Shown piece after piece: positions 1-64,000 of a DNA stretch of 64,000 nucleotides. The DNA is from Erythrobacter insulae (GTDB lineage Bacteria; Pseudomonadota; Alphaproteobacteria; Sphingomonadales; Sphingomonadaceae), in contig NZ_VHJK01000001.1 of the NCBI RefSeq assembly GCF_007004095.1, positions 872,501 to 936,500 of the forward strand. The letters run 5' to 3'. Position 1 is the stretch's first letter, and each line of letters starts with the position of its first letter. The notes beneath the pieces were generated by a model. The model was given only the letters and a program-made list of their open reading frames with translations. It was not told the origin of the DNA and ran no database searches. A program made the position numbers and the translations under genes.

Positions 1-1
1 G

Positions 2-370
2 ATGATGGACGCCATCAAATCCAGCCCCGTCTATGATAAAGTGAAAGATGATCCAGCGATCATCGCGGCCTCCAGCGCATTGGAGCTGGCCAGTACGCAA
101 GTGGATGAGGGCGAACTCGCCGCGCTCAAGGCTTCAGCGACCGCCGATGGCGCGGGCATGGACGCCAAACTCGCCTATGCTGAGGCAGCTTTCGCAGCGA
201 ACGAACGCGATGCCGCAGCGGACATATTGCTCGGCATGGTGGGCGAAGACCGCGAATGGAATGAAGGCGCAGCACGCGCCAAACTGCTCCAGATTTTCGA
301 AGCTGTCGGGCTGGAAGATGACTGGGTCGTCTCAACTCGCCGCCGCCTTTCAAAAATCCTGTTCGGATAA
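2..370 (+). CDS. CnoX/YbbN-type thioredoxin-fold co-chaperone, C-terminal fragment
   Basis: The reading frame is open at the left edge, so this is the 3' part of a longer gene and the first ATG at position 2 is probably internal. The fragment is alpha-helical with TPR-like spacing and ends in a segment (DREWNEGAARAKLLQIFEA, then RRRLSKILF) that matches the C-terminus of the CnoX/YbbN family as I know it. Those proteins join a thioredoxin fold to TPRs and hold oxidised or unfolded clients for chaperones. The thioredoxin domain would lie off the window. The next gene starts 5 bases after the stop, so the two are probably co-transcribed. Confidence 0.8.
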   Translation: MMDAIKSSPVYDKVKDDPAIIAASSALELASTQVDEGELAALKASATADGAGMDAKLAYAEAAFAANERDAAADILLGMVGEDREWNEGAARAKLLQIFEAVGLEDDWVVSTRRRLSKILFG

Positions 371-375
371 CCGCA

Positions 376-987
376 TTGCCCCAACGCCTTTCGATCTTTC
401 CTCTGCCCGGTGCCGTCCTGTTTCCAGGGCTACAATTGCCGCTGCATATCTTTGAGCCGCGCTATCGCTCCCTCGTGGGTGATGCGTTGGTTCGCGACCG
501 CAAAATCGCGCTTATTCAACCGCAGAAGCCAATTGATGGCGCTCCGCTGTTTACTGTTGGATGTGTGGGACAGATCGGCGAAATCGAAGCCATGGAAGAT
601 GGGCGTTACAACCTCATTCTGGAAGGCAAAAGCCGGTTCAAACTGATCCGCGAGCTCGACGTGGCGACTGCATTTCGGCAGGTCGAGGCAGATTTGATCG
701 AAGACGATGAAGATGAAACTTTAAGCTATGCCCAGCGTGGCGGGTTCGAGGTTGAAGCGCGTAAATTCGCAGATCGGCAAGGCTATTCGGTTGATTGGGA
801 TTCGGTCGAACGGCTCGATGATCAATCGCTGATCAATGGTGTCTCGCAAATCGCTCCGTTCGATCCGGCGTCAAAACAGGCATTGCTGGAAGCGGACAAT
901 CTCTCTGCACGGTGCGAATTGCTTGTTCAGTTGATGCAGTTTTTCGGCCGCGGCGATGGCAATGAAGAGATTATGACGCTTCAGTGA
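376..987 (+). CDS. LON peptidase substrate-binding domain protein
   Basis: This 203-residue protein opens with LSIFPLPGAVLFPGLQLPLHI and then FEPRYRSLV, the typical start of the Lon N-terminal (LAN/PUA-like) substrate-binding domain. No AAA+ or Ser-Lys protease domain follows, so it is a stand-alone Lon-N protein like those common in alphaproteobacteria; their exact role is not settled. The start is a TTG 5 bases behind the upstream co-chaperone stop, which implies one transcript with the CnoX-like gene and a shared protein-quality-control theme. An acidic loop (EDDEDETLSYAQ) sits in the middle. Confidence 0.85.
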   Translation: MPQRLSIFPLPGAVLFPGLQLPLHIFEPRYRSLVGDALVRDRKIALIQPQKPIDGAPLFTVGCVGQIGEIEAMEDGRYNLILEGKSRFKLIRELDVATAFRQVEADLIEDDEDETLSYAQRGGFEVEARKFADRQGYSVDWDSVERLDDQSLINGVSQIAPFDPASKQALLEADNLSARCELLVQLMQFFGRGDGNEEIMTLQ

Positions 988-1007
988 TCGCGTCACCGGG
1001 CAAAATG

Positions 1008-1634
1008 TCAGGCGACAAAGCTGCCGCGCAGCCCGTCAATCACGTATTGCGTTGCCAGCGCCGCAAGCAGCACGCCTAGCAAGCGAGTGATAACCGCTTC
1101 GACTTTGTCGCCCAGCAACCGGATCAACGGACCAGCGGCGACAAGAGCAGCCGCAGTCATAACCAACACCAGACCCAGCGCGAGGAAGACTTCGATCGTT
1201 TGCTCGACACCGTTTGCCTCGTTCATCAACAGCATGATCGCAGCAATTGCGCCCGGCCCCGCTAACATCGGCATCGCCATCGGAAAGACCGAAACATCCT
1301 CGACTTCGGATGCGGTAACCTTTTCCGCGCGTTCCGTTCGGCGCTGAGTGCGTTTTTCAAACACCATTTCGAACGCGATAAAGAACAGCATCAACCCGCC
1401 AGCAATACGGAAACTGTCGAGATTGATATGCAGAGCGTTCAGCAAATCTTCGCCGAAAAACGCAAAGACCGTAAGAATGATTGCGGCGATAAACGTGGCG
1501 CGCAGCGCCATGTTGCGGGCCTGCGCATTGGTCGCCCCCTTGGTCAATCCGGCATAGATCGGCGCACAGCCGGGCGGGTCGATCACCACGAACAGAGTGA
1601 TAAATGCGGATACGAAGAGTTCGGTGAATACCAT
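1008..1634 (-). CDS. MarC family integral membrane protein
   Basis: The 208-residue protein has about six hydrophobic segments. It carries the family opening with FVVIDPPGCAPIYAGLT near residues 15-32 and a second half rich in small residues (PMAMPMLAGPGAIAAIML around residues 118-135), both diagnostic of the MarC/UPF0056 family of inner-membrane proteins. Despite the name, MarC is not established as a drug-resistance transporter and the substrate is unknown. The gene converges on the Lon-N gene, with only 20 bases between the stops. Confidence 0.88.
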   Translation of the reverse strand: MVFTELFVSAFITLFVVIDPPGCAPIYAGLTKGATNAQARNMALRATFIAAIILTVFAFFGEDLLNALHINLDSFRIAGGLMLFFIAFEMVFEKRTQRRTERAEKVTASEVEDVSVFPMAMPMLAGPGAIAAIMLLMNEANGVEQTIEVFLALGLVLVMTAAALVAAGPLIRLLGDKVEAVITRLLGVLLAALATQYVIDGLRGSFVA

Positions 1635-1684
1635 AGGCCGGCGTCTAACAGAAAAACAGGATCAGGAAAGTCGCCGTGGCCACA

Positions 1685-2449
1685 TCACTCTTCGTTAGGG
1701 GACGCAAGGCTTTCTTCGAACGCAGTGACCCAAGCGCCGTTGTAATAGTATTCCGCCGAAACGAATTTTGTGCCGTCTGCCTGATGCTCCCAGCGCCATC
1801 GCAGGGTGCTATCGCGTGAAAGTTGCGCAGCGCCCGGCGCTTCGCCGCTTATAGAAAGCGCCGGAGGCGGGGGGATGCCATCGTCTCCGCGCGGGCATGT
1901 TGCGACAAGCCCTTGCACAGCATCAATCGAAGTGACGACGATATCGCCATCTTCGAATTGTCGGCGCGGTGGCGGCTGCGGATCATCGCGCCCAGCCACA
2001 TCATAGACCCATTTATATTCGCCATCGTTCTGCCGCACCCACGTGGTGACATAATTGCCGACAAAGCCCTCCTGATCGGTGAACCGGCCCGTGCTGAGCG
2101 CCAGCGCGCCATCACAGCTCATGACAACAATGCGCGGCTTCCAATCGATGGCCGTGTCGGGGTCACTCAGCGCGCTGAAGAATTCGACCGCATCGACCGG
2201 TCCGTTGCGGCCATGCAATCGGGCCCCGCTGCCCGCAAAATCAAGCCCCGCGGTGTATTGCCCGCGTTCTTTGGCGGCCCGTGCATAGGCGAGTTCGGTT
2301 TTGACGATGGTGCTGGGCTGCGCTGCGCCAGGTGCGCTCTTCAAAGCGCGCGAAATGGTTTGTTGAAAGGCCTTTTCACGCGGCCCGGAACAGGCCGAAA
2401 GGGTCAAAGCGAAAGCACCGGTGAATAGGGCAAGCGTGGCAGTCTTCAT
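1685..2449 (-). CDS. NTF2/SnoaL-like lipoprotein, paralogue A
   Basis: The 254-residue product starts with a signal peptide ending in a lipobox (LSAC, Cys about residue 20), so it should be a lipoprotein. The central part contains VVMSCDGALALSTGRF followed by a YVTTWVRQ strand and a W-V-Y-D strand. This resembles the beta-sheet signature of DUF4440/SnoaL-type NTF2 folds (inference, no search done). The next gene on the same strand, about 45 bases upstream, encodes a shorter protein with the same signature, so the two look like a tandem duplication. No catalytic residues can be assigned and the function is unknown. Confidence 0.75.
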   Translation of the reverse strand: MKTATLALFTGAFALTLSACSGPREKAFQQTISRALKSAPGAAQPSTIVKTELAYARAAKERGQYTAGLDFAGSGARLHGRNGPVDAVEFFSALSDPDTAIDWKPRIVVMSCDGALALSTGRFTDQEGFVGNYVTTWVRQNDGEYKWVYDVAGRDDPQPPPRRQFEDGDIVVTSIDAVQGLVATCPRGDDGIPPPPALSISGEAPGAAQLSRDSTLRWRWEHQADGTKFVSAEYYYNGAWVTAFEESLASPNEE

Positions 2450-2494
2450 GGATTCTCCCGTTTGATTGCCCGCCGCAAATGTACAGCGCCGGAT

Positions 2495-3145
2495 TTACTC
2501 AGGCTGACCGGATGGCACTTTGTCTTCGATCACAGTGCGGAATTCGGTTCCATCCCAGATATCAATGGTCAGCACCCGGCCCTGCTCAGGCGTATATGCC
2601 CAGTTGTAGCGCAGCGATCCATCAGCGGATCGCCCCGATTGCGCCGTTGGGCCGGATAGAGCGGGCAGATTTTCACATGATGCGGCCTGAGTAAGCGGCA
2701 ATTGCGGTGCGGGCCGCGCCCGGTCCAGCCCATCCCCATGCGAAACAATCCAGCGCCAGACATTTCGGCCTTCGTCCTCGCCTTGTTCATAGCGCCAGAT
2801 CGTTGTGTAATAGCCGGGCTGTCCATCCCATTGGATCGCGCCTGTGACTGCGCCCAGTGAACCATCGCATGACACCGCAACCAGGTGGCCCTGCCACGCG
2901 CTTTCGGGGAAACCGGATTGTTCGCCCAGCCATTTTTGAGCATCGACCGGCCCCGGAGCAAACACGATTGCACCGGGCGAAGCGGTCTGGCGTAGGGCCG
3001 TCAGTACGCCTTCATCCTGCGCAAGACGGTTTTGCGCGATATCAGCGGCGATAACCGGCATTCCCGGCCGGATCGAACCGGTGCCTGCGGGACCCGCACA
3101 GCCAGCCAGCAAACCGGCCAGAGCAAGGCCTGCCAGCGCCTTCAC
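2495..3145 (-). CDS. NTF2/SnoaL-like lipoprotein, paralogue B
   Basis: This 216-residue protein has a short signal peptide with lipobox LAGC near residue 16. Its core repeats the pattern of the neighbouring lipoprotein: [16 protein letters not shown], then [10 protein letters not shown], then a W-R-W-I strand and an HGD turn. The start is a GTG that overlaps the folD stop as GTGA, so it is probably translationally coupled to folD. The link to folate metabolism may be no more than shared transcription. The function is unknown; the paralogy is read by eye from the shared motifs. Confidence 0.75.
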
Positions 3146-4035
3146 AAGTCTTTCGGGGCGTCTAAGCCCGCATTGCGATACGCAGCGACCAATGTGTTGC
3201 GGAGCAAGACGGCGATGGTCATCGGACCCACGCCGCCAGGGACTGGCGTAATCGCGGCGGCAACTTCACTCGCTTCATCATAGGCGACATCTCCAACCAG
3301 CTTGCCTTTTTCCTTGCCCGGTTCGGGAGGCAGGCGATTGATACCGACATCAATCACAGTGGCACCATCTTTGAGCCAATCCTTGCGGATCATTTCAGGC
3401 CGACCAACCGCAGCAACGACGATGTCGGCGCGGCGGACAACACTGGCGAGGTCTTTCGTGCGGCTATGTGCTATCGTTACCGTAGCATTGGCATCCAGCA
3501 ACAGCTGAGCCATCGGCTTGCCAACGATGTTGGAGCGCCCGACAACCACCGCTTCAAGACCGGAAAGGTCGCCCAAACGGTCCGTCAAAAGCATCATGCA
3601 GCCAAGCGGGGTGCACGGCACAAATCCGCTCTGCCCGACGCTCAAACGGCCGGCATTGATCACGTGGAACCCATCGACGTCTTTATCCGGGCTGATCGCG
3701 GCGATTATGCTCTGTTCGTCAAGATGATCGGGCAGTGGCAGCTGAACCAGTATCCCATCGACAGCTTCATCTTTGTTGAGCTGTTCAACCAGATCCATCA
3801 GCGTTTCCGAAGTGGTGTCGATTGGCAGGCGGTGCTCAAAACTTGCCATATTGGCAGCAAGCGTGGCTTTTCCTTTGGCGCCGACATACACTTGGCTGGC
3901 AGCATCTTCACCCACCAGGACCACGGCAAGACCCGCTTTGCGTCCGGCGGCATTCTCGAAAGTGGCGGCGTAATCACCCACCCGCTCGCGCAGGCGCGCA
4001 GCGAATGCTTTTCCGTCGATCCGTGTGGCGGTCAT
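3142..4035 (-). CDS. folD: Bifunctional methylenetetrahydrofolate dehydrogenase/cyclohydrolase
   Basis: FolD interconverts 5,10-methylene-THF, 5,10-methenyl-THF and 10-formyl-THF with NADP and supplies one-carbon units for purine, Met and fMet synthesis. The 297-residue length fits. Visible motifs are the YVGAK segment with the catalytic Lys near residue 54, [10 protein letters not shown], the NADP-site [14 protein letters not shown] around residues 165-178, and the C-terminal [15 protein letters not shown]. The stop overlaps the start of the downstream lipoprotein gene. YggT and argB lie upstream on the same strand. Confidence 0.97.
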
Positions 4036-4065
4036 GGTGCGGTCAATACCCTGTGAAATGGTGTC

Positions 4066-4338
4066 TTAGAGGCTGGTCAAAACAGCCATCAGGATTTGCG
4101 CCCCGATGATCAGCACCAGCGGAGAAAAGTCGATCGCGCCGGTTTTTGGCAGCAGATTGCGGATGGGGCGCAGGATCGGTTCAAGCAGTGAATTGATGGA
4201 CTGATACACCTGCATCAAAAACTGGTTGGACGGATTCACCACATTAAACGCAAACAGCAGGCCGATCACGAACTGGATGATAATCAGCATCACGAATGCA
4301 TTGATCAGGATGCCGGTGACTTCGATAAGGAGGTCCAT
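4066..4338 (-). CDS. YggT family membrane protein
   Basis: The 90-residue protein has two hydrophobic segments flanking the family motif, in which Leu-Pro-Lys-Thr-Gly precedes ID(F)SPLVLII. YggT proteins are small inner-membrane proteins linked to cell-envelope or division functions, with no defined biochemistry. I start it at the ATG at 4338, which gives MDLLIEVTGI and has an AAAGG about 12 bases upstream. A longer in-frame extension to 4395 has no hydrophobic or conserved character. It sits 30 bases upstream of folD on the same strand and so may share its transcript. Confidence 0.88.
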   Translation of the reverse strand: MDLLIEVTGILINAFVMLIIIQFVIGLLFAFNVVNPSNQFLMQVYQSINSLLEPILRPIRNLLPKTGAIDFSPLVLIIGAQILMAVLTSL

Positions 4339-4465
4339 GGTCTTATAATTACCTTTGTTCAGCGCGCGTGCCGTAATGCGCGCGAATGTTGTCACGTTGC
4401 TGGCGTGTTACCCGACTAATACGCCTTATGCCAGCATTTCGTTCCTGGCCGATATAGGCCGGTTA

Positions 4466-5374
4466 TCAGGCGCGGACCAGTGTTCCGGCCCCGCGCGCTG
4501 TAAAGAATTCAAGCAGCATAGCGTGCGGCACACGGCCATCCAGCACGACGGCCGCTTCACAACCGGATTCGACAGCCGAAACGCAGGTTTCCAGTTTCGG
4601 CACCATCCCGCCTTTGATGACTCCGTCCGCACTCAATTTGGCGATATCCGCCGGATTCAGTTCGGGCAGCAATGTCCCCTGCCCGTCCAGCACGCCTGCC
4701 ACATCGGTCAGCAGGAACAAACGCGCTGCCCCCAAAGCCGCGGCGATTGCGCCTGCCATAGTATCGGCGTTGATATTGTAGGTTGCACCGTCTTCTCCGC
4801 CCGCAATCGGCGCGATGACAGGGATCATGCCGGCGGCCACAGCGGTGTCGATCACGCTGGTATCGACAAAAGCGGGCTCTCCCACAAAACCCAGATCAAC
4901 CACGCTTTCGATCAGACTTTCGGGATCGCGCGTGGTGCGTTCCACCTTGCGCGCAGTGACCAATCCGCCATCTTTGCCCGACAGGCCAAGCGCCTTGCCC
5001 CCGGCATTGGACAGCCAGCCGACAAGCTCTTTATTGATCCCGCCAGACAGGACCATTTCGGCAATCTTGGCGGTTGCCTCGTCTGTGACGCGCAATCCAT
5101 CGACAAAAGTGCTTTCAACGCCGAGGCGCGCCAGCATGTCCCCGATCTGCGGACCACCACCATGCACGACGACCGGATTGATACCCACCGCCTTAAGCAG
5201 CACGATATCCTCGGCAAAATCACGCGCAGCCTGCGGTTCGCCCATCGCATGGCCGCCATATTTCACAACAAAAGTCCGCCCGGCATAGCGTTGAAAATAG
5301 GGCAAGGCCTCGATTAACACTTCGACTTTCGACAGCCCTTCGGCCTCGCTCAGTTGATCAGCAATATCTGTCAT
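4466..5374 (-). CDS. argB: Acetylglutamate kinase
   Basis: ArgB phosphorylates N-acetylglutamate in the second step of arginine synthesis. The 302-residue protein shows the amino-acid-kinase signatures: [11 protein letters not shown] near residue 35, [13 protein letters not shown] near residue 70 for substrate and phosphate binding, the [12 protein letters not shown] motif near residue 205 for ATP, and a C-terminal segment ending in GAGTLV. The length and the N-terminal helical extension suggest the arginine-inhibited hexameric type (family knowledge). Other arg genes are not in this window. It heads a leftward group with yggT and folD. Confidence 0.97.
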
Positions 5375-5522
5375 CGCGGCAATCCTTGTTCGCGCGCAGC
5401 ACTGCGCAGCCTGACCGGAACGCGCCGCTTAGCGGCTTTGGCGGGACACTGCAAAACAGATGCTGGAATTTCAGTTCGGCTATCGCGGAAACACCACCTT
5501 TTAGAATTAATCACTTGGCACT

Positions 5523-5548
5523 GTAACCAAATGTTGGTTCACTACGAA
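5523..5548 (+). promoter_or_regulatory. Candidate SigF-type ECF promoter of the bufferin-like gene
   Basis: GTAACC at 5523-5528 is followed by exactly 16 bases and then CGAA at 5545-5548. This equals the GTAACC-N16-CGAA element I recall for the metal-responsive ECF factor SigF of Caulobacter, whose regulon includes DUF2282 (bufferin) operons. It would start RNA near 5555 and leave a leader of about 50 bases before the ATG at 5604. The match is seen directly; its use as a promoter is inferred. Confidence 0.6.
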
Positions 5549-5603
5549 CCGATCGGTGACGGCGCAAACTGTGCCGACGAAAAACTTGGATTGGAGGACA
5601 ATT

Positions 5604-5939
5604 ATGAACACATCACGCCTTAAAGGCTCTTTCGCCCTTGCCGCCGCAGCCGGCCTTGCCGCCGCATGTTCTGGCGGCGCTGATGCACCGGCAGAAACCG
5701 ATGCAGCCGCCGGCGAAGTCGAAGAAGTGGCCGTAGCCGATGATGCTGGTGAAAAAGAGAAATGCTACGGCGTTTCGAAAGCCGGCGAAAATGATTGCGC
5801 CGCCGGTCCGGGCACCAGCTGCGCCGGAACCAGCGTCGTCGATTATCAGGGCAACGCATGGACTTATGTCGATGCGGGCACATGCCTTGAGATCGCAACA
5901 CCAAATGGCACCGGTTCGCTTGAGCCTATCGAAGCCTAA
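5604..5939 (+). CDS. BufA1/DUF2282-type bufferin-like lipoprotein, stand-alone
   Basis: The 111-residue product has a signal peptide with a probable lipobox ending at Cys22 (GLAAAC), an acidic Ala/Glu/Val linker, and then the DUF2282 core with Cys54 in [14 protein letters not shown], Cys65, Cys73 in TSCAGTS and Cys94 in GTCLEI. In known bufferins these four cysteines are the metal-binding residues modified by the MNIO enzyme BufB with partner BufC, and the product buffers copper or zinc in the periplasm. No DUF692 or DUF2063 gene, nor DoxX, lies alongside, and a terminator follows at 5981. The start has GGAGG 6 bases ahead. Membrane anchoring and the missing partners are both unusual. Confidence 0.82.
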
Positions 5940-5980
5940 ATAATCTATCCGTTTCGCACGGCAATTGCTGTGCAAGACCA

Positions 5981-6013
5981 AGGGCCGCGCGGTGCAATCC
6001 GCGCGGCCCTTTT
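5981..6013 (+). terminator. Intrinsic terminator after the bufferin-like gene
   Basis: Perfect 12-bp arms (5981-5992 and 5999-6010, GC-only except the ends) enclose a 6-base loop and run into TTTT. It ends the bufferin transcript 40 bases after the stop, supporting a single-gene transcription unit. Confidence 0.85.
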
Positions 6014-6147
6014 GATTATGCGCGGCAAACGCCAGATATGGGCGAGCGGCAGTGTTTGTGATATTGTCTTTTGCAGAAGCCGAGCATGTTTGCCGAATTT
6101 GCCATCACCGGCTGCGTGTTCGCTGCCCAGAATAGGGAGAATACCGC

Positions 6148-6300
6148 ATGGATAGTGATGAAACCAAAGGCAAAGGCGCAAGCGGTTCAGACCGCCGGGT
6201 TCGCGACCGCCGAGAAAAGCAGCTCTCCATTGATGCAGAGGAACGCCGCCAGCGCGACCGCCGGAGCGGAGACGACCGCCGCAAGGAACCGCGCAAATAG
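6148..6300 (+). CDS. Small highly charged protein with DRR repeats
   Basis: This 50-residue frame begins with ATG 7 bases after AGGGAGA and ends in TAG. The product is almost entirely charged: it carries S-D-R-R, R-D-R-R, R-D-R-R and D-D-R-R motifs spaced along the chain and has no hydrophobic core, so it is likely disordered or a coil. Similar DRR-rich short proteins occur in other proteobacteria as far as I recall, with no assigned role; nucleic-acid or acidic-protein binding is a guess. The good ribosome site and the regular motif spacing argue that it is real. Confidence 0.6.
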   Translation: MDSDETKGKGASGSDRRVRDRREKQLSIDAEERRQRDRRSGDDRRKEPRK

Positions 6301-6348
6301 ACCGCAAAGACTTGGCAATGAACCGCGCCCTGATACATTCAGGGGCTA

Positions 6349-6915
6349 ATGTTCAAACGCAATCCCCGCAAAACCAAATTTCGCAAAGGCCGTTCGGCAC
6401 TTGGCCGGAGAAACGGGATCGCCGATTGGTGGAGCATTTGGCGCGTCCCGATCCTGCTCGCTATCGTTAGCGCAGGCTGGTGGTTTTTGTACCGTCCCTA
6501 CATCGCTGAACAGGGTTGGGAGCGTGTGAGTTACAGGTTCGCTATCTGCGGGGAGCCATGGTCTGGCGCGCAGGGATGCGTTGTGGACGGGGATACTGTG
6601 ATTATCGGCAACGGGCCAAGCAGGCGCCGCATCCGCCTGACGGGTTTTGACGCGCCTGAAATCGATGGCGACTGCGCAGAGGAACGTAAACGCGCAGCCG
6701 AAGCGAAACGCGAACTGCACACGTGGTTGGCACGCGGACCGTTTGAATGGACCGGAGAGAGCGCCCCTCCGCGCGATCAATACGGGCGCGAGCTGCGCGA
6801 GATCAGCCGGGTTTCGCCAAACGGCAAACGGGTTCTGCTTTCAAAATATATGATCGACCGGCAGCTTGCCTCTGAAAGCGGATGGGGCAGCATGGCAACG
6901 CAGTGGTGCCAGTAA
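6349..6915 (+). CDS. Membrane-anchored thermonuclease-like (SNase) protein
   Basis: The 188-residue protein has a basic N-terminus, one membrane segment at about residues 33-46, and then a staphylococcal-nuclease-like OB fold. The active-site pattern is present: VDGDTV, RRIRLTGFDAPEI with the Arg and the Asp/Glu pair, and YGRELREI with the second Arg. These enzymes cleave DNA or RNA with calcium. The domain should face the periplasm, consistent with nutrient scavenging or turnover of extracellular DNA (inference). It lies 48 bases after the DRR-rich small protein on the same strand. Confidence 0.85.
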   Translation: MFKRNPRKTKFRKGRSALGRRNGIADWWSIWRVPILLAIVSAGWWFLYRPYIAEQGWERVSYRFAICGEPWSGAQGCVVDGDTVIIGNGPSRRRIRLTGFDAPEIDGDCAEERKRAAEAKRELHTWLARGPFEWTGESAPPRDQYGRELREISRVSPNGKRVLLSKYMIDRQLASESGWGSMATQWCQ

Positions 6916-7027
6916 CCTCGTCATCGCCGGGTCATCTTTGGCAAGACGTGAACCCGCAGAGACTGGACCGCAGCCCATTTCACGTAGATGATCCGATGCC
7001 TAAAGCCGGTGCCTGATGTATTAAGTC

Positions 7028-7945
7028 TTAGGCTTCGGCATCAACCGTCTCGGCGAGCGCAGCGAAATCTGCATGACCTGTGACGGGCACCACACGCTCC
7101 GCCCACATCGCGTCGATCGCGTCTGCGACCGACTGCGGGACTTCCTTTGCGTCGCTGCCTTCGGACTGGACTTTGCTTGAATCGCTGGTCGCAGGAATAC
7201 CGCATTTTTCATCCAGCACTTTGCAGACCATCGCATCGTCAAACTTGTCTTTGTGATCGTGCATGAATTCGCGCGTCGTTCGCTCCAGCACGAGCGCCTC
7301 AATCTCGGGCGTCATCTCAACACCGATCAGCGCCGCCATGCGGGCAATCGCAGCAGAGCGGTTTTTCACTGCCCAGCGATAGGTCATCACCAGGCTGTCC
7401 GGTTCCTTGCGCCGATCATACCAGCTGAGCAGATGGGTGAAATAATCGCAGCCGCCAGGCCCGCCGCCCATCCAGAATGGCAAAAATTCCTCAAGCTCAA
7501 CCGAGCCCGGCTCAAGGTGCCAGCCATTGATGAAGCGGTAAAAGGATATGAAAGTCTCTTTGGGATCGCGCAGGGTTACAGCGTACCGCATACCGGTGGG
7601 GAGGCGTTCATATTCGCGGTGGGATTTGAACCCGCGCGGGCTCGCGACTTGCGGCGCTGTCATATCGAAATCGACCATCAGAGCGACATCATCCCAAGGG
7701 GTCATCCGGCTGATATCGTCGAAATCCATGTCGCCGCCGCGATGCGCAGTGCGCAGTTGGTGGAACATTTGCTGCAGAAAAGTCGTCCCGCTTTTGGCCC
7801 AGCTGGTGATGAATACATCGCCATCTTGCGGCTCATAAGGGCGGTGATTGGGGTGTTCCCCCGAATGCGCGGAACCCATCATTGCGGCGTATTCTTCAAG
7901 ACTGCGCGCGCGGCCCGGCAATTTGCCCACTAACGGATCTGTCAT
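7028..7945 (-). CDS. Sulfotransferase-domain protein
   Basis: This 305-residue cytosolic enzyme resembles PAPS-dependent sulfotransferases. It has FITSWAKSGTTFLQQM near residue 47 for the 5'-phosphosulfate loop, FKSHREYERLP with a candidate catalytic His near residue 105, and AVTLRDPKETFISFYRF near residue 122 for the 3'-phosphate of PAPS. The C-terminal family motif (RKG..GDW) is not recognisable and is replaced by a Ser/Glu-rich tail. I start at the ATG at 7945 because the upstream extension, which reaches 8383, is low quality and overlaps a divergent gene. The acceptor substrate is unknown. Confidence 0.85.
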   Translation of the reverse strand: MTDPLVGKLPGRARSLEEYAAMMGSAHSGEHPNHRPYEPQDGDVFITSWAKSGTTFLQQMFHQLRTAHRGGDMDFDDISRMTPWDDVALMVDFDMTAPQVASPRGFKSHREYERLPTGMRYAVTLRDPKETFISFYRFINGWHLEPGSVELEEFLPFWMGGGPGGCDYFTHLLSWYDRRKEPDSLVMTYRWAVKNRSAAIARMAALIGVEMTPEIEALVLERTTREFMHDHKDKFDDAMVCKVLDEKCGIPATSDSSKVQSEGSDAKEVPQSVADAIDAMWAERVVPVTGHADFAALAETVDAEA

Positions 7946-8032
7946 ATCGAATTCCCCAAACCTTTGATACGCGTCCCCAGACTTTGACCTACGCGATTTG
8001 CAGCGCATGGCAAGGTGGGCATAAGAGGGGGC

Positions 8033-8689
8033 ATGACCATCCGCGCCTTTGCATCGCCCGTCCTTTTCACCTCCGCCATGCTGCTGCCCGCCTGTTCCCC
8101 GCCAGAGCAAACTGCGGAAAGCTTGGCGGACGGGCCGCAAGACGGGTTCTGGAGCGCGCTCGCCAGCCATTGCGGCAATGCGTATCGCGGCACGTTGGTC
8201 AGCGACGATGCGGCCGATGCCGATTTTGCGGAGGCTGACATGGTCATGCATGTTCGCGAATGCAGCGAGGATCGGATCGCAGTTCCGTTTCACGTTGCGA
8301 TTGATGGCCAATGGGATCGCTCCCGCACCTGGGTTTTCACGCGCACCGATGCAGGATTGCGGCTTAAGCATGATCACCGTCACGAAGACGGTTCAAGCGA
8401 TGCGGTCACGATGTATGGCGGCGACACGGTGGACGCAGGCACTGCTGCGGCGCAGAATTTCCCCGTGGACGCGGAAAGCATCGCCATGTTCGAGCGCGAA
8501 GGCCTTGGCGCGTCGGTCACCAATGTCTGGACCGTTGAAGTCGAGCCCGCGATCAGCGGCGATGGATCCTTTGTCTATCAGTTACAGCGAACAATCGAAG
8601 GCGGAGCGCCGGAGGACCGGTTTTTCCGCGTGGAGTTTGACCTCAGCACAGCGGCAGAAACCCCGTCTGCGCCGTGGGGCCACGAATAA
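8033..8689 (+). CDS. Conserved lipoprotein of unknown function
   Basis: The 218-residue product has a signal peptide ending in the lipobox LPAC (Cys near residue 21). The mature part has FWSALASHCGNAYRG, an HVRECSEDRI strand and a histidine-rich segment (LRLKHDHRHEDGS). I recognise it as a conserved protein of this bacterial group but cannot name a function. Two Cys in the mature chain could form a disulfide. The ATG at 8033 follows AAGAGGGGG closely and is preferred over the in-frame ATG at 8015. It diverges from the sulfotransferase gene across a gap of about 90 bases. Confidence 0.75.
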   Translation: MTIRAFASPVLFTSAMLLPACSPPEQTAESLADGPQDGFWSALASHCGNAYRGTLVSDDAADADFAEADMVMHVRECSEDRIAVPFHVAIDGQWDRSRTWVFTRTDAGLRLKHDHRHEDGSSDAVTMYGGDTVDAGTAAAQNFPVDAESIAMFEREGLGASVTNVWTVEVEPAISGDGSFVYQLQRTIEGGAPEDRFFRVEFDLSTAAETPSAPWGHE

Positions 8690-8699
8690 CGGGCGTTAC

Positions 8700-8894
8700 C
8701 TACCCGTCGAGCGACACGCGAACCGGGGCCTGATCCGCGCTGCTATCCGCGGCGCTGCCGTCGGCGCCGGCAGACAGATCGGATGCACCATTCCCCGTTT
8801 CGGCAACCGAGGGGCCGCCCAAAACGGCAAACATCACCAACAATCCGCCCACCATTCCCAGTGTTACTCCGGCAAGACCCTGGACGATTTTCAT
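8700..8894 (-). CDS. Small Ala/Ser-rich membrane-anchored protein
   Basis: The 64-residue frame has a basic start and one hydrophobic segment (about residues 5-26, rich in Gly, Leu and Val). An Ala/Ser/Asp-rich tail without Cys follows. A ribosome site AGAAGGG lies 6 bases before the ATG. It may be a small inner-membrane or secreted protein. The tail is low complexity, so evolutionary evidence is weak, but the start signals are good. Confidence 0.5.
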   Translation of the reverse strand: MKIVQGLAGVTLGMVGGLLVMFAVLGGPSVAETGNGASDLSAGADGSAADSSADQAPVRVSLDG

Positions 8895-9115
8895 GCGATA
8901 CCCTTCTGCTGCGTTAACTTCATTCGGTAATCGGATAACGGGGTGAAGAAACCGTTAGGATTTTCGCCGTAACGCGCGATTTTACAACACTTTTCATCCG
9001 CAGGCCCGCGCTAAATCCGCGCTTTCGGGAGTCTGTGCGGACTGCGATGTTTAGGATTGGATTAACGGGTCGGGTAAAGGGCGTGGAGCGCGCCCATGTG
9101 GGCCAAGACAAGAGC

Positions 9116-9175
9116 CCCGGAGCGAGGCAAGGAGAGAGCCCAGGAGCGAGCCCGGAAGCGAGCCAAGGAGAGAGC
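9116..9175. repeat. 12-bp tandem repeat, five units
   Basis: Units of 12 bases begin at about 9116, 9128, 9140, 9152 and 9164, with core GGAGCGAG or GGAGAGAG. It lies in the 650-base gap 8895-9547, which otherwise holds two 18-base direct repeats and a 14-bp array and no convincing gene. Confidence 0.8.
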
Positions 9176-9243
9176 GACGCCTCGCCTAAGACGCCGCTCT
9201 CATAAGGGCCGGCACCGTGCGGCATAACGCGGCGCGATGCAGC

Positions 9244-9341
9244 TGTAGGACACAGGTGACAGATCGCCGATGTGTCACCCGTGTCATACACAGTGTTCCT
9301 CAATGAATTGAGGTGTTTGCGCCTGTAGGACACAGTTGACA
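9244..9341. repeat. 18-base direct repeat pair with an internal hairpin
   Basis: TGTAGGACACAGGTGACA at 9244-9261 recurs at 9324-9341 with one change (G to T). The first copy pairs with a downstream segment at 9273-9285 as a 13-bp inverted repeat with one mismatch. Such spaced, near-identical motifs look like operator sites or dispersed repeat units, but no regulator is evident. Confidence 0.7.
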
Positions 9342-9462
9342 CTTGTCCAACATAAATTGCGTTTTGTCTTTGGGCGAGACACGAAAGACCGGGTATAAAA
9401 GCGGCAGGCAGCATGGCTGCGCCGTACCACGCGGCCTGTCCTGTAGGAAAATAGCCCGCCCG

Positions 9463-9553
9463 GATCAGGCCGTGCGGATCAGGCCGTGCGGATCACGCTG
9501 CGCAGATCAGGCCGCCCCGATCAGGCCCCCCGATCAGGCCCCCCCAATCAGGC
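9463..9553. repeat. 14-bp tandem repeat, seven units, abutting ydcH-like stop
   Basis: GATCAGGC-type units start at 9463, 9477, 9491, 9505, 9519, 9532 and 9546, so the spacing is 14 except one step of 13. The last unit contains the stop codon of the leftward gene that ends at 9548. The repeat is non-coding and has no spacers of CRISPR type. Confidence 0.88.
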
Positions 9554-9802
9554 AGGTGTGCGTTCCCGCGTCACGATGGCGGTGATTTCATCGAGCAGCG
9601 CAAGCCGCGCGCGCTTCAATTCTTCGAGCCGCTCGTCACTGGCGGCCTCTGCCTCCGCCTCGATCCGGTGCACCTCGCGGTTGATGGCGTGATATTCATC
9701 GGCCAGCCGCACATAATGCGCCATATCGCGCTTTAACCGCGTGAGCAGATCGCGATCCCGCTTGAAAATTTCGGTGAGTTCGTTGGGTGTATGCTGTGAC
9801 AT
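9548..9802 (-). CDS. DUF465/YdcH-like small helical protein
   Basis: The 84-residue protein is predicted to be one long charged helix pair: LTEIFKRDRDLLTRLKRD, then HYVRLADEYHAINREVHRIE, then an ELKRARLALLDEI helix. This layout, with the ...EYH.INREVHRIE pattern, fits the DUF465 (YdcH) family of 70-90 residue proteins of unknown function. The ribosome site GAGGAG lies 7 bases before the ATG. The gene's last codons run directly into a seven-unit 14-bp tandem repeat, so the 3' end may vary between strains. Confidence 0.8.
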   Translation of the reverse strand: MSQHTPNELTEIFKRDRDLLTRLKRDMAHYVRLADEYHAINREVHRIEAEAEAASDERLEELKRARLALLDEITAIVTRERTPA

Positions 9803-9940
9803 GGGGCTTCTCCTCTAGGTGTGTAAGGGAAGCTATGCGCGCGCGGCGGGAGCGTGTCTTTGATATGGGTCAATTAGCCATTTTTTGAGAATTGTCCCCT
9901 CTCGCTTGCGAACGGGGCAGAGGACCGGCAAGAAAAAGAA

Positions 9941-10294
9941 ATGCCCGACTGGAAACCCCGCAACACAATGCGCGCTCGTTCGCTGCGAAATCAGGCGACA
10001 CCGGCTGAACGCGCGCTGTGGCGACATCTTTCTCGGAGCCAGCTCGGTGCGAAATTCAGCCGTCAGATGCCAATCGGCCCATATTATGCCGACTTTATAT
10101 GCCGCAGCATTAAACTGGTAATCGAGCTTGATGGCCACAGCCACGATGTGCAGCACGCAATGGATTCCGCGCGTGACCGCTGGATGCGAGATCGAGGTTA
10201 CGCGGTGCTGCGGTTTACAAATGCGGATGTGCAGGAAAACATTGAAGGCGTGCTTCAGGCGATCGAGGCCGAACTGCCAAACCTGCGCGACTAA
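9941..10294 (+). CDS. DUF559 (Vsr-like) endonuclease-fold protein
   Basis: The 117-residue protein fits DUF559, a PD-(D/E)XK-like family related to very short patch repair endonuclease. It has NQATPAERALWRHLSR, then the core strand with Asp in YYADFICRSIKLVIELDG, then GHSHD and a D-x-x-R-D-x-x-M helix, then YAVLRFTNADV and a final ...NIEGVLQAIEAEL helix. Biochemical activity is not established for most members. A degenerate palindrome precedes it at about 9896-9924, and three REP-like palindromes follow within 210 bases. This points to a possible link with those repeats. Confidence 0.88.
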   Translation: MPDWKPRNTMRARSLRNQATPAERALWRHLSRSQLGAKFSRQMPIGPYYADFICRSIKLVIELDGHSHDVQHAMDSARDRWMRDRGYAVLRFTNADVQENIEGVLQAIEAELPNLRD

Positions 10295-10296
10295 TG

Positions 10297-10553
10297 CCCT
10301 CCTGACTGCGGGAGGGAGGCGAGACTTGGTGACGCAAAGCGGAGCCTAGTCGCAGCAGGGCGGGCGAGGAACAAAGGCCCCGGCAATGTTGCTCCCACCC
10401 CCAACCCCTCCCGCAAGCGGGAGGGGAGCTTGGCCGCGCTTTAACATAAGAAACTCACGAGGGATTTGGTGTCGAGCGTGTCATCCCTCCCGCAAGCGGG
10501 AGGGACACGAGGCTTGGCGAATGCAATGAGCCTAGCCGCAGTTGGGTGGGCAG
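10297..10553. repeat. Cluster of three REP-like palindromes
   Basis: Palindrome A spans 10297-10316 with imperfect CCCTCC/GGAGGG arms, B spans 10405-10426 with perfect 10-bp arms CCCCTCCCGC/GCGGGAGGGG, and C spans 10485-10504 with perfect 9-bp arms. A and C are each followed by a related tail of about 50 bases containing GAGCCTAGTCGCAG or GAGCCTAGCCGCAG and a G-rich end. B shares only the start of the tail. They lie in the gap 10295-10834, which has no supported gene. Confidence 0.8.
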
Positions 10554-10756
10554 GCGATGACAGATGTACAGACTACTTGAGCCTCCTACGCAGATAATTT
10601 TTATCCAGCGGCGAGTCATTTAGCTAAAGACAGTAGGCATATACATCGACAACCTGCACCATACAGCTGAAGCAGTAGTGGAACATGTTCGCCGCGAAGG
10701 CTTCTGAAAAGGCTCCACTGAGATCCCTCAGCTTTGAGATTGTCGAAGCGTCAATA

Positions 10757-10796
10757 GAAATGGCGCCCAACCAACAGATTGGTTGAGCACCATTTC
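10757..10796 (-). terminator. Strong hairpin in the nrdB 3' region
   Basis: Two 18-base arms (10757-10774 and 10779-10796) pair around a CAGA loop. The only two mismatches on the plus strand become G-U pairs in minus-strand RNA, so the structure is uninterrupted only in the nrdB transcript. It lies about 40 bases after the nrdB stop. No U-run follows, so it may protect the 3' end or need Rho rather than act as a classic terminator. Confidence 0.6.
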
Positions 10797-10834
10797 CAAA
10801 CATAGCATTCATCAAATTAGACGATGCGGAAAAG

Positions 10835-11884
10835 CTACTCCGCCGCTTCGACCTCGCCAAACATATCCGGGCCGTTATCCGTCACTTCGTCTTCGTTGAC
10901 GGCTTTGGCTTTCTGGCGCTTGTCGAAGCTGGACCAGACGCTGTTCCAATCGCCGGTGGTGGCGCCTTTGGAATATTCGGTGGCGCGCGTTTCGAAGAAG
11001 TTGGCGTGCTCCACACCGTTAAGCAGCGGGGTCAGCCATGGCAGCGGGTGGTCTTCGATCATATAGACCGGTTGCAGGCCCAGCTGTTTCAAACGCCAAT
11101 CGGCGATATAGCGGATGTAGCGTTTGATCTCGGTCGCGGTCATGCCGTTTACCGGGCCCATTTCAAACGCAAGGTCGATAAAGGCATCTTCGAGGCGCAC
11201 GGTTTTCTGGCAGACATCGATAATGTCTTCCTTCACCGCCTTGGTCAGGCAGTTCCGCTCTTCGCAGAATGTGTGGAACATCTTGATGATGCCTTCGCAG
11301 TGCAGCGATTCGTCACGGACGGACCATGATACGATCTGGCCCATGCCCTTCATCTTGTTAAAGCGCGGGAAGTTCATCAGCATCGCGAAAGATGCGAACA
11401 GCTGAAGCCCTTCGGTAAAGCCGCCGAACATGGCGAGCGTGCGGGCAATATCCTCGTCGGTGTCGACGCTGAATTGCTGCATGTAATCGTGTTTGTCCTT
11501 CATCTCCTCATAATCGAGGAACGCGCTGTATTCGCTTTCGGGCATGCCGATCGTGTCGAGCAGGTGCGAATAGGCGGCGATGTGCACCGTCTCCATATTG
11601 GAGAACGCGGTGAGCATCATCTTGATCTCGGTCGGTTTGAAAACACGGCCATATTTGTCGTGATAGCAATCCTGCACTTCGACATCGGCCTGAGTGAAGA
11701 AACGGAAGATCTGCGTGAGCAGATTGCGCTCATGCTCGGTGATTTTCTGCGCCCAATCGCGGCAATCTTCGCCGAGCGGCACTTCTTCGGGCATCCAGTG
11801 GATTTGCTGCTGGCGTTTCCAGAAGTCGTAAGCCCAAGGGTATTGGAACGGCTTGTAGGTCTTACGGGCTTCGAGCAACGACAT
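10835..11884 (-). CDS. nrdB: Class Ia ribonucleoside-diphosphate reductase, beta subunit
   Basis: NrdB houses the diiron-tyrosyl radical cofactor that starts ribonucleotide reduction. The 349-residue protein keeps the ligand spacing of E. coli NrdB: Asp67, Glu98 and His101 in METVH, the radical Tyr105, Glu158, and Glu192 and His195 in DESLHCEG. It lacks an N-terminal ATP-cone. The C-terminus is acidic, as needed for docking to NrdA. nrdA is 2.8 kb away on the same strand rather than adjacent. Four GANTC sites lie in the 110 bases before the start, and a long hairpin follows the stop. Confidence 0.97.
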   Translation of the reverse strand: MSLLEARKTYKPFQYPWAYDFWKRQQQIHWMPEEVPLGEDCRDWAQKITEHERNLLTQIFRFFTQADVEVQDCYHDKYGRVFKPTEIKMMLTAFSNMETVHIAAYSHLLDTIGMPESEYSAFLDYEEMKDKHDYMQQFSVDTDEDIARTLAMFGGFTEGLQLFASFAMLMNFPRFNKMKGMGQIVSWSVRDESLHCEGIIKMFHTFCEERNCLTKAVKEDIIDVCQKTVRLEDAFIDLAFEMGPVNGMTATEIKRYIRYIADWRLKQLGLQPVYMIEDHPLPWLTPLLNGVEHANFFETRATEYSKGATTGDWNSVWSSFDKRQKAKAVNEDEVTDNGPDMFGEVEAAE

Positions 11885-11911
11885 GTTGTGTTTCCTTAAT
11901 TTGGGTTCGGT

Positions 11912-11992
11912 GACTCATATAGGGAATCAAACTACGAATTCGAAGGCAAGCAGGGATGATTCGGCGGGGATAAACTGTGCTTTTTCTGAGTC
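11912..11992. promoter_or_regulatory. GANTC cluster upstream of nrdB
   Basis: GANTC sites lie at 11912, 11924, 11958 and 11988, in the 240-base divergent gap between nrdB and the diguanylate cyclase; a fifth lies near 12075. GANTC is the target of the CcrM cell-cycle methylase of alphaproteobacteria, and one site is expected per 256 bases at random. Confidence 0.6.
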
Positions 11993-12124
11993 GAATGGAG
12001 CACAGGGGGCGGTGACTTGCAAACCGCTCAACGAAGTCAGGGGTTTGTGCGTGCGGTGCATCGCCGCAATCGCGAATCCGGTTCGGCTAACGCAACATTA
12101 AACTTACCCGAATAAACGCCGGTG

Positions 12125-13501
12125 ATGGGCATAGAAGGTTCTATCGTTCCGGCTGAAAATTGGGCCGGGTATACCGCTGCGGCGGATCGAGGCTCGGATC
12201 ATCCGTCCGAGCGTCTGGGCGTGCCTGAAGGAATTGACACGCCCGAGATCGACCAGATCGGACAAAGCGGAACGCCGCTGCGCGCGTGGCCGGATACGAT
12301 CCGCACCCTGTACCTCAAAGAGATGACCGCACGGCTTTACCGGGAACAGCATTTCCTCGCGGTCCTTGGATTTCTGACATGTCTTGCGACCATTGCGCTC
12401 GATATGCTGACCAATCCGGCGATGGTGAAAGAGGGCGCAATGCTGCGCGTTCTAGGAATCGGGCCGATATTGCTCACCGGGTTCATCGCAGCAGAGCGGG
12501 GCAAGACATGGCTGGTCGCCGCCTGCCTCGCTGCCGGACCCAGCGCGTTTGCGGGCGTGATTGTTCATCTGACATCACATCTTCAGCCGCAATATGCCGC
12601 ATCGTATCTTACCGCGACCACGCTGGTGGTGGGCATGGCAAACATCGTTATGCCGCTATCCATGCGCGGTCTTATCCTGTTCGACATCGCGTTTATCGGG
12701 ACGGTTGTTCTCGTTCTTGCCGCCGGTCCGGCGGGCTCCGCCGAAGCGCTCGCGATGAGAGCGGATTATATTGCGCTGCTGTGCGTGGTGGCCGCCGCGA
12801 CATTGCCGTTGGCGGCGCGATTTGAGCAATTGCGGCAAAAGAACTTTTTGTTGAACCTGCGCAGCCGGATTACGGCGCACCAATTGCGCGGTGCCAATCG
12901 CAAATTGCGTGACCTTTCCGAACGAGACCCCCTCACCGGAGCGCTCAATCGGCGCGGTTTTGCGCGGATGTTCAACCAGCAAATTCTCGGGGCGATGGAC
13001 GAAGACGCACCGCAGGATCAGGGCCGCATTGCGATCATCATGGTCGATATCGATCACTTCAAGCATTTCAATGACACTTATGGCCACGGGGCCGGCGATA
13101 CGTGCCTGACCATGGTCGCTCAAACGCTGCATGCGATACTTTCTGAAATCGGCGGCGTGGTCGCGCGGCATGGCGGTGAAGAATTTGTCGCCGCCATGCG
13201 CGAGCACCATTGCGGCCATGTCGATGCTCTGGCCGAAGAGATCCGCCTGGCCGTCGCATCGTTGATGATACCGGTTGATGTGAAGGGAAGCGCCAAAGGC
13301 AGCTCGCTTGTCACGGTCTCTATTGGCGTCGGTGCTGCAAACGCGCTGTCTGGTGCCCGGAGCCCCCGGCACCGCGAAGCGATGCGAGAGGCCTTGATCC
13401 AGATGGCCGATTCCGCGCTGTACAGCGCCAAGAATGCAGGCCGGAACCGGACTCAGATCCTTCATCATCCGGGGCCGGAAATCCGGGCAGAATCGGCGTA
13501 A
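12125..13501 (+). CDS. Membrane-bound GGDEF diguanylate cyclase
   Basis: The 458-residue protein has an N-terminal region of about 75 residues, then five or six membrane segments between about residues 75 and 235, a coil, and a GGDEF domain. The domain shows RDPLTGALNRRGF, IIMVDIDHFKHFNDTYGH and RHGGEEFV (GGEEF, active-site type, near residue 350). It should make cyclic di-GMP. No RxxD inhibitory site is evident just upstream of the GGEEF motif. A GTG directly precedes the ATG and could also serve as start. A PilZ-type protein lies about 1 kb downstream on the other strand. Confidence 0.93.
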   Translation: MGIEGSIVPAENWAGYTAAADRGSDHPSERLGVPEGIDTPEIDQIGQSGTPLRAWPDTIRTLYLKEMTARLYREQHFLAVLGFLTCLATIALDMLTNPAMVKEGAMLRVLGIGPILLTGFIAAERGKTWLVAACLAAGPSAFAGVIVHLTSHLQPQYAASYLTATTLVVGMANIVMPLSMRGLILFDIAFIGTVVLVLAAGPAGSAEALAMRADYIALLCVVAAATLPLAARFEQLRQKNFLLNLRSRITAHQLRGANRKLRDLSERDPLTGALNRRGFARMFNQQILGAMDEDAPQDQGRIAIIMVDIDHFKHFNDTYGHGAGDTCLTMVAQTLHAILSEIGGVVARHGGEEFVAAMREHHCGHVDALAEEIRLAVASLMIPVDVKGSAKGSSLVTVSIGVGAANALSGARSPRHREAMREALIQMADSALYSAKNAGRNRTQILHHPGPEIRAESA

Positions 13502-13556
13502 AGCGGAATCGGGTTAAACCAGCGCCCGCTTGGTCATTTGCGGGAAGGCAGGCCCA

Positions 13557-13841
13557 TCAATCGCCGCGGCTCCTGGAGCCGAAGAAACTGCCGCCACCCA
13601 AAACGGTGATGCCGACAAAAAATCCGAAATCATACCAGCCCCCTGAATTGGGTACGGCATAGACGGCAATATCCGGGTTGAAGAGTGATCCGATCCAGCT
13701 CCATGGAAAAATGAACCCGTGCCACAATCCCCACCAGAAGCCGGGCGCCGCAGGCTCTTGTGAGACCGCGACGTCGATCTGGCTGGCGCAGGCTGAAAGC
13801 AGCAATGCAAGGCCGATCGCTGTGATAACCCGCATCTTCAT
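13557..13841 (-). CDS. Small conserved lipoprotein
   Basis: The 94-residue product has a signal peptide with lipobox LSAC. A conserved aromatic Gly/Trp-rich body follows (GFWWGLWHGFIFPWSW, then a YDFGFFVGITVLGGG segment that may be membrane-embedded). I recognise this as a recurrent small protein of the group without known function. The start at 13841 overlaps the stop of the upstream small membrane gene as ATGA, so the pair is translationally coupled. Confidence 0.72.
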   Translation of the reverse strand: MKMRVITAIGLALLLSACASQIDVAVSQEPAAPGFWWGLWHGFIFPWSWIGSLFNPDIAVYAVPNSGGWYDFGFFVGITVLGGGSFFGSRSRGD

Positions 13842-14020
13842 AACTGGATCAGCGCGATCGTGAGCCACAGTAACGGCAGAAAAACGATCACCATCATCAT
13901 ATGCAATCGGCCCGCATTGGCGGCATGGCCCGGCCCCGCGCGCACCGCGCGCAGGCCGTTTGCCGCAAAGGCGAGCGCAACGATTGTGCCGATAATGCCA
14001 ATCCAAAGCGTTGGTGTCAT
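13838..14020 (-). CDS. Small two-helix membrane protein
   Basis: The 60-residue frame has two membrane helices (about residues 3-18 and 42-58) joined by a basic loop. I start at the ATG at 14020 with AGGG 6 bases before it; an in-frame TTG lies six codons upstream. It overlaps the downstream lipoprotein gene by four bases. The two may form one membrane unit. The function is unknown. Confidence 0.62.
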   Translation of the reverse strand: MTPTLWIGIIGTIVALAFAANGLRAVRAGPGHAANAGRLHMMMVIVFLPLLWLTIALIQL

Positions 14021-14146
14021 AAGCCCTAAATCTCCCAAATCCCGGCCCGCATCAGGGCGAAGAATGCCCGATACGCAAAAGCCAGACGGTGATTATGCCA
14101 CAATTGCGGCGCGGGATCGAGAACGGGGTGCCGGATCGGGCCGGAT

Positions 14147-14506
14147 TTAGCAGAAACGCGTTGGTTTCGTCTTTGTCATCGGTTCGAATTCACGCTCGGA
14201 CAATCCTGCCGATGCCGCCGGTATATGGCTTGATTGGAATTCGCCAAGTTCGGCTTCGGTGATATTTCTGAGGAAAGTGACTCCGATTTCGCCTTTTTCG
14301 GCCCATTTCACAGTCCCGTGATGAGGGCCCGTACCGGCAATCTCGATCTGGAGACGCGCACCGATCGTCAGATCGGGCGAGGTTGAGGCAAAACGGCAGC
14401 CACCGGCGGAAATTTCTGTGACCAAGACATCGTCTGGCGCACCTGTACCGGTGAAATACCGGCTGGGGAGCTTGATTGATTTTCGAGGCGTCTGGCGTGT
14501 TTGCAT
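14147..14506 (-). CDS. Divergent PilZ-domain protein
   Basis: The 119-residue protein has the PilZ layout: a basic start (TPRKSIKLPSRY), a strand with EISAGGCRF, a ...IGARLQIEIAG strand, and GTVKWAEKGEIGVTF. PilZ domains bind cyclic di-GMP through RxxxR and (D/N)xSxxG. Here the first motif has Lys in place of the second Arg, and the second motif starts with Glu, so binding may be weak or lost. I prefer the ATG at 14506; a longer frame starts at 14530. It is downstream of nrdA, separated by a strong terminator. Confidence 0.72.
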   Translation of the reverse strand: MQTRQTPRKSIKLPSRYFTGTGAPDDVLVTEISAGGCRFASTSPDLTIGARLQIEIAGTGPHHGTVKWAEKGEIGVTFLRNITEAELGEFQSSHIPAASAGLSEREFEPMTKTKPTRFC

Positions 14507-14582
14507 GGCTGATGCCGGTATACGCCGCACATGCTTAACAGCCCGTAAAGGCTGATCCGCGTCCTTCGGCGTAAGGCCAAAG

Positions 14583-14619
14583 AAAACCCCCGCAAAGCAT
14601 AACGCTTTGCGGGGGTTTT
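14583..14619 (-). terminator. Terminator of nrdA
   Basis: Perfect 16-bp arms (14583-14598 and 14604-14619) carry a five-GC core run and end in AAAA on one side and TTTT on the other, around a 5-base loop. It lies 20 bases after the nrdA stop. The T-run continues as TTTTCTTT on the minus strand. Confidence 0.92.
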
Positions 14620-14640
14620 ATAAAATCCGATGTCAGATCA

Positions 14641-16671
14641 TCACTGACAGCTGAGGCATTCCTCATAATCAGTTTGCTCGGCGGCAAGTTCAAATTTGGC
14701 TGCGTCGGCGGTATTATCGGCTTCAACCCCGCCCGCAAAACCGGCGCGCTGGATCGATTTTGAGCGAAGGTAATACAGCGACTTGATGCCTTTTTCCCAT
14801 GCCTGGAAGTGCAGCATCATCAGATCCCATTTGTCGACATCGGCCGGGATGAACAGGTTCAACGACTGCGCCTGATCGATGTAAGGCGCGCGGTCGGCTG
14901 CGAAATCGAGCAGCCAGCGCTGGTCAATTTCAAAGCTGGTCTTGAAGCTCGCTTTTTCCTCTTCCGTCAGGAAGTCGAGATGCTGGACGCTGCCTGCCTT
15001 TTCGAGAATCGAATTCCAGACATTGGTCGAGTTCTTCGATTTCTTGTCGAGGATCTTTTCAAGATACGGGTTCTTCACAATGAAGCTGCCCGACAGGGTT
15101 TTGTGCGTGTAGATGTTGGCAGGGATCGGCTCGATACAGGCCGACGTACCACCGCAAATGATCGAGATCGATGCGGTCGGCGCGATTGCCATTTTACAGC
15201 TGAACCGCTCCATCGCGCCCATATCGGCGGCGTCGGGACAAGGTCCGCGCTCCTGCGCCAGCAACATCGATGCCTCGGATGCTTTCGCCTGAATATGCTT
15301 GAACATTTTCAGGTTCAGCGCCTTGGCCATCGCGCTTTCAAAGCCGAGCCCTTTTTGCTGAAGGAAAGAGTGGAAACCCATCACGCCCAGACCAACCGAA
15401 CGCTCACGCTCGGCGGAATATTTGGCGCGCGCCATCTCATCAGGTGCGCGGTCAATATAATCCTGCAGGACATTGTCGAGCATCCGCATCACGTCTTCGA
15501 TGAATTGCTTGTCGCCGTTCCACTCGTCCCATTTTTCAAGATTGAGCGACGACAGACAGCAAACTGCGGTGCGATCATTACCAAGGTGGTCGATACCGGT
15601 TGGCAGCGTGATTTCGCTGCACAGGTTCGATGTCGAAACCTTCAGACCCAGATCGCGGTGATGCTTTGGCATCATGCGGTTCACCGTGTCATTAAACACG
15701 ATGTACGGTTCACCTGTGGCAAGCCGGCATTCGACCAATTTCTGGAACAGCGAACGCGCATCGACTGTGCCGCGCACTTCGCCGGTTTTCGGTGATTTCA
15801 GTTCAAATTCGTCACCGGCACGGACCGCTTCCATGAAGGCATCGGTAAGCAGCACGCCGTGGTGCAGGTTCAATGCCTTGCGATTGAAATCGCCCGAGGG
15901 TTTGCGGATTTCGAGGAATTCCTCGATTTCAGGGTGGCTCACGTCAAGGTAACACGCCGCAGAGCCGCGCCGCAGCGAGCCTTGCGAAATTGCCAGAGTG
16001 AGCGAGTCCATAACGCGCACGAACGGGATGATGCCGCTGGTTTTGCCATTAAGGCCGACCGGCTCGCCAATACCGCGGACATTGCCCCAATAGGTGCCAA
16101 TGCCGCCGCCTTTGGACGCCAGCCACACGTTTTCATTCCAGGTGTTCACAATGCCATCAAGGCTGTCGGAAACCGAATTGAGATAGCAGCTGATCGGAAG
16201 CCCGCGCGATGTGCCGCCATTCGACAGAACCGGTGTGGCCGGCATGAACCACAGGTTCGAAATGTAATCATACAGACGCTGGGCGTGTGCCTGATCATCG
16301 GCATAGGCATCGGCCACACGCGCAAACAAATCCTGAAAGCTTTCACCGGGCAGCAGATACCGGTCGATCAGCGTTTCTTTGCCGAAATCGGTCAGCTTGG
16401 AATCGCGCGCTTCGTCGGTGATGATTTCAAACCGGCGGTCATTGACCTTTTTGCTGTCCATATCGACGGCGGCTTTGCTCGCTTCGCCAATCGCACCCGC
16501 CAGCGCCGCGCCCGCTTTTTCAGCGATCAGCTCTTCGCTGCCTTTATCGCCCGTTGTCATGGTCACTGCTTTAGCCTCGGTTCCGGCGTTTGTTTCCGCG
16601 CGGGTTTCTGTTTCTGTCACTGTATCGCCTGCGTTCTCATTCGGCACGCCATCGCTCGCTTTGAATTCCAT
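14641..16671 (-). CDS. nrdA: Class Ia ribonucleoside-diphosphate reductase, alpha subunit
   Basis: NrdA reduces NDPs with the radical supplied by NrdB. The 676-residue protein has the substrate-site Cys in LPISCYLNS, the active-site SNLCSEITLP (Asn, Cys, Glu), the second Cys in CCLSSLNL, the PTASISIICGGTSACIEP loop, and a C-terminal redox pair CLSC two residues from the end region. The usual N-terminal ATP-cone is not recognisable. In its place is a Thr/Glu/Ala-rich extension of about 70 residues, suggesting no dATP switch at that site. A dense GANTC cluster lies upstream and a strong terminator follows. Confidence 0.97.
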   Translation of the reverse strand: MEFKASDGVPNENAGDTVTETETRAETNAGTEAKAVTMTTGDKGSEELIAEKAGAALAGAIGEASKAAVDMDSKKVNDRRFEIITDEARDSKLTDFGKETLIDRYLLPGESFQDLFARVADAYADDQAHAQRLYDYISNLWFMPATPVLSNGGTSRGLPISCYLNSVSDSLDGIVNTWNENVWLASKGGGIGTYWGNVRGIGEPVGLNGKTSGIIPFVRVMDSLTLAISQGSLRRGSAACYLDVSHPEIEEFLEIRKPSGDFNRKALNLHHGVLLTDAFMEAVRAGDEFELKSPKTGEVRGTVDARSLFQKLVECRLATGEPYIVFNDTVNRMMPKHHRDLGLKVSTSNLCSEITLPTGIDHLGNDRTAVCCLSSLNLEKWDEWNGDKQFIEDVMRMLDNVLQDYIDRAPDEMARAKYSAERERSVGLGVMGFHSFLQQKGLGFESAMAKALNLKMFKHIQAKASEASMLLAQERGPCPDAADMGAMERFSCKMAIAPTASISIICGGTSACIEPIPANIYTHKTLSGSFIVKNPYLEKILDKKSKNSTNVWNSILEKAGSVQHLDFLTEEEKASFKTSFEIDQRWLLDFAADRAPYIDQAQSLNLFIPADVDKWDLMMLHFQAWEKGIKSLYYLRSKSIQRAGFAGGVEADNTADAAKFELAAEQTDYEECLSCQ

Positions 16672-16848
16672 TTCAGCCCCGTCTGTGTCCCCGAATTGTA
16701 ACGCCGCGCAAGTGCCGATGTTCCAATTCTGTTCTATACCGTTTCATCAACAGTTTTACCACACGATACCCACAAATCGGGCCACAGGCTTAACTGCCAA
16801 TCATTCCTTTACGCTTCGCAACGCCCCGGCTTTAGCTGTTCAGACAGT

Positions 16849-17115
16849 GAATCCTCCCCCGTTCGGGCCCATCAGGACTCGGACGAATTCACCAAAGCTT
16901 GGGGGTCCAGTGCAAACCGAACCACTAGATGATGAATCAGAGTGGACTCCGCGTCAACGCCTGATTAACCCTAATTCGTACTTTCGATCCGGTGTATTAG
17001 TATGCTGCAACGCCGCGACGCGTGGAGAAAGCTGGAGTCGCGCATCGCGCAAGCCCCAAACTGAATCTGTGAAGAAAAAAGTGGTGATTGAATCTTATGA
17101 ATCAACACTTGAATC
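16849..17115. promoter_or_regulatory. GANTC cluster in the gap upstream of nrdA
   Basis: The 507-base gap 16672-17178 has no supported gene. It holds nine GANTC sites at 16849, 16876, 16934, 16945, 17035, 17063, 17090, 17099 and 17111, about one per 30 bases against one per 256 by chance. A TTAACC near 16974 could be a CtrA half-site, and a 7-of-9 DnaA-box-like match lies near 16766. The region is likely a cell-cycle promoter. Confidence 0.62.
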
Positions 17116-17178
17116 TTTTCATGCCGAAACCGCAACAATGTTGCGCGTTTGGCCTGATGACGGATTAACGGGGCCGGG

Positions 17179-18081
17179 TCAGGCGGGCGATTTCACGCTG
17201 CCGACATGGTCGATGATTTCCTTGGTCACCCGGTCAATCAGTTCGAGCGGAATATCGTGACCCCAGCCCGATATCGTGACCAATTTGGCGTCGGGAATAT
17301 GCGCGGCAGTGTCCTGACCGCCCTCCAGCTTGACCAGCGGATCATCCTCACCGTGCAGCACCAAAGTGGGCGTTGTGACAGTTTTCAACCGTTCACGGCG
17401 GTCACCATCGTCAATGATCGCAGCAAGCTGACGCGGCAGACCGGGAGGATAGACGCTGCGGCGAATCGCTTTCAGCACCTTTTCCTTGCGGCGTTCCGGA
17501 TCGGCGGGGAAGCCGGGGCTGCCGATGCTTTGCTGAACATTGATGCCGTGCGCCAGCAGGTCTTCCTCTTCCATGGAGGTAAGCGGCGCAATCAGCGCTT
17601 CCATCGCCTGTTTATCAGCCTGCGGAATTTTCGGGTTGCCGGTGGTCGACATGATCGAGGTGAGCGAAAGCAGTTTGTCCGCGTGGTTGATGCCTAGCAA
17701 TTGCACGATCATCCCGCCCATCGAAGCGCCCACAACATGCGCGCGCTCAATCTCAAGCGCATCAAGCAGGCCCGCCGCATCCGCCGCCATATCTGCGAGT
17801 GTATACGGCACCTTGGCAGGGAAGCCGATCATCTTGCGCAGCACCTGCATTTTAAGTCCGGGAGCCTTCGCGCCTTCCATCTTCTGGCTTAATCCGATGT
17901 CACGATTGTCGAACCGGATTACGCGGTACCCTTCGCCCACCAGCGCTTCGACAAATTCATCGGGCCACAAAACCATCTGCGCGCCCAGCCCCATCACCAG
18001 CAGGATCGGTTCGTGATCAGAGCTCCCGTGGTCTTCGTAGAACAGCTCGATACCGGTGTTAGGCGTGGTGATGGTGGGCAT
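17179..18081 (-). CDS. Alpha/beta hydrolase
   Basis: This 300-residue cytosolic protein has the alpha/beta-hydrolase fold. The nucleophile elbow is GASMGG near residue 108, the acid is in GEDDPLV near residue 248, and the base is in GWGHDIP near residue 277. An oxyanion-hole segment VMGLGAQM lies near residue 30. The cap region is short and helical. The family includes esterases, haloperoxidase-like and C-C bond hydrolases, and the substrate cannot be told. I start at the ATG at 18081 (MPTITTPNTG); the longer frame adds an unconserved basic tail. Confidence 0.88.
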   Translation of the reverse strand: MPTITTPNTGIELFYEDHGSSDHEPILLVMGLGAQMVLWPDEFVEALVGEGYRVIRFDNRDIGLSQKMEGAKAPGLKMQVLRKMIGFPAKVPYTLADMAADAAGLLDALEIERAHVVGASMGGMIVQLLGINHADKLLSLTSIMSTTGNPKIPQADKQAMEALIAPLTSMEEEDLLAHGINVQQSIGSPGFPADPERRKEKVLKAIRRSVYPPGLPRQLAAIIDDGDRRERLKTVTTPTLVLHGEDDPLVKLEGGQDTAAHIPDAKLVTISGWGHDIPLELIDRVTKEIIDHVGSVKSPA

Positions 18082-18187
18082 GGCTAGGAAAGACTTTCTG
18101 TTGATAGGTTTCGTTTGAGGACGAGTTTGCCGCATTGGCGCGCCCGCCGCAAGCAATCCCGTTCAGCGCCTGAATTCGCTGGCCTAT

Positions 18188-19147
18188 TCACCGCCAGACC
18201 GGTCCGCCGATTTCAAAGCCGCGCGTCTCGAGACTGTCCAGCACGCCTTGCGGCTCGGCCAGCACCCTCAGCGGTACAACCGCAACCGTCGTCCCGTCCG
18301 CCGCCGCAGCGCCTTCGATCATGTCGATCCACGCGCCGCGGATATCCTCGCCAAGTTCGGGATCGGCCCATGGCCAGCACGTGCCCAACGCGATTTCCAG
18401 CGGGTTTTCCATCACCGCAGGGATATCGAATTTGCGCCAGTCATCGCCGCGTTTTGCGATGATATCTGGCCCTGTTTCCGTCGCGGTCATCGCCGCTTCG
18501 AGACAGGGAATGTGCGAGGCAGGCGGAGCATCGGCGAGATTGTCGAGCAGGTCCTCGCCGCGAAACCGCTCCGGGCGCTGGATCGGGACATCGGCCTTGT
18601 CGGCGGCCTTGCGCACAATATCGGTCGCATCATCATCCAGCGTATCGTCATCGAAATCGAGCCTGCGCGCGAGCAGGTCGAACGCCGTCATCAGGAAACT
18701 GCCGCGATCATAATCTTTGTCATATTCCGCTTCGAGCGCCGCCAACCGCGCGCGCTGATCCAGATCGAGATAATCGGCAGCGACGCTTTTATCGGGCAAT
18801 TTGGTAAAACTGCCCCCGCGAAAGATCAGGCGGAAAATATCACCCGGCGAAATCTTTGGCCGCGATCGGATAATCACGCGGTCTGCCTCGCCGGTGGCTT
18901 CTTTCAGTCGGTCGGGCTGCCACGGCGTGCTTTGCGGAACAGCGCGAATCTCACCGACCAGAATGACCGTGCCGGTCTCGGTATAGATCGTCCACATTGG
19001 CGCACCGGATCGCTGGGCCGTCACGACAATCTGATTGGGCGCAGGTTCGGGGCCGCCGGACTGCGCGGCAAGCGGGCTTGCGACGAGCGCAGCCAAAGTG
19101 AGCAATTGGCCTATCGAGGCCTTCGCGGAAAAGCGGGAAGTTTTCAT
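18188..19147 (-). CDS. TraB/GumN-like protein with altered GxxH motif
   Basis: The 319-residue protein has a signal peptide cleaved near residue 28 (SPLAAQS). The N-terminal TraB/GumN pattern follows: PMWTIYTETGTVILVGEI and then RAVPQSTPW. The family's metal-binding GxxH is here GEIR, so the histidine is replaced. The later LPDKSVAADYLD segment matches the usual substrate strand. TraB/GumN/Tiki proteins are related to metalloproteases and erythromycin esterase-like enzymes. Loss of the His suggests a non-catalytic or re-purposed member. It is secreted or periplasmic. Confidence 0.75.
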   Translation of the reverse strand: MKTSRFSAKASIGQLLTLAALVASPLAAQSGGPEPAPNQIVVTAQRSGAPMWTIYTETGTVILVGEIRAVPQSTPWQPDRLKEATGEADRVIIRSRPKISPGDIFRLIFRGGSFTKLPDKSVAADYLDLDQRARLAALEAEYDKDYDRGSFLMTAFDLLARRLDFDDDTLDDDATDIVRKAADKADVPIQRPERFRGEDLLDNLADAPPASHIPCLEAAMTATETGPDIIAKRGDDWRKFDIPAVMENPLEIALGTCWPWADPELGEDIRGAWIDMIEGAAAADGTTVAVVPLRVLAEPQGVLDSLETRGFEIGGPVWR

Positions 19148-19320
19148 AGCGATGACAGTAAACCCATCCGCCTTTCTCTGGAATGTATCAAAATCCCTTT
19201 GCGACCGCGCATATGCCCGCCGACTAATACCTTTGCATTAGCACACCTGCTGGATGGGGGACCGATCAACCTGCCGGTACTCTGCATCGCAAGACAGTGA
19301 TCGAAGCAGGAGAAATCGCC

Positions 19321-19839
19321 ATGAGCAAGCCAACGCAGCTCGACTGCCCAAGCGCCCCGTATCAGCATCCTGACGCAAAGCTGTTTGGCGTTGTGCGCGA
19401 AGAGGATGGCGACACCCGCGTCGCCTATCTTGAAAAAGATGCGCAGCTCCCGAGCGATTCCAATCCCGAGGATCTTGGCGTCGATCCGGGACATGCTCTG
19501 CGTTTTTCCGCGCCCTGCGCCAACAATGGCTGCGGCCAATGGCGCGATGGCGGCTGCGGGCTGGGCAAGGCGATTATCGAACAGCTTAAGCCGGTCGTTG
19601 ACGTGGCACCGGCCTGCACATTGCGCGCCACCTGCCGCTGGTTCGCCGAAAATGGCACGGCGAGCTGTCTGCGCTGCCCGCAGATCACAACGCGCCGCCG
19701 CAAAAGCGAAGCAGCCTTGCCCGAGCCGCGCGGCCCGGTTGGCCCCGTCGGCCCCGTCGGCCCCGTTGGCCCGAACCTGCCGAATAGAATTCCGTCACCC
19801 GCCCATAACCCGGACGGTGGGGCTACGGTTCACGCATGA
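19321..19839 (+). CDS. Cysteine-rich protein with collagen-like tail
   Basis: The 172-residue protein has no signal peptide. Cysteines are at 9, 66, 71, 79, 99, 105, 116 and 119, in clusters CANNGC..GGC and ACTLRATC..SCLRC, which suits Fe-S or zinc binding. The C-terminus has GPVGPVGPVGPVGP, a short collagen-like run coded by near-identical 9-base repeats. The start is the ATG at 19321 with GGAG 8 bases ahead. I do not know the family. The next gene, 28 bases on, encodes a peptide with a double-glycine-type leader, so this protein could be its partner or modifying factor (inference). Confidence 0.72.
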   Translation: MSKPTQLDCPSAPYQHPDAKLFGVVREEDGDTRVAYLEKDAQLPSDSNPEDLGVDPGHALRFSAPCANNGCGQWRDGGCGLGKAIIEQLKPVVDVAPACTLRATCRWFAENGTASCLRCPQITTRRRKSEAALPEPRGPVGPVGPVGPVGPNLPNRIPSPAHNPDGGATVHA

Positions 19840-19867
19840 ATGTCCGGGTCATAGCTAGGAGAACACC

Positions 19868-20110
19868 ATGAATAGCAAAAAGAAAGCCAGCCGGATCGGT
19901 TCAGATGCCCTTCTGACCGGGATCGCAGCCGCTTCGGCAGAAGCGCAAACCCGCATCGCGAAACTTGACGGCAGCGATGTCGATCAAGTGTCGGGCGCAG
20001 GCATCATCGACGACATCATCGATATCGATGTGACCATGGGCATGTACCCGGAACCCGATCCCGATCCCAACAATCCGTTTGAGAACGTGATCAAATCCAT
20101 CGGCCTCTGA
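19868..20110 (+). CDS. Putative precursor peptide with double-glycine-type leader
   Basis: The 80-residue product has a basic start and ends its first half with the consensus of bacteriocin/RiPP leaders: Leu33, Asp37, Val38, Val41, Gly43 and Ala44 fill positions -12, -8, -7, -4, -2 and -1 (LDGSDVDQVSGA). Cleavage there would release a 36-residue acidic peptide with IIDDIIDID, PEPDPDPNNP and an amphipathic end FENVIKSIGL, with no Cys. The ribosome site GGAG lies 8 bases before the ATG, and a hairpin terminator follows. No peptidase-containing ABC exporter is close by. It may be a secreted peptide or a decoy. Confidence 0.72.
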   Translation: MNSKKKASRIGSDALLTGIAAASAEAQTRIAKLDGSDVDQVSGAGIIDDIIDIDVTMGMYPEPDPDPNNPFENVIKSIGL

Positions 20111-20130
20111 ATCGCGCTGACGGATAATAT

Positions 20131-20166
20131 GGCTGCGGCGCCTATGGCGCTGCAGCCACTGTTTTA
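20131..20166 (+). terminator. Hairpin terminator after the leader-peptide gene
   Basis: Arms 20131-20142 and 20146-20157 form a 12-bp stem with one G-U pair and a TAT loop, followed after four bases by TTTT. It lies 20 bases after the peptide stop and separates it from the convergent nadB gene. Confidence 0.65.
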
Positions 20167-20188
20167 TGTGCCCAGTTTATGTGCCCAG
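20163..20188. repeat. 13-bp tandem duplication at the nadB 3' end
   Basis: TTTATGTGCCCAG at 20163-20175 is repeated exactly at 20176-20188, one base before the nadB stop codon. Confidence 0.9.
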
Positions 20189-20189
20189 A

Positions 20190-21782
20190 TCACGGAACCA
20201 GCACCGTATCGCGCGCTACCTCATCCGTTTTCGGATAATCCAGCGTGTAATGCAGACCGCGGCTCTCATGACGGGCCAGCGCGCTTTTGACGATCAATTC
20301 GGCTGATTGCAGCAAATTGCGCAATTCAATAAGGTCGGTCGTCACACGGAATGATCCGTAATAATCCTCAACCTCGCGTTTCAGCAGCTCGATCCGGTTG
20401 GCCGCGCGCTCCATCCGTTTGGTCGTGCGCACGATGCCGACATAGTTCCACATGAAGCGGCGGATTTCCGTCCAATTCTGCTTGATGACGACTTCCTCGT
20501 CAGAATCTGCCACGCGGCTTTCATCCCACGGCAAAATTGCAGGCGGTGCCTCCAGCGTGTCCCAGCGGGCAAGAATATCGTCCGCCGCCGCTTCGCCAAA
20601 CACAAAACATTCCAGCAGGCTGTTTGACGCCAGCCGGTTTGCCCCGTGCAGCCCGCTTTCGGTGACTTCACCCGCCGCCCAAAGCCCCGGCAGATCGGTG
20701 CGCGCCTGAAGATCGACGACCACACCTCCGCAGGTGTAATGCTGCGCAGGTACAACCGGGATCGGGCCGGTGGTCATATCAATTCCAAGCCCGGTCAGCT
20801 TCTCGTGGATTGTTGGGAAATGTTCTTTCACGAATTCGGGCGGTTGGTGGCTGATATCCAGATGCACGTAATCCAGGCCAAAGCGTTTGATCTGGTCATC
20901 GATCGCACGCGCCACGACATCGCGAGGAGCCAGCTCCATGCGTTCGGGATCATAATCCGCCATGAAACGGTGACCGGTTTCGGGATGGAGCAGATGCCCG
21001 CCTTCGCCGCGAACGGCCTCTGTGATGAGGAAGTTTTTGACTTCGAGATTGTAGAGGCAGGTCGGGTGGAACTGCATCATTTCCATATTGGAAACGCGCG
21101 CTCCGGCCCGCCACGCCATCGCGATGCCATCTCCGGTCGCGCCGCGTGGAGCGGTTGAAAACAGATAACAGCGGCCCGCACCGCCAGCTGCCAGAATGGT
21201 TGCGCGGGCAATGTACCGCTCTACCCGCCCGCTTTCCTCGTTAAGCGCGTAAACGCCCCAGACGCGGCCTGCAGCGGAAAATTTCTCGCCGTGCCTGTCG
21301 GTGATGAAATCGATACATGTGCGGCCCGGCGCAAGCGTGATGTTGGGCGACGCCTCTGCAGCTTTGACCAACGCCGATTGCACCGCCCAGCCCGTGGCGT
21401 CATCCACGTGGACGATCCGGCGGTGGGAATGTCCGCCTTCGCGGGTCAGATGCAGCGCGTTTTCATCGCGGTTAAAGGGCACGCCCAATTCGCACAGGCG
21501 GTCAATTGCCTTTGGCGCGCCTTCGATGACGAATTCGACAGTTTCTATATCGTTCAAGCCCGCGCCAGCGACCATCGTATCGCGGATGTGATCCTCAAAC
21601 GTGTCACCTGCATCCAGCACCGCCGCGATGCCGCCTTGCGCCCAAGCGGTTGATCCACCGGTCAGCGATCCTTTTGCCAGAACCAGCACACGCTTGGTCT
21701 CGGCCAGTTCCAGCGCTGCGGTCAAACCGGCAGCGCCCGATCCGATCACAATTACATCATAGTCGTTCGTCAATGTGCTCAT
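20190..21782 (-). CDS. nadB: L-aspartate oxidase
   Basis: NadB oxidises L-aspartate to iminoaspartate in de novo NAD synthesis using FAD. The 530-residue protein begins DVIVIGSGAAGLTAALELA (dinucleotide site), has GGSTAWAQGGIAAVLD for the FAD and active-site region, REGGHSHRRIVH, the HPTCLYN motif, and the late FAD segment DLPGLWAAGE. The start at the ATG 21782 places the GxGxxG motif at its usual position. nadA and nadC are not adjacent. The longer upstream frame has no supporting features. Confidence 0.95.
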   Translation of the reverse strand: MSTLTNDYDVIVIGSGAAGLTAALELAETKRVLVLAKGSLTGGSTAWAQGGIAAVLDAGDTFEDHIRDTMVAGAGLNDIETVEFVIEGAPKAIDRLCELGVPFNRDENALHLTREGGHSHRRIVHVDDATGWAVQSALVKAAEASPNITLAPGRTCIDFITDRHGEKFSAAGRVWGVYALNEESGRVERYIARATILAAGGAGRCYLFSTAPRGATGDGIAMAWRAGARVSNMEMMQFHPTCLYNLEVKNFLITEAVRGEGGHLLHPETGHRFMADYDPERMELAPRDVVARAIDDQIKRFGLDYVHLDISHQPPEFVKEHFPTIHEKLTGLGIDMTTGPIPVVPAQHYTCGGVVVDLQARTDLPGLWAAGEVTESGLHGANRLASNSLLECFVFGEAAADDILARWDTLEAPPAILPWDESRVADSDEEVVIKQNWTEIRRFMWNYVGIVRTTKRMERAANRIELLKREVEDYYGSFRVTTDLIELRNLLQSAELIVKSALARHESRGLHYTLDYPKTDEVARDTVLVP

Positions 21783-22003
21783 GGGCAAACGCCATGGCGC
21801 GCAATCCAATTCAGAGCAAGTCGGAGCAAGAATTGCGGCCATATCGAACCGGTCATGTATGCGCTCGATCAATTCGGCGTGGGCAAATGTAAAATCCGCT
21901 TGCGCCGCGGGGCAGTACTGCTACTTGGACTACGAGGTCGCACTTAATTTGCACGGTAAGAATACCGGCTTTTCGCAGTCGCGTAAAACATTGGACCTCT
22001 CCC

Positions 22004-22162
22004 ATGTCTCTGATTTCACTCGCCACTTGCCTGACGGGCAACCACAAACCGCTTCGCCGCGACGTTCAATGGAACGGCGACAACTATGTCGGTGAATGTC
22101 GGCATTGCGGAACAGCCATCAAACGCACGGCACACCGCAAATGGCGCTCGGTAAAGAAGTGA
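22004..22162 (+). CDS. Small zinc-ribbon-like protein
   Basis: The 52-residue frame begins MSLISLATCLTGNHKP, crosses a WNGDNYVGECRHCG turn, and ends in a basic tail KRTAHRKWRSVKK. Cys9, His14, Cys32, His34 and Cys35 could bind zinc. I recall similar short proteins in sphingomonads with the same CLxGxH...CRHCG plan and no known role; a nucleic-acid-binding or adaptor function is a guess. The ribosome site is weak (GGACCTCTCCC precedes the ATG). It precedes a membrane protein gene by 57 bases. Confidence 0.68.
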   Translation: MSLISLATCLTGNHKPLRRDVQWNGDNYVGECRHCGTAIKRTAHRKWRSVKK

Positions 22163-22219
22163 CCAGGCTGGCATAGCAGCCAACTTGAAAGCGGCGCGAA
22201 GGTAGGCCAAGATTTAGCG

Positions 22220-22774
22220 ATGGCCAAACCCGACACAAGCACCGCTCGTCAGAAGCTGATTTCGCGGCTGACAGGATATTGGCGCATCGAAGCGGCCAAT
22301 GCGCTGCTCGTCCCTGTCTTCATGGTATTGGTCGCTGATGGGCGCATTGGCGTTGGATCCATCGCTGCGATCCTGCCGATGATGGCTTTGTTGATAATTG
22401 GTGCGGCCTATTGGCGCGCCAAACTGCACCAGATCGAACACGGAACCTCACCAGACAAAACGGTGAAATGGATCGCCGCGCTGGATTTCCCGATGGCCAT
22501 CGCGAGCGCTGTGGCAATCGCGGTATGCATATCCCTCTGGAGCATTGATGGATTGGCTGTGGGCACGGCAGATCGCTGGGTAGCGACAGCAGCTGCGGTT
22601 TTGGCGGCGCTCGAATACATCAATTATTACCACCGGCAATTGCAGCATTTTGATCACTGGGCCGATTGGAAACGTCTGATTGCTGGCGGGGGCTTTCGCA
22701 AAAGCCAGCTGCGGCAGGATATTGACCGGCTAAAGATTACAGCGCGTAGCAGTCCAGATCAAAAGCCACGCTGA
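22220..22774 (+). CDS. Four-helix membrane protein of unknown function
   Basis: This 184-residue inner-membrane protein has hydrophobic segments at about residues 26-40, 47-63, 90-108 and 118-133. A cytosolic tail follows with YYHRQLQHFDHWADWKRL and a basic end. I do not recognise the family. Its last 38 bases overlap the convergent metallo-hydrolase gene. Confidence 0.7.
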   Translation: MAKPDTSTARQKLISRLTGYWRIEAANALLVPVFMVLVADGRIGVGSIAAILPMMALLIIGAAYWRAKLHQIEHGTSPDKTVKWIAALDFPMAIASAVAIAVCISLWSIDGLAVGTADRWVATAAAVLAALEYINYYHRQLQHFDHWADWKRLIAGGGFRKSQLRQDIDRLKITARSSPDQKPR

Positions 22775-23729
22775 CCGGGCCGGAATAGGCCCTGCCAATG
22801 GCCTCGAGGCTCGCCGTTATCGGGTTCAAAGACCGCTCCATATTGTGAGACAGCACCAAACGCCCTGGCTCAAGCGCGCCAGCGAGCGCACCGATTTGCT
22901 CCGGCGTCCGGTGCAGTCCGCGTGGCTGTCCATCGTCACCGTTGATCACATGATGCGCGATCAGGATCGCGGGTTTGCTGCCGGTCAAATCGTTCAGAAA
23001 ACGCTCGCTCTGCGCACTTTGATCTCCGGTGATGACGATCGATTTCCCCGCGACGTCAATCACATAACCCAGCGCGGGCACAACGCCGTGATGGACCGGA
23101 TGCGCCATCACAGAAAAATCATTCGAAACATCAAGCCCCGCAGGTGCGCCGGTGCCTTGCGCGGTTGTGATTTCCTGCACGGCCAATGCCGGTTTGTTTT
23201 CGGTGCCGTCGGTGTACCCGCCATTATATGCGAACGCGCCTGCGTCTTTACCGAGCAATCGGGTGATGAACGTTTCCATACCGGGAAAGCGCGGCGCCGC
23301 GTCCGGGCCGGCCACAAACAGAGGTTTGCTGCGCCCTTCGAACCCGCCAGAATTCAAAATCCCTGCCAAGTCGCCAGCGTGGTCGGCGTGCAGGTGGGTC
23401 AGCACAATCGCATCCAATGTCGCCAATTTCCCGCCAGCCTGGGCATAACGCAGGAAACTGCCTGCGCCCGCATCGATCAACAGCCGCGGCTCGCCATCGA
23501 TCCATAGCAGATAGGATGTGCCGGCCCGATCCGCTTCGGCAATGGGACCGCCGCTGCCAAGCACCTGAAGCGCGGCGCCTGTGCCCGGACAACCGGCAGG
23601 CTGTTCGGCACGTGGTGGACTGGTTATGCCGGGTGGAACGGCAGACGGGTCTGCTGCATCAGACGATCCGCACGCCGCAAGAACCGCCGCCGCGCACACT
23701 GCATAAGCAAAGCGCGCCGCAGCCCGCAT
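22737..23729 (-). CDS. Metallo-beta-lactamase-fold lipoprotein
   Basis: The 330-residue product has a signal peptide with lipobox LAAC. The metallo-beta-lactamase fold is clear: LIDAGAGS, HLHADHAGD with the HxHxDH zinc motif near residue 115, VHHG, GDQSAQ, and a late LSHNM. The layout resembles RNase Z or arylsulfatase-type members. With a lipid anchor it should act in the periplasm or outer membrane. The start overlaps the stop of the ABC ATPase gene as ATGA, so the two are coupled. The substrate is unknown. Confidence 0.87.
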   Translation of the reverse strand: MRAAARFAYAVCAAAVLAACGSSDAADPSAVPPGITSPPRAEQPAGCPGTGAALQVLGSGGPIAEADRAGTSYLLWIDGEPRLLIDAGAGSFLRYAQAGGKLATLDAIVLTHLHADHAGDLAGILNSGGFEGRSKPLFVAGPDAAPRFPGMETFITRLLGKDAGAFAYNGGYTDGTENKPALAVQEITTAQGTGAPAGLDVSNDFSVMAHPVHHGVVPALGYVIDVAGKSIVITGDQSAQSERFLNDLTGSKPAILIAHHVINGDDGQPRGLHRTPEQIGALAGALEPGRLVLSHNMERSLNPITASLEAIGRAYSGPVSVAFDLDCYAL

Positions 23730-24706
23730 CAGGCAGTCGTTCCGGTCAGCTGTACGAACACATCCTCCAGATCCGCCTCGCGCGTGGTGACATCTTCCAC
23801 TGTCAGCCCTTGTTCCTGAAGGATCGCGAGCACCTGACCCGCGTTGAGGCGGTCTTTATCATATGTAACCTCGACACCGCGCTCCCCTGCAAGTTCGACC
23901 TTGCTAAAGGCTTCATGCGAAGGTGCCTCGGCCAGATCATCCGCAAGCGTAACCGCGACAATTTTCTCGCGCGCCATATTGATCAGTTCACGCGTGGGTT
24001 TGTGCGCGATCAGTTCGCCGTGATTGATGATCGCAATCTCATCACACAATTCCTCTGCTTCCTCGAGGTAATGCGTAGTCAAAACCACTGTTACGCCTTC
24101 GCGGTTCATCTGAGTGACGAGTTCCCACAATTGCCGGCGCAATTCGACATCAACGCCCGCGGTCGGCTCATCCAGAACCAGGATCGGCGGGGAATGAACC
24201 ATGGCTTTGGCCACGAGCAAACGGCGTTTCATCCCGCCTGAAAGGGTCCGCGCGTAGGCATCGCGTTTATCGGCGAGACGAACAGCCTCCAGCAATTCCT
24301 CGCTGCGGCGATCCTTGCCGGGAATTCCATAGAATCCGCCCTGATTTTCAAGCACCTCGTAAGGGGTGAAGAAAGGGTCGAACACGATTTCTTGCGGTAC
24401 GATCCCGATTGCGCGGCTCGCATTGCGGCGCTGCTGATCGATATCGAAACCCCAGATGTTCGCTGATCCGCCAGTCTTGTTCACAAGGCCCGCAAGGATA
24501 TTGATCAATGTCGATTTGCCCGCACCATTGGGGCCGAGCAGACCGAAAATCGAACCTTCGGGTACATCAAAGCTCACCCCGTTCAGCGCGAGTTTGCCTT
24601 CGGCGTCCTCACCCTTTGCGCCTTTGGGCGCGGCATAACGTTTGACGAGATTCTCGATACGGATAGCAGGAGGCTTGGTCATAGGATCGGACATAGGATG
24701 GGACAT
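23729..24706 (-). CDS. ABC-2 type transporter ATP-binding protein
   Basis: The ATPase has Walker A GLLGPNGAGKST, Q-loop VPQE, signature LSGGMKRRL, and Walker B with the LVLDEPTAGVD D-loop and switch His in TTHYLEEAEEL. The C-terminal extension is typical of the CcmA/DrrA-like subfamily that serves ABC-2 exporters. No permease lies in the window. Several in-frame ATGs (24742, 24706, 24694, 24682) make the start uncertain; I choose 24706. Coupling to the metallo-hydrolase lipoprotein suggests a joint envelope function (inference). Confidence 0.88.
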   Translation of the reverse strand: MSHPMSDPMTKPPAIRIENLVKRYAAPKGAKGEDAEGKLALNGVSFDVPEGSIFGLLGPNGAGKSTLINILAGLVNKTGGSANIWGFDIDQQRRNASRAIGIVPQEIVFDPFFTPYEVLENQGGFYGIPGKDRRSEELLEAVRLADKRDAYARTLSGGMKRRLLVAKAMVHSPPILVLDEPTAGVDVELRRQLWELVTQMNREGVTVVLTTHYLEEAEELCDEIAIINHGELIAHKPTRELINMAREKIVAVTLADDLAEAPSHEAFSKVELAGERGVEVTYDKDRLNAGQVLAILQEQGLTVEDVTTREADLEDVFVQLTGTTA

Positions 24707-24810
24707 AGGCTCAGCTCTAGGTGACGGACGCATGGCGGGCAAGCCGGTGCAGCACTCAAACGCGATTGAGATTGAATTCAGCCGCCAGCGCGATTAACCG
24801 TCATCACGCT

Positions 24811-25071
24811 ATGAACATCCCACCACCTGAAACACTCCTGGTTGAAACAAAACGCGTCAGCTGTGACGGAGCGAGCGGCATTCGTGCAGGCGAGAATTAT
24901 CGCCCGGCCGCGCTCGGTCATCCGCGAATCTATCTGGAGATTGACGAACACGGTTATGTCGATTGCGGATATTGCGACCGGCGTTTTGTCCTGAAAGACG
25001 GCCCGGCTGACGGCGTGGATCAGGCCAGCCTGCCCGATATCTCAGAAGGCGCGGATCCCGGTCATCGGTAA
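24811..25071 (+). CDS. Zinc-finger CHCC (NDUFS6-like) protein
   Basis: The 86-residue protein has VSCDG, then GHPRIYLEIDEHGYVDCGYC and DRRFVL, the CHCC zinc pattern (Cys, His, Cys, Cys) of the family related to mitochondrial complex I subunit NDUFS6. In alphaproteobacteria such small proteins are associated with complex I or act as zinc-binding accessory proteins. I start at ATG 24811. The remaining complex I genes are not here. Confidence 0.9.
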   Translation: MNIPPPETLLVETKRVSCDGASGIRAGENYRPAALGHPRIYLEIDEHGYVDCGYCDRRFVLKDGPADGVDQASLPDISEGADPGHR

Positions 25072-25120
25072 ACCAGTCGCAGCCTCCCTCTCGGCGCTGG
25101 CGCTTTGGATACCGGCGCAA

Positions 25121-25576
25121 GTGGACGCAGCCAATCGGGACTGCGCAGCGATTGCTGCACTCACTGAAGAATCAGACGCAAAATTGAACAAGCTGGCAAT
25201 CGCGATGAACCGCGATGATCGGCTTGATCTTACCTATGATGGCAAACCCGGCCTGCTGAGGAACGCCACCGAATGCGGCATGTTTTCGCAATCAGGCGAT
25301 TTTGAGCTCGTATGCCAATGGGATTTCGGCAACGATCCGGGCGCCGCAAGCGCGCTTTTTTCAGCCTATCGAATCCGCATTGCAAAATGTCTGGCGGTCC
25401 CGTTTCTCAAACAGGAAAGTGGCAGTGATGACGAAACCGCCGCGCCCGAACGCTACCGGGCTGATATCGAGCACCCTGACAATTCAGAGACAACCATCAA
25501 ATTTGCGCTGCGCGAAACCAATTACGGCGAAACGCCGCGTTTTGTGGTACACTTTGACGTGTCCCGCTCTGACTAG
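25121..25576 (+). CDS. Exported protein of unknown function with unclear start
   Basis: The first standard start is a GTG at 25121, giving 151 residues beginning DAANRDC. The same frame continues upstream to about 25055 and there encodes a good signal peptide (hydrophobic AASLSALALW core, AQVDA before the Asn-Arg-Asp-Cys mature end) but no ATG, GTG or TTG. An ATC at 25055 sits 5 bases after AGAAGG. So the true start may be a rare codon or a sequencing error. The mature part has four Cys (NRDC, ECGMF, LVCQWDF, IAKC) that could form disulfides. The family is unknown. Confidence 0.65.
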   Translation: MDAANRDCAAIAALTEESDAKLNKLAIAMNRDDRLDLTYDGKPGLLRNATECGMFSQSGDFELVCQWDFGNDPGAASALFSAYRIRIAKCLAVPFLKQESGSDDETAAPERYRADIEHPDNSETTIKFALRETNYGETPRFVVHFDVSRSD

Positions 25577-25663
25577 GTCCGCCTTGGGCAGAACAGGCCT
25601 GCTCATGGTTGGTTCATAGAATGATATGCAGTATCGTGGGCGATACACCACAGGAGATTTCCG

Positions 25664-26119
25664 ATGTCCGCCAAACGCTTTGCCATGATTATGACCGGTG
25701 CCGCTGCTTTCGCCATGGCCGCGAGCCAGCCGGCCTTTGCCGATGATCAGAATGAAGAGATCGAATCCTCTGCCGAGATGACCAAAGGCGAAAAAGAGCT
25801 CGCAAAGCTTTTGGAAGGGCGCGTTGCAGGTGAGCCAAAATCCTGCATCCGCACCCGTCTGAACGATCAATTCCGGGTGATCGATGAAACCGCCTTTGTC
25901 TATGGCAGGGGCAAAACCATCTATGTTCAGCGGACTGCCCATCCCGAACGGATCGATAGCTTCGATGTCGTGATTTCGCGCCGGTTCAACGCTTCGCAGG
26001 TTTGCAAACAGGATATTATCGAGACAGCGGACCGCGCGATCGGTTTTCCAACCGGCAATGTCTTCTTGGTCGACTTTGTGCCTTACACCCGCGTCGATGA
26101 TGCCAAAGACGCAGGCTGA
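25664..26119 (+). CDS. Exported conserved small protein
   Basis: This 151-residue protein has a signal peptide ending near ASQPAFADD. The mature part has an acidic start, then KGEKELAKLLEGRVAGEP and KSCIRTRLNDQFRVID, then an IYVQRTAH strand and a Cys near residue 117, so a disulfide with the first Cys is plausible. I have seen this plan (E-L-A-K-x-L-E-G-R-V-A-G) as a recurrent uncharacterised protein of the group. The ribosome site AGGAG lies 8 bases before the ATG. An imperfect operator-like palindrome GTATCG/CGATAC is at 25631-25646 in its leader. Confidence 0.78.
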   Translation: MSAKRFAMIMTGAAAFAMAASQPAFADDQNEEIESSAEMTKGEKELAKLLEGRVAGEPKSCIRTRLNDQFRVIDETAFVYGRGKTIYVQRTAHPERIDSFDVVISRRFNASQVCKQDIIETADRAIGFPTGNVFLVDFVPYTRVDDAKDAG

Positions 26120-26128
26120 TCGCCGCCG

Positions 26129-26701
26129 CTAAACCATCGCCCGGCGTGCCGCGATTTCACTCGCCCGCATATGGGGTGAGATGGGCGCGATATCCGCGAT
26201 ACGCGGCAGTTCATCAGAAGCGTATTCAAAAATGCGCAAACCGATAGGCTCAATGCAATCGGTGCGTCTGGTTTGCCGCAGCGCGGCGACGGCATACCGA
26301 TAGTCATCGATCGCGCGCGCGGCCAACGGATCACCGGGCATCAACACACCTTCTGACAAACGCTCGTCAATTCGGGCATCGCGCTTATGCGGAAACTCAG
26401 CCGCCTGCAGCGAAAGTTCATGCAATGTCGGCGTCTGGACGAATGGTTTTGAAGGCACACTCGCAGTCTGATCCGATGTGTTCGTTGCGGCCACGATCGG
26501 TGCTGCCGGATCGCGGGTTCGCCGGCTTGGGATGGGCGGGGCTGAAAAAACCATTGGCTGCGCCGCACTGCCTCGGCCTGTGCCACGGGCCGCGATCTTT
26601 CCGACCCGCCAGCCTTCATAAAGCCGGCCGAGTGCCCAACCCAAAATGCATGGCAAGATGCACAGCAGCAGCCACAGGTCGGGCGTCATTTGATTTCCCA
26701 T
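26129..26701 (-). CDS. Single-span membrane protein of unknown function
   Basis: The 190-residue protein has one membrane segment (about residues 8-24) and a Pro/Ser/Ala-rich linker. A C-terminal helical region follows, with DARIDERLSEGVL and ARAIDDYRYAVAALRQTRR. An alternative ATG at 26689 has GGGAA 6 bases ahead. I do not recognise a family. It converges on the exported-protein gene. Confidence 0.62.
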   Translation of the reverse strand: MGNQMTPDLWLLLCILPCILGWALGRLYEGWRVGKIAARGTGRGSAAQPMVFSAPPIPSRRTRDPAAPIVAATNTSDQTASVPSKPFVQTPTLHELSLQAAEFPHKRDARIDERLSEGVLMPGDPLAARAIDDYRYAVAALRQTRRTDCIEPIGLRIFEYASDELPRIADIAPISPHMRASEIAARRAMV

Positions 26702-26901
26702 TCATCGTCATTTCCCGGCCCATGCGCTGCGCGCAGACCGTCTATCCAAAGCTAGTGACCCCGCATTCGCACGGCCCGACTAACGCGGGATTGAGCGAAC
26801 ATGCTTTGAATAGCGGGAATGGGTAGCCGCCTGATCGCCGGAGCCTTAGGGAAAAACCCCTACCCGAGTGCGCGTGCAGGCTAGGATGGCTGGCTCACCC
26901 G

Positions 26902-27876
26902 CTACGCTGCGTTCATCGCGTTCATCCGCGCAAGAATCGCATCGGCATCTTTCATGATACCGTCGATCAAATCCTTACAGGTCGGGATGTCATTGATAAG
27001 ACCGGCAACCATGCCGCAGCTCCACGCGCCCTTGTCCATTTCGCCTTCCATCATGATCGACGGATAAACACCGGCGACCTCTGGCAGGATGTCTTGAATG
27101 GTGATGGCATCGCCCAGCTCTTTTTCCTTTTCGAGCAGGCGTTCGACCGCATCGTTGGCCAAAACACGTTCGGTATTGCGCAGCGGGCGCATCACCAGAC
27201 GGGTGTCCAATTCAGAGGCTGCGACGATGGCCTTTTTAACATTCTCGTGGACCGGCGCTTCTTGGGTGGCAATAAACCGGGTGCCCATATTCATACCCTG
27301 CGCGCCCATCGCCAAACTGGCGACAAGACTGCGACCGTCAGCCATTCCGCCGCTGGATACGAACGGTATTTCCAGCTCGTCCGCTGCGCGGGGGAGAAGG
27401 ATAAAGTTCGGGATATCATCTTCGCCCGGATGCCCGCCGCACTCAAACCCATCAACGCTTACCGCATCGCAGCCGATATCCTGCGCTTTCAAGGAATGGC
27501 GCACGCTGGTGCATTTGTGGATCACCTTGATCCCGGCGTCTTTCAGCGGCGGCAGCAGGTCAACCGGGTTACGGCCTGCGGTTTCAACCACGCTCACCCC
27601 GCCTTCGATCACGGCCTTGACCAATCCGGGATAATCGGGCGGCGTAAGCGTTGGCAGAATGGTCAGATTCACACCGAAAGGCTTGTCCGTCATATCCTTG
27701 CAACGGGCGATTTCATTAGCGAGCTTTTCCGGCGTGCCTTGCGTAAGGCCGGTGATAATGCCCAGTCCGCCCGCATTGGAAACCGCAGCAGCCATCTCGG
27801 CAAATCCGACATAGTGCATGCCGCCCTGAATGATTGGATGCTGAATGCCGAACATTTCGGTGATTGCGGTTTTCAT
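26902..27876 (-). CDS. Nitronate monooxygenase family flavoprotein
   Basis: The 324-residue protein resembles the FMN-dependent NMO/2-nitropropane dioxygenase family: PIIQGGMHYVGFAEMAAAVSNAGG near residue 12, PFGVNLTI, VDGFECGGHPGEDD with the conserved His and Gly pair, VSSGGMADGRSL, and MGTRFIATQEA. It oxidises nitronates such as propionate-3-nitronate, although many members have other substrates. The start at the ATG 27876 has GAAGAGGA about 12 bases ahead. Confidence 0.9.
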   Translation of the reverse strand: MKTAITEMFGIQHPIIQGGMHYVGFAEMAAAVSNAGGLGIITGLTQGTPEKLANEIARCKDMTDKPFGVNLTILPTLTPPDYPGLVKAVIEGGVSVVETAGRNPVDLLPPLKDAGIKVIHKCTSVRHSLKAQDIGCDAVSVDGFECGGHPGEDDIPNFILLPRAADELEIPFVSSGGMADGRSLVASLAMGAQGMNMGTRFIATQEAPVHENVKKAIVAASELDTRLVMRPLRNTERVLANDAVERLLEKEKELGDAITIQDILPEVAGVYPSIMMEGEMDKGAWSCGMVAGLINDIPTCKDLIDGIMKDADAILARMNAMNAA

Positions 27877-27973
27877 TATACTGGATCCTCTTCCCGGCTG
27901 ATTATTGCAGCAGAATTCGCGCATGAACCGTGCACTTGCAAGCCCGGATTTTGGATCGCGCCGCGCCGTAGCG

Positions 27974-28816
27974 TCAAAACCTGCGCAGCCGCGGTCCGAT
28001 GATCGTCAGCACAATTCCGCCCAGGATCAGCGCGCCGCCCGCAGCCAGCCGCCACCCGAGCGGCTCTGACAGCAACAGCACCCCGCCCAGCGCGGCGACC
28101 GCAGGCGTAGCCAGTTGAACGCTGGCCACCGTGGCCAGCCCCAGACGCGGGGCGACTTTATACCACACGACATAGCCCAGCCCGGAAGTGACGGCGCCTG
28201 CGATTCCCGCAAGCATCATCCCGTAAGCGCTCGGCGCGGAATTATCGAACCACAACATCGGCAGCATCAGCGGCGCGGCAAGCATAAAACTGCGCGCTGT
28301 GCGCCCTGCCGGATCGCCCCCACTGCGGCCGATAATCGTATATGCACCCCACGCAATGCCGGCGATGCCCATCAACACCGATGCACCCCATGGCGAAGGC
28401 ACGGCATCATTCCCGCCCACCGCCAACAGGACTGCCAGCCCGGCCATTGCGGCGATCAGCCCGGCGGCACCCATCGCGCCCAATCGCTCCCCTTGGAAAA
28501 TGCCCACCCCGATAATGGTCGCCTGCACACAAGCGAACAGGATCAACGCGCCCATCCCCGCCCCCAGCGTCAGATAGGCCAGCGAAAATCCGGCGACATA
28601 AACCGCAAGCGCAATCGCACCGGGCACATCGCTGATGCTTGGCCGTTTTCCGATCAGGGGAAGCAGGATCACAGCGCCCGCAATCAGCCTGATCGCGGAA
28701 AAGGCACCTGCCTCAATCGCGCCATCAGCCAATGCAGCGCGCGCCAGCAAGGAATTGCCGGCAAAAGCGAGGATTGCGATTCCGGCAAGAACAAAGGTGG
28801 CGGCGGCGCTGCGCAA
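27974..28816 (-). CDS. EamA/DMT-family transporter
   Basis: The 280-residue protein has ten closely spaced membrane helices in two halves, the layout of the drug/metabolite transporter superfamily (EamA repeat). Typical features are the AFSAIRLIAGAVILL segment near residue 40 and a Gly/Pro-rich LSEPLGWRLAAGGALILGGI near the end. These carry metabolites, often amino acids, or act as exporters. The substrate cannot be told. Confidence 0.88.
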   Translation of the reverse strand: MRSAAATFVLAGIAILAFAGNSLLARAALADGAIEAGAFSAIRLIAGAVILLPLIGKRPSISDVPGAIALAVYVAGFSLAYLTLGAGMGALILFACVQATIIGVGIFQGERLGAMGAAGLIAAMAGLAVLLAVGGNDAVPSPWGASVLMGIAGIAWGAYTIIGRSGGDPAGRTARSFMLAAPLMLPMLWFDNSAPSAYGMMLAGIAGAVTSGLGYVVWYKVAPRLGLATVASVQLATPAVAALGGVLLLSEPLGWRLAAGGALILGGIVLTIIGPRLRRF

Positions 28817-28864
28817 AACGGATTCTCCAAGGGCTGTGCAGGCGGGTTCGCTGTCATCGCGCCC

Positions 28865-28912
28865 CGCGTTACTGTTTAACCGCGTTACTGCTTTACCGCA
28901 TCACGGCGTTAC
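28865..28912. repeat. 16-bp tandem repeat reaching the nth stop codon
   Basis: Units of 16 bases start at 28865, 28881 and 28897 (CGCGTTACTGTTTAAC and variants), and a partial fourth begins at 28913. The third unit contains the nth stop codon, so the repeat supplies the gene's end. Confidence 0.75.
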
Positions 28913-29580
28913 CGCGTTTGCGGCGCCACTGCACCATTATCCATCGGTCCGGTCTCGCACAGATCGCTGACCACACAGATTTCACATTTTGGCACGCGTG
29001 ACCGGCACACGCGCTTGCCAAATTGGATCAACCAGAAATGTCCGTCTGCCATCGCCCATTGGGGGCTGCGTTCTTCCAGCTGCTGCGCGGTCTTTTCCGC
29101 TGTCTTGGCCCCGGTCAATCCGATCCGGTTGCAGACCCGGTGAACATGGGTGTCAACCGCGATCACATCTTTGCCGAAGGTAAAGCTCATCACGATATCC
29201 GCGCATTTGCGGCCGATACCCGGCAGGCTCATCAATCCTTCGCGCGTATCGGGAACCACGCCGCCGCGCTCCTCGATCAAAGCGGTGCAGAATTTGCGGA
29301 TGTTTTTCGTCTTGTTGTTGTAAAGCCCGCATGGCTTGATCGCCTGCGCGATGACAGCATCGTCCAGTTTGAGCATAGCTTCGGGCGTCTTGGCGAGCTT
29401 GAACAAAGCCTTGGTCGCCGCCGCTGTATTGCGATCCAGCGATTGCGCAGACAGCATACAGGAAATGCAGGATCGAAACGCGTCGGGCTGACCCTTTGGC
29501 CCTTTGGCGTTCTTCGTGCGGCCCGGCATTGCTTTGGACAGCCGCTTGTAAACGATTTCAGTCTCGGTTTCGGTGAGCAT
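28909..29580 (-). CDS. nth: Endonuclease III
   Basis: Endonuclease III removes oxidised pyrimidines and nicks abasic sites. The 223-residue protein has the helix-hairpin-helix LPGIGRKCAD with the catalytic Lys, the catalytic Asp in VDTHVHRV, and the iron-sulfur cluster pattern C-x6-C-x2-C-x5-C near residue 190. The C-terminus ends inside a short tandem repeat. A second HhH-GPD gene lies directly upstream on the same strand. Confidence 0.95.
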   Translation of the reverse strand: MLTETETEIVYKRLSKAMPGRTKNAKGPKGQPDAFRSCISCMLSAQSLDRNTAAATKALFKLAKTPEAMLKLDDAVIAQAIKPCGLYNNKTKNIRKFCTALIEERGGVVPDTREGLMSLPGIGRKCADIVMSFTFGKDVIAVDTHVHRVCNRIGLTGAKTAEKTAQQLEERSPQWAMADGHFWLIQFGKRVCRSRVPKCEICVVSDLCETGPMDNGAVAPQTR

Positions 29581-29598
29581 AATCGTCCAGCGATTGGC

Positions 29599-30300
29599 CT
29601 ACAGGCTGGTTCCCGTCTCGCAATCGGCGCGGGCGGGACATCCCTCGCATTGCGGCGCGCGTGGCCGGCAATATGTCTGGCCCAGTTTTTTGAGCAGCAG
29701 ATGATGTTCATCCATGTCTGCCGCGCTCCATTCCTCCGGCACGATTGGCATCAGCGCATCATAGGTTTTCGCGGTATCGGCTTTTGGCGGAACCACACCC
29801 ATGCGCTGCATGATCCGGCGGTGATGGCCATCAATCACCATTGCTTTGCGATTGAACGTGCTGGCATTCATCACCCCGGCCGCGTTTTTGCGCGCCACAC
29901 CGGGAAGCGTTTCGAGCCATGCAATCGCGTGTTCCAGATTGAGGTTGGAAAGATGCCGCAGATCAACACTGCCGCGTTCGGCGATGATGGTTTCGAGGCA
30001 ATCCTTTAGCCGGCGGGCCGCGACGCTTGGGAATGTCTGACCCTGCAACCGCGCCTCAAGCTCTTCGACTGGAACATCCGCAACCGCGCGCCAGCTTCCG
30101 AATTCAGCAAGCAGCGCTTCAGTCGATGCGTTGGAAGCCGCCGTTTTCGTCTGCGCGCCGATCACGCCGTGAACCAGCACCCATTCCGGGGCGCGGCGTT
30201 TTTCATCAGGGCGCACAATCCGTCCGAACGCCGCGATCATCGCGGCCTGCAATCGCCGCAATATATCTGTGCGTTTATCCGGTCCAAGATTGAGCTGCAT
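29599..30300 (-). CDS. Second EndoIII-like HhH-GPD glycosylase
   Basis: This 233-residue paralogue has the HhH LPGVARKNAAGVM with the catalytic Lys, the catalytic Asp in VIDGHHRR rather than VDTHVxR, and the same C-x6-C-x2-C-x5-C cluster. The N-terminal half differs from Nth (PEWVLVHGVIGAQTKTAAS), so its base specificity may differ. I start at ATG 30300 with GGAAGGG 10 bases ahead. It ends 18 bases before the nth start, so the two form one base-excision-repair operon. Confidence 0.88.
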   Translation of the reverse strand: MQLNLGPDKRTDILRRLQAAMIAAFGRIVRPDEKRRAPEWVLVHGVIGAQTKTAASNASTEALLAEFGSWRAVADVPVEELEARLQGQTFPSVAARRLKDCLETIIAERGSVDLRHLSNLNLEHAIAWLETLPGVARKNAAGVMNASTFNRKAMVIDGHHRRIMQRMGVVPPKADTAKTYDALMPIVPEEWSAADMDEHHLLLKKLGQTYCRPRAPQCEGCPARADCETGTSL

Positions 30301-30491
30301 AGTGCGCCGCCCTTCCCGCAAATTCAGCCAATGCGCAAGGCAGCCAGATCCGTTTCAGCGCGGATTAAAGGGTGCAATTGCGCACATCGAGAAACCGTCT
30401 GCGCGGGGTCGGCGCCATAATGCCGAGAAAGGCGGATAGGCAGAGAATGAGAATTGCGTCCGCGCTGCGTTACGTGCGCGGCGTCAATCGA

Positions 30492-32066
30492 TCACTCCCA
30501 TTCAATCGTGCCCGGCGGTTTGCTGGTGTAATCGTAAACGACGCGGTTAATGCCTTGCACTTCGTTGACGATGCGGGTCGCGCAGCCAGTAAGGAAACCC
30601 GCGTCAAACGGGTAAACATCAGCCGTCATGCCATCGGTGCTGGTCACAGCCCGCAGGCCGCAAACACTGTCATATGTGCGATGATCACCCATCACCCCCA
30701 CGGTTTTGACCGGAAGGAGAACGGCAAAGGCCTGCCAGATCGCGTCATACAATCCGGCGTTGCGGATTTCTTCGAGATAGATCGCATCGGCTTTACGCAG
30801 GATATCGCAGCGTTCCTTGGTTACTTCACCGGGAATACGGATTGCGAGGCCGGGGCCGGGGAACGGGTGCCGCCCAACAAATTGTTCATCCAGGCCAAGC
30901 TCCCGGCCAAGAACGCGAACTTCGTCTTTGAACAGTTCACGCAGCGGTTCGACCAGCTTCATGTTCATGCGTTCCGGCAGACCGCCGACATTGTGGTGGC
31001 TTTTGATAGTGACGCTCGGCCCGCCGGTGAAACTGACGCTTTCGATGACGTCGGGATAGAGGGTGCCCTGAGCGAGGAAATCTGCTCCGCCAAGCTTGTT
31101 GGCCTCTTCCTCGAATACCGCGATGAATTCTCCGCCGATGAATTTACGCTTTTTCTCTGGGTCGCTGACCCCGTCGAGGCCCGCCATAAAGCGCTCTTCG
31201 GCATCCACCACGACGAGAGGAATATTGTAATGATCGCGAAACAGGCTTTCGACTTGCTCGCGTTCGTTGAGGCGCAGCAATCCGTGATCGACGAATACGC
31301 AGGTAAGCTGATCGCCGATCGCTTCGTGGATCAGGATCGCGGCTACCGAACTATCGACGCCGCCTGATAGACCGCAGATAACCCGTCCATCGCCGACTTG
31401 TTCGCGAATTTCGGCGATTTTGGTGTCGCGATAAGCGGCCATGGTCCAGTCACCGGCAAGCCCGCAAACCTTGTGGACGAAATTGGCGAGCAGTTTCCCG
31501 CCATCGGGCGTATGCACCACTTCCGGGTGGAATTGCGTGCCGTAATACCGGCGCTTTTCATCAGCGATCACCGCAAAAGGTGCGCCATCCGATGTGGCAA
31601 CGATTTCAAAACCGGGCGCAAACTGGGTGACCTTGTCCCCGTGGCTCATCCAGACTTGATGACGCTCACCCTCGGCCCATAGCCCGTCGAACAGCGCGCA
31701 ATTTTTGGTCACAGTCAGGAATGCACGACCGAACTCGCCGCCATCGCCTGTTTCATGGCCGGGCCGCACTTCGCCGCCCAATTGCTGGCTCATCACCTGT
31801 TGGCCATAACAAATGCCCAGAATCGGCAAGCCGCTATCAAACAGGATTTGCGGCGCGCGCGGGCTTCCTTCGTCGGGCACGCTGGCGGGCGATCCTGAAA
31901 GGATAATGCCTTTGGGTTTCATCCGGTGAAATGCCTCTTCAGCCAGACTGAAGGGGGCTATTTCGGAATAAACCCCTGCCTCGCGCACGCGGCGCGCAAT
32001 CAACTGGGTTACCTGACTGCCGAAATCGACAATGAGGATCGAATCTGGGAGATGTTGTGCGTCCAT
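30492..32066 (-). CDS. guaA: GMP synthase (glutamine-hydrolysing)
   Basis: GuaA converts XMP to GMP with glutamine and ATP. The 524-residue protein has the class I amidotransferase part (Cys in [10 protein letters not shown] near residue 86, His-Glu in QFHPEVVHT), the ATP-pyrophosphatase loop [10 protein letters not shown] near residue 236, and the C-terminal dimerisation part ending in PPGTIEWE. The length is normal. The 750-base region upstream carries a small-peptide gene on the other strand. Confidence 0.97.
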
Positions 32067-32815
32067 CGGGCCGAATTACGGAGCGCGTCTGCGTGTGTCC
32101 AGCGCGGTCTGACCGGAAGGCTTTGCCTGTCGATAAGATTGGGGCCTCTCGGCATTGCTTGGCCAATAGAGCCGATGGCCAGAGGACTGGCAGCCTAGGA
32201 AGCAAATGCGCCGTAACGTCAGCAGATAATGTTGCAAAAAACGCAATAAAACTGCACATTTTCTCATTTGAGTTTCATGCAATCGAACATCAAATGACCG
32301 GGCACAGCAGATGTTGAGGCACCCTCTCCCCGCCGCAACCTGTTGTTATGCGCAGTGCAAAACGAAACCTGTTTTGCCCTGCCAGTCTGCTTGTTACCGG
32401 CAAGCGGCCTGCCATGTGAGACTTTCGGCAAAGGTGCCCCCCAGCCCCGAGCCGACTTCCCCCTCTTCACATGGTATGTTCAGCGTCCCCGCGCTGCGGC
32501 CAATTGCCTGCTAGCTTGTCATGTTGGATCTTTTGCGCGTTTCACGCCCAACCGGTCCGATCAGATAGAAGCGCGGTATACATTAGTAGCGAGCGAGACG
32601 CGGCCACCATTCTCTCCCCCCCAACTCCGGTGGCTGCGTCTCCATCCGCTTGCGGCTCTGGTCATCGGCCATCGCCAAATCCGATTACAGTGCGCAATAA
32701 TATTTATTCTCTAAGGGGTAACATTATTGCGCCGCACTTCGTATTTATAACCAGAAGCCAGACCCCCGTGGCTTCGGGCGGCCCGCGAACGGCCGCGCAA
32801 CAGGAGTACTGCAAA
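32067..32815. other. Gene-poor gap with inverted repeat ahead of the 27-residue peptide
   Basis: No convincing gene is seen in this 750-base stretch. Near its right end a 10-bp perfect inverted repeat (GCGCAATAAT at 32692-32701 and its complement at 32723-32732) surrounds a 21-base AT-rich segment with AAGGGGTAAC. A GC-rich hairpin (GCGGCC/GGCCGC arms) follows at about 32778-32796, just before the ribosome site of the peptide gene. This looks like a structured 5' leader or operator. Confidence 0.5.
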
Positions 32816-32899
32816 ATGAATGCATTGTTTGGAAAGATGATCGCCATCGTCATCTCTCTCGGCATCAGCGCCGTTTCGTTTAACACGCTGATTGTCTGA
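32816..32899 (+). CDS. 27-residue hydrophobic peptide
   Basis: An ATG preceded by AGGAG at 9 bases opens a 28-codon frame ending in TGA. The product has a short Asn-Ala-Leu-Phe-Gly-Lys start and one hydrophobic stretch of about 19 residues (IAIVISLGISAVSFNTLIV), so it should be a single-span membrane peptide. A strong intrinsic terminator follows 27 bases after the stop. Independent start and stop signals argue for a real small gene; the role is unknown. Confidence 0.68.
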   Translation: MNALFGKMIAIVISLGISAVSFNTLIV

Positions 32900-32926
32900 T
32901 AGAATATCCCCTCGTCTCAAATACCG

Positions 32927-32966
32927 AATGCGGCTTTCGCGATCCCCCTGCGAAAGCCGCATTTTT
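32927..32966 (+). terminator. Intrinsic terminator of the 27-residue peptide gene
   Basis: Perfect 14-bp arms (32927-32940 and 32950-32963) around a 9-base loop lead into a five-T run that starts inside the right arm. It could also serve the convergent acyl-CoA synthetase gene, which ends at 32988. Confidence 0.88.
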
Positions 32967-32987
32967 CAAGCCCGGCCTTCAGCCTTT

Positions 32988-34526
32988 TCAGCGCTCGCCC
33001 TGCAATTTTTTCGCTTGCGCGCGCAGATCGGTTTTAAGCAGCTTTCCGATATGGCTCCGTGGCATTTCCTCGATCGGATAAAGCGCGGATAAACGCTGTG
33101 TTTTGCCAAGCCGCGCGTTTACCGCGCCGCAGATTTCCTCGCAGCTTCGTCCGTTTTCTTTCACCACTGCAAACCCGACAGGGGTTTCGCCCCATTGCCG
33201 TGATGCGATGCCCACCACAGCGGCTTCGATCACATCGTCTTCTTGCGCAAGCTCGGCTTCGAGATCGCTTGGATAGATATTAAATCCGCCCGATATGATC
33301 ATGTCCTTGGCCCGTCCGACAAGCTCGACAAAACCATCCTCATCAACGCGGCCAATATCGCCCATCCGCATCCACTGTTCGCCGGTTTCGGGGTCGCTCC
33401 ACTGCGCTTCGGCGGTTTTGTCGGGCCGGTTTTTGTAGCCGGTCATCATGGTCATGGACCGCCCGATCAAATTGCCCGGCGTACCGGCCGCTACCGGTTT
33501 GTCTTCATCATCCAGAACTTTAAGCTCGCTACCAGGTGCAGGCCGGCCGACAGTGTGCAGCTTGTCCGGGAATTCGTGGCACGCGAGCAAGCATACGACG
33601 CCGCCCTCTGTCATCGAGTAAATCTCGATCAATCCGCCCGGCATCCGGTCCAACACTTCACGTTTTAACTCGGCCGAAAACGGCGCAGAGGTGCAATATT
33701 TCAGCGCCAGCGATGACAGATCGAAATCGTCAAAGCCGGGGTAATCCATCAGACGCTGATATTGGACCGGAACCAGCATGGTGATGGTGGTTTTGTCAGC
33801 CTGGGCATTTTCCAGCCACTTCGCGCAATCGAATTTGCCCATGATGCGCACCGTGCCGCCCGCCATTAACGGAGGCAGGAACGCAACCATGGTGGTGTTG
33901 GAATAAAGCGGCGTTGAAGCAAGCGAGCGCACCGGCAAGCCAGCGGCCAGATAGGACAGCGCGGTGGTGCCAAATTGCCGCCAGCGCATTTGGTGGGAAT
34001 GGACAATACCCTTGGGAATACCGGTGGTGCCGCTTGAATAGATGATGTTGAACGGATCGCTGGGTTCGGGCTTGAAATCCGGCGCTGTGCTGCCCGGCGG
34101 GGCCATCCACCCTGCAATGTCCTCCAAAGGAACACGGATCAGATCGGCCATGAAATCCGGGCCCAGTTCTTCGGCCTTGGCGGCATCAATGAACAGGTGC
34201 CGCGCGCCTGAATCTTTCGCCATGCCGCCGAGCTGTTCCGCCGACGCGCTCGTCGTCAGCGGTGCCGCCACGCCGCCAGCACGCACCGCCGCCAGAAACA
34301 CCAGCGCATAATTGACGCTCGAATATCCGAGAATGGCGACAGATTGCCCGCGCCGCAGGCCGGTTTCGATCAATCTCGCAGCCAGCCGCTCAACCTCTCC
34401 GATCAATTCTGCCCATGCGACATCGCGCGTCTCGTCCACCAGAGCAATCGCATCGGGCCGGGCCTGCGCCCAGTTGCGCAAAATTTCCGGGAAAGAGCCG
34501 AATGGCTGATCGAGTTTATCCTGCAT
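32988..34526 (-). CDS. AMP-dependent acyl-CoA synthetase/ligase
   Basis: The 512-residue protein is a class I adenylate-forming enzyme. The phosphate loop is IIYSSGTTGIPKGIVHSH near residue 165, the AMP-site motif is YSMTEGG near residue 305, and the hinge and late Lys are in DMIISGGFNIYPSDLE and HIGKLLKTDLR. It activates a carboxylic acid to its CoA ester, and the acid is unknown. The next gene upstream is divergent. A second synthetase lies at 52 kb. Confidence 0.9.
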   Translation of the reverse strand: MQDKLDQPFGSFPEILRNWAQARPDAIALVDETRDVAWAELIGEVERLAARLIETGLRRGQSVAILGYSSVNYALVFLAAVRAGGVAAPLTTSASAEQLGGMAKDSGARHLFIDAAKAEELGPDFMADLIRVPLEDIAGWMAPPGSTAPDFKPEPSDPFNIIYSSGTTGIPKGIVHSHQMRWRQFGTTALSYLAAGLPVRSLASTPLYSNTTMVAFLPPLMAGGTVRIMGKFDCAKWLENAQADKTTITMLVPVQYQRLMDYPGFDDFDLSSLALKYCTSAPFSAELKREVLDRMPGGLIEIYSMTEGGVVCLLACHEFPDKLHTVGRPAPGSELKVLDDEDKPVAAGTPGNLIGRSMTMMTGYKNRPDKTAEAQWSDPETGEQWMRMGDIGRVDEDGFVELVGRAKDMIISGGFNIYPSDLEAELAQEDDVIEAAVVGIASRQWGETPVGFAVVKENGRSCEEICGAVNARLGKTQRLSALYPIEEMPRSHIGKLLKTDLRAQAKKLQGER

Positions 34527-34608
34527 GGTGCGGCTGATCCTTGCGGCTTGTGTCTGACAGCCTTTGACCTAAAACTGATCGGCAGAATTGAACAGGGGGG
34601 ATTCCGTG

Positions 34609-35382
34609 ATGGACAAATGGGCAATCGCGAAAACAGCCTTGGTCGCCGGCGCATTGTTGGCCTGCGCGCCGGCATCGGGCCATCCCGCTGGTGTGCCGCG
34701 AACAGTGCTGGCGATTGTGGCGCATCCCGATGATGAATTGTTCATGGCCCCGGCTTTGGCCAGCGAGGCACGGCAGGGCGCGCGCGTCATTATAGTTTAC
34801 GCGACCAGCGGCGATGCCGGGCCCGGCGTCAGCGGAATGGAAAAAGGCAAGGCGCTGGCCCAAATGCGGCTTAAGGAAGCATATTGCTCGGCTCAGGCAC
34901 TTGGCGCGCTGCCTGTTTTCCTGCAATTTGGCGATGGTGAGCTCGCGGTGGCTGCGGGATCGGAAGACAGCACGGCGGCCAAATTGACCAAGGCGTTGCG
35001 CGAGCAGATCATTGATCGCCGCCCCGATGCCATCCTGACTTGGGGCCCAGACGGTGGATATGGCCATCCCGATCACCGCATGGTCAGCGCGCTGACGACC
35101 CAGATCGTACAATCGATAGATGCAAGCACCAGACCGCCGCTGTTGTATTCAGCCATCGCCGCAGGGCGCATCACCGCCGCGCCGGAAATCGGTCCGTGGG
35201 CCGAAACCGCGCCTGATCTCCTGACCGTAAATTACAGCTATACAGATGATGATCTGGCCCGATCTGTCGCCGCTGCACAGTGCCACAAAACCCAATTTGA
35301 TGACGCTTCGCGGGCAGGGATTATGCCGCTGTTCGATCAGGCAATCTGGAAAGGAAAGATCAGCTTTCGCAGCGCGTTTTAG
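34609..35382 (+). CDS. PIG-L family deacetylase, exported
   Basis: This 257-residue protein has a signal peptide ending near LLACAPASG, which may also be a lipobox. The PIG-L fold follows: AIVAHPDDELFMAP with the zinc motif HPDD near residue 38, and GGYGHPDHRMVS with the second His pair near residue 145. Family members remove N-acetyl groups from GlcNAc-type substrates. The export signal suggests envelope or extracellular sugar substrates (inference). AGGGGG lies 9 bases before the ATG. Confidence 0.85.
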   Translation: MDKWAIAKTALVAGALLACAPASGHPAGVPRTVLAIVAHPDDELFMAPALASEARQGARVIIVYATSGDAGPGVSGMEKGKALAQMRLKEAYCSAQALGALPVFLQFGDGELAVAAGSEDSTAAKLTKALREQIIDRRPDAILTWGPDGGYGHPDHRMVSALTTQIVQSIDASTRPPLLYSAIAAGRITAAPEIGPWAETAPDLLTVNYSYTDDDLARSVAAAQCHKTQFDDASRAGIMPLFDQAIWKGKISFRSAF

Positions 35383-38022
<2,640 letters not shown>

Positions 38023-38091
38023 CGGCCTCAATCTCCGGGCACCTTGTAATCTAGGCCCGGAGGGCCGACTTCGCTGTAATACGGGAGTATT

Positions 38092-39246
38092 ATGACCGGC
38101 GAACCGCATCACACATTCGAGCTTCAGCAGGTCAGCTTCCTGCTGGTGCTGGCGGCTGTCACTTTTCTTTTGATCTGGATAGCCTGGCCGTTTGCGACCC
38201 CGCTATTATGGTCAGCTCTCGCAGCGATCATGTTTCAACCGCTTTATAAGTGGATGCTGAGGAAAGTTGGAGGAAGGCGCAACCCCGCCGCGATCATCAC
38301 ATTGTTGATCATCTTCCTCGCGGTTATCGCGCCAGCTTTGTGGATCGGCACCATGGTGGTCGGCGAAGCGCTGACCTTGGTTTCAGCCCTTCAAGACGAT
38401 CCCATCGATCTTGCCGCATGGGCCAATCAGATTTACGCCATGTTGCCGACAGTGGTTCAGGACATGGTCGATCAAAGCGGCTGGAACGATATGTCCGAGG
38501 CGCAAAACCGGCTACAGGATCTGCTTGGTGAAAGTGCCGGGATGCTCGCCAGTTCTGCTGTCTCAATCGGCAGCGGCGCGCTCAGCTTTCTGCTCAGCTT
38601 CGGCCTCGGCCTTTATGTTACCTATTTCCTGCTGCGCGACGGATCGCGCATTGGCGAGACAATCCTGCACTCCGTTCCGGTGGAGCGCGAAATCGCAGAC
38701 CGTCTGGCCGAACGTTTTCTCGGCATTGTCCGCGCCACGATCAAAGGTTCCGGCGTAGTCGGACTGGTTCAGGGTACACTTGGCGGGATCACCATGATGA
38801 TTGCCGGTGTGCCATCGGCTCTTCTGCTTGGAGTGATGATGGCTATCCTTGCCTTGATCCCGGCAGTGGGCACCGCTCTGGTTTGGGCCCCGGTGGGCAT
38901 CGGCCTGATCGTAACTGGATCCATCTGGGAGGGCATTTTTGTGCTCGCATCAGGCCTGATTATCATCAGCTCCGCTGACAATGTGCTGCGCCCGATACTG
39001 GTCGGCCGCGATACCGGCATTCCGGACTGGATCATTTTGGTCACCACATTGGGCGGGCTATCGATTGCGGGTTTTTCCGGCATCGTTCTGGGTCCGCTTG
39101 TCGCCGGCCTGTTTCTTGCCAGCTGGTCTATCCTTCAGGAACAAAGAGCCGAAGACGAGGAAGCCGCTGCGAAATATCGCACCCGTGTCGATATCGATGG
39201 CAAAGCGCGCGAGGACAGCGATCTCGAACAGGCGAGCAGCGCTTAG
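38092..39246 (+). CDS. AI-2E family (PerM/TqsA-like) transporter
   Basis: The 384-residue protein has about eight membrane segments, a long middle periplasmic or cytosolic part, and the late family motif where IPDWIILVTTLGGL is followed by GFSGIVLGPLVAGLFLA. AI-2E proteins transport autoinducer-2, sodium/proton-coupled solutes or others, and the substrate is not certain. An 8-bp inverted repeat (CTCCGGGC/GCCCGGAG) lies in the gap after gyrB. The next gene begins 3 bases on. Confidence 0.9.
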   Translation: MTGEPHHTFELQQVSFLLVLAAVTFLLIWIAWPFATPLLWSALAAIMFQPLYKWMLRKVGGRRNPAAIITLLIIFLAVIAPALWIGTMVVGEALTLVSALQDDPIDLAAWANQIYAMLPTVVQDMVDQSGWNDMSEAQNRLQDLLGESAGMLASSAVSIGSGALSFLLSFGLGLYVTYFLLRDGSRIGETILHSVPVEREIADRLAERFLGIVRATIKGSGVVGLVQGTLGGITMMIAGVPSALLLGVMMAILALIPAVGTALVWAPVGIGLIVTGSIWEGIFVLASGLIIISSADNVLRPILVGRDTGIPDWIILVTTLGGLSIAGFSGIVLGPLVAGLFLASWSILQEQRAEDEEAAAKYRTRVDIDGKAREDSDLEQASSA

Positions 39247-39249
39247 GCG

Positions 39250-40023
39250 ATGCAGTCATTGGTCGCACCGGGAAGCCAGGCTGAACAGGTCGGACGCTTG
39301 TTGCTTGCTGGCATTATCGTTGTCGCCTTACCCGCGCTGCCATTCGGCAATTATCTGATCTATCCGTTTGTGATCCTGACAACGTGGTTCCATGAAATGG
39401 GCCACGGCTTAACGGCATTGCTAATGGGTCAGCATTTTGAACAATTGATGATTTACGCCAGTGGATCGGGGGTGGCAGAAAGTGCCGTTGATCCTGACGC
39501 ATCGGTATTTATTCTCGCAGCGATTTCAGCAGGAGGCCCGCTCGCGCCCTCAATCGCTGGCGCCGGATTGATCATGGCGAGCGCGCATAGCAAATTGTGG
39601 CGCCCATCGCTGTGGGGTGTCTCGGCGGCTATCCTCGCATCGGTGATCATCTATGTCCGCTCGCCAGTCGGCATTGCCGTACTCCCGCTGGTCGCAGCAG
39701 CTCTCGCTTTTACGGCATGGAAAGGCAGCGACGGCGTCGCCCGGTTCGTGTTGCAATTCGTCGGTGTGATCGCCGCGATGAGTATGATCGCGGATTTCAA
39801 TTATCTCTTCACAGAAGTTGCGGTGATCGGCGGACAACGCATCCTTTCGGATACGGGTCAAATCGAAGCGGCATTATTGCTCCCGCACTGGGTCTGGGCC
39901 GTATTGCTCTTGACGATGTCGGCGGTCATGGTCGGGGCAAGCCTGAAATATGCGCTTAACGAAGACCGCTTGCGACCGCCGCCCAAACGGCCAGCCAATG
40001 TCCTGCAATTCCGGCGGGATTAA
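39250..40023 (+). CDS. M50-like membrane metallopeptidase
   Basis: This 257-residue membrane protein has the zinc motif HEMGH in TTWFHEMGHGLTALL near residue 50 within several membrane helices. The fold resembles the M50B group of site-2-type proteases. A second metal ligand (usually an Asp in a later helix) could be the Asp in IADFNYL near residue 178. It starts 3 bases after the AI-2E transporter stop and overlaps the TetR gene at its end by four bases, convergently. Confidence 0.82.
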   Translation: MQSLVAPGSQAEQVGRLLLAGIIVVALPALPFGNYLIYPFVILTTWFHEMGHGLTALLMGQHFEQLMIYASGSGVAESAVDPDASVFILAAISAGGPLAPSIAGAGLIMASAHSKLWRPSLWGVSAAILASVIIYVRSPVGIAVLPLVAAALAFTAWKGSDGVARFVLQFVGVIAAMSMIADFNYLFTEVAVIGGQRILSDTGQIEAALLLPHWVWAVLLLTMSAVMVGASLKYALNEDRLRPPPKRPANVLQFRRD

Positions 40024-40658
40024 TTCGCAAGTGTAAGCGAGTTCACACCCGCAGCCTCGCTACCTGCTTCGCCCGAAAGACCGATGAATATCGTATCGAC
40101 AATCCGTGCGAGTTTTTGCTCGCTCAGCCGGTCACCCAGATACAGCAACGCATCTGGGAGCGTGTAATCCGACACCATCTGATTGATCAGCGACAAGGTT
40201 TCATCAATTTCCAGGCCGGCGAAAAACCCTTCCGCCTGCGCCTCGGCGATCAGCTCGCATTGATAGTGATCGGCAAGATCCACAAACGACCGGACCCGCT
40301 CCATATTGGCCGCGCCCATTTCGCAAAGGATAGTGAAGAATTCCGGATCCTCGCGAAAACGTTCGCGCGAAATGGCAAATCGGCGCGCGAAAAATTCGTA
40401 CATTTTGCGTTGCGGTGGCAGGTGCGTTGCGAGCACCTCCTCCATCACCAACAGGTGCGGATGGAGCCATTTTTGCGCCACCGCATCGAACAGATCATCA
40501 TAGTCGTCAAAAATTTGATCAAACCGACCGCGCGTCAGCCCGCTTTCGTTGATAGCGCCCGCATGGGTGATTTCGGTGCCGCGTTCTTTAACTAAATCGA
40601 GCACCATCTGGGCGATCCGGTCACGTTCGCTTGCTCTTGCCTGTTCGCTCAATGCCAT
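40020..40658 (-). CDS. TetR-family transcriptional regulator
   Basis: The 212-residue protein has an N-terminal helix-turn-helix (ITHAGAINESGLTRGRFDQIF, then DDYDDLFDAV) followed by a helical ligand-binding part. It differs from the usual TetR signature but keeps the plan. The target is unknown. The acyltransferase gene upstream, on the same strand, is a candidate (inference). The stop overlaps the convergent peptidase gene. Confidence 0.78.
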   Translation of the reverse strand: MALSEQARASERDRIAQMVLDLVKERGTEITHAGAINESGLTRGRFDQIFDDYDDLFDAVAQKWLHPHLLVMEEVLATHLPPQRKMYEFFARRFAISRERFREDPEFFTILCEMGAANMERVRSFVDLADHYQCELIAEAQAEGFFAGLEIDETLSLINQMVSDYTLPDALLYLGDRLSEQKLARIVDTIFIGLSGEAGSEAAGVNSLTLAN

Positions 40659-40747
40659 CCGCGTCGCACCCTCCTGACTGGGGCTTACGTAGGGTGGAAA
40701 AGGTGTCGCTTAAAGGCAATTCGGCAAAATAGTGTGCGAGTGCAGCA

Positions 40748-41377
40748 TTAAACGTCGTTCTTGCCCGCGATAATATCCCGCGCCTGCTGTTCCAGCACCA
40801 GATAGCGTTCATAGCCGGGAATTTTGGACTGGAACCATAAAGCGAGCGTCAGCAGGTCTTCGCCGTAATTACCCGTCGGGATCATCGGCGGACCAAACCC
40901 GATGACCATCCGTTCATTGTCGGCAAAGGCAGGTACAATCGGCACGCTTGCTGCTTGCGCGATATTGTAGAAACCCGATTTCCACTTACCATCGGTTTTG
41001 CGGGTGCCTTCGCATGCGATCACCAGCGCCAGCTCTTGACGCGTGGCAAATTCTGCCGCCACCTGTTCGACAGCATTCGTTTTCGCAGACCGGTCAATCG
41101 GAATTCCGCCCATATCGAGCATGAAATTGCGCATCATTCCCTGAAACAGAGTGTGTTTGCCCATGAAATTGGGCTGCACTTTTTCATGAAAGGTTGCGCC
41201 TGCAAAGAACACGAAGTCCCAATTGGATGTGTGCGGCGCGCCCGCGATCACGTATTTTTTCAGGTTCTTGGGCAGCGGCCCTTCGATCCGCCAACCCTTC
41301 CACGAATAGATCCAGACGATAATCCGGTTCACAATCCGTGACAGCAGGCTGACGCTGCGAGTTTCATTATGTTGCAA
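40748..41377 (-). CDS. 1-acyl-glycerol-3-phosphate acyltransferase-like protein
   Basis: The 209-residue protein has the PlsC/LPLAT motifs: block I HTSNWD (H-x4-D) near residue 50, and block III ACEGTRK near residue 120. A membrane-close start IVNRIIVWIYSWKG precedes them. This family transfers acyl chains to lysophospholipids. I propose a TTG start at 41377 with GGAGAG 7 bases ahead; a longer frame reaches 41413 but overlaps no conserved part. The gap 41378-41617 holds no convincing gene. Confidence 0.82.
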   Translation of the reverse strand: MQHNETRSVSLLSRIVNRIIVWIYSWKGWRIEGPLPKNLKKYVIAGAPHTSNWDFVFFAGATFHEKVQPNFMGKHTLFQGMMRNFMLDMGGIPIDRSAKTNAVEQVAAEFATRQELALVIACEGTRKTDGKWKSGFYNIAQAASVPIVPAFADNERMVIGFGPPMIPTGNYGEDLLTLALWFQSKIPGYERYLVLEQQARDIIAGKNDV

Positions 41378-41617
41378 TGTTGTTCTCTCCCCGAGCTGCC
41401 TCTGTGCCCTCAATCGGGGGAGTTACGCAAGGGAAAGGGTGCGGGTTTCACACTAGCCACGTGCTTGCTCGATTGGCTGGCTGAATTTCTTCCCTTGGAA
41501 AAATCCGCGAAATTCGTTCTGGATTTTCGCATCGCTCAAGCCTCCCTGATAAAACGCAAATGGCTTCTGCTTTCGTTTTCGACAACTCGCTCTTGGAGCA
41601 AATGACGTTTCCAGGGC

Positions 41618-43225
41618 CTACATCCTGAACACGCCAAACGCGGGGCGCTCGGCGATTGGAGCCTCCAGCGTCGCCGCAAACGCCAGCCCCAACACGTCGC
41701 GGGTCTGCGCAGGGTCGATCACGCCGTCATCCCACAGGCGCGCAGTGGCATAGTAGGGATTGCCTTCATCTTCGTATTTCTGGCGGATGGGGGCTTTGAA
41801 AGCCTCGGCCTCTTCTTCGCTCCATTTGTCCGCATCGCGGTGAACCGTTGCAAGCACGCTCGCGGCTTGCTCTCCGCCCATTACGGAAATGCGCGCATTG
41901 GGCCAGGTGAACAGGAAACGCGGGGAATATGCGCGGCCTGCCATGCCGTAGTTGCCCGCGCCAAAGCTGCCGCCGATGACCACTGTGATCTTAGGCACGG
42001 TGGCGGTGGCGACCGCTGTGACGAGCTTTGCGCCATGTTTGGCGATGCCTTCAGCCTCATACTTCCCGCCGACCATGAAGCCGCTGATGTTTTGCAGAAA
42101 CAACAGCGGGATGCGGCGTTGGCAGGCGAGTTCGATGAAGTGTGCGCCTTTTTGCGCGCTTTCGGAAAACAGCACGCCGTTATTGGCGAGGATCGCCACC
42201 GGCATGCCCCAGATATGCGCGAAACCGCAGACCAGCGTGCTGCCGTAATGCGCTTTGAATTCGTGAAATTCGCTGCCATCGACCAGCCGCGCGATCACTT
42301 CTTTTACGTCGTATGGCGCGCGTACATCATCGGGGATGATCGAATAGAGATCATCGGCATCGTATTTGGGCGGGCGCGGGTCTTTCAGCGAAATGTCTTT
42401 CGCCGCGCCGGTGTTCTCGCCCAGATGGCTGACGATATCGCGCACGATGGTCAGCGCGTGCTCGTCATTCTCAGCGAGATGATCGACCACGCCCGATTTC
42501 TTAGCGTGCAGATCACCGCCGCCCAAATCCTCAGCGGTGATTTCCTCACCCGTCGCTGCTTTCACCAGCGGCGGTCCGGCGAGAAAGATCGTGCCCTGAT
42601 TGCGCACGATCACAGTCTCGTCGGACATGGCCGGTACATAAGCGCCGCCCGCAGTGCAGCTGCCCATGACGCAGGCGATCTGCGGAATGCCTAGCGCGCT
42701 CATGTTTGCCTGGTTGAAGAAGATGCGGCCAAAATGGTCGCGGTCGGGAAAAACCTCGGCCTGATGCGGCAGGTTCGCGCCGCCGCTATCGACCAGATAG
42801 ATGCAAGGCAGGCGGTTCTCCTGCGCAATCTCCTGCGCGCGCAGGTGCTTCTTGACCGTCATCGGGTAATAGGTGCCGCCCTTTACCGTGGCATCGTTGC
42901 ACACGATCATCACCTGACGGCCCGACACGCGCCCGATCCCGCAGATCAGCGACGCGGCGCTCACGTCACCTTCATACATGCCGTTCGCCGCAAGCTGACC
43001 GATCTCGAGGAACGGTGAGCCCGGATCAAGCAAGCGCTCCACCCGCTCACGGGGCAGCAGCTTGCCGCGCGAGACATGGCGTTCGCGGCTGCGTTCAGGC
43101 CCGCCCAAAGCCGCCTTGGCAACATGCGCGCGCAGTCCGGTGGCAAGCGATTTGTTGTGGGCAAACCGCACTTTGGCATCAGGCGCTTCACGATCTAATT
43201 TCGATGAGAGAACAGGTGCAGTCAT
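41618..43225 (-). CDS. Methylcrotonyl-CoA carboxylase, beta (carboxyltransferase) subunit
   Basis: The 535-residue protein is an acyl-CoA carboxylase carboxyltransferase. It has [36 protein letters not shown], and the MCC-type signature [16 protein letters not shown] with [16 protein letters not shown]. Those residues favour 3-methylcrotonyl-CoA, a leucine-breakdown intermediate, over propionyl-CoA. The start overlaps the DUF1330 gene stop as ATGA. The alpha (biotin carboxylase) subunit is not in the window downstream, so it must lie elsewhere. Confidence 0.93.
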
Positions 43226-43521
43226 TCGCTCTCCTCCAAACCTTTGACAATGATCGCCTCGGCGGTGCTGCCCGCATCGCGAAACTTGCCGATTTCCTGA
43301 TATTCGGGCGAGGTTAGCCACGCGAAGAGCTGCGGTTTGCTCGGGAATTCGATCAGGACAGACCGCGTAGCGTTCCATTTGCCGCTCAGATCTTGCGGCT
43401 CTTCATCCACGCTCAGCATTTTGCCGTCGAATTTATCGAAAATATCCATGAAGCGCTCTTCGTATTTGTCATACTCTGCGCGGTCATGGATGGTCATGCG
43501 GGAGATCATGTAGACTGGCAT
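43222..43521 (-). CDS. DUF1330 family protein
   Basis: The 99-residue protein has the DUF1330 plan: [19 protein letters not shown], a Gly-Lys strand, [16 protein letters not shown] and SPEYQEI. The fold is a dimeric alpha-beta barrel with no known reaction. It overlaps the gene upstream (TGATG) and the gene downstream (ATGA), so it is built into the leucine operon and likely serves it. I start at ATG 43521 rather than the GTG one codon earlier. Confidence 0.9.
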
Positions 43522-44702
43522 CACCCTGCCGCCCCGATCAGCTCGCGCCCGATCAGCATGCGCCGGATTTCGTTCGTGCCCGCGCCAATATCGAGCAGTT
43601 TGGCATCGCGCATATAGCGTTCAACCGGCCAGTCGAGGGTATAGCCAGCTCCGCCCAGCGCCTGAACACTCTCGGCGGCGACCTTGAACGCGCTTTCGCT
43701 GGAATAGAGGATAACGCCCGCCGCATCGAAGCGGGTCGTCTGGCCCGCATCGCACGCTTTGGCGACGGCATACGTATAGGCACGAGCGGTTTGCAGCGCG
43801 ACATACATATCCGCAACCTTGGCCTGCATCAGTTGAAAGCTGCCAATAGGTTTGCCGAACTGTTTGCGTTCACGCAGATACGGAATGACCGTGTCGAGAC
43901 ACGCCTGCATGATGCCCAGCTGCAATCCGGCGAGCACCACGCGTTCGTAATCCAGACCGCTCATGAGGACACCGACGCCGCCATTGACCGGACCCATCAC
44001 GCGGTCCTCCGAAACGAAGCAATCGTCAAACACCAGCTCCGCTGTGGGCGAACCTTTCATGCCGACTTTCTCGATCTTCTGACCGATGGAGAAGCCCGCA
44101 TCGCCCTTTTCAATCAGGAATGCGGTTATGCCGCGCGATCCAGCGTTGCCGTCTGTCTTGGCGTATACAACCAGAGTGTCAGCTTCGGGCGCGTTGGTGA
44201 TCCAGAATTTGGTGCCGTTCAGAACATATCCGTCCTGCCCGTCTTTAGTGGTCGCCTCTGCCTTCAGTTTCATGGAGACCACATCTGATCCGGCGGAAAC
44301 TTCGGACATGGCGAGGCTGCCGACATGTTCGCCGCTGATCATTTTTGGCAGATATTTGGCCTTTTGTTCGTCATTGCCCCAGCGGCGGATCTGGTTGAGG
44401 CACAGGTTTGAATGTGCGCCATAAGACAGACCGAGCGAGGCGCTGGCGCGGCTGACTTCTTCAACCGCGATCACATGTTCAAGATAGCCGAGGCCTAGAC
44501 CGCCGTCTGCCTCTTCGACCGTGATACCGTGAAGGCCAAGCTCGCCCATGGCCTGCCACAATTCGGCGCGCGGAAAGTAATCCTCGCGGTCGATTTTTTC
44601 GGCAAGCGGGGCGATTTGTTCATCGGCGAAGCGGCCAACGCTGTCGCGGATCATCTCTGCGGCTTCGCCAAGCTGGAAATCAAAATCTGGGGTGGAGCGC
44701 AT
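43521..44702 (-). CDS. Isovaleryl-CoA dehydrogenase
   Basis: This 393-residue FAD enzyme oxidises isovaleryl-CoA in leucine breakdown. Acyl-CoA dehydrogenase motifs are [20 protein letters not shown], the catalytic Glu in [13 protein letters not shown] (the IVD position, in helix G), and the end [20 protein letters not shown] with [17 protein letters not shown]. The combination with a methylcrotonyl-CoA carboxylase supports isovaleryl-CoA as substrate. I start at the ATG 44702; the longer frame has no support. Confidence 0.94.
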
Positions 44703-44948
44703 ATCGGGTCTGCCTGTGTCTGATATATCCGCCGGTACAATCGACCGGCGGCAAAGTGATAGTGTTGCTCGGGCCTTAGCAATGCCGCCCGCAAAGGCCA
44801 ATGTCCCTCCGGCGTTTGACGCAATTCAAGACTGTTGTATGCCGATCCGGTTCGCAATTGCATGGAACGATAGCTGACCTACGAAGAGCCCATCCTTTGG
44901 CCGATTGGCACCCCACCCGCGCCGGAATTTACCGGCGAGGCAAAGCGT

Positions 44949-46385
44949 TTGGCTGTGCTTGCCAGCTTTAATCCAGACACATTGCAGGGCGATGAGGAAT
45001 TGGCCCGGATCGCGCGTTTTGCCGCCCATCTTTGCGATGCACCGGCGGCATCGGTCAGTCTGGTGGATGAAGCGCATCAGCGATTCATCGCATCCAAAGG
45101 GATGTCGGAGGCCTGCACACCGCGCTCCACCAGTTTCTGCGCAACCACCATGCTGGGCGACGATCTTCTCGAAGTGCTGGACGCTAACGAAGACACACGC
45201 TTCCGCGAATATGCGCTGGTCACCGGGACCGAGCATCTGCGATATTATGTCGGCGCGCCGCTTATCTCCAGCGAAGGCGCGCCGCTGGGCGCATTGTGCG
45301 TTACGGATATCATCCCGCGCGACAAACCACTTGGCGCGGTCCAGAAAGAAGGGCTCAAGGTGCTGGCTGAGGCGGTAATGCGGCGCATCGAAGCGCACCG
45401 CGAGGCCAATCGCACCGGAACCGAAATAGAACTCAGCGCGCAGCGCATTCAATTTGTGCTTGATAGCGTACCCGACATTGCGTGGTCAGCCGCAGCAGGC
45501 GGACGGTTCGATTACTTCAATGCGCGCTGGGAGAAAACAACCGGCCTTCCTCCACCGCGAGACGTGGAAGAATGGCGGCAAGTCATCCATCCGGACGATT
45601 ACGACGCATCGCTTAGGAAGTTTACCGAGGCGGTCAAAACGGCTGAGCTGTTTGAAGACGAATGGCGCATGAAACGGGCCGATGGCACTTATCGCTGGGT
45701 TCTGTCCCGCGCCGTGCCCTCTACCCACGATCCCGAAACAGCGCGCTGGTATGGCACGTTGACCGATATCGACGATGCCTACCGGATCTCGCAAGAGCGC
45801 GAATTGCTGGCCGGAGAGCTCGCGCACCGGATCAAGAACATCTTTTCCGTGATCATCGGATTGATAACGCTGCATTCTAACAATGATCCTGCGCATAAAG
45901 CATTCGGCGCAATGCTTGCCGACAATATTCGCGCGCTCTCCAGGGCTCAGGAATTTGCCTTGCAGATGGGCAAGCCATCCGAAGAAAACCTGATAGATTT
46001 GCTGACTATTCTGATGGCGCCGTACGGCACTGAGGGTAACTCTGCGGTCAGCATTTCAGGTGATGATGTGCCCACCGGCAGGCGTTCTGCGACGCCCCTG
46101 GCTTTGACGTTCCACGAACTCGCCACCAACTCTGCAAAATATGGTGCCTTGAGTGTGGCAGGCGGAAAGCTATCGATCACAATCAAACGCACAAGCGATG
46201 CTGTGGCTATCAGCTGGCAGGAAACAGGCGGCCCGGAAACGGCTGCGCCCGAAAACACCGGATTCGGATCGCGTCTGATCAAAATGTCGATTGAGCAACA
46301 GATGGGCGGCACAATCAAACAGGCCTGGCGCAGTGAAGGCTTGCAGGTCGAAATCACGCTTCCGCTTGAGAGGCTGGCCCAATAG
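44949..46385 (+). CDS. GAF-PAS HWE-family sensor histidine kinase
   Basis: The 478-residue cytosolic kinase has a GAF domain (about 20-155, SVSLVDEAHQRFIASKG and APLGALCVTD), a PAS domain (about 165-285, IHPDDYDAS, then MKRADGTYRWVLSRAVP), and an HWE kinase core: LAGELAHRIKNIFSVI with the phospho-His near residue 290, FHELATNSAKYGAL as N box, WQETGG as the W-x-E, and GFGSRLI. No LOV flavin Cys is seen. It likely feeds a response regulator elsewhere, perhaps the general stress response. The TTG start may be too short: the frame extends upstream to a CTG at 44874. Confidence 0.88.
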   Translation: MAVLASFNPDTLQGDEELARIARFAAHLCDAPAASVSLVDEAHQRFIASKGMSEACTPRSTSFCATTMLGDDLLEVLDANEDTRFREYALVTGTEHLRYYVGAPLISSEGAPLGALCVTDIIPRDKPLGAVQKEGLKVLAEAVMRRIEAHREANRTGTEIELSAQRIQFVLDSVPDIAWSAAAGGRFDYFNARWEKTTGLPPPRDVEEWRQVIHPDDYDASLRKFTEAVKTAELFEDEWRMKRADGTYRWVLSRAVPSTHDPETARWYGTLTDIDDAYRISQERELLAGELAHRIKNIFSVIIGLITLHSNNDPAHKAFGAMLADNIRALSRAQEFALQMGKPSEENLIDLLTILMAPYGTEGNSAVSISGDDVPTGRRSATPLALTFHELATNSAKYGALSVAGGKLSITIKRTSDAVAISWQETGGPETAAPENTGFGSRLIKMSIEQQMGGTIKQAWRSEGLQVEITLPLERLAQ

Positions 46386-46413
46386 CGCTGCTGCGGCTAT
46401 CGCACTTAACAAT

Positions 46414-47220
46414 ATGGCATTGTCCAATCATTCACCCGGCGTTCTCACCTTTGACAAGGTCGTTCGCCGATATGGCGCTTCGGGCGAAGTGGTTGCCGTG
46501 GGCGGCATCGATTGCACGATCACCGAAGGCAGCTTTGTCGCTTTGGTCGGGGCATCCGGTTCCGGCAAATCGACCCTGCTTAAAATGGTCAATACGCTTA
46601 TCACGCCAAGCGAGGGCTGCGTGCTCTTCAATGGTGAGGACGTAACCACACTCAAACCTTCGCAATTGCGCCGCCGCGTTGGATATGTCTTTCAAGGCAT
46701 CGGCCTGTTCCCGCATTTCACCGTGGGAGAAAACATCGCCATCGGGCCTAAACTGGCGGGCGAAACTCTGCCGGATGCAAGGATTGCAGAGCTGCTGACA
46801 CTGGTGGAGCTGGAGCCGGACATGGCAGAGCGGATGCCGGATGAGCTGTCCGGCGGTCAGCGTCAGCGCGTCGGGGTTGCCCGCGCTTTGGCCGGTGATC
46901 CCGAACTGCTTTTGATGGATGAACCTTTCGGCGCGCTCGATCCGGTTACCCGCGATGCGCTGGGTGAGAAAGTGCGCGAGCTGCACGAACGGTTGGGCCT
47001 GACAACGATCATGGTGACCCATGATATGGCCGAGGCCTTGCTGCTGGCGGACCGCGTTCTGGTGATGGATTCGGGCCAGCTCCAGGCAGATTGCACCCCG
47101 CACCAATTGCTCAAAGGCGAAGGCGGTGAAATCGCGCAGGGTCTGGTATCGGTCCCGCGCCATCAGGCTGAAAGGCTGGCGGCTATGGAAGCTGGCGCGC
47201 CCGGCGCGGTTAAAGCCTGA
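46414..47220 (+). CDS. Osmoprotectant/EgtV-type ABC transporter ATPase
   Basis: The 268-residue ATPase has Walker A GASGSGKST, Q-loop VFQGIGLFPH, signature LSGGQRQRVGVARAL and Walker B LLMDEPFGALD, in the OpuCA/ProV-like style (FPHFTVGENIAIGP). It lacks a clear CBS tail. The stop overlaps the start of the permease-binding fusion gene (TGATG). I start at ATG 46414. Confidence 0.92.
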   Translation: MALSNHSPGVLTFDKVVRRYGASGEVVAVGGIDCTITEGSFVALVGASGSGKSTLLKMVNTLITPSEGCVLFNGEDVTTLKPSQLRRRVGYVFQGIGLFPHFTVGENIAIGPKLAGETLPDARIAELLTLVELEPDMAERMPDELSGGQRQRVGVARALAGDPELLLMDEPFGALDPVTRDALGEKVRELHERLGLTTIMVTHDMAEALLLADRVLVMDSGQLQADCTPHQLLKGEGGEIAQGLVSVPRHQAERLAAMEAGAPGAVKA

Positions 47221-48785
47221 TGGAAGATTTTGCTGAAATCCTCTTTGGCCTTGGTGACAAACTTACCGCCCATATCGTCTTGGCAGCCAGCGCAATCGGG
47301 CTCGGCATTGCAGTGGCCTTGCCGCTCGCAGTCTGGGCCAGCCGTTCGCAAACGGTGAACCGCGTGGCACTGGGCTTTGCCAGTCTGGTCCAGACAATCC
47401 CTGCGCTCGCTTTGCTCGCGTTATTTTTCCCGATCCTGCTTTCCTTAAGAAGCGTTTTTGGCGAAGGCCTGCCGACGCTTGGATTTCTGCCCGCTTTGCT
47501 TGCGCTGGCGCTCTATGCGCTTTTACCCATCTTGCGAAACGCAGTCACGGCTCAGGCCAATCTGGACCCGGGCGTATTAGAAGCCGCAGACGGCGTCGGC
47601 ATGACAAAATGGCAAAAATTACGCCTTGTCGAAGCCCCGCTTTCCGCGCCGTTCATCATGGCAGGGATCCGCACCGCCAGCGTCTGGACCATCGGCGCAG
47701 CGACGCTTTCCACCACCATCGGGCAACCCAGCCTGGGAGATCCAATTTTTGCCGGCCTCCAGACCCAGAATTGGGCTTTGGTGCTGGCAGGCTGTTTCGC
47801 CAGCGCTGCCTTGGCTTTGGTGACCGATATGCTGCTCGGCTTGATTGAACGCGGTCTCGCGGCCCGCAATCGCTGGCAATATGGCAGCGGGTTTCTCGCC
47901 GTAGCGCTCGGGCTGATGGCTGCGATCATATTCCAATTCGGTGATGACTGGTTCGGTGAACAGCGCGAAGACGGTGATCTGGGCCCGATCGTTATCGCTT
48001 CCAAACAATTCTCAGAGCAATATATCCTTGCCCAGCTCATCGGCGCGCAGCTTCGGAAAGCCGGGTTCGAAGTCGAATATCGTGACGGATTGGGATCGGC
48101 GGTGGTTCACAGCGCCGTGGCCTCTTCAAATATCGACGTTTCGGTCGATTACACCGGTACGATCTGGACCAACAATCTCAAACGGACCGATAATCCCGGA
48201 CGTGATGCGATGTATGAAACGATCAAAGCGTGGGAGCGCGAGGAAAACGGAGTTCGGGTGCTCGGGCGGCTGGGTTTTGAGAACGCTTATGCTTTTGCCA
48301 TGCGCGCAGACCGCGCAAACGCGCTTGGCATAACTTCGCTCGGCGATCTGGTGCCGGTGGCAGGCAATCTCACTGTCGGAGGCGACCCGGAATTCTTTGA
48401 ACGGCCCGAATGGATTGCAGTGCGCGATGCGTACGGAATGGAATTTGGCGAGACGCGTAATTTCTCACCCACTTTCATGTACAACGCGCTGCGTTCGGGC
48501 GAAGCCGACGTGATCAGCGCCTACACCTCCGATGGCCGCATCGCGGCAGACAGGCTGATCATTTTGGAGGACCCGCGCGAGGCTCTGCCCAGCTATGATG
48601 CGATGGTCATGATGTCCCCGCGCGTCGCCGGTGAAGACGCCATTGCAGAGGCGCTAATGCCCCTGATCGGCGGGATCAGCGTCGAGGTTATGCGGGAGGC
48701 AAATTTCGCAGTGGACCGCGAGGGCGAAGGCAAACTCAGCCCCGCCGACGCGGCGGCAGAGCTGGCCAAAAAAATCGGGCTTTGA
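47220..48785 (+). CDS. Fused permease/substrate-binding protein of an osmoprotectant or ergothioneine importer
   Basis: The 521-residue protein joins an OpuCB-like permease (about 1-215, with the EAADGVGMTKWQKLRLVEAP EAA loop and ATLSTTIGQPSLGDPI) to an extra membrane segment near 225-242. A periplasmic binding domain of the OpuC/ChoX type follows (IVIASKQFSEQYILAQLIG, VDYTGTIW, YTSDGRI). Such single-chain fusions include EgtU, the ergothioneine importer, and quaternary-amine carriers; the ligand cannot be told by eye. With the upstream ATPase it makes a complete two-gene importer. Confidence 0.9.
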   Translation: MEDFAEILFGLGDKLTAHIVLAASAIGLGIAVALPLAVWASRSQTVNRVALGFASLVQTIPALALLALFFPILLSLRSVFGEGLPTLGFLPALLALALYALLPILRNAVTAQANLDPGVLEAADGVGMTKWQKLRLVEAPLSAPFIMAGIRTASVWTIGAATLSTTIGQPSLGDPIFAGLQTQNWALVLAGCFASAALALVTDMLLGLIERGLAARNRWQYGSGFLAVALGLMAAIIFQFGDDWFGEQREDGDLGPIVIASKQFSEQYILAQLIGAQLRKAGFEVEYRDGLGSAVVHSAVASSNIDVSVDYTGTIWTNNLKRTDNPGRDAMYETIKAWEREENGVRVLGRLGFENAYAFAMRADRANALGITSLGDLVPVAGNLTVGGDPEFFERPEWIAVRDAYGMEFGETRNFSPTFMYNALRSGEADVISAYTSDGRIAADRLIILEDPREALPSYDAMVMMSPRVAGEDAIAEALMPLIGGISVEVMREANFAVDREGEGKLSPADAAAELAKKIGL

Positions 48786-48790
48786 TCGGT

Positions 48791-49222
48791 TTATTTCGCG
48801 CGTTTCCAAAGCTGCGTTTGACAAAACGGGCCGATGCACCCCTTCACCTCCAGCGTGTTGGCGTCTTTCCGGCGCAGGATCGAGCGATAGCTCTTGCCGC
48901 TTTTGGGATCGTAAATCCGTCCCCGCCACTGCGCCGCCTCGGCTTTGAACTGTGTCAAAATCGGCAGGCCCAACAGCTTGCGTTTCTTTTTTGCGGGGTC
49001 AGGATTGTAGATATCGCGCTGGCCCGGTCCATCAGGCGGAGGCACCAGAAAGCGGGAAATCGTCCCGCAGGTCACCGCGCCGCACGATTGAATCGTGACC
49101 ACTGCGTCCTTGTCTTCGGTAATCCACCGTCCATTCACCGGATCAGCAGCAAAGGCCGGCGACATGCCGAGGGTAAAGGCCGCGGCAACTGACGCAACTG
49201 ATACAAGAGCACGCGTGATCAT
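48791..49222 (-). CDS. DUF2147 family exported protein
   Basis: The 143-residue protein has a signal peptide ending near SPAFAADP and the DUF2147 plan: NGRWITEDKDAVVTIQSC, CGTISRF, a Lys-rich loop, ILTQFK, WRGRIYDPKSGKSYRSIL and LEVKGCIGPFCQTQLWKR. It is periplasmic, and the function is not known. Four Cys suggest two disulfides. GGGAGAG lies 6 bases before the ATG at 49222. Confidence 0.9.
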   Translation of the reverse strand: MITRALVSVASVAAAFTLGMSPAFAADPVNGRWITEDKDAVVTIQSCGAVTCGTISRFLVPPPDGPGQRDIYNPDPAKKKRKLLGLPILTQFKAEAAQWRGRIYDPKSGKSYRSILRRKDANTLEVKGCIGPFCQTQLWKRAK

Positions 49223-49282
49223 GGTTTCTCTCCCGAATATATACATACCATACGGGCAATGCGGCCCAAAGGTTACACGGGG

Positions 49283-51040
49283 TTACTGAAACCCTTCCCC
49301 AATCGGCCAGCGGCGACCGCAAACGCCCAGCACCTTGAACAAAGAGCCCATCTGATCATCTTCGACCAGCCGGTCCCGTTGCCGCTGCAACTGATCCGCC
49401 ATTTTCGGAGATTGCCGCTTAAGTGCCTCCAGCCGGGTGTCGATGTGCAATTGCCGCAGCCATTCGCCTTGAGTTTGAAGACCCATGACCTCCGCGCCGT
49501 TTTTGGCGGCGACCGCTTGCAACAGCTCAAAATCAACATGCGCGGTCAGGTCCGCCTCGCCAGGATGCGCAAGCGGGTCCACCTTGGTATGCTCTTTCAA
49601 CGCCTGCAGGGTGGAGCCTGACCGTAATTCTGCCGCGCCGTAATCAATGATCAAAGCAGCGCCGCCCTGATTCGTAAGTCGCCGAGCGATCTCGGCCATC
49701 ACTGTCGATGCGGCCGCACTTGTTTCGATCATCGTGCCTTGCGGTGCCTCTTTCCAGCTGGGCGGGACAACTGCATCCATCGGTTTATCGCCAGCGACAA
49801 AGGCGAAATTGTCGCCTTCAAGGCCAACCATTCGCTCTCGCCAACCATCCGCCGAACGGACCAGCTGATGGATCGGCAGGGCATCGAAAAACTCGTTCGC
49901 AACAATCAATAGCGGGCGATCATCCGGCAAGGTCGAAAGATCATGATGGAAACGCACCGTAGGCACAGCCTTGCGCTGCAATTTGCGCAGCTCCAGCGAT
50001 CCTTCGACAAAATGGATATGCGGATCAAACCCGTATTTGCCCGCAGTCTTGAGCGCATCTTTGCTCAGCGTTCCCCGGCCCGGCCCCAGTTCGACAAAAT
50101 GGATGTTCTTCGATGCACCCATCTTCACCCACAAATCGGCAATCCAAAGGCCGACCAGCTCGCCGAACATCTGGCTGATTTCGGGCGCAGTGATGAAATC
50201 ACCGGTATCGCCAAGGGGGTCTCTGCTCGCGTAATACCGCGCGTTGCTTTCGCCCATATACTGAGCGAGGCTGAGTGGTCCGTTTTCCCGGATCAGACGG
50301 CGGAACGTCTTGTCGAGATCAAGCGAGGCGAGCTCTTTCGCCCGTGCTTCTTCGGCGGCCTGCTCTTTGGCCGCGGCCGCTTTGCGCGCCTTTTCCTCGG
50401 CTTCGGCTTTTGCTTTGGCTTCGGCTTTGGCCTTAAGCTCGGCTTCCTCGCGGGCACGTTTGCGCGCTTCTTCCTCGGCCTTCTTCGCTGCAAGCTCCGC
50501 CTGCTTCTGGGCGTCCGCTGCGGCTTTAGCCTGTTTCTGCTTTTCGGCTTCGGCTTTTGCTTTGGCCTTTGCCTGCGCCTTCAGCTCGGCCTGTTTGGAC
50601 GCTTCGGCTTCGGCTTGAACCGCCGCCTCGCGTTCCGCTTTCGCTTTTGCTGCCGCTTCCTTTTTCGCGTCAGCTTCGGCTTTCTGCGCAGCCGCTGCAT
50701 CGGCCTCGTCTTTGGCTTTACGCTGCGCCAACTGCCGAGCTTCCTGCTCGGCTTGCTTTGCAGCCTCTTCGCGCTTTTTTGCTTTCTGAGCCGCTTCTGC
50801 TTTCGCAGCTGCCTGCGCTTTCAATTCCGCCTCACGCGCGGCTTTCGCCCCGGCTTCATCCGGGGCGGGCGCGTCTTTTGCGATTTCAGGATCGATCAGT
50901 TGCAGACCGCGCGGGCGCCACACGCCCTTTTCATTCAGGCTGGCTTCGTCTCGCTCACGCTGCCGGTTCCCACCGGTTTCCGCGTCACCGCGTAAAGCGT
51001 TACAATCAACCCAATCAAGATCAGCGGTATTGTTAGCCAT
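49283..51040 (-). CDS. MidA/NDUFAF7-type SAM methyltransferase with long helical N-terminal extension
   Basis: Residues from about 250 onward form a MidA/NDUFAF7-type methyltransferase: FRRLIRENGPLSLAQYMGE, DFITAPEISQMFGEL, HFVELGPGRGTLSKD (SAM motif I near residue 317), NEFFDALPIHQLV and IIDYG. NDUFAF7 dimethylates an arginine of a complex I subunit in mitochondria. Residues about 62-245 are almost pure Ala, Lys, Glu, Arg and Gln, a TolA-like helix or coiled coil. The frame runs 106 bases into lgt; a GTG at 50923 just after the lgt stop is an equally good start. No ATG or GTG lies in the coil, so the extension seems to be made. Confidence 0.82.
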   Translation of the reverse strand: MANNTADLDWVDCNALRGDAETGGNRQRERDEASLNEKGVWRPRGLQLIDPEIAKDAPAPDEAGAKAAREAELKAQAAAKAEAAQKAKKREEAAKQAEQEARQLAQRKAKDEADAAAAQKAEADAKKEAAAKAKAEREAAVQAEAEASKQAELKAQAKAKAKAEAEKQKQAKAAADAQKQAELAAKKAEEEARKRAREEAELKAKAEAKAKAEAEEKARKAAAAKEQAAEEARAKELASLDLDKTFRRLIRENGPLSLAQYMGESNARYYASRDPLGDTGDFITAPEISQMFGELVGLWIADLWVKMGASKNIHFVELGPGRGTLSKDALKTAGKYGFDPHIHFVEGSLELRKLQRKAVPTVRFHHDLSTLPDDRPLLIVANEFFDALPIHQLVRSADGWRERMVGLEGDNFAFVAGDKPMDAVVPPSWKEAPQGTMIETSAAASTVMAEIARRLTNQGGAALIIDYGAAELRSGSTLQALKEHTKVDPLAHPGEADLTAHVDFELLQAVAAKNGAEVMGLQTQGEWLRQLHIDTRLEALKRQSPKMADQLQRQRDRLVEDDQMGSLFKVLGVCGRRWPIGEGFQ

Positions 51041-51810
51041 TGCCCCATCGATAATCCGGTTCGCGCTGCGAACTCTGCCAATTGTGAATCAGGTTCACGA
51101 AAGAATTCGTTAACAAAGCGGGCGATCCCCATACCCAGAGTGAACACACCCACAAGCAGACCAGGGCGGTAGCGCGCATTGGTCTTCCAGAACAAGAGCA
51201 TCAACACAATCAGCAGCGCAAGCCCTTCCAGACCGGCCTGATACAGCTGGCTGGGATGGCGCGCAATTTCGCCAGCGCGCGGATCGGGAAATACCATTGC
51301 CCACGGCACATCGCTGGCCCGGCCCCACAGCTCGCCATTGTTAAAGTTCGCCAGCCGCCCGAGCATCATACCCATCGGCACATTGACAGCGATATAATCA
51401 CACACTCTCAGGAAAGAGAGCTGTCCGCTGCGCGTTACCCAAGCGATCGCCAGCAGCACGCCGATCAAACCACCGTGAAAGCTCATCCCGCCTTCCCACA
51501 GTTTGAGCACGTCCAGCGGATTGGACCAAAGATTCGGCTGGTAGAAAATCGAATAGCCGATGCGGCCACCCAAAATGACCCCAAGCGTGCAATAAAAGAA
51601 CAAATCATCAGCATGACGTTGCGCCATCGGGGCGCCCGGCTGTTTGAGCATTTTTGATAAATGCCAATATGCGAACAGCACACCAATAAGATACGCAAGC
51701 GAATAGAACCGTAGCGTAAAAAAGCCGAGGTCAAAGCCCGGAAACAGGCCCAGATCGGACCAGTAAATCGGATCGGCAGCGGCGCCGCTTGCAGCAAGTA
51801 GTGACAGCAC
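50935..51810 (-). CDS. lgt: Prolipoprotein diacylglyceryl transferase
   Basis: Lgt attaches diacylglycerol to the lipobox Cys, the first step of lipoprotein maturation. The 291-residue membrane protein has the MSFHGGLIG catalytic-His motif near residue 110 and the signature GRLANFNNGELWGR with the key Arg near residue 152, plus HPSQLYQ. The start is a GTG at 51810. Its 3' end overlaps the long frame of the methyltransferase gene. Confidence 0.96.
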   Translation of the reverse strand: MLSLLAASGAAADPIYWSDLGLFPGFDLGFFTLRFYSLAYLIGVLFAYWHLSKMLKQPGAPMAQRHADDLFFYCTLGVILGGRIGYSIFYQPNLWSNPLDVLKLWEGGMSFHGGLIGVLLAIAWVTRSGQLSFLRVCDYIAVNVPMGMMLGRLANFNNGELWGRASDVPWAMVFPDPRAGEIARHPSQLYQAGLEGLALLIVLMLLFWKTNARYRPGLLVGVFTLGMGIARFVNEFFREPDSQLAEFAARTGLSMGQWLTIPLILIGLIVTLYAVTRKPVGTGSVSETKPA

Positions 51811-52007
51811 CCGTGGAACCTCTTAATAGCTTTTCAAAAGCCGCAAACGCGACTTCGGTCGGGCGGCTTGTGGCACAGCCGGGCGTTTGGGGAAAGGCTT
51901 GTTAGAAACGGCCTGATAACCTTTTCGGCTTTGGTCACAGCACACAGAGCAGGTTCCGCAGAGAGCAGCTCACAAGGATGGATTAGACCTTAAGGAGAGA
52001 AATTCGC

Positions 52008-53726
52008 ATGGCCACCCAGCTGGACAATGCGCTTGAAGCGATCATGGGCGAACTGACCAAAGAAGGTCAGCCATTTGTCACCGTACCGTTTGATCGTGAT
52101 GGTGTCGAAATGCCTACCTTCGCAGGCGCTCCCCCCACCTTGGCGCATTATTTTGCGCACTTTTGCAACGAGCATAAGGATGTGCCGTTTCTGGTGGATG
52201 GCGATCTGCGTCTGACCTTTGGCGATACTTATGCTGCGGCAGTTTGCGTTGCAGAAGGTTTGGTCAAACATCACGGCGTCGAAAAAGGCGACCGGATCGG
52301 AATCGCGGCGCGCAACTCTGCCAACTGGATGATTGCCTATATGGGCATCATCATGGCTGGCGGCTGCGCCACATTGCTCAACGGGTTCTGGGTCGGGGAA
52401 GAGCTGGCTTACGGCGTCCGTCTGGCGGAATGTAAGATCGTTCTGGCAGATGTTGGCCGGGCAAAGCGGCTGGAGGGCACCGACCATTCGGCCAAACTGA
52501 TCCTGATAGATCACAATGCACCATCAGAAGGCCTGTCCAGCATTTGGGCTCAGCCGGCCGATCTGCAATCGTCTGTTGCCATGCAGGTGCTGGGCCAGAT
52601 CGGGCCAGATGATATTGCGACCATCCTGTACACATCAGGTTCGACCGGCAATTCCAAAGGTGCCTGGTCCGATCATCGCGGCGTTGTGAACGGTGTGATG
52701 AATTACGTCGCGCAAAGTGCGATGGCCAAGATTCTGCTGGAAAGTCAGGGTCAGGATGTGAGCGCACAGCCATGCGCATTGATCGCGGTTCCGCTGTTCC
52801 ATGTGACCGGCGAAATTCCGCTGTTCCTGCAAAGCTATGCAATCGCGCGCAAGCTTGTGTTGATGCCCAAATGGGACGCCGAAGAAGCGCTGCGTTTGAT
52901 GGAGTCCGAAAAGGTCACTTATTTCGTCGGCGTGCCGCTGATGAGTTACGAGATGGCGACCCACCCAGACCGCGAGAAATACGACCTTTCATCGTGCAAG
53001 AGCTTCGCCGCTGGCGGCGCTCCGCGTCCGGTTGAACACGTTACCAAGATCAAAAAAGCGTTCCCCGAAGGATTCCCTCTGCTTGGATATGGCCTCACCG
53101 AAACCAATGCGGTCGGGTGCGGCAATTTCAACGAAAACTACCTTGCAAAGCCCGGCTCCACCGGACGCCCATCGCGGCCTTTGGTCGATCTCGCCATTCT
53201 TGATGATGACGGTAACAAGCTTGAACAGGGCGCTATTGGCGAGGTTTGCATCCGTTCGGTCGCCAATTTCCGCGGCTACTGGAACAATGACGAGGCAACC
53301 AGGGATGCCTTTACCGATGACCGGTATTTCCGCACGGGTGACCTGGGTTATCTTGATGAAGACGAATATCTGTTCATCGTTGATCGTAAGAAAGACATCA
53401 TCATTCGCGGGGGAGAGAACATCTCCTGTATCGAAGTGGAAGATGCGATCTACGCGCATGATGATATCGCCGAATGCTCTGTATTTGGTCTTCCCGATGA
53501 ACGTATGGGCGAAGTGCCGGCAGCCGTGATCCGCGTAAAAGAAGGGCGTGATCCGATGAGCGCGGCGCAAATGCGCGAATTTCTGCTCAGCCACACGGCG
53601 CCGTTCAAGGTGCCACTGGAAGAGCATATTTTCCCGGTTGCCGATGTGCTCCCGCGCCTTGGGACGCAGAAAATCGACAAAAAGACGCTGCGCGCAGAAT
53701 ACACCGAAAAGCTCGCTTCGGCCTAA
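52008..53726 (+). CDS. Class I adenylate-forming acyl-CoA synthetase
   Basis: The 572-residue enzyme has phosphate loop ILYTSGSTGNSKGAWSDHR near residue 210, GYGLTETNAVG near residue 362, DLGYLDEDEYLFIVDRKKDIII and the GGENISCIEVEDA hinge. The late catalytic Lys is in RLGTQKIDKKTL. The GSTGNSKG loop departs from the common TTGxPKG. AGGAGAG lies 8 bases before the ATG. The acid substrate is unknown. Its stop is 62 bases before glnD. Confidence 0.92.
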   Translation: MATQLDNALEAIMGELTKEGQPFVTVPFDRDGVEMPTFAGAPPTLAHYFAHFCNEHKDVPFLVDGDLRLTFGDTYAAAVCVAEGLVKHHGVEKGDRIGIAARNSANWMIAYMGIIMAGGCATLLNGFWVGEELAYGVRLAECKIVLADVGRAKRLEGTDHSAKLILIDHNAPSEGLSSIWAQPADLQSSVAMQVLGQIGPDDIATILYTSGSTGNSKGAWSDHRGVVNGVMNYVAQSAMAKILLESQGQDVSAQPCALIAVPLFHVTGEIPLFLQSYAIARKLVLMPKWDAEEALRLMESEKVTYFVGVPLMSYEMATHPDREKYDLSSCKSFAAGGAPRPVEHVTKIKKAFPEGFPLLGYGLTETNAVGCGNFNENYLAKPGSTGRPSRPLVDLAILDDDGNKLEQGAIGEVCIRSVANFRGYWNNDEATRDAFTDDRYFRTGDLGYLDEDEYLFIVDRKKDIIIRGGENISCIEVEDAIYAHDDIAECSVFGLPDERMGEVPAAVIRVKEGRDPMSAAQMREFLLSHTAPFKVPLEEHIFPVADVLPRLGTQKIDKKTLRAEYTEKLASA

Positions 53727-53754
53727 TCAGGCAAGAGTTTTTAGAAAGTTCAGT

Positions 53755-53791
53755 TCATTGCGCCTCTTTACCTGCTAAAGAGGCGCAATGA
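53755..53791 (+). promoter_or_regulatory. Perfect inverted repeat spanning the glnD ribosome site and start codon
   Basis: A perfect 16-bp inverted repeat (53755-53770 and 53776-53791, loop CCTGC) places the Shine-Dalgarno-like AAGAGG and the ATG at 53788-53790 in its right arm. As RNA it would hide the start of glnD. No U-run follows, so it is not a plain terminator. The structure is seen directly; a role in translation control is inferred. Confidence 0.7.
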
Positions 53792-56562
53792 CTGACTGGA
53801 CACCCCCCAGCCGCCGCGTTCCCAAACAGCGTGCAATTGTTGATCGCCGTGCTCTGACCGAGCAGATGAACGACCTCGTCAACGAGCATGGCGAAAAAGC
53901 CCGAATGCCCGTCATCGCCGCCCTGCGCGAAGCGATGGATGCGGGCCGCGCCGAGCTTGCCGACAGGCTTTTGAAAAAACCCTCCGCCGGGCACGATTGC
54001 ACCGCCGGCCATGCCTTTCTGGTCGATCAGGTGATCCGCGTGATCCATGATTACGTGACCGAGCACGTCTATCCCGTCCATAACCGGACCGCAGCCGAGC
54101 GGCTCGCGATCTTGGCGGTCGGCGGTTACGGGCGCGCAGAAATGGCCCCTCATTCCGATATCGACATCGCCTTTATCACGCCGATGAAGCGCGCGCCGTG
54201 GTGCGAACAGGTGATCGAAGCGATGCTGTACGTGCTGTGGGATCTTGGCCTGAAGGTGGGCCATTCGAGCCGCACGATTGCCGACACGATGAAAATGGCG
54301 CGCGATGATCTGACCATCCGCACGGCGCTGCTTGAAGGGCGGCTGGTCTGGGGGGATCAGGCGACTTATGAAGAGCTGCGTCAACGGTTTTGGAAGGATG
54401 TAGTGCGCGGCAGCGAAAAGCTGTTTCTGACGCAAAAACTTGATGAACGAAACCAGCGGCACAAGCGCATGGGCGACAGCCGTTATGTCGTGGAGCCTAA
54501 TGTCAAGGAAGGCAAAGGCGGGCTGCGCGATCTTCAGACCTTGTATTGGATTGGCAAATACACCCACCGTGTGGATTCAGCCGCTCAATTGGTTGATGTC
54601 GGGCTGTTCACCAACGCGGAATATCGCGGCTTTCGCCGAGCCGAGGGGTTTTTGCTGGCGGTGCGGTGTCACATGCACGTGCTAACCGATCGGCCAGAAG
54701 ACCGTTTGACTTTTGACCTGCAAAGGCAGGTTGCCGAACGCATGAATTTTGCCGACCGTCCGGGCAAAAGCGCGGTTGAACGCTTCATGCAATACTATTT
54801 TATGCAGGCAAAGCGCGTCGGCAGTCTGACCGGCGTGTTCTTGTCCCACCTTGAGGAAGAATCGTCGAAATCCAAAATCCGCAGCGGATTTTTCGCCGGC
54901 TGGAGCCAGAAAAGACGCGAACTCAAAGGATACATGGTCGAAGGCGGCCGTTTGCGCGCGCCCGGCGATGACTGGTTCGCAAAAGACCCGGTACGGCTCG
55001 TTGAAATTTTCCAATTGGCTGAGGCCGAGGGTTTGGAAATCCATCCTGAAACCATGCGGCAGACAGACCGCGATTCGAAATTGATCAATGCAGCGATCCG
55101 CAAGGATGCCCGCGCCAACGCCCTGTTTCTTGACCTGCTTGGCGGGCGCAACGACCCTGAAACTGCCCTTCGCTGGATGAATGAAGCGGGCGTATTTGGC
55201 CGATTTGTGCCAGATTTTGGCCGCGTGAACGCGCAGATGCAATTCGACATGTATCATCACTACACCGTGGATGAACACACGATCCGCGCCATTGGATTGC
55301 TTAGCCAGATTGAACGCGGCCTGCTGGATAAAGACCACCCGCGTGCAACCCGTGAGATTCACAAGGTCAGCTCGCGGCGCGCTTTATATGTCGCTGTCTT
55401 GCTGCACGATATCGCGAAAGGCCGCGGCGGCGATCATTCGGTTCTGGGGGCCGAGGTTGCCCACAAACTGTGCCCGCGCTTTGGATTGGATGCCAAGGAA
55501 ACCGATCTGGTGGCATGGCTCATCCTGCAACACCTTTTGATGAGTTCAACCGCGCAAAAACGCGATTTGACCGACCCCAAAACAATCGAGGACTTTGTAG
55601 GAGAGGTCCAAAATCTGGATCGCCTTCGCAATCTCGCGATCCTGACCGCAGTCGATATTCGCGCGGTGGGGCCGGGGACATGGAACAGCTGGAAAGGCCA
55701 GCTGCTGGGCGAATTGTATGACGCGTCGCAAGAACTGATGCGGCTTGGCCATAAACGCCATGGCCGGGCCGAGCGGGTCGCTGCGAAAAAGGCTGCAACG
55801 ACAGAGCTGCTAGGCGAAAAATCTCACCTCGTTGTCCAGGCCGGGGATATTTTGACCGATGCCTATTGGATCGCCGAACCCGAAGACATCATCGCCAAAA
55901 ACCTGATCCAGTATGAAGAGGCGCGGCGGATCAAAGATCACCTGTCGATCCACTGCGAAGTCGATGAAGAACGCGGCGCCACGCTTGTCAGTGTCATTGC
56001 GCCCGATCACCCCGGATTGTTCTATCGCATGGCTGGCGGAATTCACCTTGCCGGGGCAAACATCATCGATGCACGCATTCATACCGCGTCAAACGGCTAT
56101 GCGATTGATAATTTCCTGGTGCAAGATCTGCATGCCAAACCATTCCGCGAGGAGACCCAGATATCGCGGCTTAAAGAGGGCATTCGCAAAGCCTTGCTCG
56201 GGCAAGGGGAACTGGTACCCAAGCTTGCCGCGCGGCCGCTCAACCATGCGCGCGCAAAGGCTTTTAATGTTGCGCCGCATGTCAATTTTGACAATTCCGC
56301 GTCCAACCACTTCACCGTGATCGAAGTATCGGCGCGGGACCGACCGGCTTTGTTAAACCGGCTTGCCCATGCGCTTTATAAAGCGAACCTGATCGTGCAA
56401 TCAGCGCACATTACCGAATACGGCGAAACCGCTGTCGATACGTTTTATGTCACCGATCTGACCGGCGCAAAGGTCTTGGTTGCGGAGCGTCTGGCAGAGA
56501 TCGAGAAAGCGCTTCTGGAGGCGGCAAGTGATCGCAAGCAGCGGCTCTTGGAAGACGCATAA
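53788..56562 (+). CDS. glnD: [Protein-PII] uridylyltransferase/uridylyl-removing enzyme
   Basis: GlnD senses glutamine and modifies the PII proteins that set nitrogen metabolism. The 924-residue protein has the nucleotidyltransferase motif GGYGRAEMAPHSDIDIAF near residue 111, the HD-domain motif LLHDIAKGRGGDHS near residue 540, and two ACT domains, near residues 735 and 840 (APDHPGLFYRMAGGIH and SARDRPALLNRLAHAL). All active-site residues look intact. The start codon lies in a perfect hairpin. No glnB or glnA is in the window. Confidence 0.96.
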   Translation: MTDWTPPSRRVPKQRAIVDRRALTEQMNDLVNEHGEKARMPVIAALREAMDAGRAELADRLLKKPSAGHDCTAGHAFLVDQVIRVIHDYVTEHVYPVHNRTAAERLAILAVGGYGRAEMAPHSDIDIAFITPMKRAPWCEQVIEAMLYVLWDLGLKVGHSSRTIADTMKMARDDLTIRTALLEGRLVWGDQATYEELRQRFWKDVVRGSEKLFLTQKLDERNQRHKRMGDSRYVVEPNVKEGKGGLRDLQTLYWIGKYTHRVDSAAQLVDVGLFTNAEYRGFRRAEGFLLAVRCHMHVLTDRPEDRLTFDLQRQVAERMNFADRPGKSAVERFMQYYFMQAKRVGSLTGVFLSHLEEESSKSKIRSGFFAGWSQKRRELKGYMVEGGRLRAPGDDWFAKDPVRLVEIFQLAEAEGLEIHPETMRQTDRDSKLINAAIRKDARANALFLDLLGGRNDPETALRWMNEAGVFGRFVPDFGRVNAQMQFDMYHHYTVDEHTIRAIGLLSQIERGLLDKDHPRATREIHKVSSRRALYVAVLLHDIAKGRGGDHSVLGAEVAHKLCPRFGLDAKETDLVAWLILQHLLMSSTAQKRDLTDPKTIEDFVGEVQNLDRLRNLAILTAVDIRAVGPGTWNSWKGQLLGELYDASQELMRLGHKRHGRAERVAAKKAATTELLGEKSHLVVQAGDILTDAYWIAEPEDIIAKNLIQYEEARRIKDHLSIHCEVDEERGATLVSVIAPDHPGLFYRMAGGIHLAGANIIDARIHTASNGYAIDNFLVQDLHAKPFREETQISRLKEGIRKALLGQGELVPKLAARPLNHARAKAFNVAPHVNFDNSASNHFTVIEVSARDRPALLNRLAHALYKANLIVQSAHITEYGETAVDTFYVTDLTGAKVLVAERLAEIEKALLEAASDRKQRLLEDA

Positions 56563-56666
56563 TGTCGCACTGACTATGCCGCTCGTAGAATAGCCTGACA
56601 CTAGCGGTTGCATTTTAAAAACAGACCTGTATTGGCCGGCGCCCCTACGTTTCGGAGCAAATTTAC

Positions 56667-59006
56667 ATGATTATTCGTACCACTGCGCGGCGCATGCCGG
56701 CGCTGACTAAGTTTGCATTGCTGCTGTGCAGCTCGGCTGCACTGCCTTTCGCAGCCCAAGCCCAAGACGCCCCGGCTGCTGATGAAGCGGCAGAAGAAGA
56801 AGAACCACAGGCACGCGGTTCATTGGCCAATATCGGCAACATCGTTGTCACTGGCACCAAAACCCAGAACGCTGAAAACGTTCAAGACGTGCCTTTGGCC
56901 ATCACCGCCTTTAACGCTGACACACTCGAAGCGTTCAAAGTCCGCGATGTTCAGGGCCTGACATTCCAGGCGCCAAACGTATCACTCGATCAGATCGGAA
57001 CGAGCCGCGGCACCGCGAACTTCTCGATCCGCGGACTTGGCATCAACTCCTCGATCCCTTCGATCGATCCGACCGTTGGTGTATTTGTCGATGGCGTATA
57101 CCTCGGCATTAACGGCGGCGTTGTGTTCGACATTTTTGACCTTGAGAGCGTCGAAATCCTCCGCGGTCCACAAGGCGTGCTGTTCGGTCGCAACGTGACC
57201 GGCGGCGCAGTGTTGATCAACACGACCAGCCCATCGGAAGACTTCCGCGGCAAATTCCGCGCAGCTGTCGATGGCCCGATCGATGAAGGCCGTGGCGGCG
57301 AAAACTACACCGTCAGCGGCGTTGTAAGCGGCCCGATCATCGAAGATAAGCTGCTGTTCAAAGTCGCCGCGTATCACAACAACGATCAGGGTTATTTTGA
57401 GAACCTGTTCGATGGCTCGAATTTTGGCCTCGCCGAAACCACGATCCTTCGCGGTGCACTCGAAGCGCGTTTTGGTGACCTGACGATCACAGGTAAACTG
57501 GACTACTTCGAATCAGCCGGTGACGGACCAAACGGCCAGAACCGCAGCATTTTTGAGCGTGATACATTCGACTTCGCGATCGATAATCGCGGTTTCTACG
57601 ATACCGAAATCTGGACCAGCTCGGTCACCGCCGAATGGGACATCGGCCCGGGTACGCTTACCAATATCTTTGGCTACCGCGATTATGTCGCGGCGACCGA
57701 TGCGGACATCGATTCAACACCGTTGTTCCTGTTCCATTCAAGCACTGACACAGAGCAGGACCAGATTTCGAACGAGCTGCGCTATGCAATCTCGACCGAC
57801 CGTTTCGACCTGACGTTCGGCGGTTTCTACTTTGATCAAAACCTCGCCTATACTGAGCGCCGCGATATTCCGGTTGCAACCCCGCTCACTTTCTACGGTG
57901 GCGGCCGTCAGGAACACGAAGTGCTTGGCGTATTTGCCAACGGCCAGTTCTACCTGACGGACGGTTTCTCGGTCATTGGCGGTATCCGCTGGAGCCAGGA
58001 AACCAAGGACGCAGATGTCACCTTCATCCGCCCGCGCGCCGAATGTTCGGTAATCGACGGAAGCTGTCCGACAAGCGGAGTGAATTCGTTCATTCCGACC
58101 GAAGACAATGGTTTTTCAGACAGCGTTACCTTCCGCAATCTCTCGCCTAAACTCGGCGTGCAGTATGAATTCAATGACAGCCAGGTTTATGGTCACTGGA
58201 CCCGCGGTTTCCGTTCGGGCGGATACAATTTCCGGATCACCGACATCCCTGTCTTTGAATTCGCCGTTCAGGAAACCGGCAACCTCTTCTTTGGCGAAGA
58301 GCAGGTCGATAACTTTGAAATTGGCGGTAAATTCCAGACGGTCGACGGCGCCTTTACCCTGAACCTGGCCGGTTACATGACCAAGGTCCGGGATATGCAG
58401 CGCGAAGTTAACCTGGCCGATCCGGGTGCAGGTGTGGTGCAGAACATCGTAAACACCGCCGATGCGACGATCCTCGGATTTGAAGCAGAAGCGCGTATGA
58501 AAGTGTCTGACTCGCTGATCATCACCGCGAATATCGGTCTGATTGATGACGAATATGATGACATTCTGTTCGACATTTCCGGCGATGGTCGCGGTATCAT
58601 CACCGATGCCGATTTCGCTCTGCGGATTCCGCGCGTTCCCGAAGTAACGTGGGGCATGGGCTTTATCCATGAACTGTTCCTGGGCGACAGCGAAATCCTG
58701 ACCCGCGTGAATTATCAGTATCGCGACGAGTTCGCCTATACCGATGACAATCTCGGTTTCATTCAGGACATGAGCAACCTTGAAGCCAACATCACATGGG
58801 TAACCCCGATGGATGGCCTGTCCTTCTCGGTCTATGGTCGTAACCTGTTCGATCAGGTTCAGGCCGGCGGTGACACGCAGCTGCCATTTCCCGGACCGCG
58901 TTCTACCGGTGTGCGTCAACCCTTCAGCGATGCGCCGAGTGGCGGCACGTTCTCGCCGCTGCAACGCGGCCGGAATATCGGTGTTGAGGCTCTGTTCGAA
59001 TTCTAA
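56667..59006 (+). CDS. TonB-dependent receptor
   Basis: The 779-residue outer-membrane protein has a signal peptide ending near FAAQAQDA, an acidic Glu/Ala linker and the plug (NIVVTGTKTQNAENVQDVP, then SIRGLGINSS, VDGVYLG and VEILRGPQGVLFGRN). A beta-barrel ending in the aromatic C-terminus ALFEF follows. It resembles the receptor groups of this order that import plant-derived or aromatic compounds or siderophores; the ligand is unknown. GGAG lies about 7 bases before the ATG. A bidirectional terminator follows. Confidence 0.94.
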   Translation: MIIRTTARRMPALTKFALLLCSSAALPFAAQAQDAPAADEAAEEEEPQARGSLANIGNIVVTGTKTQNAENVQDVPLAITAFNADTLEAFKVRDVQGLTFQAPNVSLDQIGTSRGTANFSIRGLGINSSIPSIDPTVGVFVDGVYLGINGGVVFDIFDLESVEILRGPQGVLFGRNVTGGAVLINTTSPSEDFRGKFRAAVDGPIDEGRGGENYTVSGVVSGPIIEDKLLFKVAAYHNNDQGYFENLFDGSNFGLAETTILRGALEARFGDLTITGKLDYFESAGDGPNGQNRSIFERDTFDFAIDNRGFYDTEIWTSSVTAEWDIGPGTLTNIFGYRDYVAATDADIDSTPLFLFHSSTDTEQDQISNELRYAISTDRFDLTFGGFYFDQNLAYTERRDIPVATPLTFYGGGRQEHEVLGVFANGQFYLTDGFSVIGGIRWSQETKDADVTFIRPRAECSVIDGSCPTSGVNSFIPTEDNGFSDSVTFRNLSPKLGVQYEFNDSQVYGHWTRGFRSGGYNFRITDIPVFEFAVQETGNLFFGEEQVDNFEIGGKFQTVDGAFTLNLAGYMTKVRDMQREVNLADPGAGVVQNIVNTADATILGFEAEARMKVSDSLIITANIGLIDDEYDDILFDISGDGRGIITDADFALRIPRVPEVTWGMGFIHELFLGDSEILTRVNYQYRDEFAYTDDNLGFIQDMSNLEANITWVTPMDGLSFSVYGRNLFDQVQAGGDTQLPFPGPRSTGVRQPFSDAPSGGTFSPLQRGRNIGVEALFEF

Positions 59007-59031
59007 TTCGGACGCTGACAGCGACATAATT

Positions 59032-59066
59032 GAAAGGGGGCGTCCGCAGGGGCGCCCCTTTTTTAT
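59032..59066 (+). terminator. Terminator of the TonB receptor gene
   Basis: A GC-rich stem with one bulged G (AAAGGGGGCG against CGCCCCTTTT) and a 10-base loop leads into six T. The T-run contains the stop codon of the convergent gene at 59063. Confidence 0.88.
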
Positions 59067-59518
59067 GCATCCGTGATCAGCAGCAGGGCGATCTTTGCGT
59101 CGTCAAAACAGACAAATCCCCATTCAACCGAAGCGCCCGAAATCGGGTTCCAAAGCCCGTCATAGCGGTTTGAGACGACCGTCAAACTCGCAGGATCAAA
59201 TGCGCCATAAAGTGCCTCTGCGCATTCTGCCGCCGCCGCTTGTCCAAGCCATTCGTTTGAAGGATTGCCGATGTCATGGGCAAATGCCGCAGCCAATTGG
59301 CCAAGTGCAGACCGCGCTGAACCTGCATCGCGCACAGGATCGAGCAATTCCCAGTTAAAGCCAATTGGCTTATAGCCCAAACCGCTCACGAACGCGTCAG
59401 CGGCGGCCAAGTAAAGGCCTGTGCCTGAAATTAGCGGAGCGTGGTGAAAGTGCGCGGTGGCCCCTTCGTTCAAACGTGCCAGCCACCGTTTTTCAAACTG
59501 CTCAAACGGTTTAGCCAC
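59063..59518 (-). CDS. Conserved small protein of unknown function
   Basis: With the GTG at 59518 this is a 151-residue protein without signal peptide: a helical start VAKPFEQFEKRWL, FHHAPLISG, GYKPIGFNWELLDP and a late SASVEWGFVCFDDAKIALL-type strand pattern. I do not recognise the family. It overlaps the yggS stop by 8 bases and so may be coupled to it. A longer frame upstream overlaps yggS and is not likely. Confidence 0.6.
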   Translation of the reverse strand: MAKPFEQFEKRWLARLNEGATAHFHHAPLISGTGLYLAAADAFVSGLGYKPIGFNWELLDPVRDAGSARSALGQLAAAFAHDIGNPSNEWLGQAAAAECAEALYGAFDPASLTVVSNRYDGLWNPISGASVEWGFVCFDDAKIALLLITDA

Positions 59519-60176
59519 CGCGCGGACCGAACAGAGCCGTACCAACCCGGATATGCGTCGCGCCCAATTGCACGGCAGTTTCATAATCGCCGCTCATACC
59601 CATCGATAATCCTTGAATATCATTGTCGCGGGCAAGTTTGGCGAGAAGCGCAAAGAAAGGCGCCGGTTCAATATCCGCAGGAGGCAGACACATCAGACCG
59701 GCAATAGGAACGCCGGCATCGCGCACTTTCCCGAGAAAGTCGGGCAGTTGGTTGATCGGGCATCCGCCTTTTTGATCTTCGTCCCCGATATTCACCTGCA
59801 CAAAACACGGGACACGTTTGCCCGCCTTGTCCATCGCTTTGGCCAAGGCCTTGAGCAGGCTCGGTCGATCAAGGGCATGGATACAATCAAACAATTGCAC
59901 TGCATCTTCGGCCTTGTTCGATTGCAGCTGGCCAATCAAATGCACTTCGGCATCCGGGTATTGCTCTCGCAAAGCGGGCCATTTTTCCTGCGCCTCTTGC
60001 ACGCGGTTTTCACCGAACACGCGGTGACCGGCCTCCAGCAACGGTGTGATCCGATCAGTCGGATGGGTTTTGCTGACTGCAATTAGAGTGACGTCGTCGA
60101 CCTCACGCCGCGCAGGTTTGCAAATGCGCGCGATATTGGCTTTGACTTCGGCGAGACGGGTGGCTGCATTTTCCAT
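59511..60176 (-). CDS. YggS/PROSC-type PLP-binding protein
   Basis: The 221-residue protein is the pyridoxal-phosphate homeostasis type. LIAVSKTHP holds the PLP Lys near residue 35, followed by FGENRVQEA, WHLIGQLQSNK-like EVHLIGQLQSNKAE, and the end DYETAVQLGATHIRVGTALFG. It binds PLP and keeps vitamin B6 balanced, and has no enzyme reaction assigned. Its start codon overlaps the start of the divergent ThiE-like gene in one CATG. Confidence 0.95.
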   Translation of the reverse strand: MENAATRLAEVKANIARICKPARREVDDVTLIAVSKTHPTDRITPLLEAGHRVFGENRVQEAQEKWPALREQYPDAEVHLIGQLQSNKAEDAVQLFDCIHALDRPSLLKALAKAMDKAGKRVPCFVQVNIGDEDQKGGCPINQLPDFLGKVRDAGVPIAGLMCLPPADIEPAPFFALLAKLARDNDIQGLSMGMSGDYETAVQLGATHIRVGTALFGPRGG

Positions 60177-60735
60177 GGTTGCGCGCTATAAGCGCCAAGT
60201 GCCGCAAGACCAATCCCTCCCTGCAATCTGGTTGATTTCGGATCATCGCAACGATTCCGTGCTTGAACGCGCGCTGCGGCGATTGCCCAAGGGCTCCGGT
60301 TTCATTTACCGGCATTATCATTTGCATGACCGCGCGCGGTTCAAAAGGTTTCGCGCCTTGCGCCGGATCGCCATAGGTGCCGGACATGTAATTATTCTGG
60401 CCGATAGCGCGCTGACAGCGGCAGAATGGGGCGCAGACGGTGTTTATGGTCCGCCCCGCGCGCTTACTCCCAAAAGACGCGGCTTGCTGCACCTTTCTAG
60501 CGCGCATGATCTGCGCGAGGTCGGTCTTGCAAACCGATATGGTTCAGATGCCGTTCTGATTTCACCAATATTTCCCACGCGCACACATCCCGGCGGCCAA
60601 ACGCTCGGCCCGGTCCGGTTCCGCTTGCTTGCACAGCACTCAAGGTCCCCTGTTATTGCCTTGGGCGGGATGGATTCTGGCCGCGCACGGACTCTCAAAT
60701 GGCCGCGATGGGCCGCGATTGACGGGCTCAGCTAG
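60175..60735 (+). CDS. TenI/ThiE-like thiamine-phosphate-synthase-family protein
   Basis: The 186-residue protein has WLISDHRND, a FIYRHYHLHD strand, IILADSALTAAEWGADGVYGP, HDLREVGLANRYGSDAVLISPIFPT and ALGGMD, which follow the TenI/ThiE barrel. The phosphate-binding and pyrophosphate Arg/Lys residues of real ThiE are only partly kept, so it may be a TenI-like protein. The ATG shares bases with the divergent yggS start; a GTG at 60199 is another choice and would leave room for a promoter. No thiamine riboswitch is visible. Confidence 0.72.
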   Translation: MVARYKRQVPQDQSLPAIWLISDHRNDSVLERALRRLPKGSGFIYRHYHLHDRARFKRFRALRRIAIGAGHVIILADSALTAAEWGADGVYGPPRALTPKRRGLLHLSSAHDLREVGLANRYGSDAVLISPIFPTRTHPGGQTLGPVRFRLLAQHSRSPVIALGGMDSGRARTLKWPRWAAIDGLS

Positions 60736-60754
60736 TCTCACGCCGCTTGACCCG

Positions 60755-60770
60755 GACTCTCCGAGGATTC
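60755..60770. promoter_or_regulatory. Two GANTC sites just before ftsK
   Basis: GACTC at 60755-60759 and GATTC at 60766-60770 lie 27-42 bases before the ftsK start, in a gap of only 60 bases. They may report CcrM-linked control of ftsK. Confidence 0.35.
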
Positions 60771-60796
60771 ATGGTGTGTTCCAATAGGAGCAACCC

Positions 60797-63202
60797 ATGG
60801 CGACCCGCGCTATCAACACTCGAAAATCAACCGCAGACTGGCGCGCAGGATTGCGGCGCAGTTTGCGCCGTGCAGCGCAAATGACGGGCGCAGCCATGCT
60901 GCTGGCGGCGATGGTTTTCCTTGCGCTTGCTTTGATGAGCTATACCCAGACTGACCCCAGCCCATCGACCGCGGCATCCCCTGACCAAGTGAGCAACTGG
61001 ATGGGTGCAAGCGGCGCCTGGGCCGCCGATCGCGTGCTGTTCACATTTGGCCTGCCCGCCATTTTGCTGCTGCCTTTACTGTATATTTCAGCGCGAAAAT
61101 TGTGGCGCGATGTTGAAAACGGCGATGAGCCTGAAACCACCCGCTGGTGGCGGCCTGTGGGCTTGCTGCTTTTGGCTATAGTCCTTTTGGCCACGTTTCT
61201 GTCGCTTGCATTCGATGGTCCGGGCGGCACATTGCCTGCGCAATTGGGCGGAATTTCCGGCCTGCTCGGTGCATCTGCGATTGAGGCAATCGCGAACCGG
61301 TTTGGCGATAGCGCATCAGGTTGGATCATTCTGGGCGCGTTGGTCGCCTGTCTTGCGGGCGGAGTTGGCCTGTTGACGCGGGTCTTCGCGATAGATTGGC
61401 GTGCATTGCTGACCTTGCCGGAATTTGTTGGCGAAAGCGCAGTCGGCACAGCTGCTCTGTCGCGCATTCCCTTTATCCGGTGGGAGCGGCAGCCGCGCCT
61501 TACCTATGTTGACGAAGACGAAATCGAAGCCCCGGCAGACAAAGCGCGGCGCACAGCCAAACTCAAAACCGAACCTTCACCGGACCGCCCCGAGCCTGCG
61601 CCGCGGCGTGCACCCGAGATATCCGATCCTTCCGCACCGCCCAAAAAAGCCGCGCCAGCAAAGCAGAACCAGCGCGATATGTTCGCCGCCTACAATTTGC
61701 CGAGTCTGGAATTGTTGGCCGAACCGCCCGAAGATAAAGGACCAAAGCTCGATAAACTGGCATTGGAGCGCAATGCGCGCCTGCTCGAAAACGTGCTCGA
61801 CGATTTCAATGTGAAAGGCGAGATTACCGCCGTTCGCACTGGCCCTGTTGTCACCATGTACGAGCTGGAGCCTGCACCGGGCATCAAAGCCAGCCGCGTC
61901 GTAGGGCTTGCCGAAGATATCGCACGCAACATGTCAGCAATCTCTGCGCGCGTTTCACCTATTCCCGGCAAGACGGTGATGGGGATCGAACTACCGAACA
62001 CCGATCGCCAGATGGTCATGCTTAAAGAACTAGCCGCGTGTGCCGATTTCGCAGAAAACAAAGGCAATCTGCCCATCATTCTGGGCAAGGATATCGCGGG
62101 CGAGCCGGTTGTGGCAGACCTTGCCGCGATGCCTCACCTGCTTGTGGCAGGGACCACCGGATCGGGTAAGTCGGTCGGCCTGAACTGCATTCTTTTGTCA
62201 TTGCTGTATCATTTCACACCGGCAGAGTGCCGTTTGATCCTGATCGATCCCAAAGTGCTCGAGCTGAAAAGCTATGACGATATTCCGCATCTGCTTTCCC
62301 CGGTGGTTACCGAACCGCACAAATCGGTCCGCGCGTTGAAATGGGCGGTCGAGGAAATGGAGCGCCGTTACCGGATGATGAGCTCGATCAATTCGCGCAA
62401 CATCAACAGCTTTAACGAAAAGATCCGGGCCGCTGCGGCCAAGGGCAAACCGCTTGGCCGGCGCGTACAAACAGGCTTTGACCCCGACACTGGCGAACAA
62501 TTGTACGAGGAAGAGCAGCTCGATTACGAACCATTGCCCCAGATTGTGCTGATTGTGGATGAGCTTGCCGATTTGATGGTGACGGTTGGCAAAGAGATCG
62601 AAGTCCTGATCCAGCGGCTCAGCCAGAAATCGCGCGCGGCGGGTATCCATTTGATCATGGCGACCCAGCGCCCATCGGTCGATGTCATCACAGGTGTTAT
62701 CAAAGCCAACCTGCCAACCCGCATCAGCTTTAAGGTTACAAGCCGGATCGACAGCCGCACCATTCTGGGTGAGCAAGGCGCCGAACAGCTGCTGGGCAAG
62801 GGCGATATGCTGTATAAACCGAACACAGGCGCAACGGTCCGCGTCCACGGCCCGTTTGTCAGCGATGAAGAGGTTGAGGCGGTTGCAGATTTCTGGCGAG
62901 CGCAAGGATCGCCGGAATATATTGAAGCCGTTACCGAAGAACCCGCCGATGGCGGCGGGCTGACATTCGAAGACGATTTGACCGCATCAGACAATCCCGA
63001 TGAACGCAAATATCGTCAGGCCTGCCAGATCGTAATTGAAAACCAGAAAGCTTCAGGGTCCTGGCTGCAACGCCAGATGGGCGTGGGATACAACACCGCG
63101 GCCAAATGGATCGAGCGCATGGAAAGCGAAGGCCTGGTCGGGCCTGCGAACCATGTTGGCCGACGCGAAATTTTCCGCGATCAGGATGGCAATCCGCTTT
63201 AA
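60797..63202 (+). CDS. ftsK: DNA translocase FtsK
   Basis: FtsK pumps DNA at the division septum and supports dimer resolution. The 801-residue protein has four membrane helices (about residues 30-190), a Pro/Ala/Lys-rich linker, the alpha and beta motor (Walker A GTTGSGKSVGLN near residue 452, Walker B IVLIVDELADLMV), and the C-terminal gamma winged helix (SWLQRQMGVGYNTAAKWIERME), which reads KOPS. The linker is short compared with E. coli. AGGAG lies 7 bases before the ATG. Confidence 0.96.
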   Translation: MATRAINTRKSTADWRAGLRRSLRRAAQMTGAAMLLAAMVFLALALMSYTQTDPSPSTAASPDQVSNWMGASGAWAADRVLFTFGLPAILLLPLLYISARKLWRDVENGDEPETTRWWRPVGLLLLAIVLLATFLSLAFDGPGGTLPAQLGGISGLLGASAIEAIANRFGDSASGWIILGALVACLAGGVGLLTRVFAIDWRALLTLPEFVGESAVGTAALSRIPFIRWERQPRLTYVDEDEIEAPADKARRTAKLKTEPSPDRPEPAPRRAPEISDPSAPPKKAAPAKQNQRDMFAAYNLPSLELLAEPPEDKGPKLDKLALERNARLLENVLDDFNVKGEITAVRTGPVVTMYELEPAPGIKASRVVGLAEDIARNMSAISARVSPIPGKTVMGIELPNTDRQMVMLKELAACADFAENKGNLPIILGKDIAGEPVVADLAAMPHLLVAGTTGSGKSVGLNCILLSLLYHFTPAECRLILIDPKVLELKSYDDIPHLLSPVVTEPHKSVRALKWAVEEMERRYRMMSSINSRNINSFNEKIRAAAAKGKPLGRRVQTGFDPDTGEQLYEEEQLDYEPLPQIVLIVDELADLMVTVGKEIEVLIQRLSQKSRAAGIHLIMATQRPSVDVITGVIKANLPTRISFKVTSRIDSRTILGEQGAEQLLGKGDMLYKPNTGATVRVHGPFVSDEEVEAVADFWRAQGSPEYIEAVTEEPADGGGLTFEDDLTASDNPDERKYRQACQIVIENQKASGSWLQRQMGVGYNTAAKWIERMESEGLVGPANHVGRREIFRDQDGNPL

Positions 63203-63260
63203 TCTGCGGATCGCATTTGCATTGGGCCAATAGGGCCACAATTACGCGCTCGCGTGTGGC

Positions 63261-63318
63261 GGCAGGTGACTGGTGTCAGGTGACTGGTGGCAGGTGACTG
63301 GCGGCAGATGGGTGGCAT
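63261..63318. repeat. 14-bp tandem repeat downstream of ftsK
   Basis: Units begin CAGGTGACTGG at 63263, 63277 and 63291, with a diverged fourth CAGATGGGTGG at 63305; the period is exactly 14. It lies in the gap 63203-63461 between ftsK and the next gene. Confidence 0.85.
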
Positions 63319-63461
63319 CTGCGCAATATCCCGTAACATTGGTTAATTGATCTTGGGTCTGCACGCCCGGCCAGCGGCGGTGTGCGCGCGGGATCGGTAA
63401 TCTGCGTGGTTTAAAATCAGGGTTAGGATTTTGTAAACGACCCCTGCGTATATCCACTGAG

Positions 63462-64000
63462 ATGATCAATCGGACTGTCTTGAAGCGTGGTTTCGCGATG
63501 CGAGGTGCTCTGCTCAGCCTTTTTGCCACAGCCTGCGTAGCAGCCTTCGTGTCTGCGCCTGCCTTGGCTCAGGATGACAGCAAATGGGTCCTGTCGCCTG
63601 ATGCACGGGTGGAATTCGCCTTTATCAGCGCCGAAAGCACGACCCGCGATGAACAATTGGTCGTCGATGGCGATGCGTTTACTCTGCGCGCTCAGGTCGG
63701 CGTTGATTTCGAAGATGAAGACACCCGGTTCCGGATCGAAGCGGACCGTATCGAAGTGTTTCGCCTTGGCGAAGATCGCGCCGATACCGCGCGTGATCGG
63801 TTCACCGCACAGTTCCAACAAGATCTGAGCAAAGAATGGGAAGTCGAGCTTCGCGCTCGCCACTATGATGATTTTGTAACCGCTGAATCAGGCAACACTG
63901 ACGAGCTTCAAGGGTCCGCCGCGCTCACATATGAACCAGAGCGCGCCAATCGCTTCACCGTCCGCGGCACATGGCGCGACCGCAATTACGATAATGGCAC
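63462..64000 (+). CDS. Exported beta-barrel-like protein, 3'-truncated
   Basis: The frame runs off the right end without a stop. An ATG at 63462, or a second at 63498, opens a signal peptide (LLSLFATACVAAFVSAPALA) with cleavage near ALAQDD. The visible mature part alternates polar and hydrophobic residues (VEFAFISAES, FTLRAQVGVDFEDEDTRFRIEADRIEVF, WEVELRARHYDDFV), as in outer-membrane beta-strands. It may be a surface beta-barrel or lipoprotein-assembly type protein; the family cannot be fixed from the fragment. Confidence 0.7.
   Translation, partial: MINRTVLKRGFAMRGALLSLFATACVAAFVSAPALAQDDSKWVLSPDARVEFAFISAESTTRDEQLVVDGDAFTLRAQVGVDFEDEDTRFRIEADRIEVFRLGEDRADTARDRFTAQFQQDLSKEWEVELRARHYDDFVTAESGNTDELQGSAALTYEPERANRFTVRGTWRDRNYDNG

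Follow-up and report, generated by a model that had tools for sequence, protein, structure and literature searches.

Peptides that leave the cell through C39-peptidase ABC exporters are often bacteriocins, and there are established motif and leader conventions for the double-glycine leaders of their precursors. The described systems closest to the locus reported here are the class II microcins and bacteriocins, which it resembles in the form of its leader end, in its G-A/G junction and in the presence in the genome of a C39-ABC exporter with an HlyD-type fusion protein. It differs from them in that the exporter is unlinked and in that the precursor is accompanied by a conserved Cys-rich partner gene; we know of no described class II system with such a partner. 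NHLP/Nif11 precursor systems, as described in the accessible part of PMC3140520, share the GG junction, and NHLP export genes lie beside homologs of our gene pair in Spirosoma and Nostoc. Unlike them, the precursor studied here gives no match to an NHLP or Nif11 leader domain (Pfam, NCBIfam) and has no known peptide-modifying enzyme among 13 neighbouring ORFs. The comparison with graspetides, as covered by the accessible part of PMC8939145, is similarly mixed: a Phormidium locus has a KYPSD-repeat precursor and two MvdD-type ATP-grasp genes beside the pair (L047:9374-12519) and a Streptomyces plasmid has annotated TgmB/TgmC about 7 kb from the Cys-rich gene, but the partner peptide itself lacks the KYPSD repeat and no ATP-grasp gene is found among the scanned window neighbours. 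Among the literature matches listed, including these two sources and PMC11798529, the parts available contain no published description of the pair.

The pair lies in the genome of Erythrobacter insulae (2.99 Mb, 3 contigs), in a stretch of 64,000 nucleotides (C1:872501-936500) that was analysed as a whole and is called the window below. A gene for a 172-residue protein with eight Cys residues (19321..19839, + strand) is followed, 28 bases after its stop codon, by an ORF for an 80-residue peptide (19868..20110, + strand), which agrees with the original prediction of both ORFs and their spacing. An AGGAG ribosome-binding-like site can be read from the sequence ahead of each start codon, at 19308..19312 (+) for the Cys-rich gene (ATG 19321) and at 19857..19861 (+) for the peptide gene (ATG 19868). 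A hairpin search returned a terminator-like hairpin 3′ of the peptide gene (20130..20158, +; 13 bp with a T tail), one of two such sites in the stretch against 1.1 expected, and no sigma-70-like promoter was detected in 19130-20260 with a model that says little outside enterics. The left neighbour is a TraB/PrgY/gumN-family gene (18188-19147, − strand; Pfam). Convergent with the pair, and beyond the hairpin, is a gene for an FAD protein with FAD_binding_2 and Succ_DH_flav_C domains (20190-21872), which we take to be nadB. Pfam searches of 13 neighbouring ORFs found a plain ABC ATPase domain in one of them (23729-24742), and neither C39 proteins nor peptide-modifying enzymes of known kind. The absence of a known RiPP enzyme nearby thus stands as predicted; the absence of an exporter holds for the window, which contains no C39 or fusion-protein match anywhere, but not for the genome, where an exporter is encoded about 177 kb away.

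The 80-residue product would be a precursor in three parts: N-terminal segment, double-glycine-type leader end and 36-residue core. The N-terminal segment (residues 1-32; 19868..19963, +) displays in alignments a helix-like stretch of the form L..av...v.rA..aR. The leader end, LDGSDVDQVSGA (residues 33-44; 19964..19999, +), has hydrophobic residues at -12, -7 and -4 and G(G/A/S) at -2/-1, as predicted, and the window peptide fits the double-glycine leader form far better than any other window ORF. A matrix made from leader ends of short ORFs at C39 exporter loci (6 from the same genome and 11 from related genomes, all from ORFs that do not partner the Cys-rich gene) ranked it first among the 740 window ORFs of at least 30 aa (67,361 residues), at 21.1 bits versus 9.2 for the runner-up; the input leaders were chosen by eye and with a regular expression of the same general form, and the form was not found blindly. 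With the six own-genome leaders only, the values are 15.5 and 11.9 bits. The -1 residue is Ala, and because four of the six leaders at the genome's own exporter locus also end in GA, this junction is a local habit. The sole profile match of the peptide is DUF6160 (E 0.064), below its cut-off. Cleavage after GA is predicted to release the acidic 36-residue peptide GIIDDIIDIDVTMGMYPEPDPDPNNPFENVIKSIGL (20000..20107, +), which is Cys-free, as had been noted.

Used alone as a query, the peptide hits only its own genome, and at E 0.01 none of 198 other genomes yields a relative: it is too short and diverged for a wide search, and the Cys-rich gene is the right bait. This gene is rare, being present in 8 of 199 genomes from its family, 8 of 396 from its order, 3 of 385 from its class and 6 of 398 from a phylum-wide sample (own genome counted in each). 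A scan of GTDB species genomes returned 42 homologous loci scattered over several phyla, including Qipengyuania, other Erythrobacteraceae, Burkholderia, Methylobacterium, Bradyrhizobium, Acetobacteraceae, Methylococcaceae, Aquabacterium, Microcystis and Phormidium, among others; loci from MAGs are labelled Acidobacteria, Chloroflexota, Thermomicrobiales and Binatia. PLSDB contributed eight records (Agrobacterium vitis 3, Streptomyces 2, Nostoc 1, Spirosoma 1, Polymorphobacter 1).

A small same-strand gene adjoins the Cys-rich gene in 41 of the 42 loci, and the flank of the remaining locus is unreadable. The suggestion of a new precursor/partner pair is supported by this adjacency. The other option raised with it, a self-standing secreted peptide, is disfavoured, although solitary copies of so diverged a peptide may exist. 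Gene order, which had been proposed as a check together with co-occurrence, is not kept: the partner is upstream in 33 loci (gap -4 to 160 nt) and downstream in 8 (25-66 nt), and order was dropped as evidence. Two tandem precursors follow one Cys-rich gene in L013, L014, L016, G298 and G481 (L013 and G481 are possibly one genome), as expected for a handler. No small partner was recognised in L089 or on the Polymorphobacter plasmid (L068). All that lies upstream of a divergent Cys-rich gene (L061, in genome G366) as a candidate partner is a longer frame containing a TAGIWIEP stretch, and the neighbours of the Streptomyces genes (L065, L066) have signal-like N-termini and fit the partner core motif described below poorly.

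Most distant partners escaped a fixed GG regular expression, and hence all small flanking ORFs were read; partner genes and their starts were picked by eye ahead of the profile tests, and six second GG peptides (L020_2, L022_1, L038_2, L041_2, L043_2, L047_2) were left out of the profile and pairing tests. In leave-one-out tests, all ORFs of a locus were ranked with a profile built without that locus and without peptides of at least 45% identity, the only relatives held out. The adjacent peptide came first in 38 of 44 tests. In five it was at rank 2-3 under its own tandem sister (L013_1, L013_2, L014_2, L016_1, L016_2), with one further ORF also ranked above in three of these, and L051 was second, behind an unrelated ORF. 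We also ranked ORFs with profiles of partners from outside Sphingomonadales: the window peptide was first of 564 with the 10 GG partners (E 0.009), first of 564 with the 22 non-GG partners (E 0.19) and second of 564 with all 32 (E 0.24), all three being weak E values. A 49-aa ORF at 25042-25191 (− strand) scored above it with the all-32 profile (E 0.014) and had E values of 2.3 and 0.8 with the other two; its rank is probably due to chance. The other peptides that did not come first were L013 (2 and 3) with the all-32 profile, L022 (15), L024 (18) and L043 (2) with the non-GG profile, and L025, L017, L044 (each 2) and L047 (4) with the GG profile.

What the short partners have in common lies in the core. 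In an alignment of 25 of them, which were chosen by hand with long partners and some near-duplicates left out, the only invariant column is G58, within a core element T/I-x-G..P; P63 is at least 90% conserved and the T56 column varies. In the window peptide this motif is TMGMYPEP (residues 56-63; 20033..20056, +). The PEPDPDP stretch originally described as a hinge is present and overlaps this conserved motif. A simple expression for the motif has no match in L042 or L051. The N-terminal helix-like segment is common to most short partners and is short or absent in L020, L022 and L024; the segment and the GG leader are each absent from some of them. Homologous precursors directly downstream of the Cys-rich gene in related genomes have the ending ...V(S/A)GG; a GG leader is missing in many distant partners. 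The leader matrix gives the partner peptides L004 and L011 scores of 5.0 and 7.8, less than that of the best chance window ORF (9.2). Since so many distant partners lack it, the GG leader is an optional module, with the core motif as the shared element. The CTB, class IIb and CCRG-2 bacteriocin/RiPP precursor models are each weakly matched by three of the 25 short partners (best E 0.0019-0.032).

The Cys-rich protein is the more conserved member of the pair. Its Cys residues (9, 66, 71, 79, 99, 105, 116 and 119) are all invariant across 43 aligned sequences, with C116 and C119 sitting inside the pattern used to find homologs and their invariance being partly built in; the full set of invariant columns is C9, P10, S11, R61, C66, C71, C79, P97, C99, R102, C105, W107, C116, C119 and T124. 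No export signal or membrane segment is seen by eye. Profile scans revealed no catalytic or enzyme domain of known kind: nothing exceeded the cut-off with Pfam (43 members; best E 0.011, from a single member), with NCBIfam (7 members; best E 0.0031, one member against actinodefensin at 18 bits versus a cut-off of 65) or with PADLOC among the members scanned. The predicted structure has a pLDDT of 72.7, with residues 126-171 at low confidence, and searches of the PDB by sequence and with this model by fold gave a best E of 1.8 and 0 of 495 chains at Z ≥2. The collagen-like GPV-repeat tail, to which the original prediction had drawn attention, falls in the low-confidence part of the model and is not conserved among homologs; we dropped it as a meaningful feature.

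We consider it somewhat probable that the locus is a two-gene unit of an exported peptide and a dedicated cytosolic handling or maturation partner. The Cys-rich protein would stay in the cytosol, its eight invariant Cys residues most likely forming one or two metal sites, with zinc or Fe-S. It would bind the core at T/I-x-G-(hydrophobic)..P, the one element that all 25 aligned short partners retain, and would hold or mature the peptide before export. The C39-peptidase ABC exporter and fusion protein about 177 kb away would then cut after GA-44 and export GIIDDIIDIDVTMGMYPEPDPDPNNPFENVIKSIGL. Since what the partners share is the core motif, and the export leader is exchangeable, we think that it is the core which the Cys-rich protein contacts ahead of export; a maturation role is plausible. 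A broader proposal is more tentative, and we hold it as possible: that the pair represents a new peptide-maturation class spread over several phyla, in which an eight-Cys metalloprotein recognises its partner's core through the invariant T/I-x-G..P, not through the leader, and export leaders (microcin-like GG, NHLP or none) are interchangeable according to the host's exporter.

Loci in other bacteria place the pair beside export and RiPP genes. The order peptide(s), Cys-rich gene, fusion protein, C39-ABC is found in L020, L038, L041 and L043, and C39 and fusion-protein genes are also within the fetched flank in L032, L033 and L047. Exporters are therefore encoded in cis in 7 of 42 loci (4 of the 16 that we assigned to the GG group and 3 of the remaining 26; some flanks are short). 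Where cyanobacterial partners adjoin C39 exporters, they lack a clear GG leader end of the form seen in the window. In L043:5354-5880, L038:9461-9976 and L041:9456-9994, a second, different GG peptide precedes the partner peptide. A Spirosoma oryzicola plasmid carries in a row NHLP secretion/export genes, one hypothetical gene, a GG peptide and the Cys-rich gene, and on a Nostoc plasmid an NHLP precursor precedes the Cys-rich gene inside a SagB/TOMM/NHLP cluster. The Nostoc Cys-rich protein (L064:7704-8405) is extended at its N terminus by a long segment, part of which resembles the partner helix, giving the look of a partial fusion of the two.

These neighbourhoods raise the question whether the Cys-rich protein is itself an enzyme, for instance an Fe-S protein that modifies the T-x-G..P motif and defines a new RiPP class. 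Retention of the motif across phyla would suit this, as would the RiPP export and enzyme genes adjoining some loci, including the two ATP-grasp genes in L047 next to repeats of KYPSD, a microviridin motif; so would the single Cys-rich gene followed by two precursors and the invariance of R61, R102 and W107 besides the Cys residues. Known RiPP chemistry uses Cys, Ser and acidic residues, however, and apart from the variable T56 the motif contains no shared residue of these kinds. Together with the lack of any known catalytic domain and the many loci without an exporter in the fetched flank, this makes a modifying enzyme unlikely in our judgement.

Two Peptidase_C39 matches over cut-off are present in the E. 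insulae genome, and one of them (C1:1068763-1069149) is part of a 712-aa ABC exporter with Peptidase_C39, ABC_membrane and ABC_tran domains all over cut-off, adjoined by a 410-aa HlyD-type fusion protein (HlyD_3 over cut-off). The peptidase-containing ABC exporter that the original prediction had proposed to look for elsewhere in the genome is therefore found. Its locus (L076; C1:1060000-1079000) encodes at 7045-16008 the six short leader peptides mentioned above, whose cores are very different and include one proline-rich repeat; a LuxR-type response regulator and a CHASE2 histidine kinase are also found there (Pfam).

Defining a full-length C39-ABC as a frame of at least 700 aa with >100 bits, a cut set after seeing the matches, we found one in 6 of 6 genomes that combine the Cys-rich gene with a GG peptide (706-719 aa), in 0 of 5 where the Cys-rich gene was seen without such a peptide (G026, a broken copy; G366, divergent; G149, G163 and G101) and in 12 of 98 background genomes, own genome left out; a C39 match of any kind occurs in 29 of 99. 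Leader peptides of the same type are present at the exporter locus in all six positive genomes, that is, at least one beside the C39-ABC in G198, G132, G188, G298 and G481 as well as in E. insulae. A fusion-protein frame was picked in 4 of these 6 loci; in L081 and L082 the longest-frame rule picked an antisense frame instead. Within the genus of G198, a full-length C39-ABC is found in 3 of 3 genomes with the pair versus 0 of 21 without it, and in 3 of 19 outside the pair search, and in the genus of E. insulae it is found in 5 of 18 genomes without the pair, one with an internal stop; for both comparisons, genomes up to G497 were taken, judging by their numbering, as searched for the Cys-rich gene. 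The six positive genomes belong to three genera of one family and carry the pair at one shared chromosomal site, and Fisher values for the co-occurrence are therefore too optimistic. Several G-labelled genomes duplicate named loci (e.g. G188 and L015), and the sets are not independent. Some copies of the pair lack a GG leader, and those in G149, G163 and G101 are in genomes with no C39 match at all; export therefore cannot be its universal role.

Another reading is that the pair is an intracellular two-subunit complex to whose small subunit a GG leader was added in some lineages, leading to its export. Long partners of ~90-115 aa without a GG leader, none with a C39 gene in the fetched flank, would fit it. 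An alignment of fifteen of them has an invariant Gly in both halves, and one of them, when modelled (pLDDT 67), shows two helix-plus-strand-pair units; a PDB fold search with it gave nothing usable (best E 0.3). L027:9620-9937 and other long partners look like two such repeats with a conserved Gly in each. Against a complex of this kind, the GG form tracks the exporter across genomes and exporter operons include the Cys-rich gene itself; we regard it as quite unlikely.

The chromosomal site of the pair gives a view of its recent evolution. In relatives with readable flanks the pair lies between nadB and a TraB-family or hydrolase gene; the TraB/PrgY/gumN-family gene is at this site in several relatives too. 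Eight of nine related genomes without this copy have nadB and one or both flank genes nearby with no pair between them, and the flank of the ninth shows nadB only; G366, with its divergent gene elsewhere, is one of the nine. In G026 (L007) the copy is half lost: 81 residues are left of the Cys-rich protein, immediately ahead of nadB, with no peptide seen. In the four close relatives L013, L014, L016 and L055, the Cys-rich gene (dN 0.009-0.030, dS 0.18-0.35) and both tandem peptides (dN 0.012-0.053, dS 0.16-0.38) are under purifying selection, as dN is well below dS.

Such selection without diversification in close relatives is hard to reconcile with a bacteriocin-like toxin and its immunity protein, a reading for which the adjacency of the two genes and the frequency of bacteriocins among peptides of C39 exporters could be cited. 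The peptides are also less conserved than the Cys-rich protein, a single copy of which can adjoin two different peptides, and no membrane segment is seen in it by eye; we therefore disfavour an immunity role and consider it very unlikely. A chance origin of the leader likeness and pairing, with the 80-aa ORF being no precursor at all, might be suggested by the failure of the peptide alone to find relatives, but is highly improbable given the homologous precursors at the same place in related genomes, the leave-one-out recovery, the purifying selection and the leader score.

The reading of an exported peptide with a cytosolic handling partner is thus the one we prefer. A rare pairing that recurs across phyla, sometimes beside peptide exporters, points to an undescribed way of handling small peptides. 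If this is true, the unnamed pair would offer a handle on secreted peptides that enzyme-based precursor mining misses, and would allow a direct test of how one handler serves several precursors and of how export leaders come to be exchanged.
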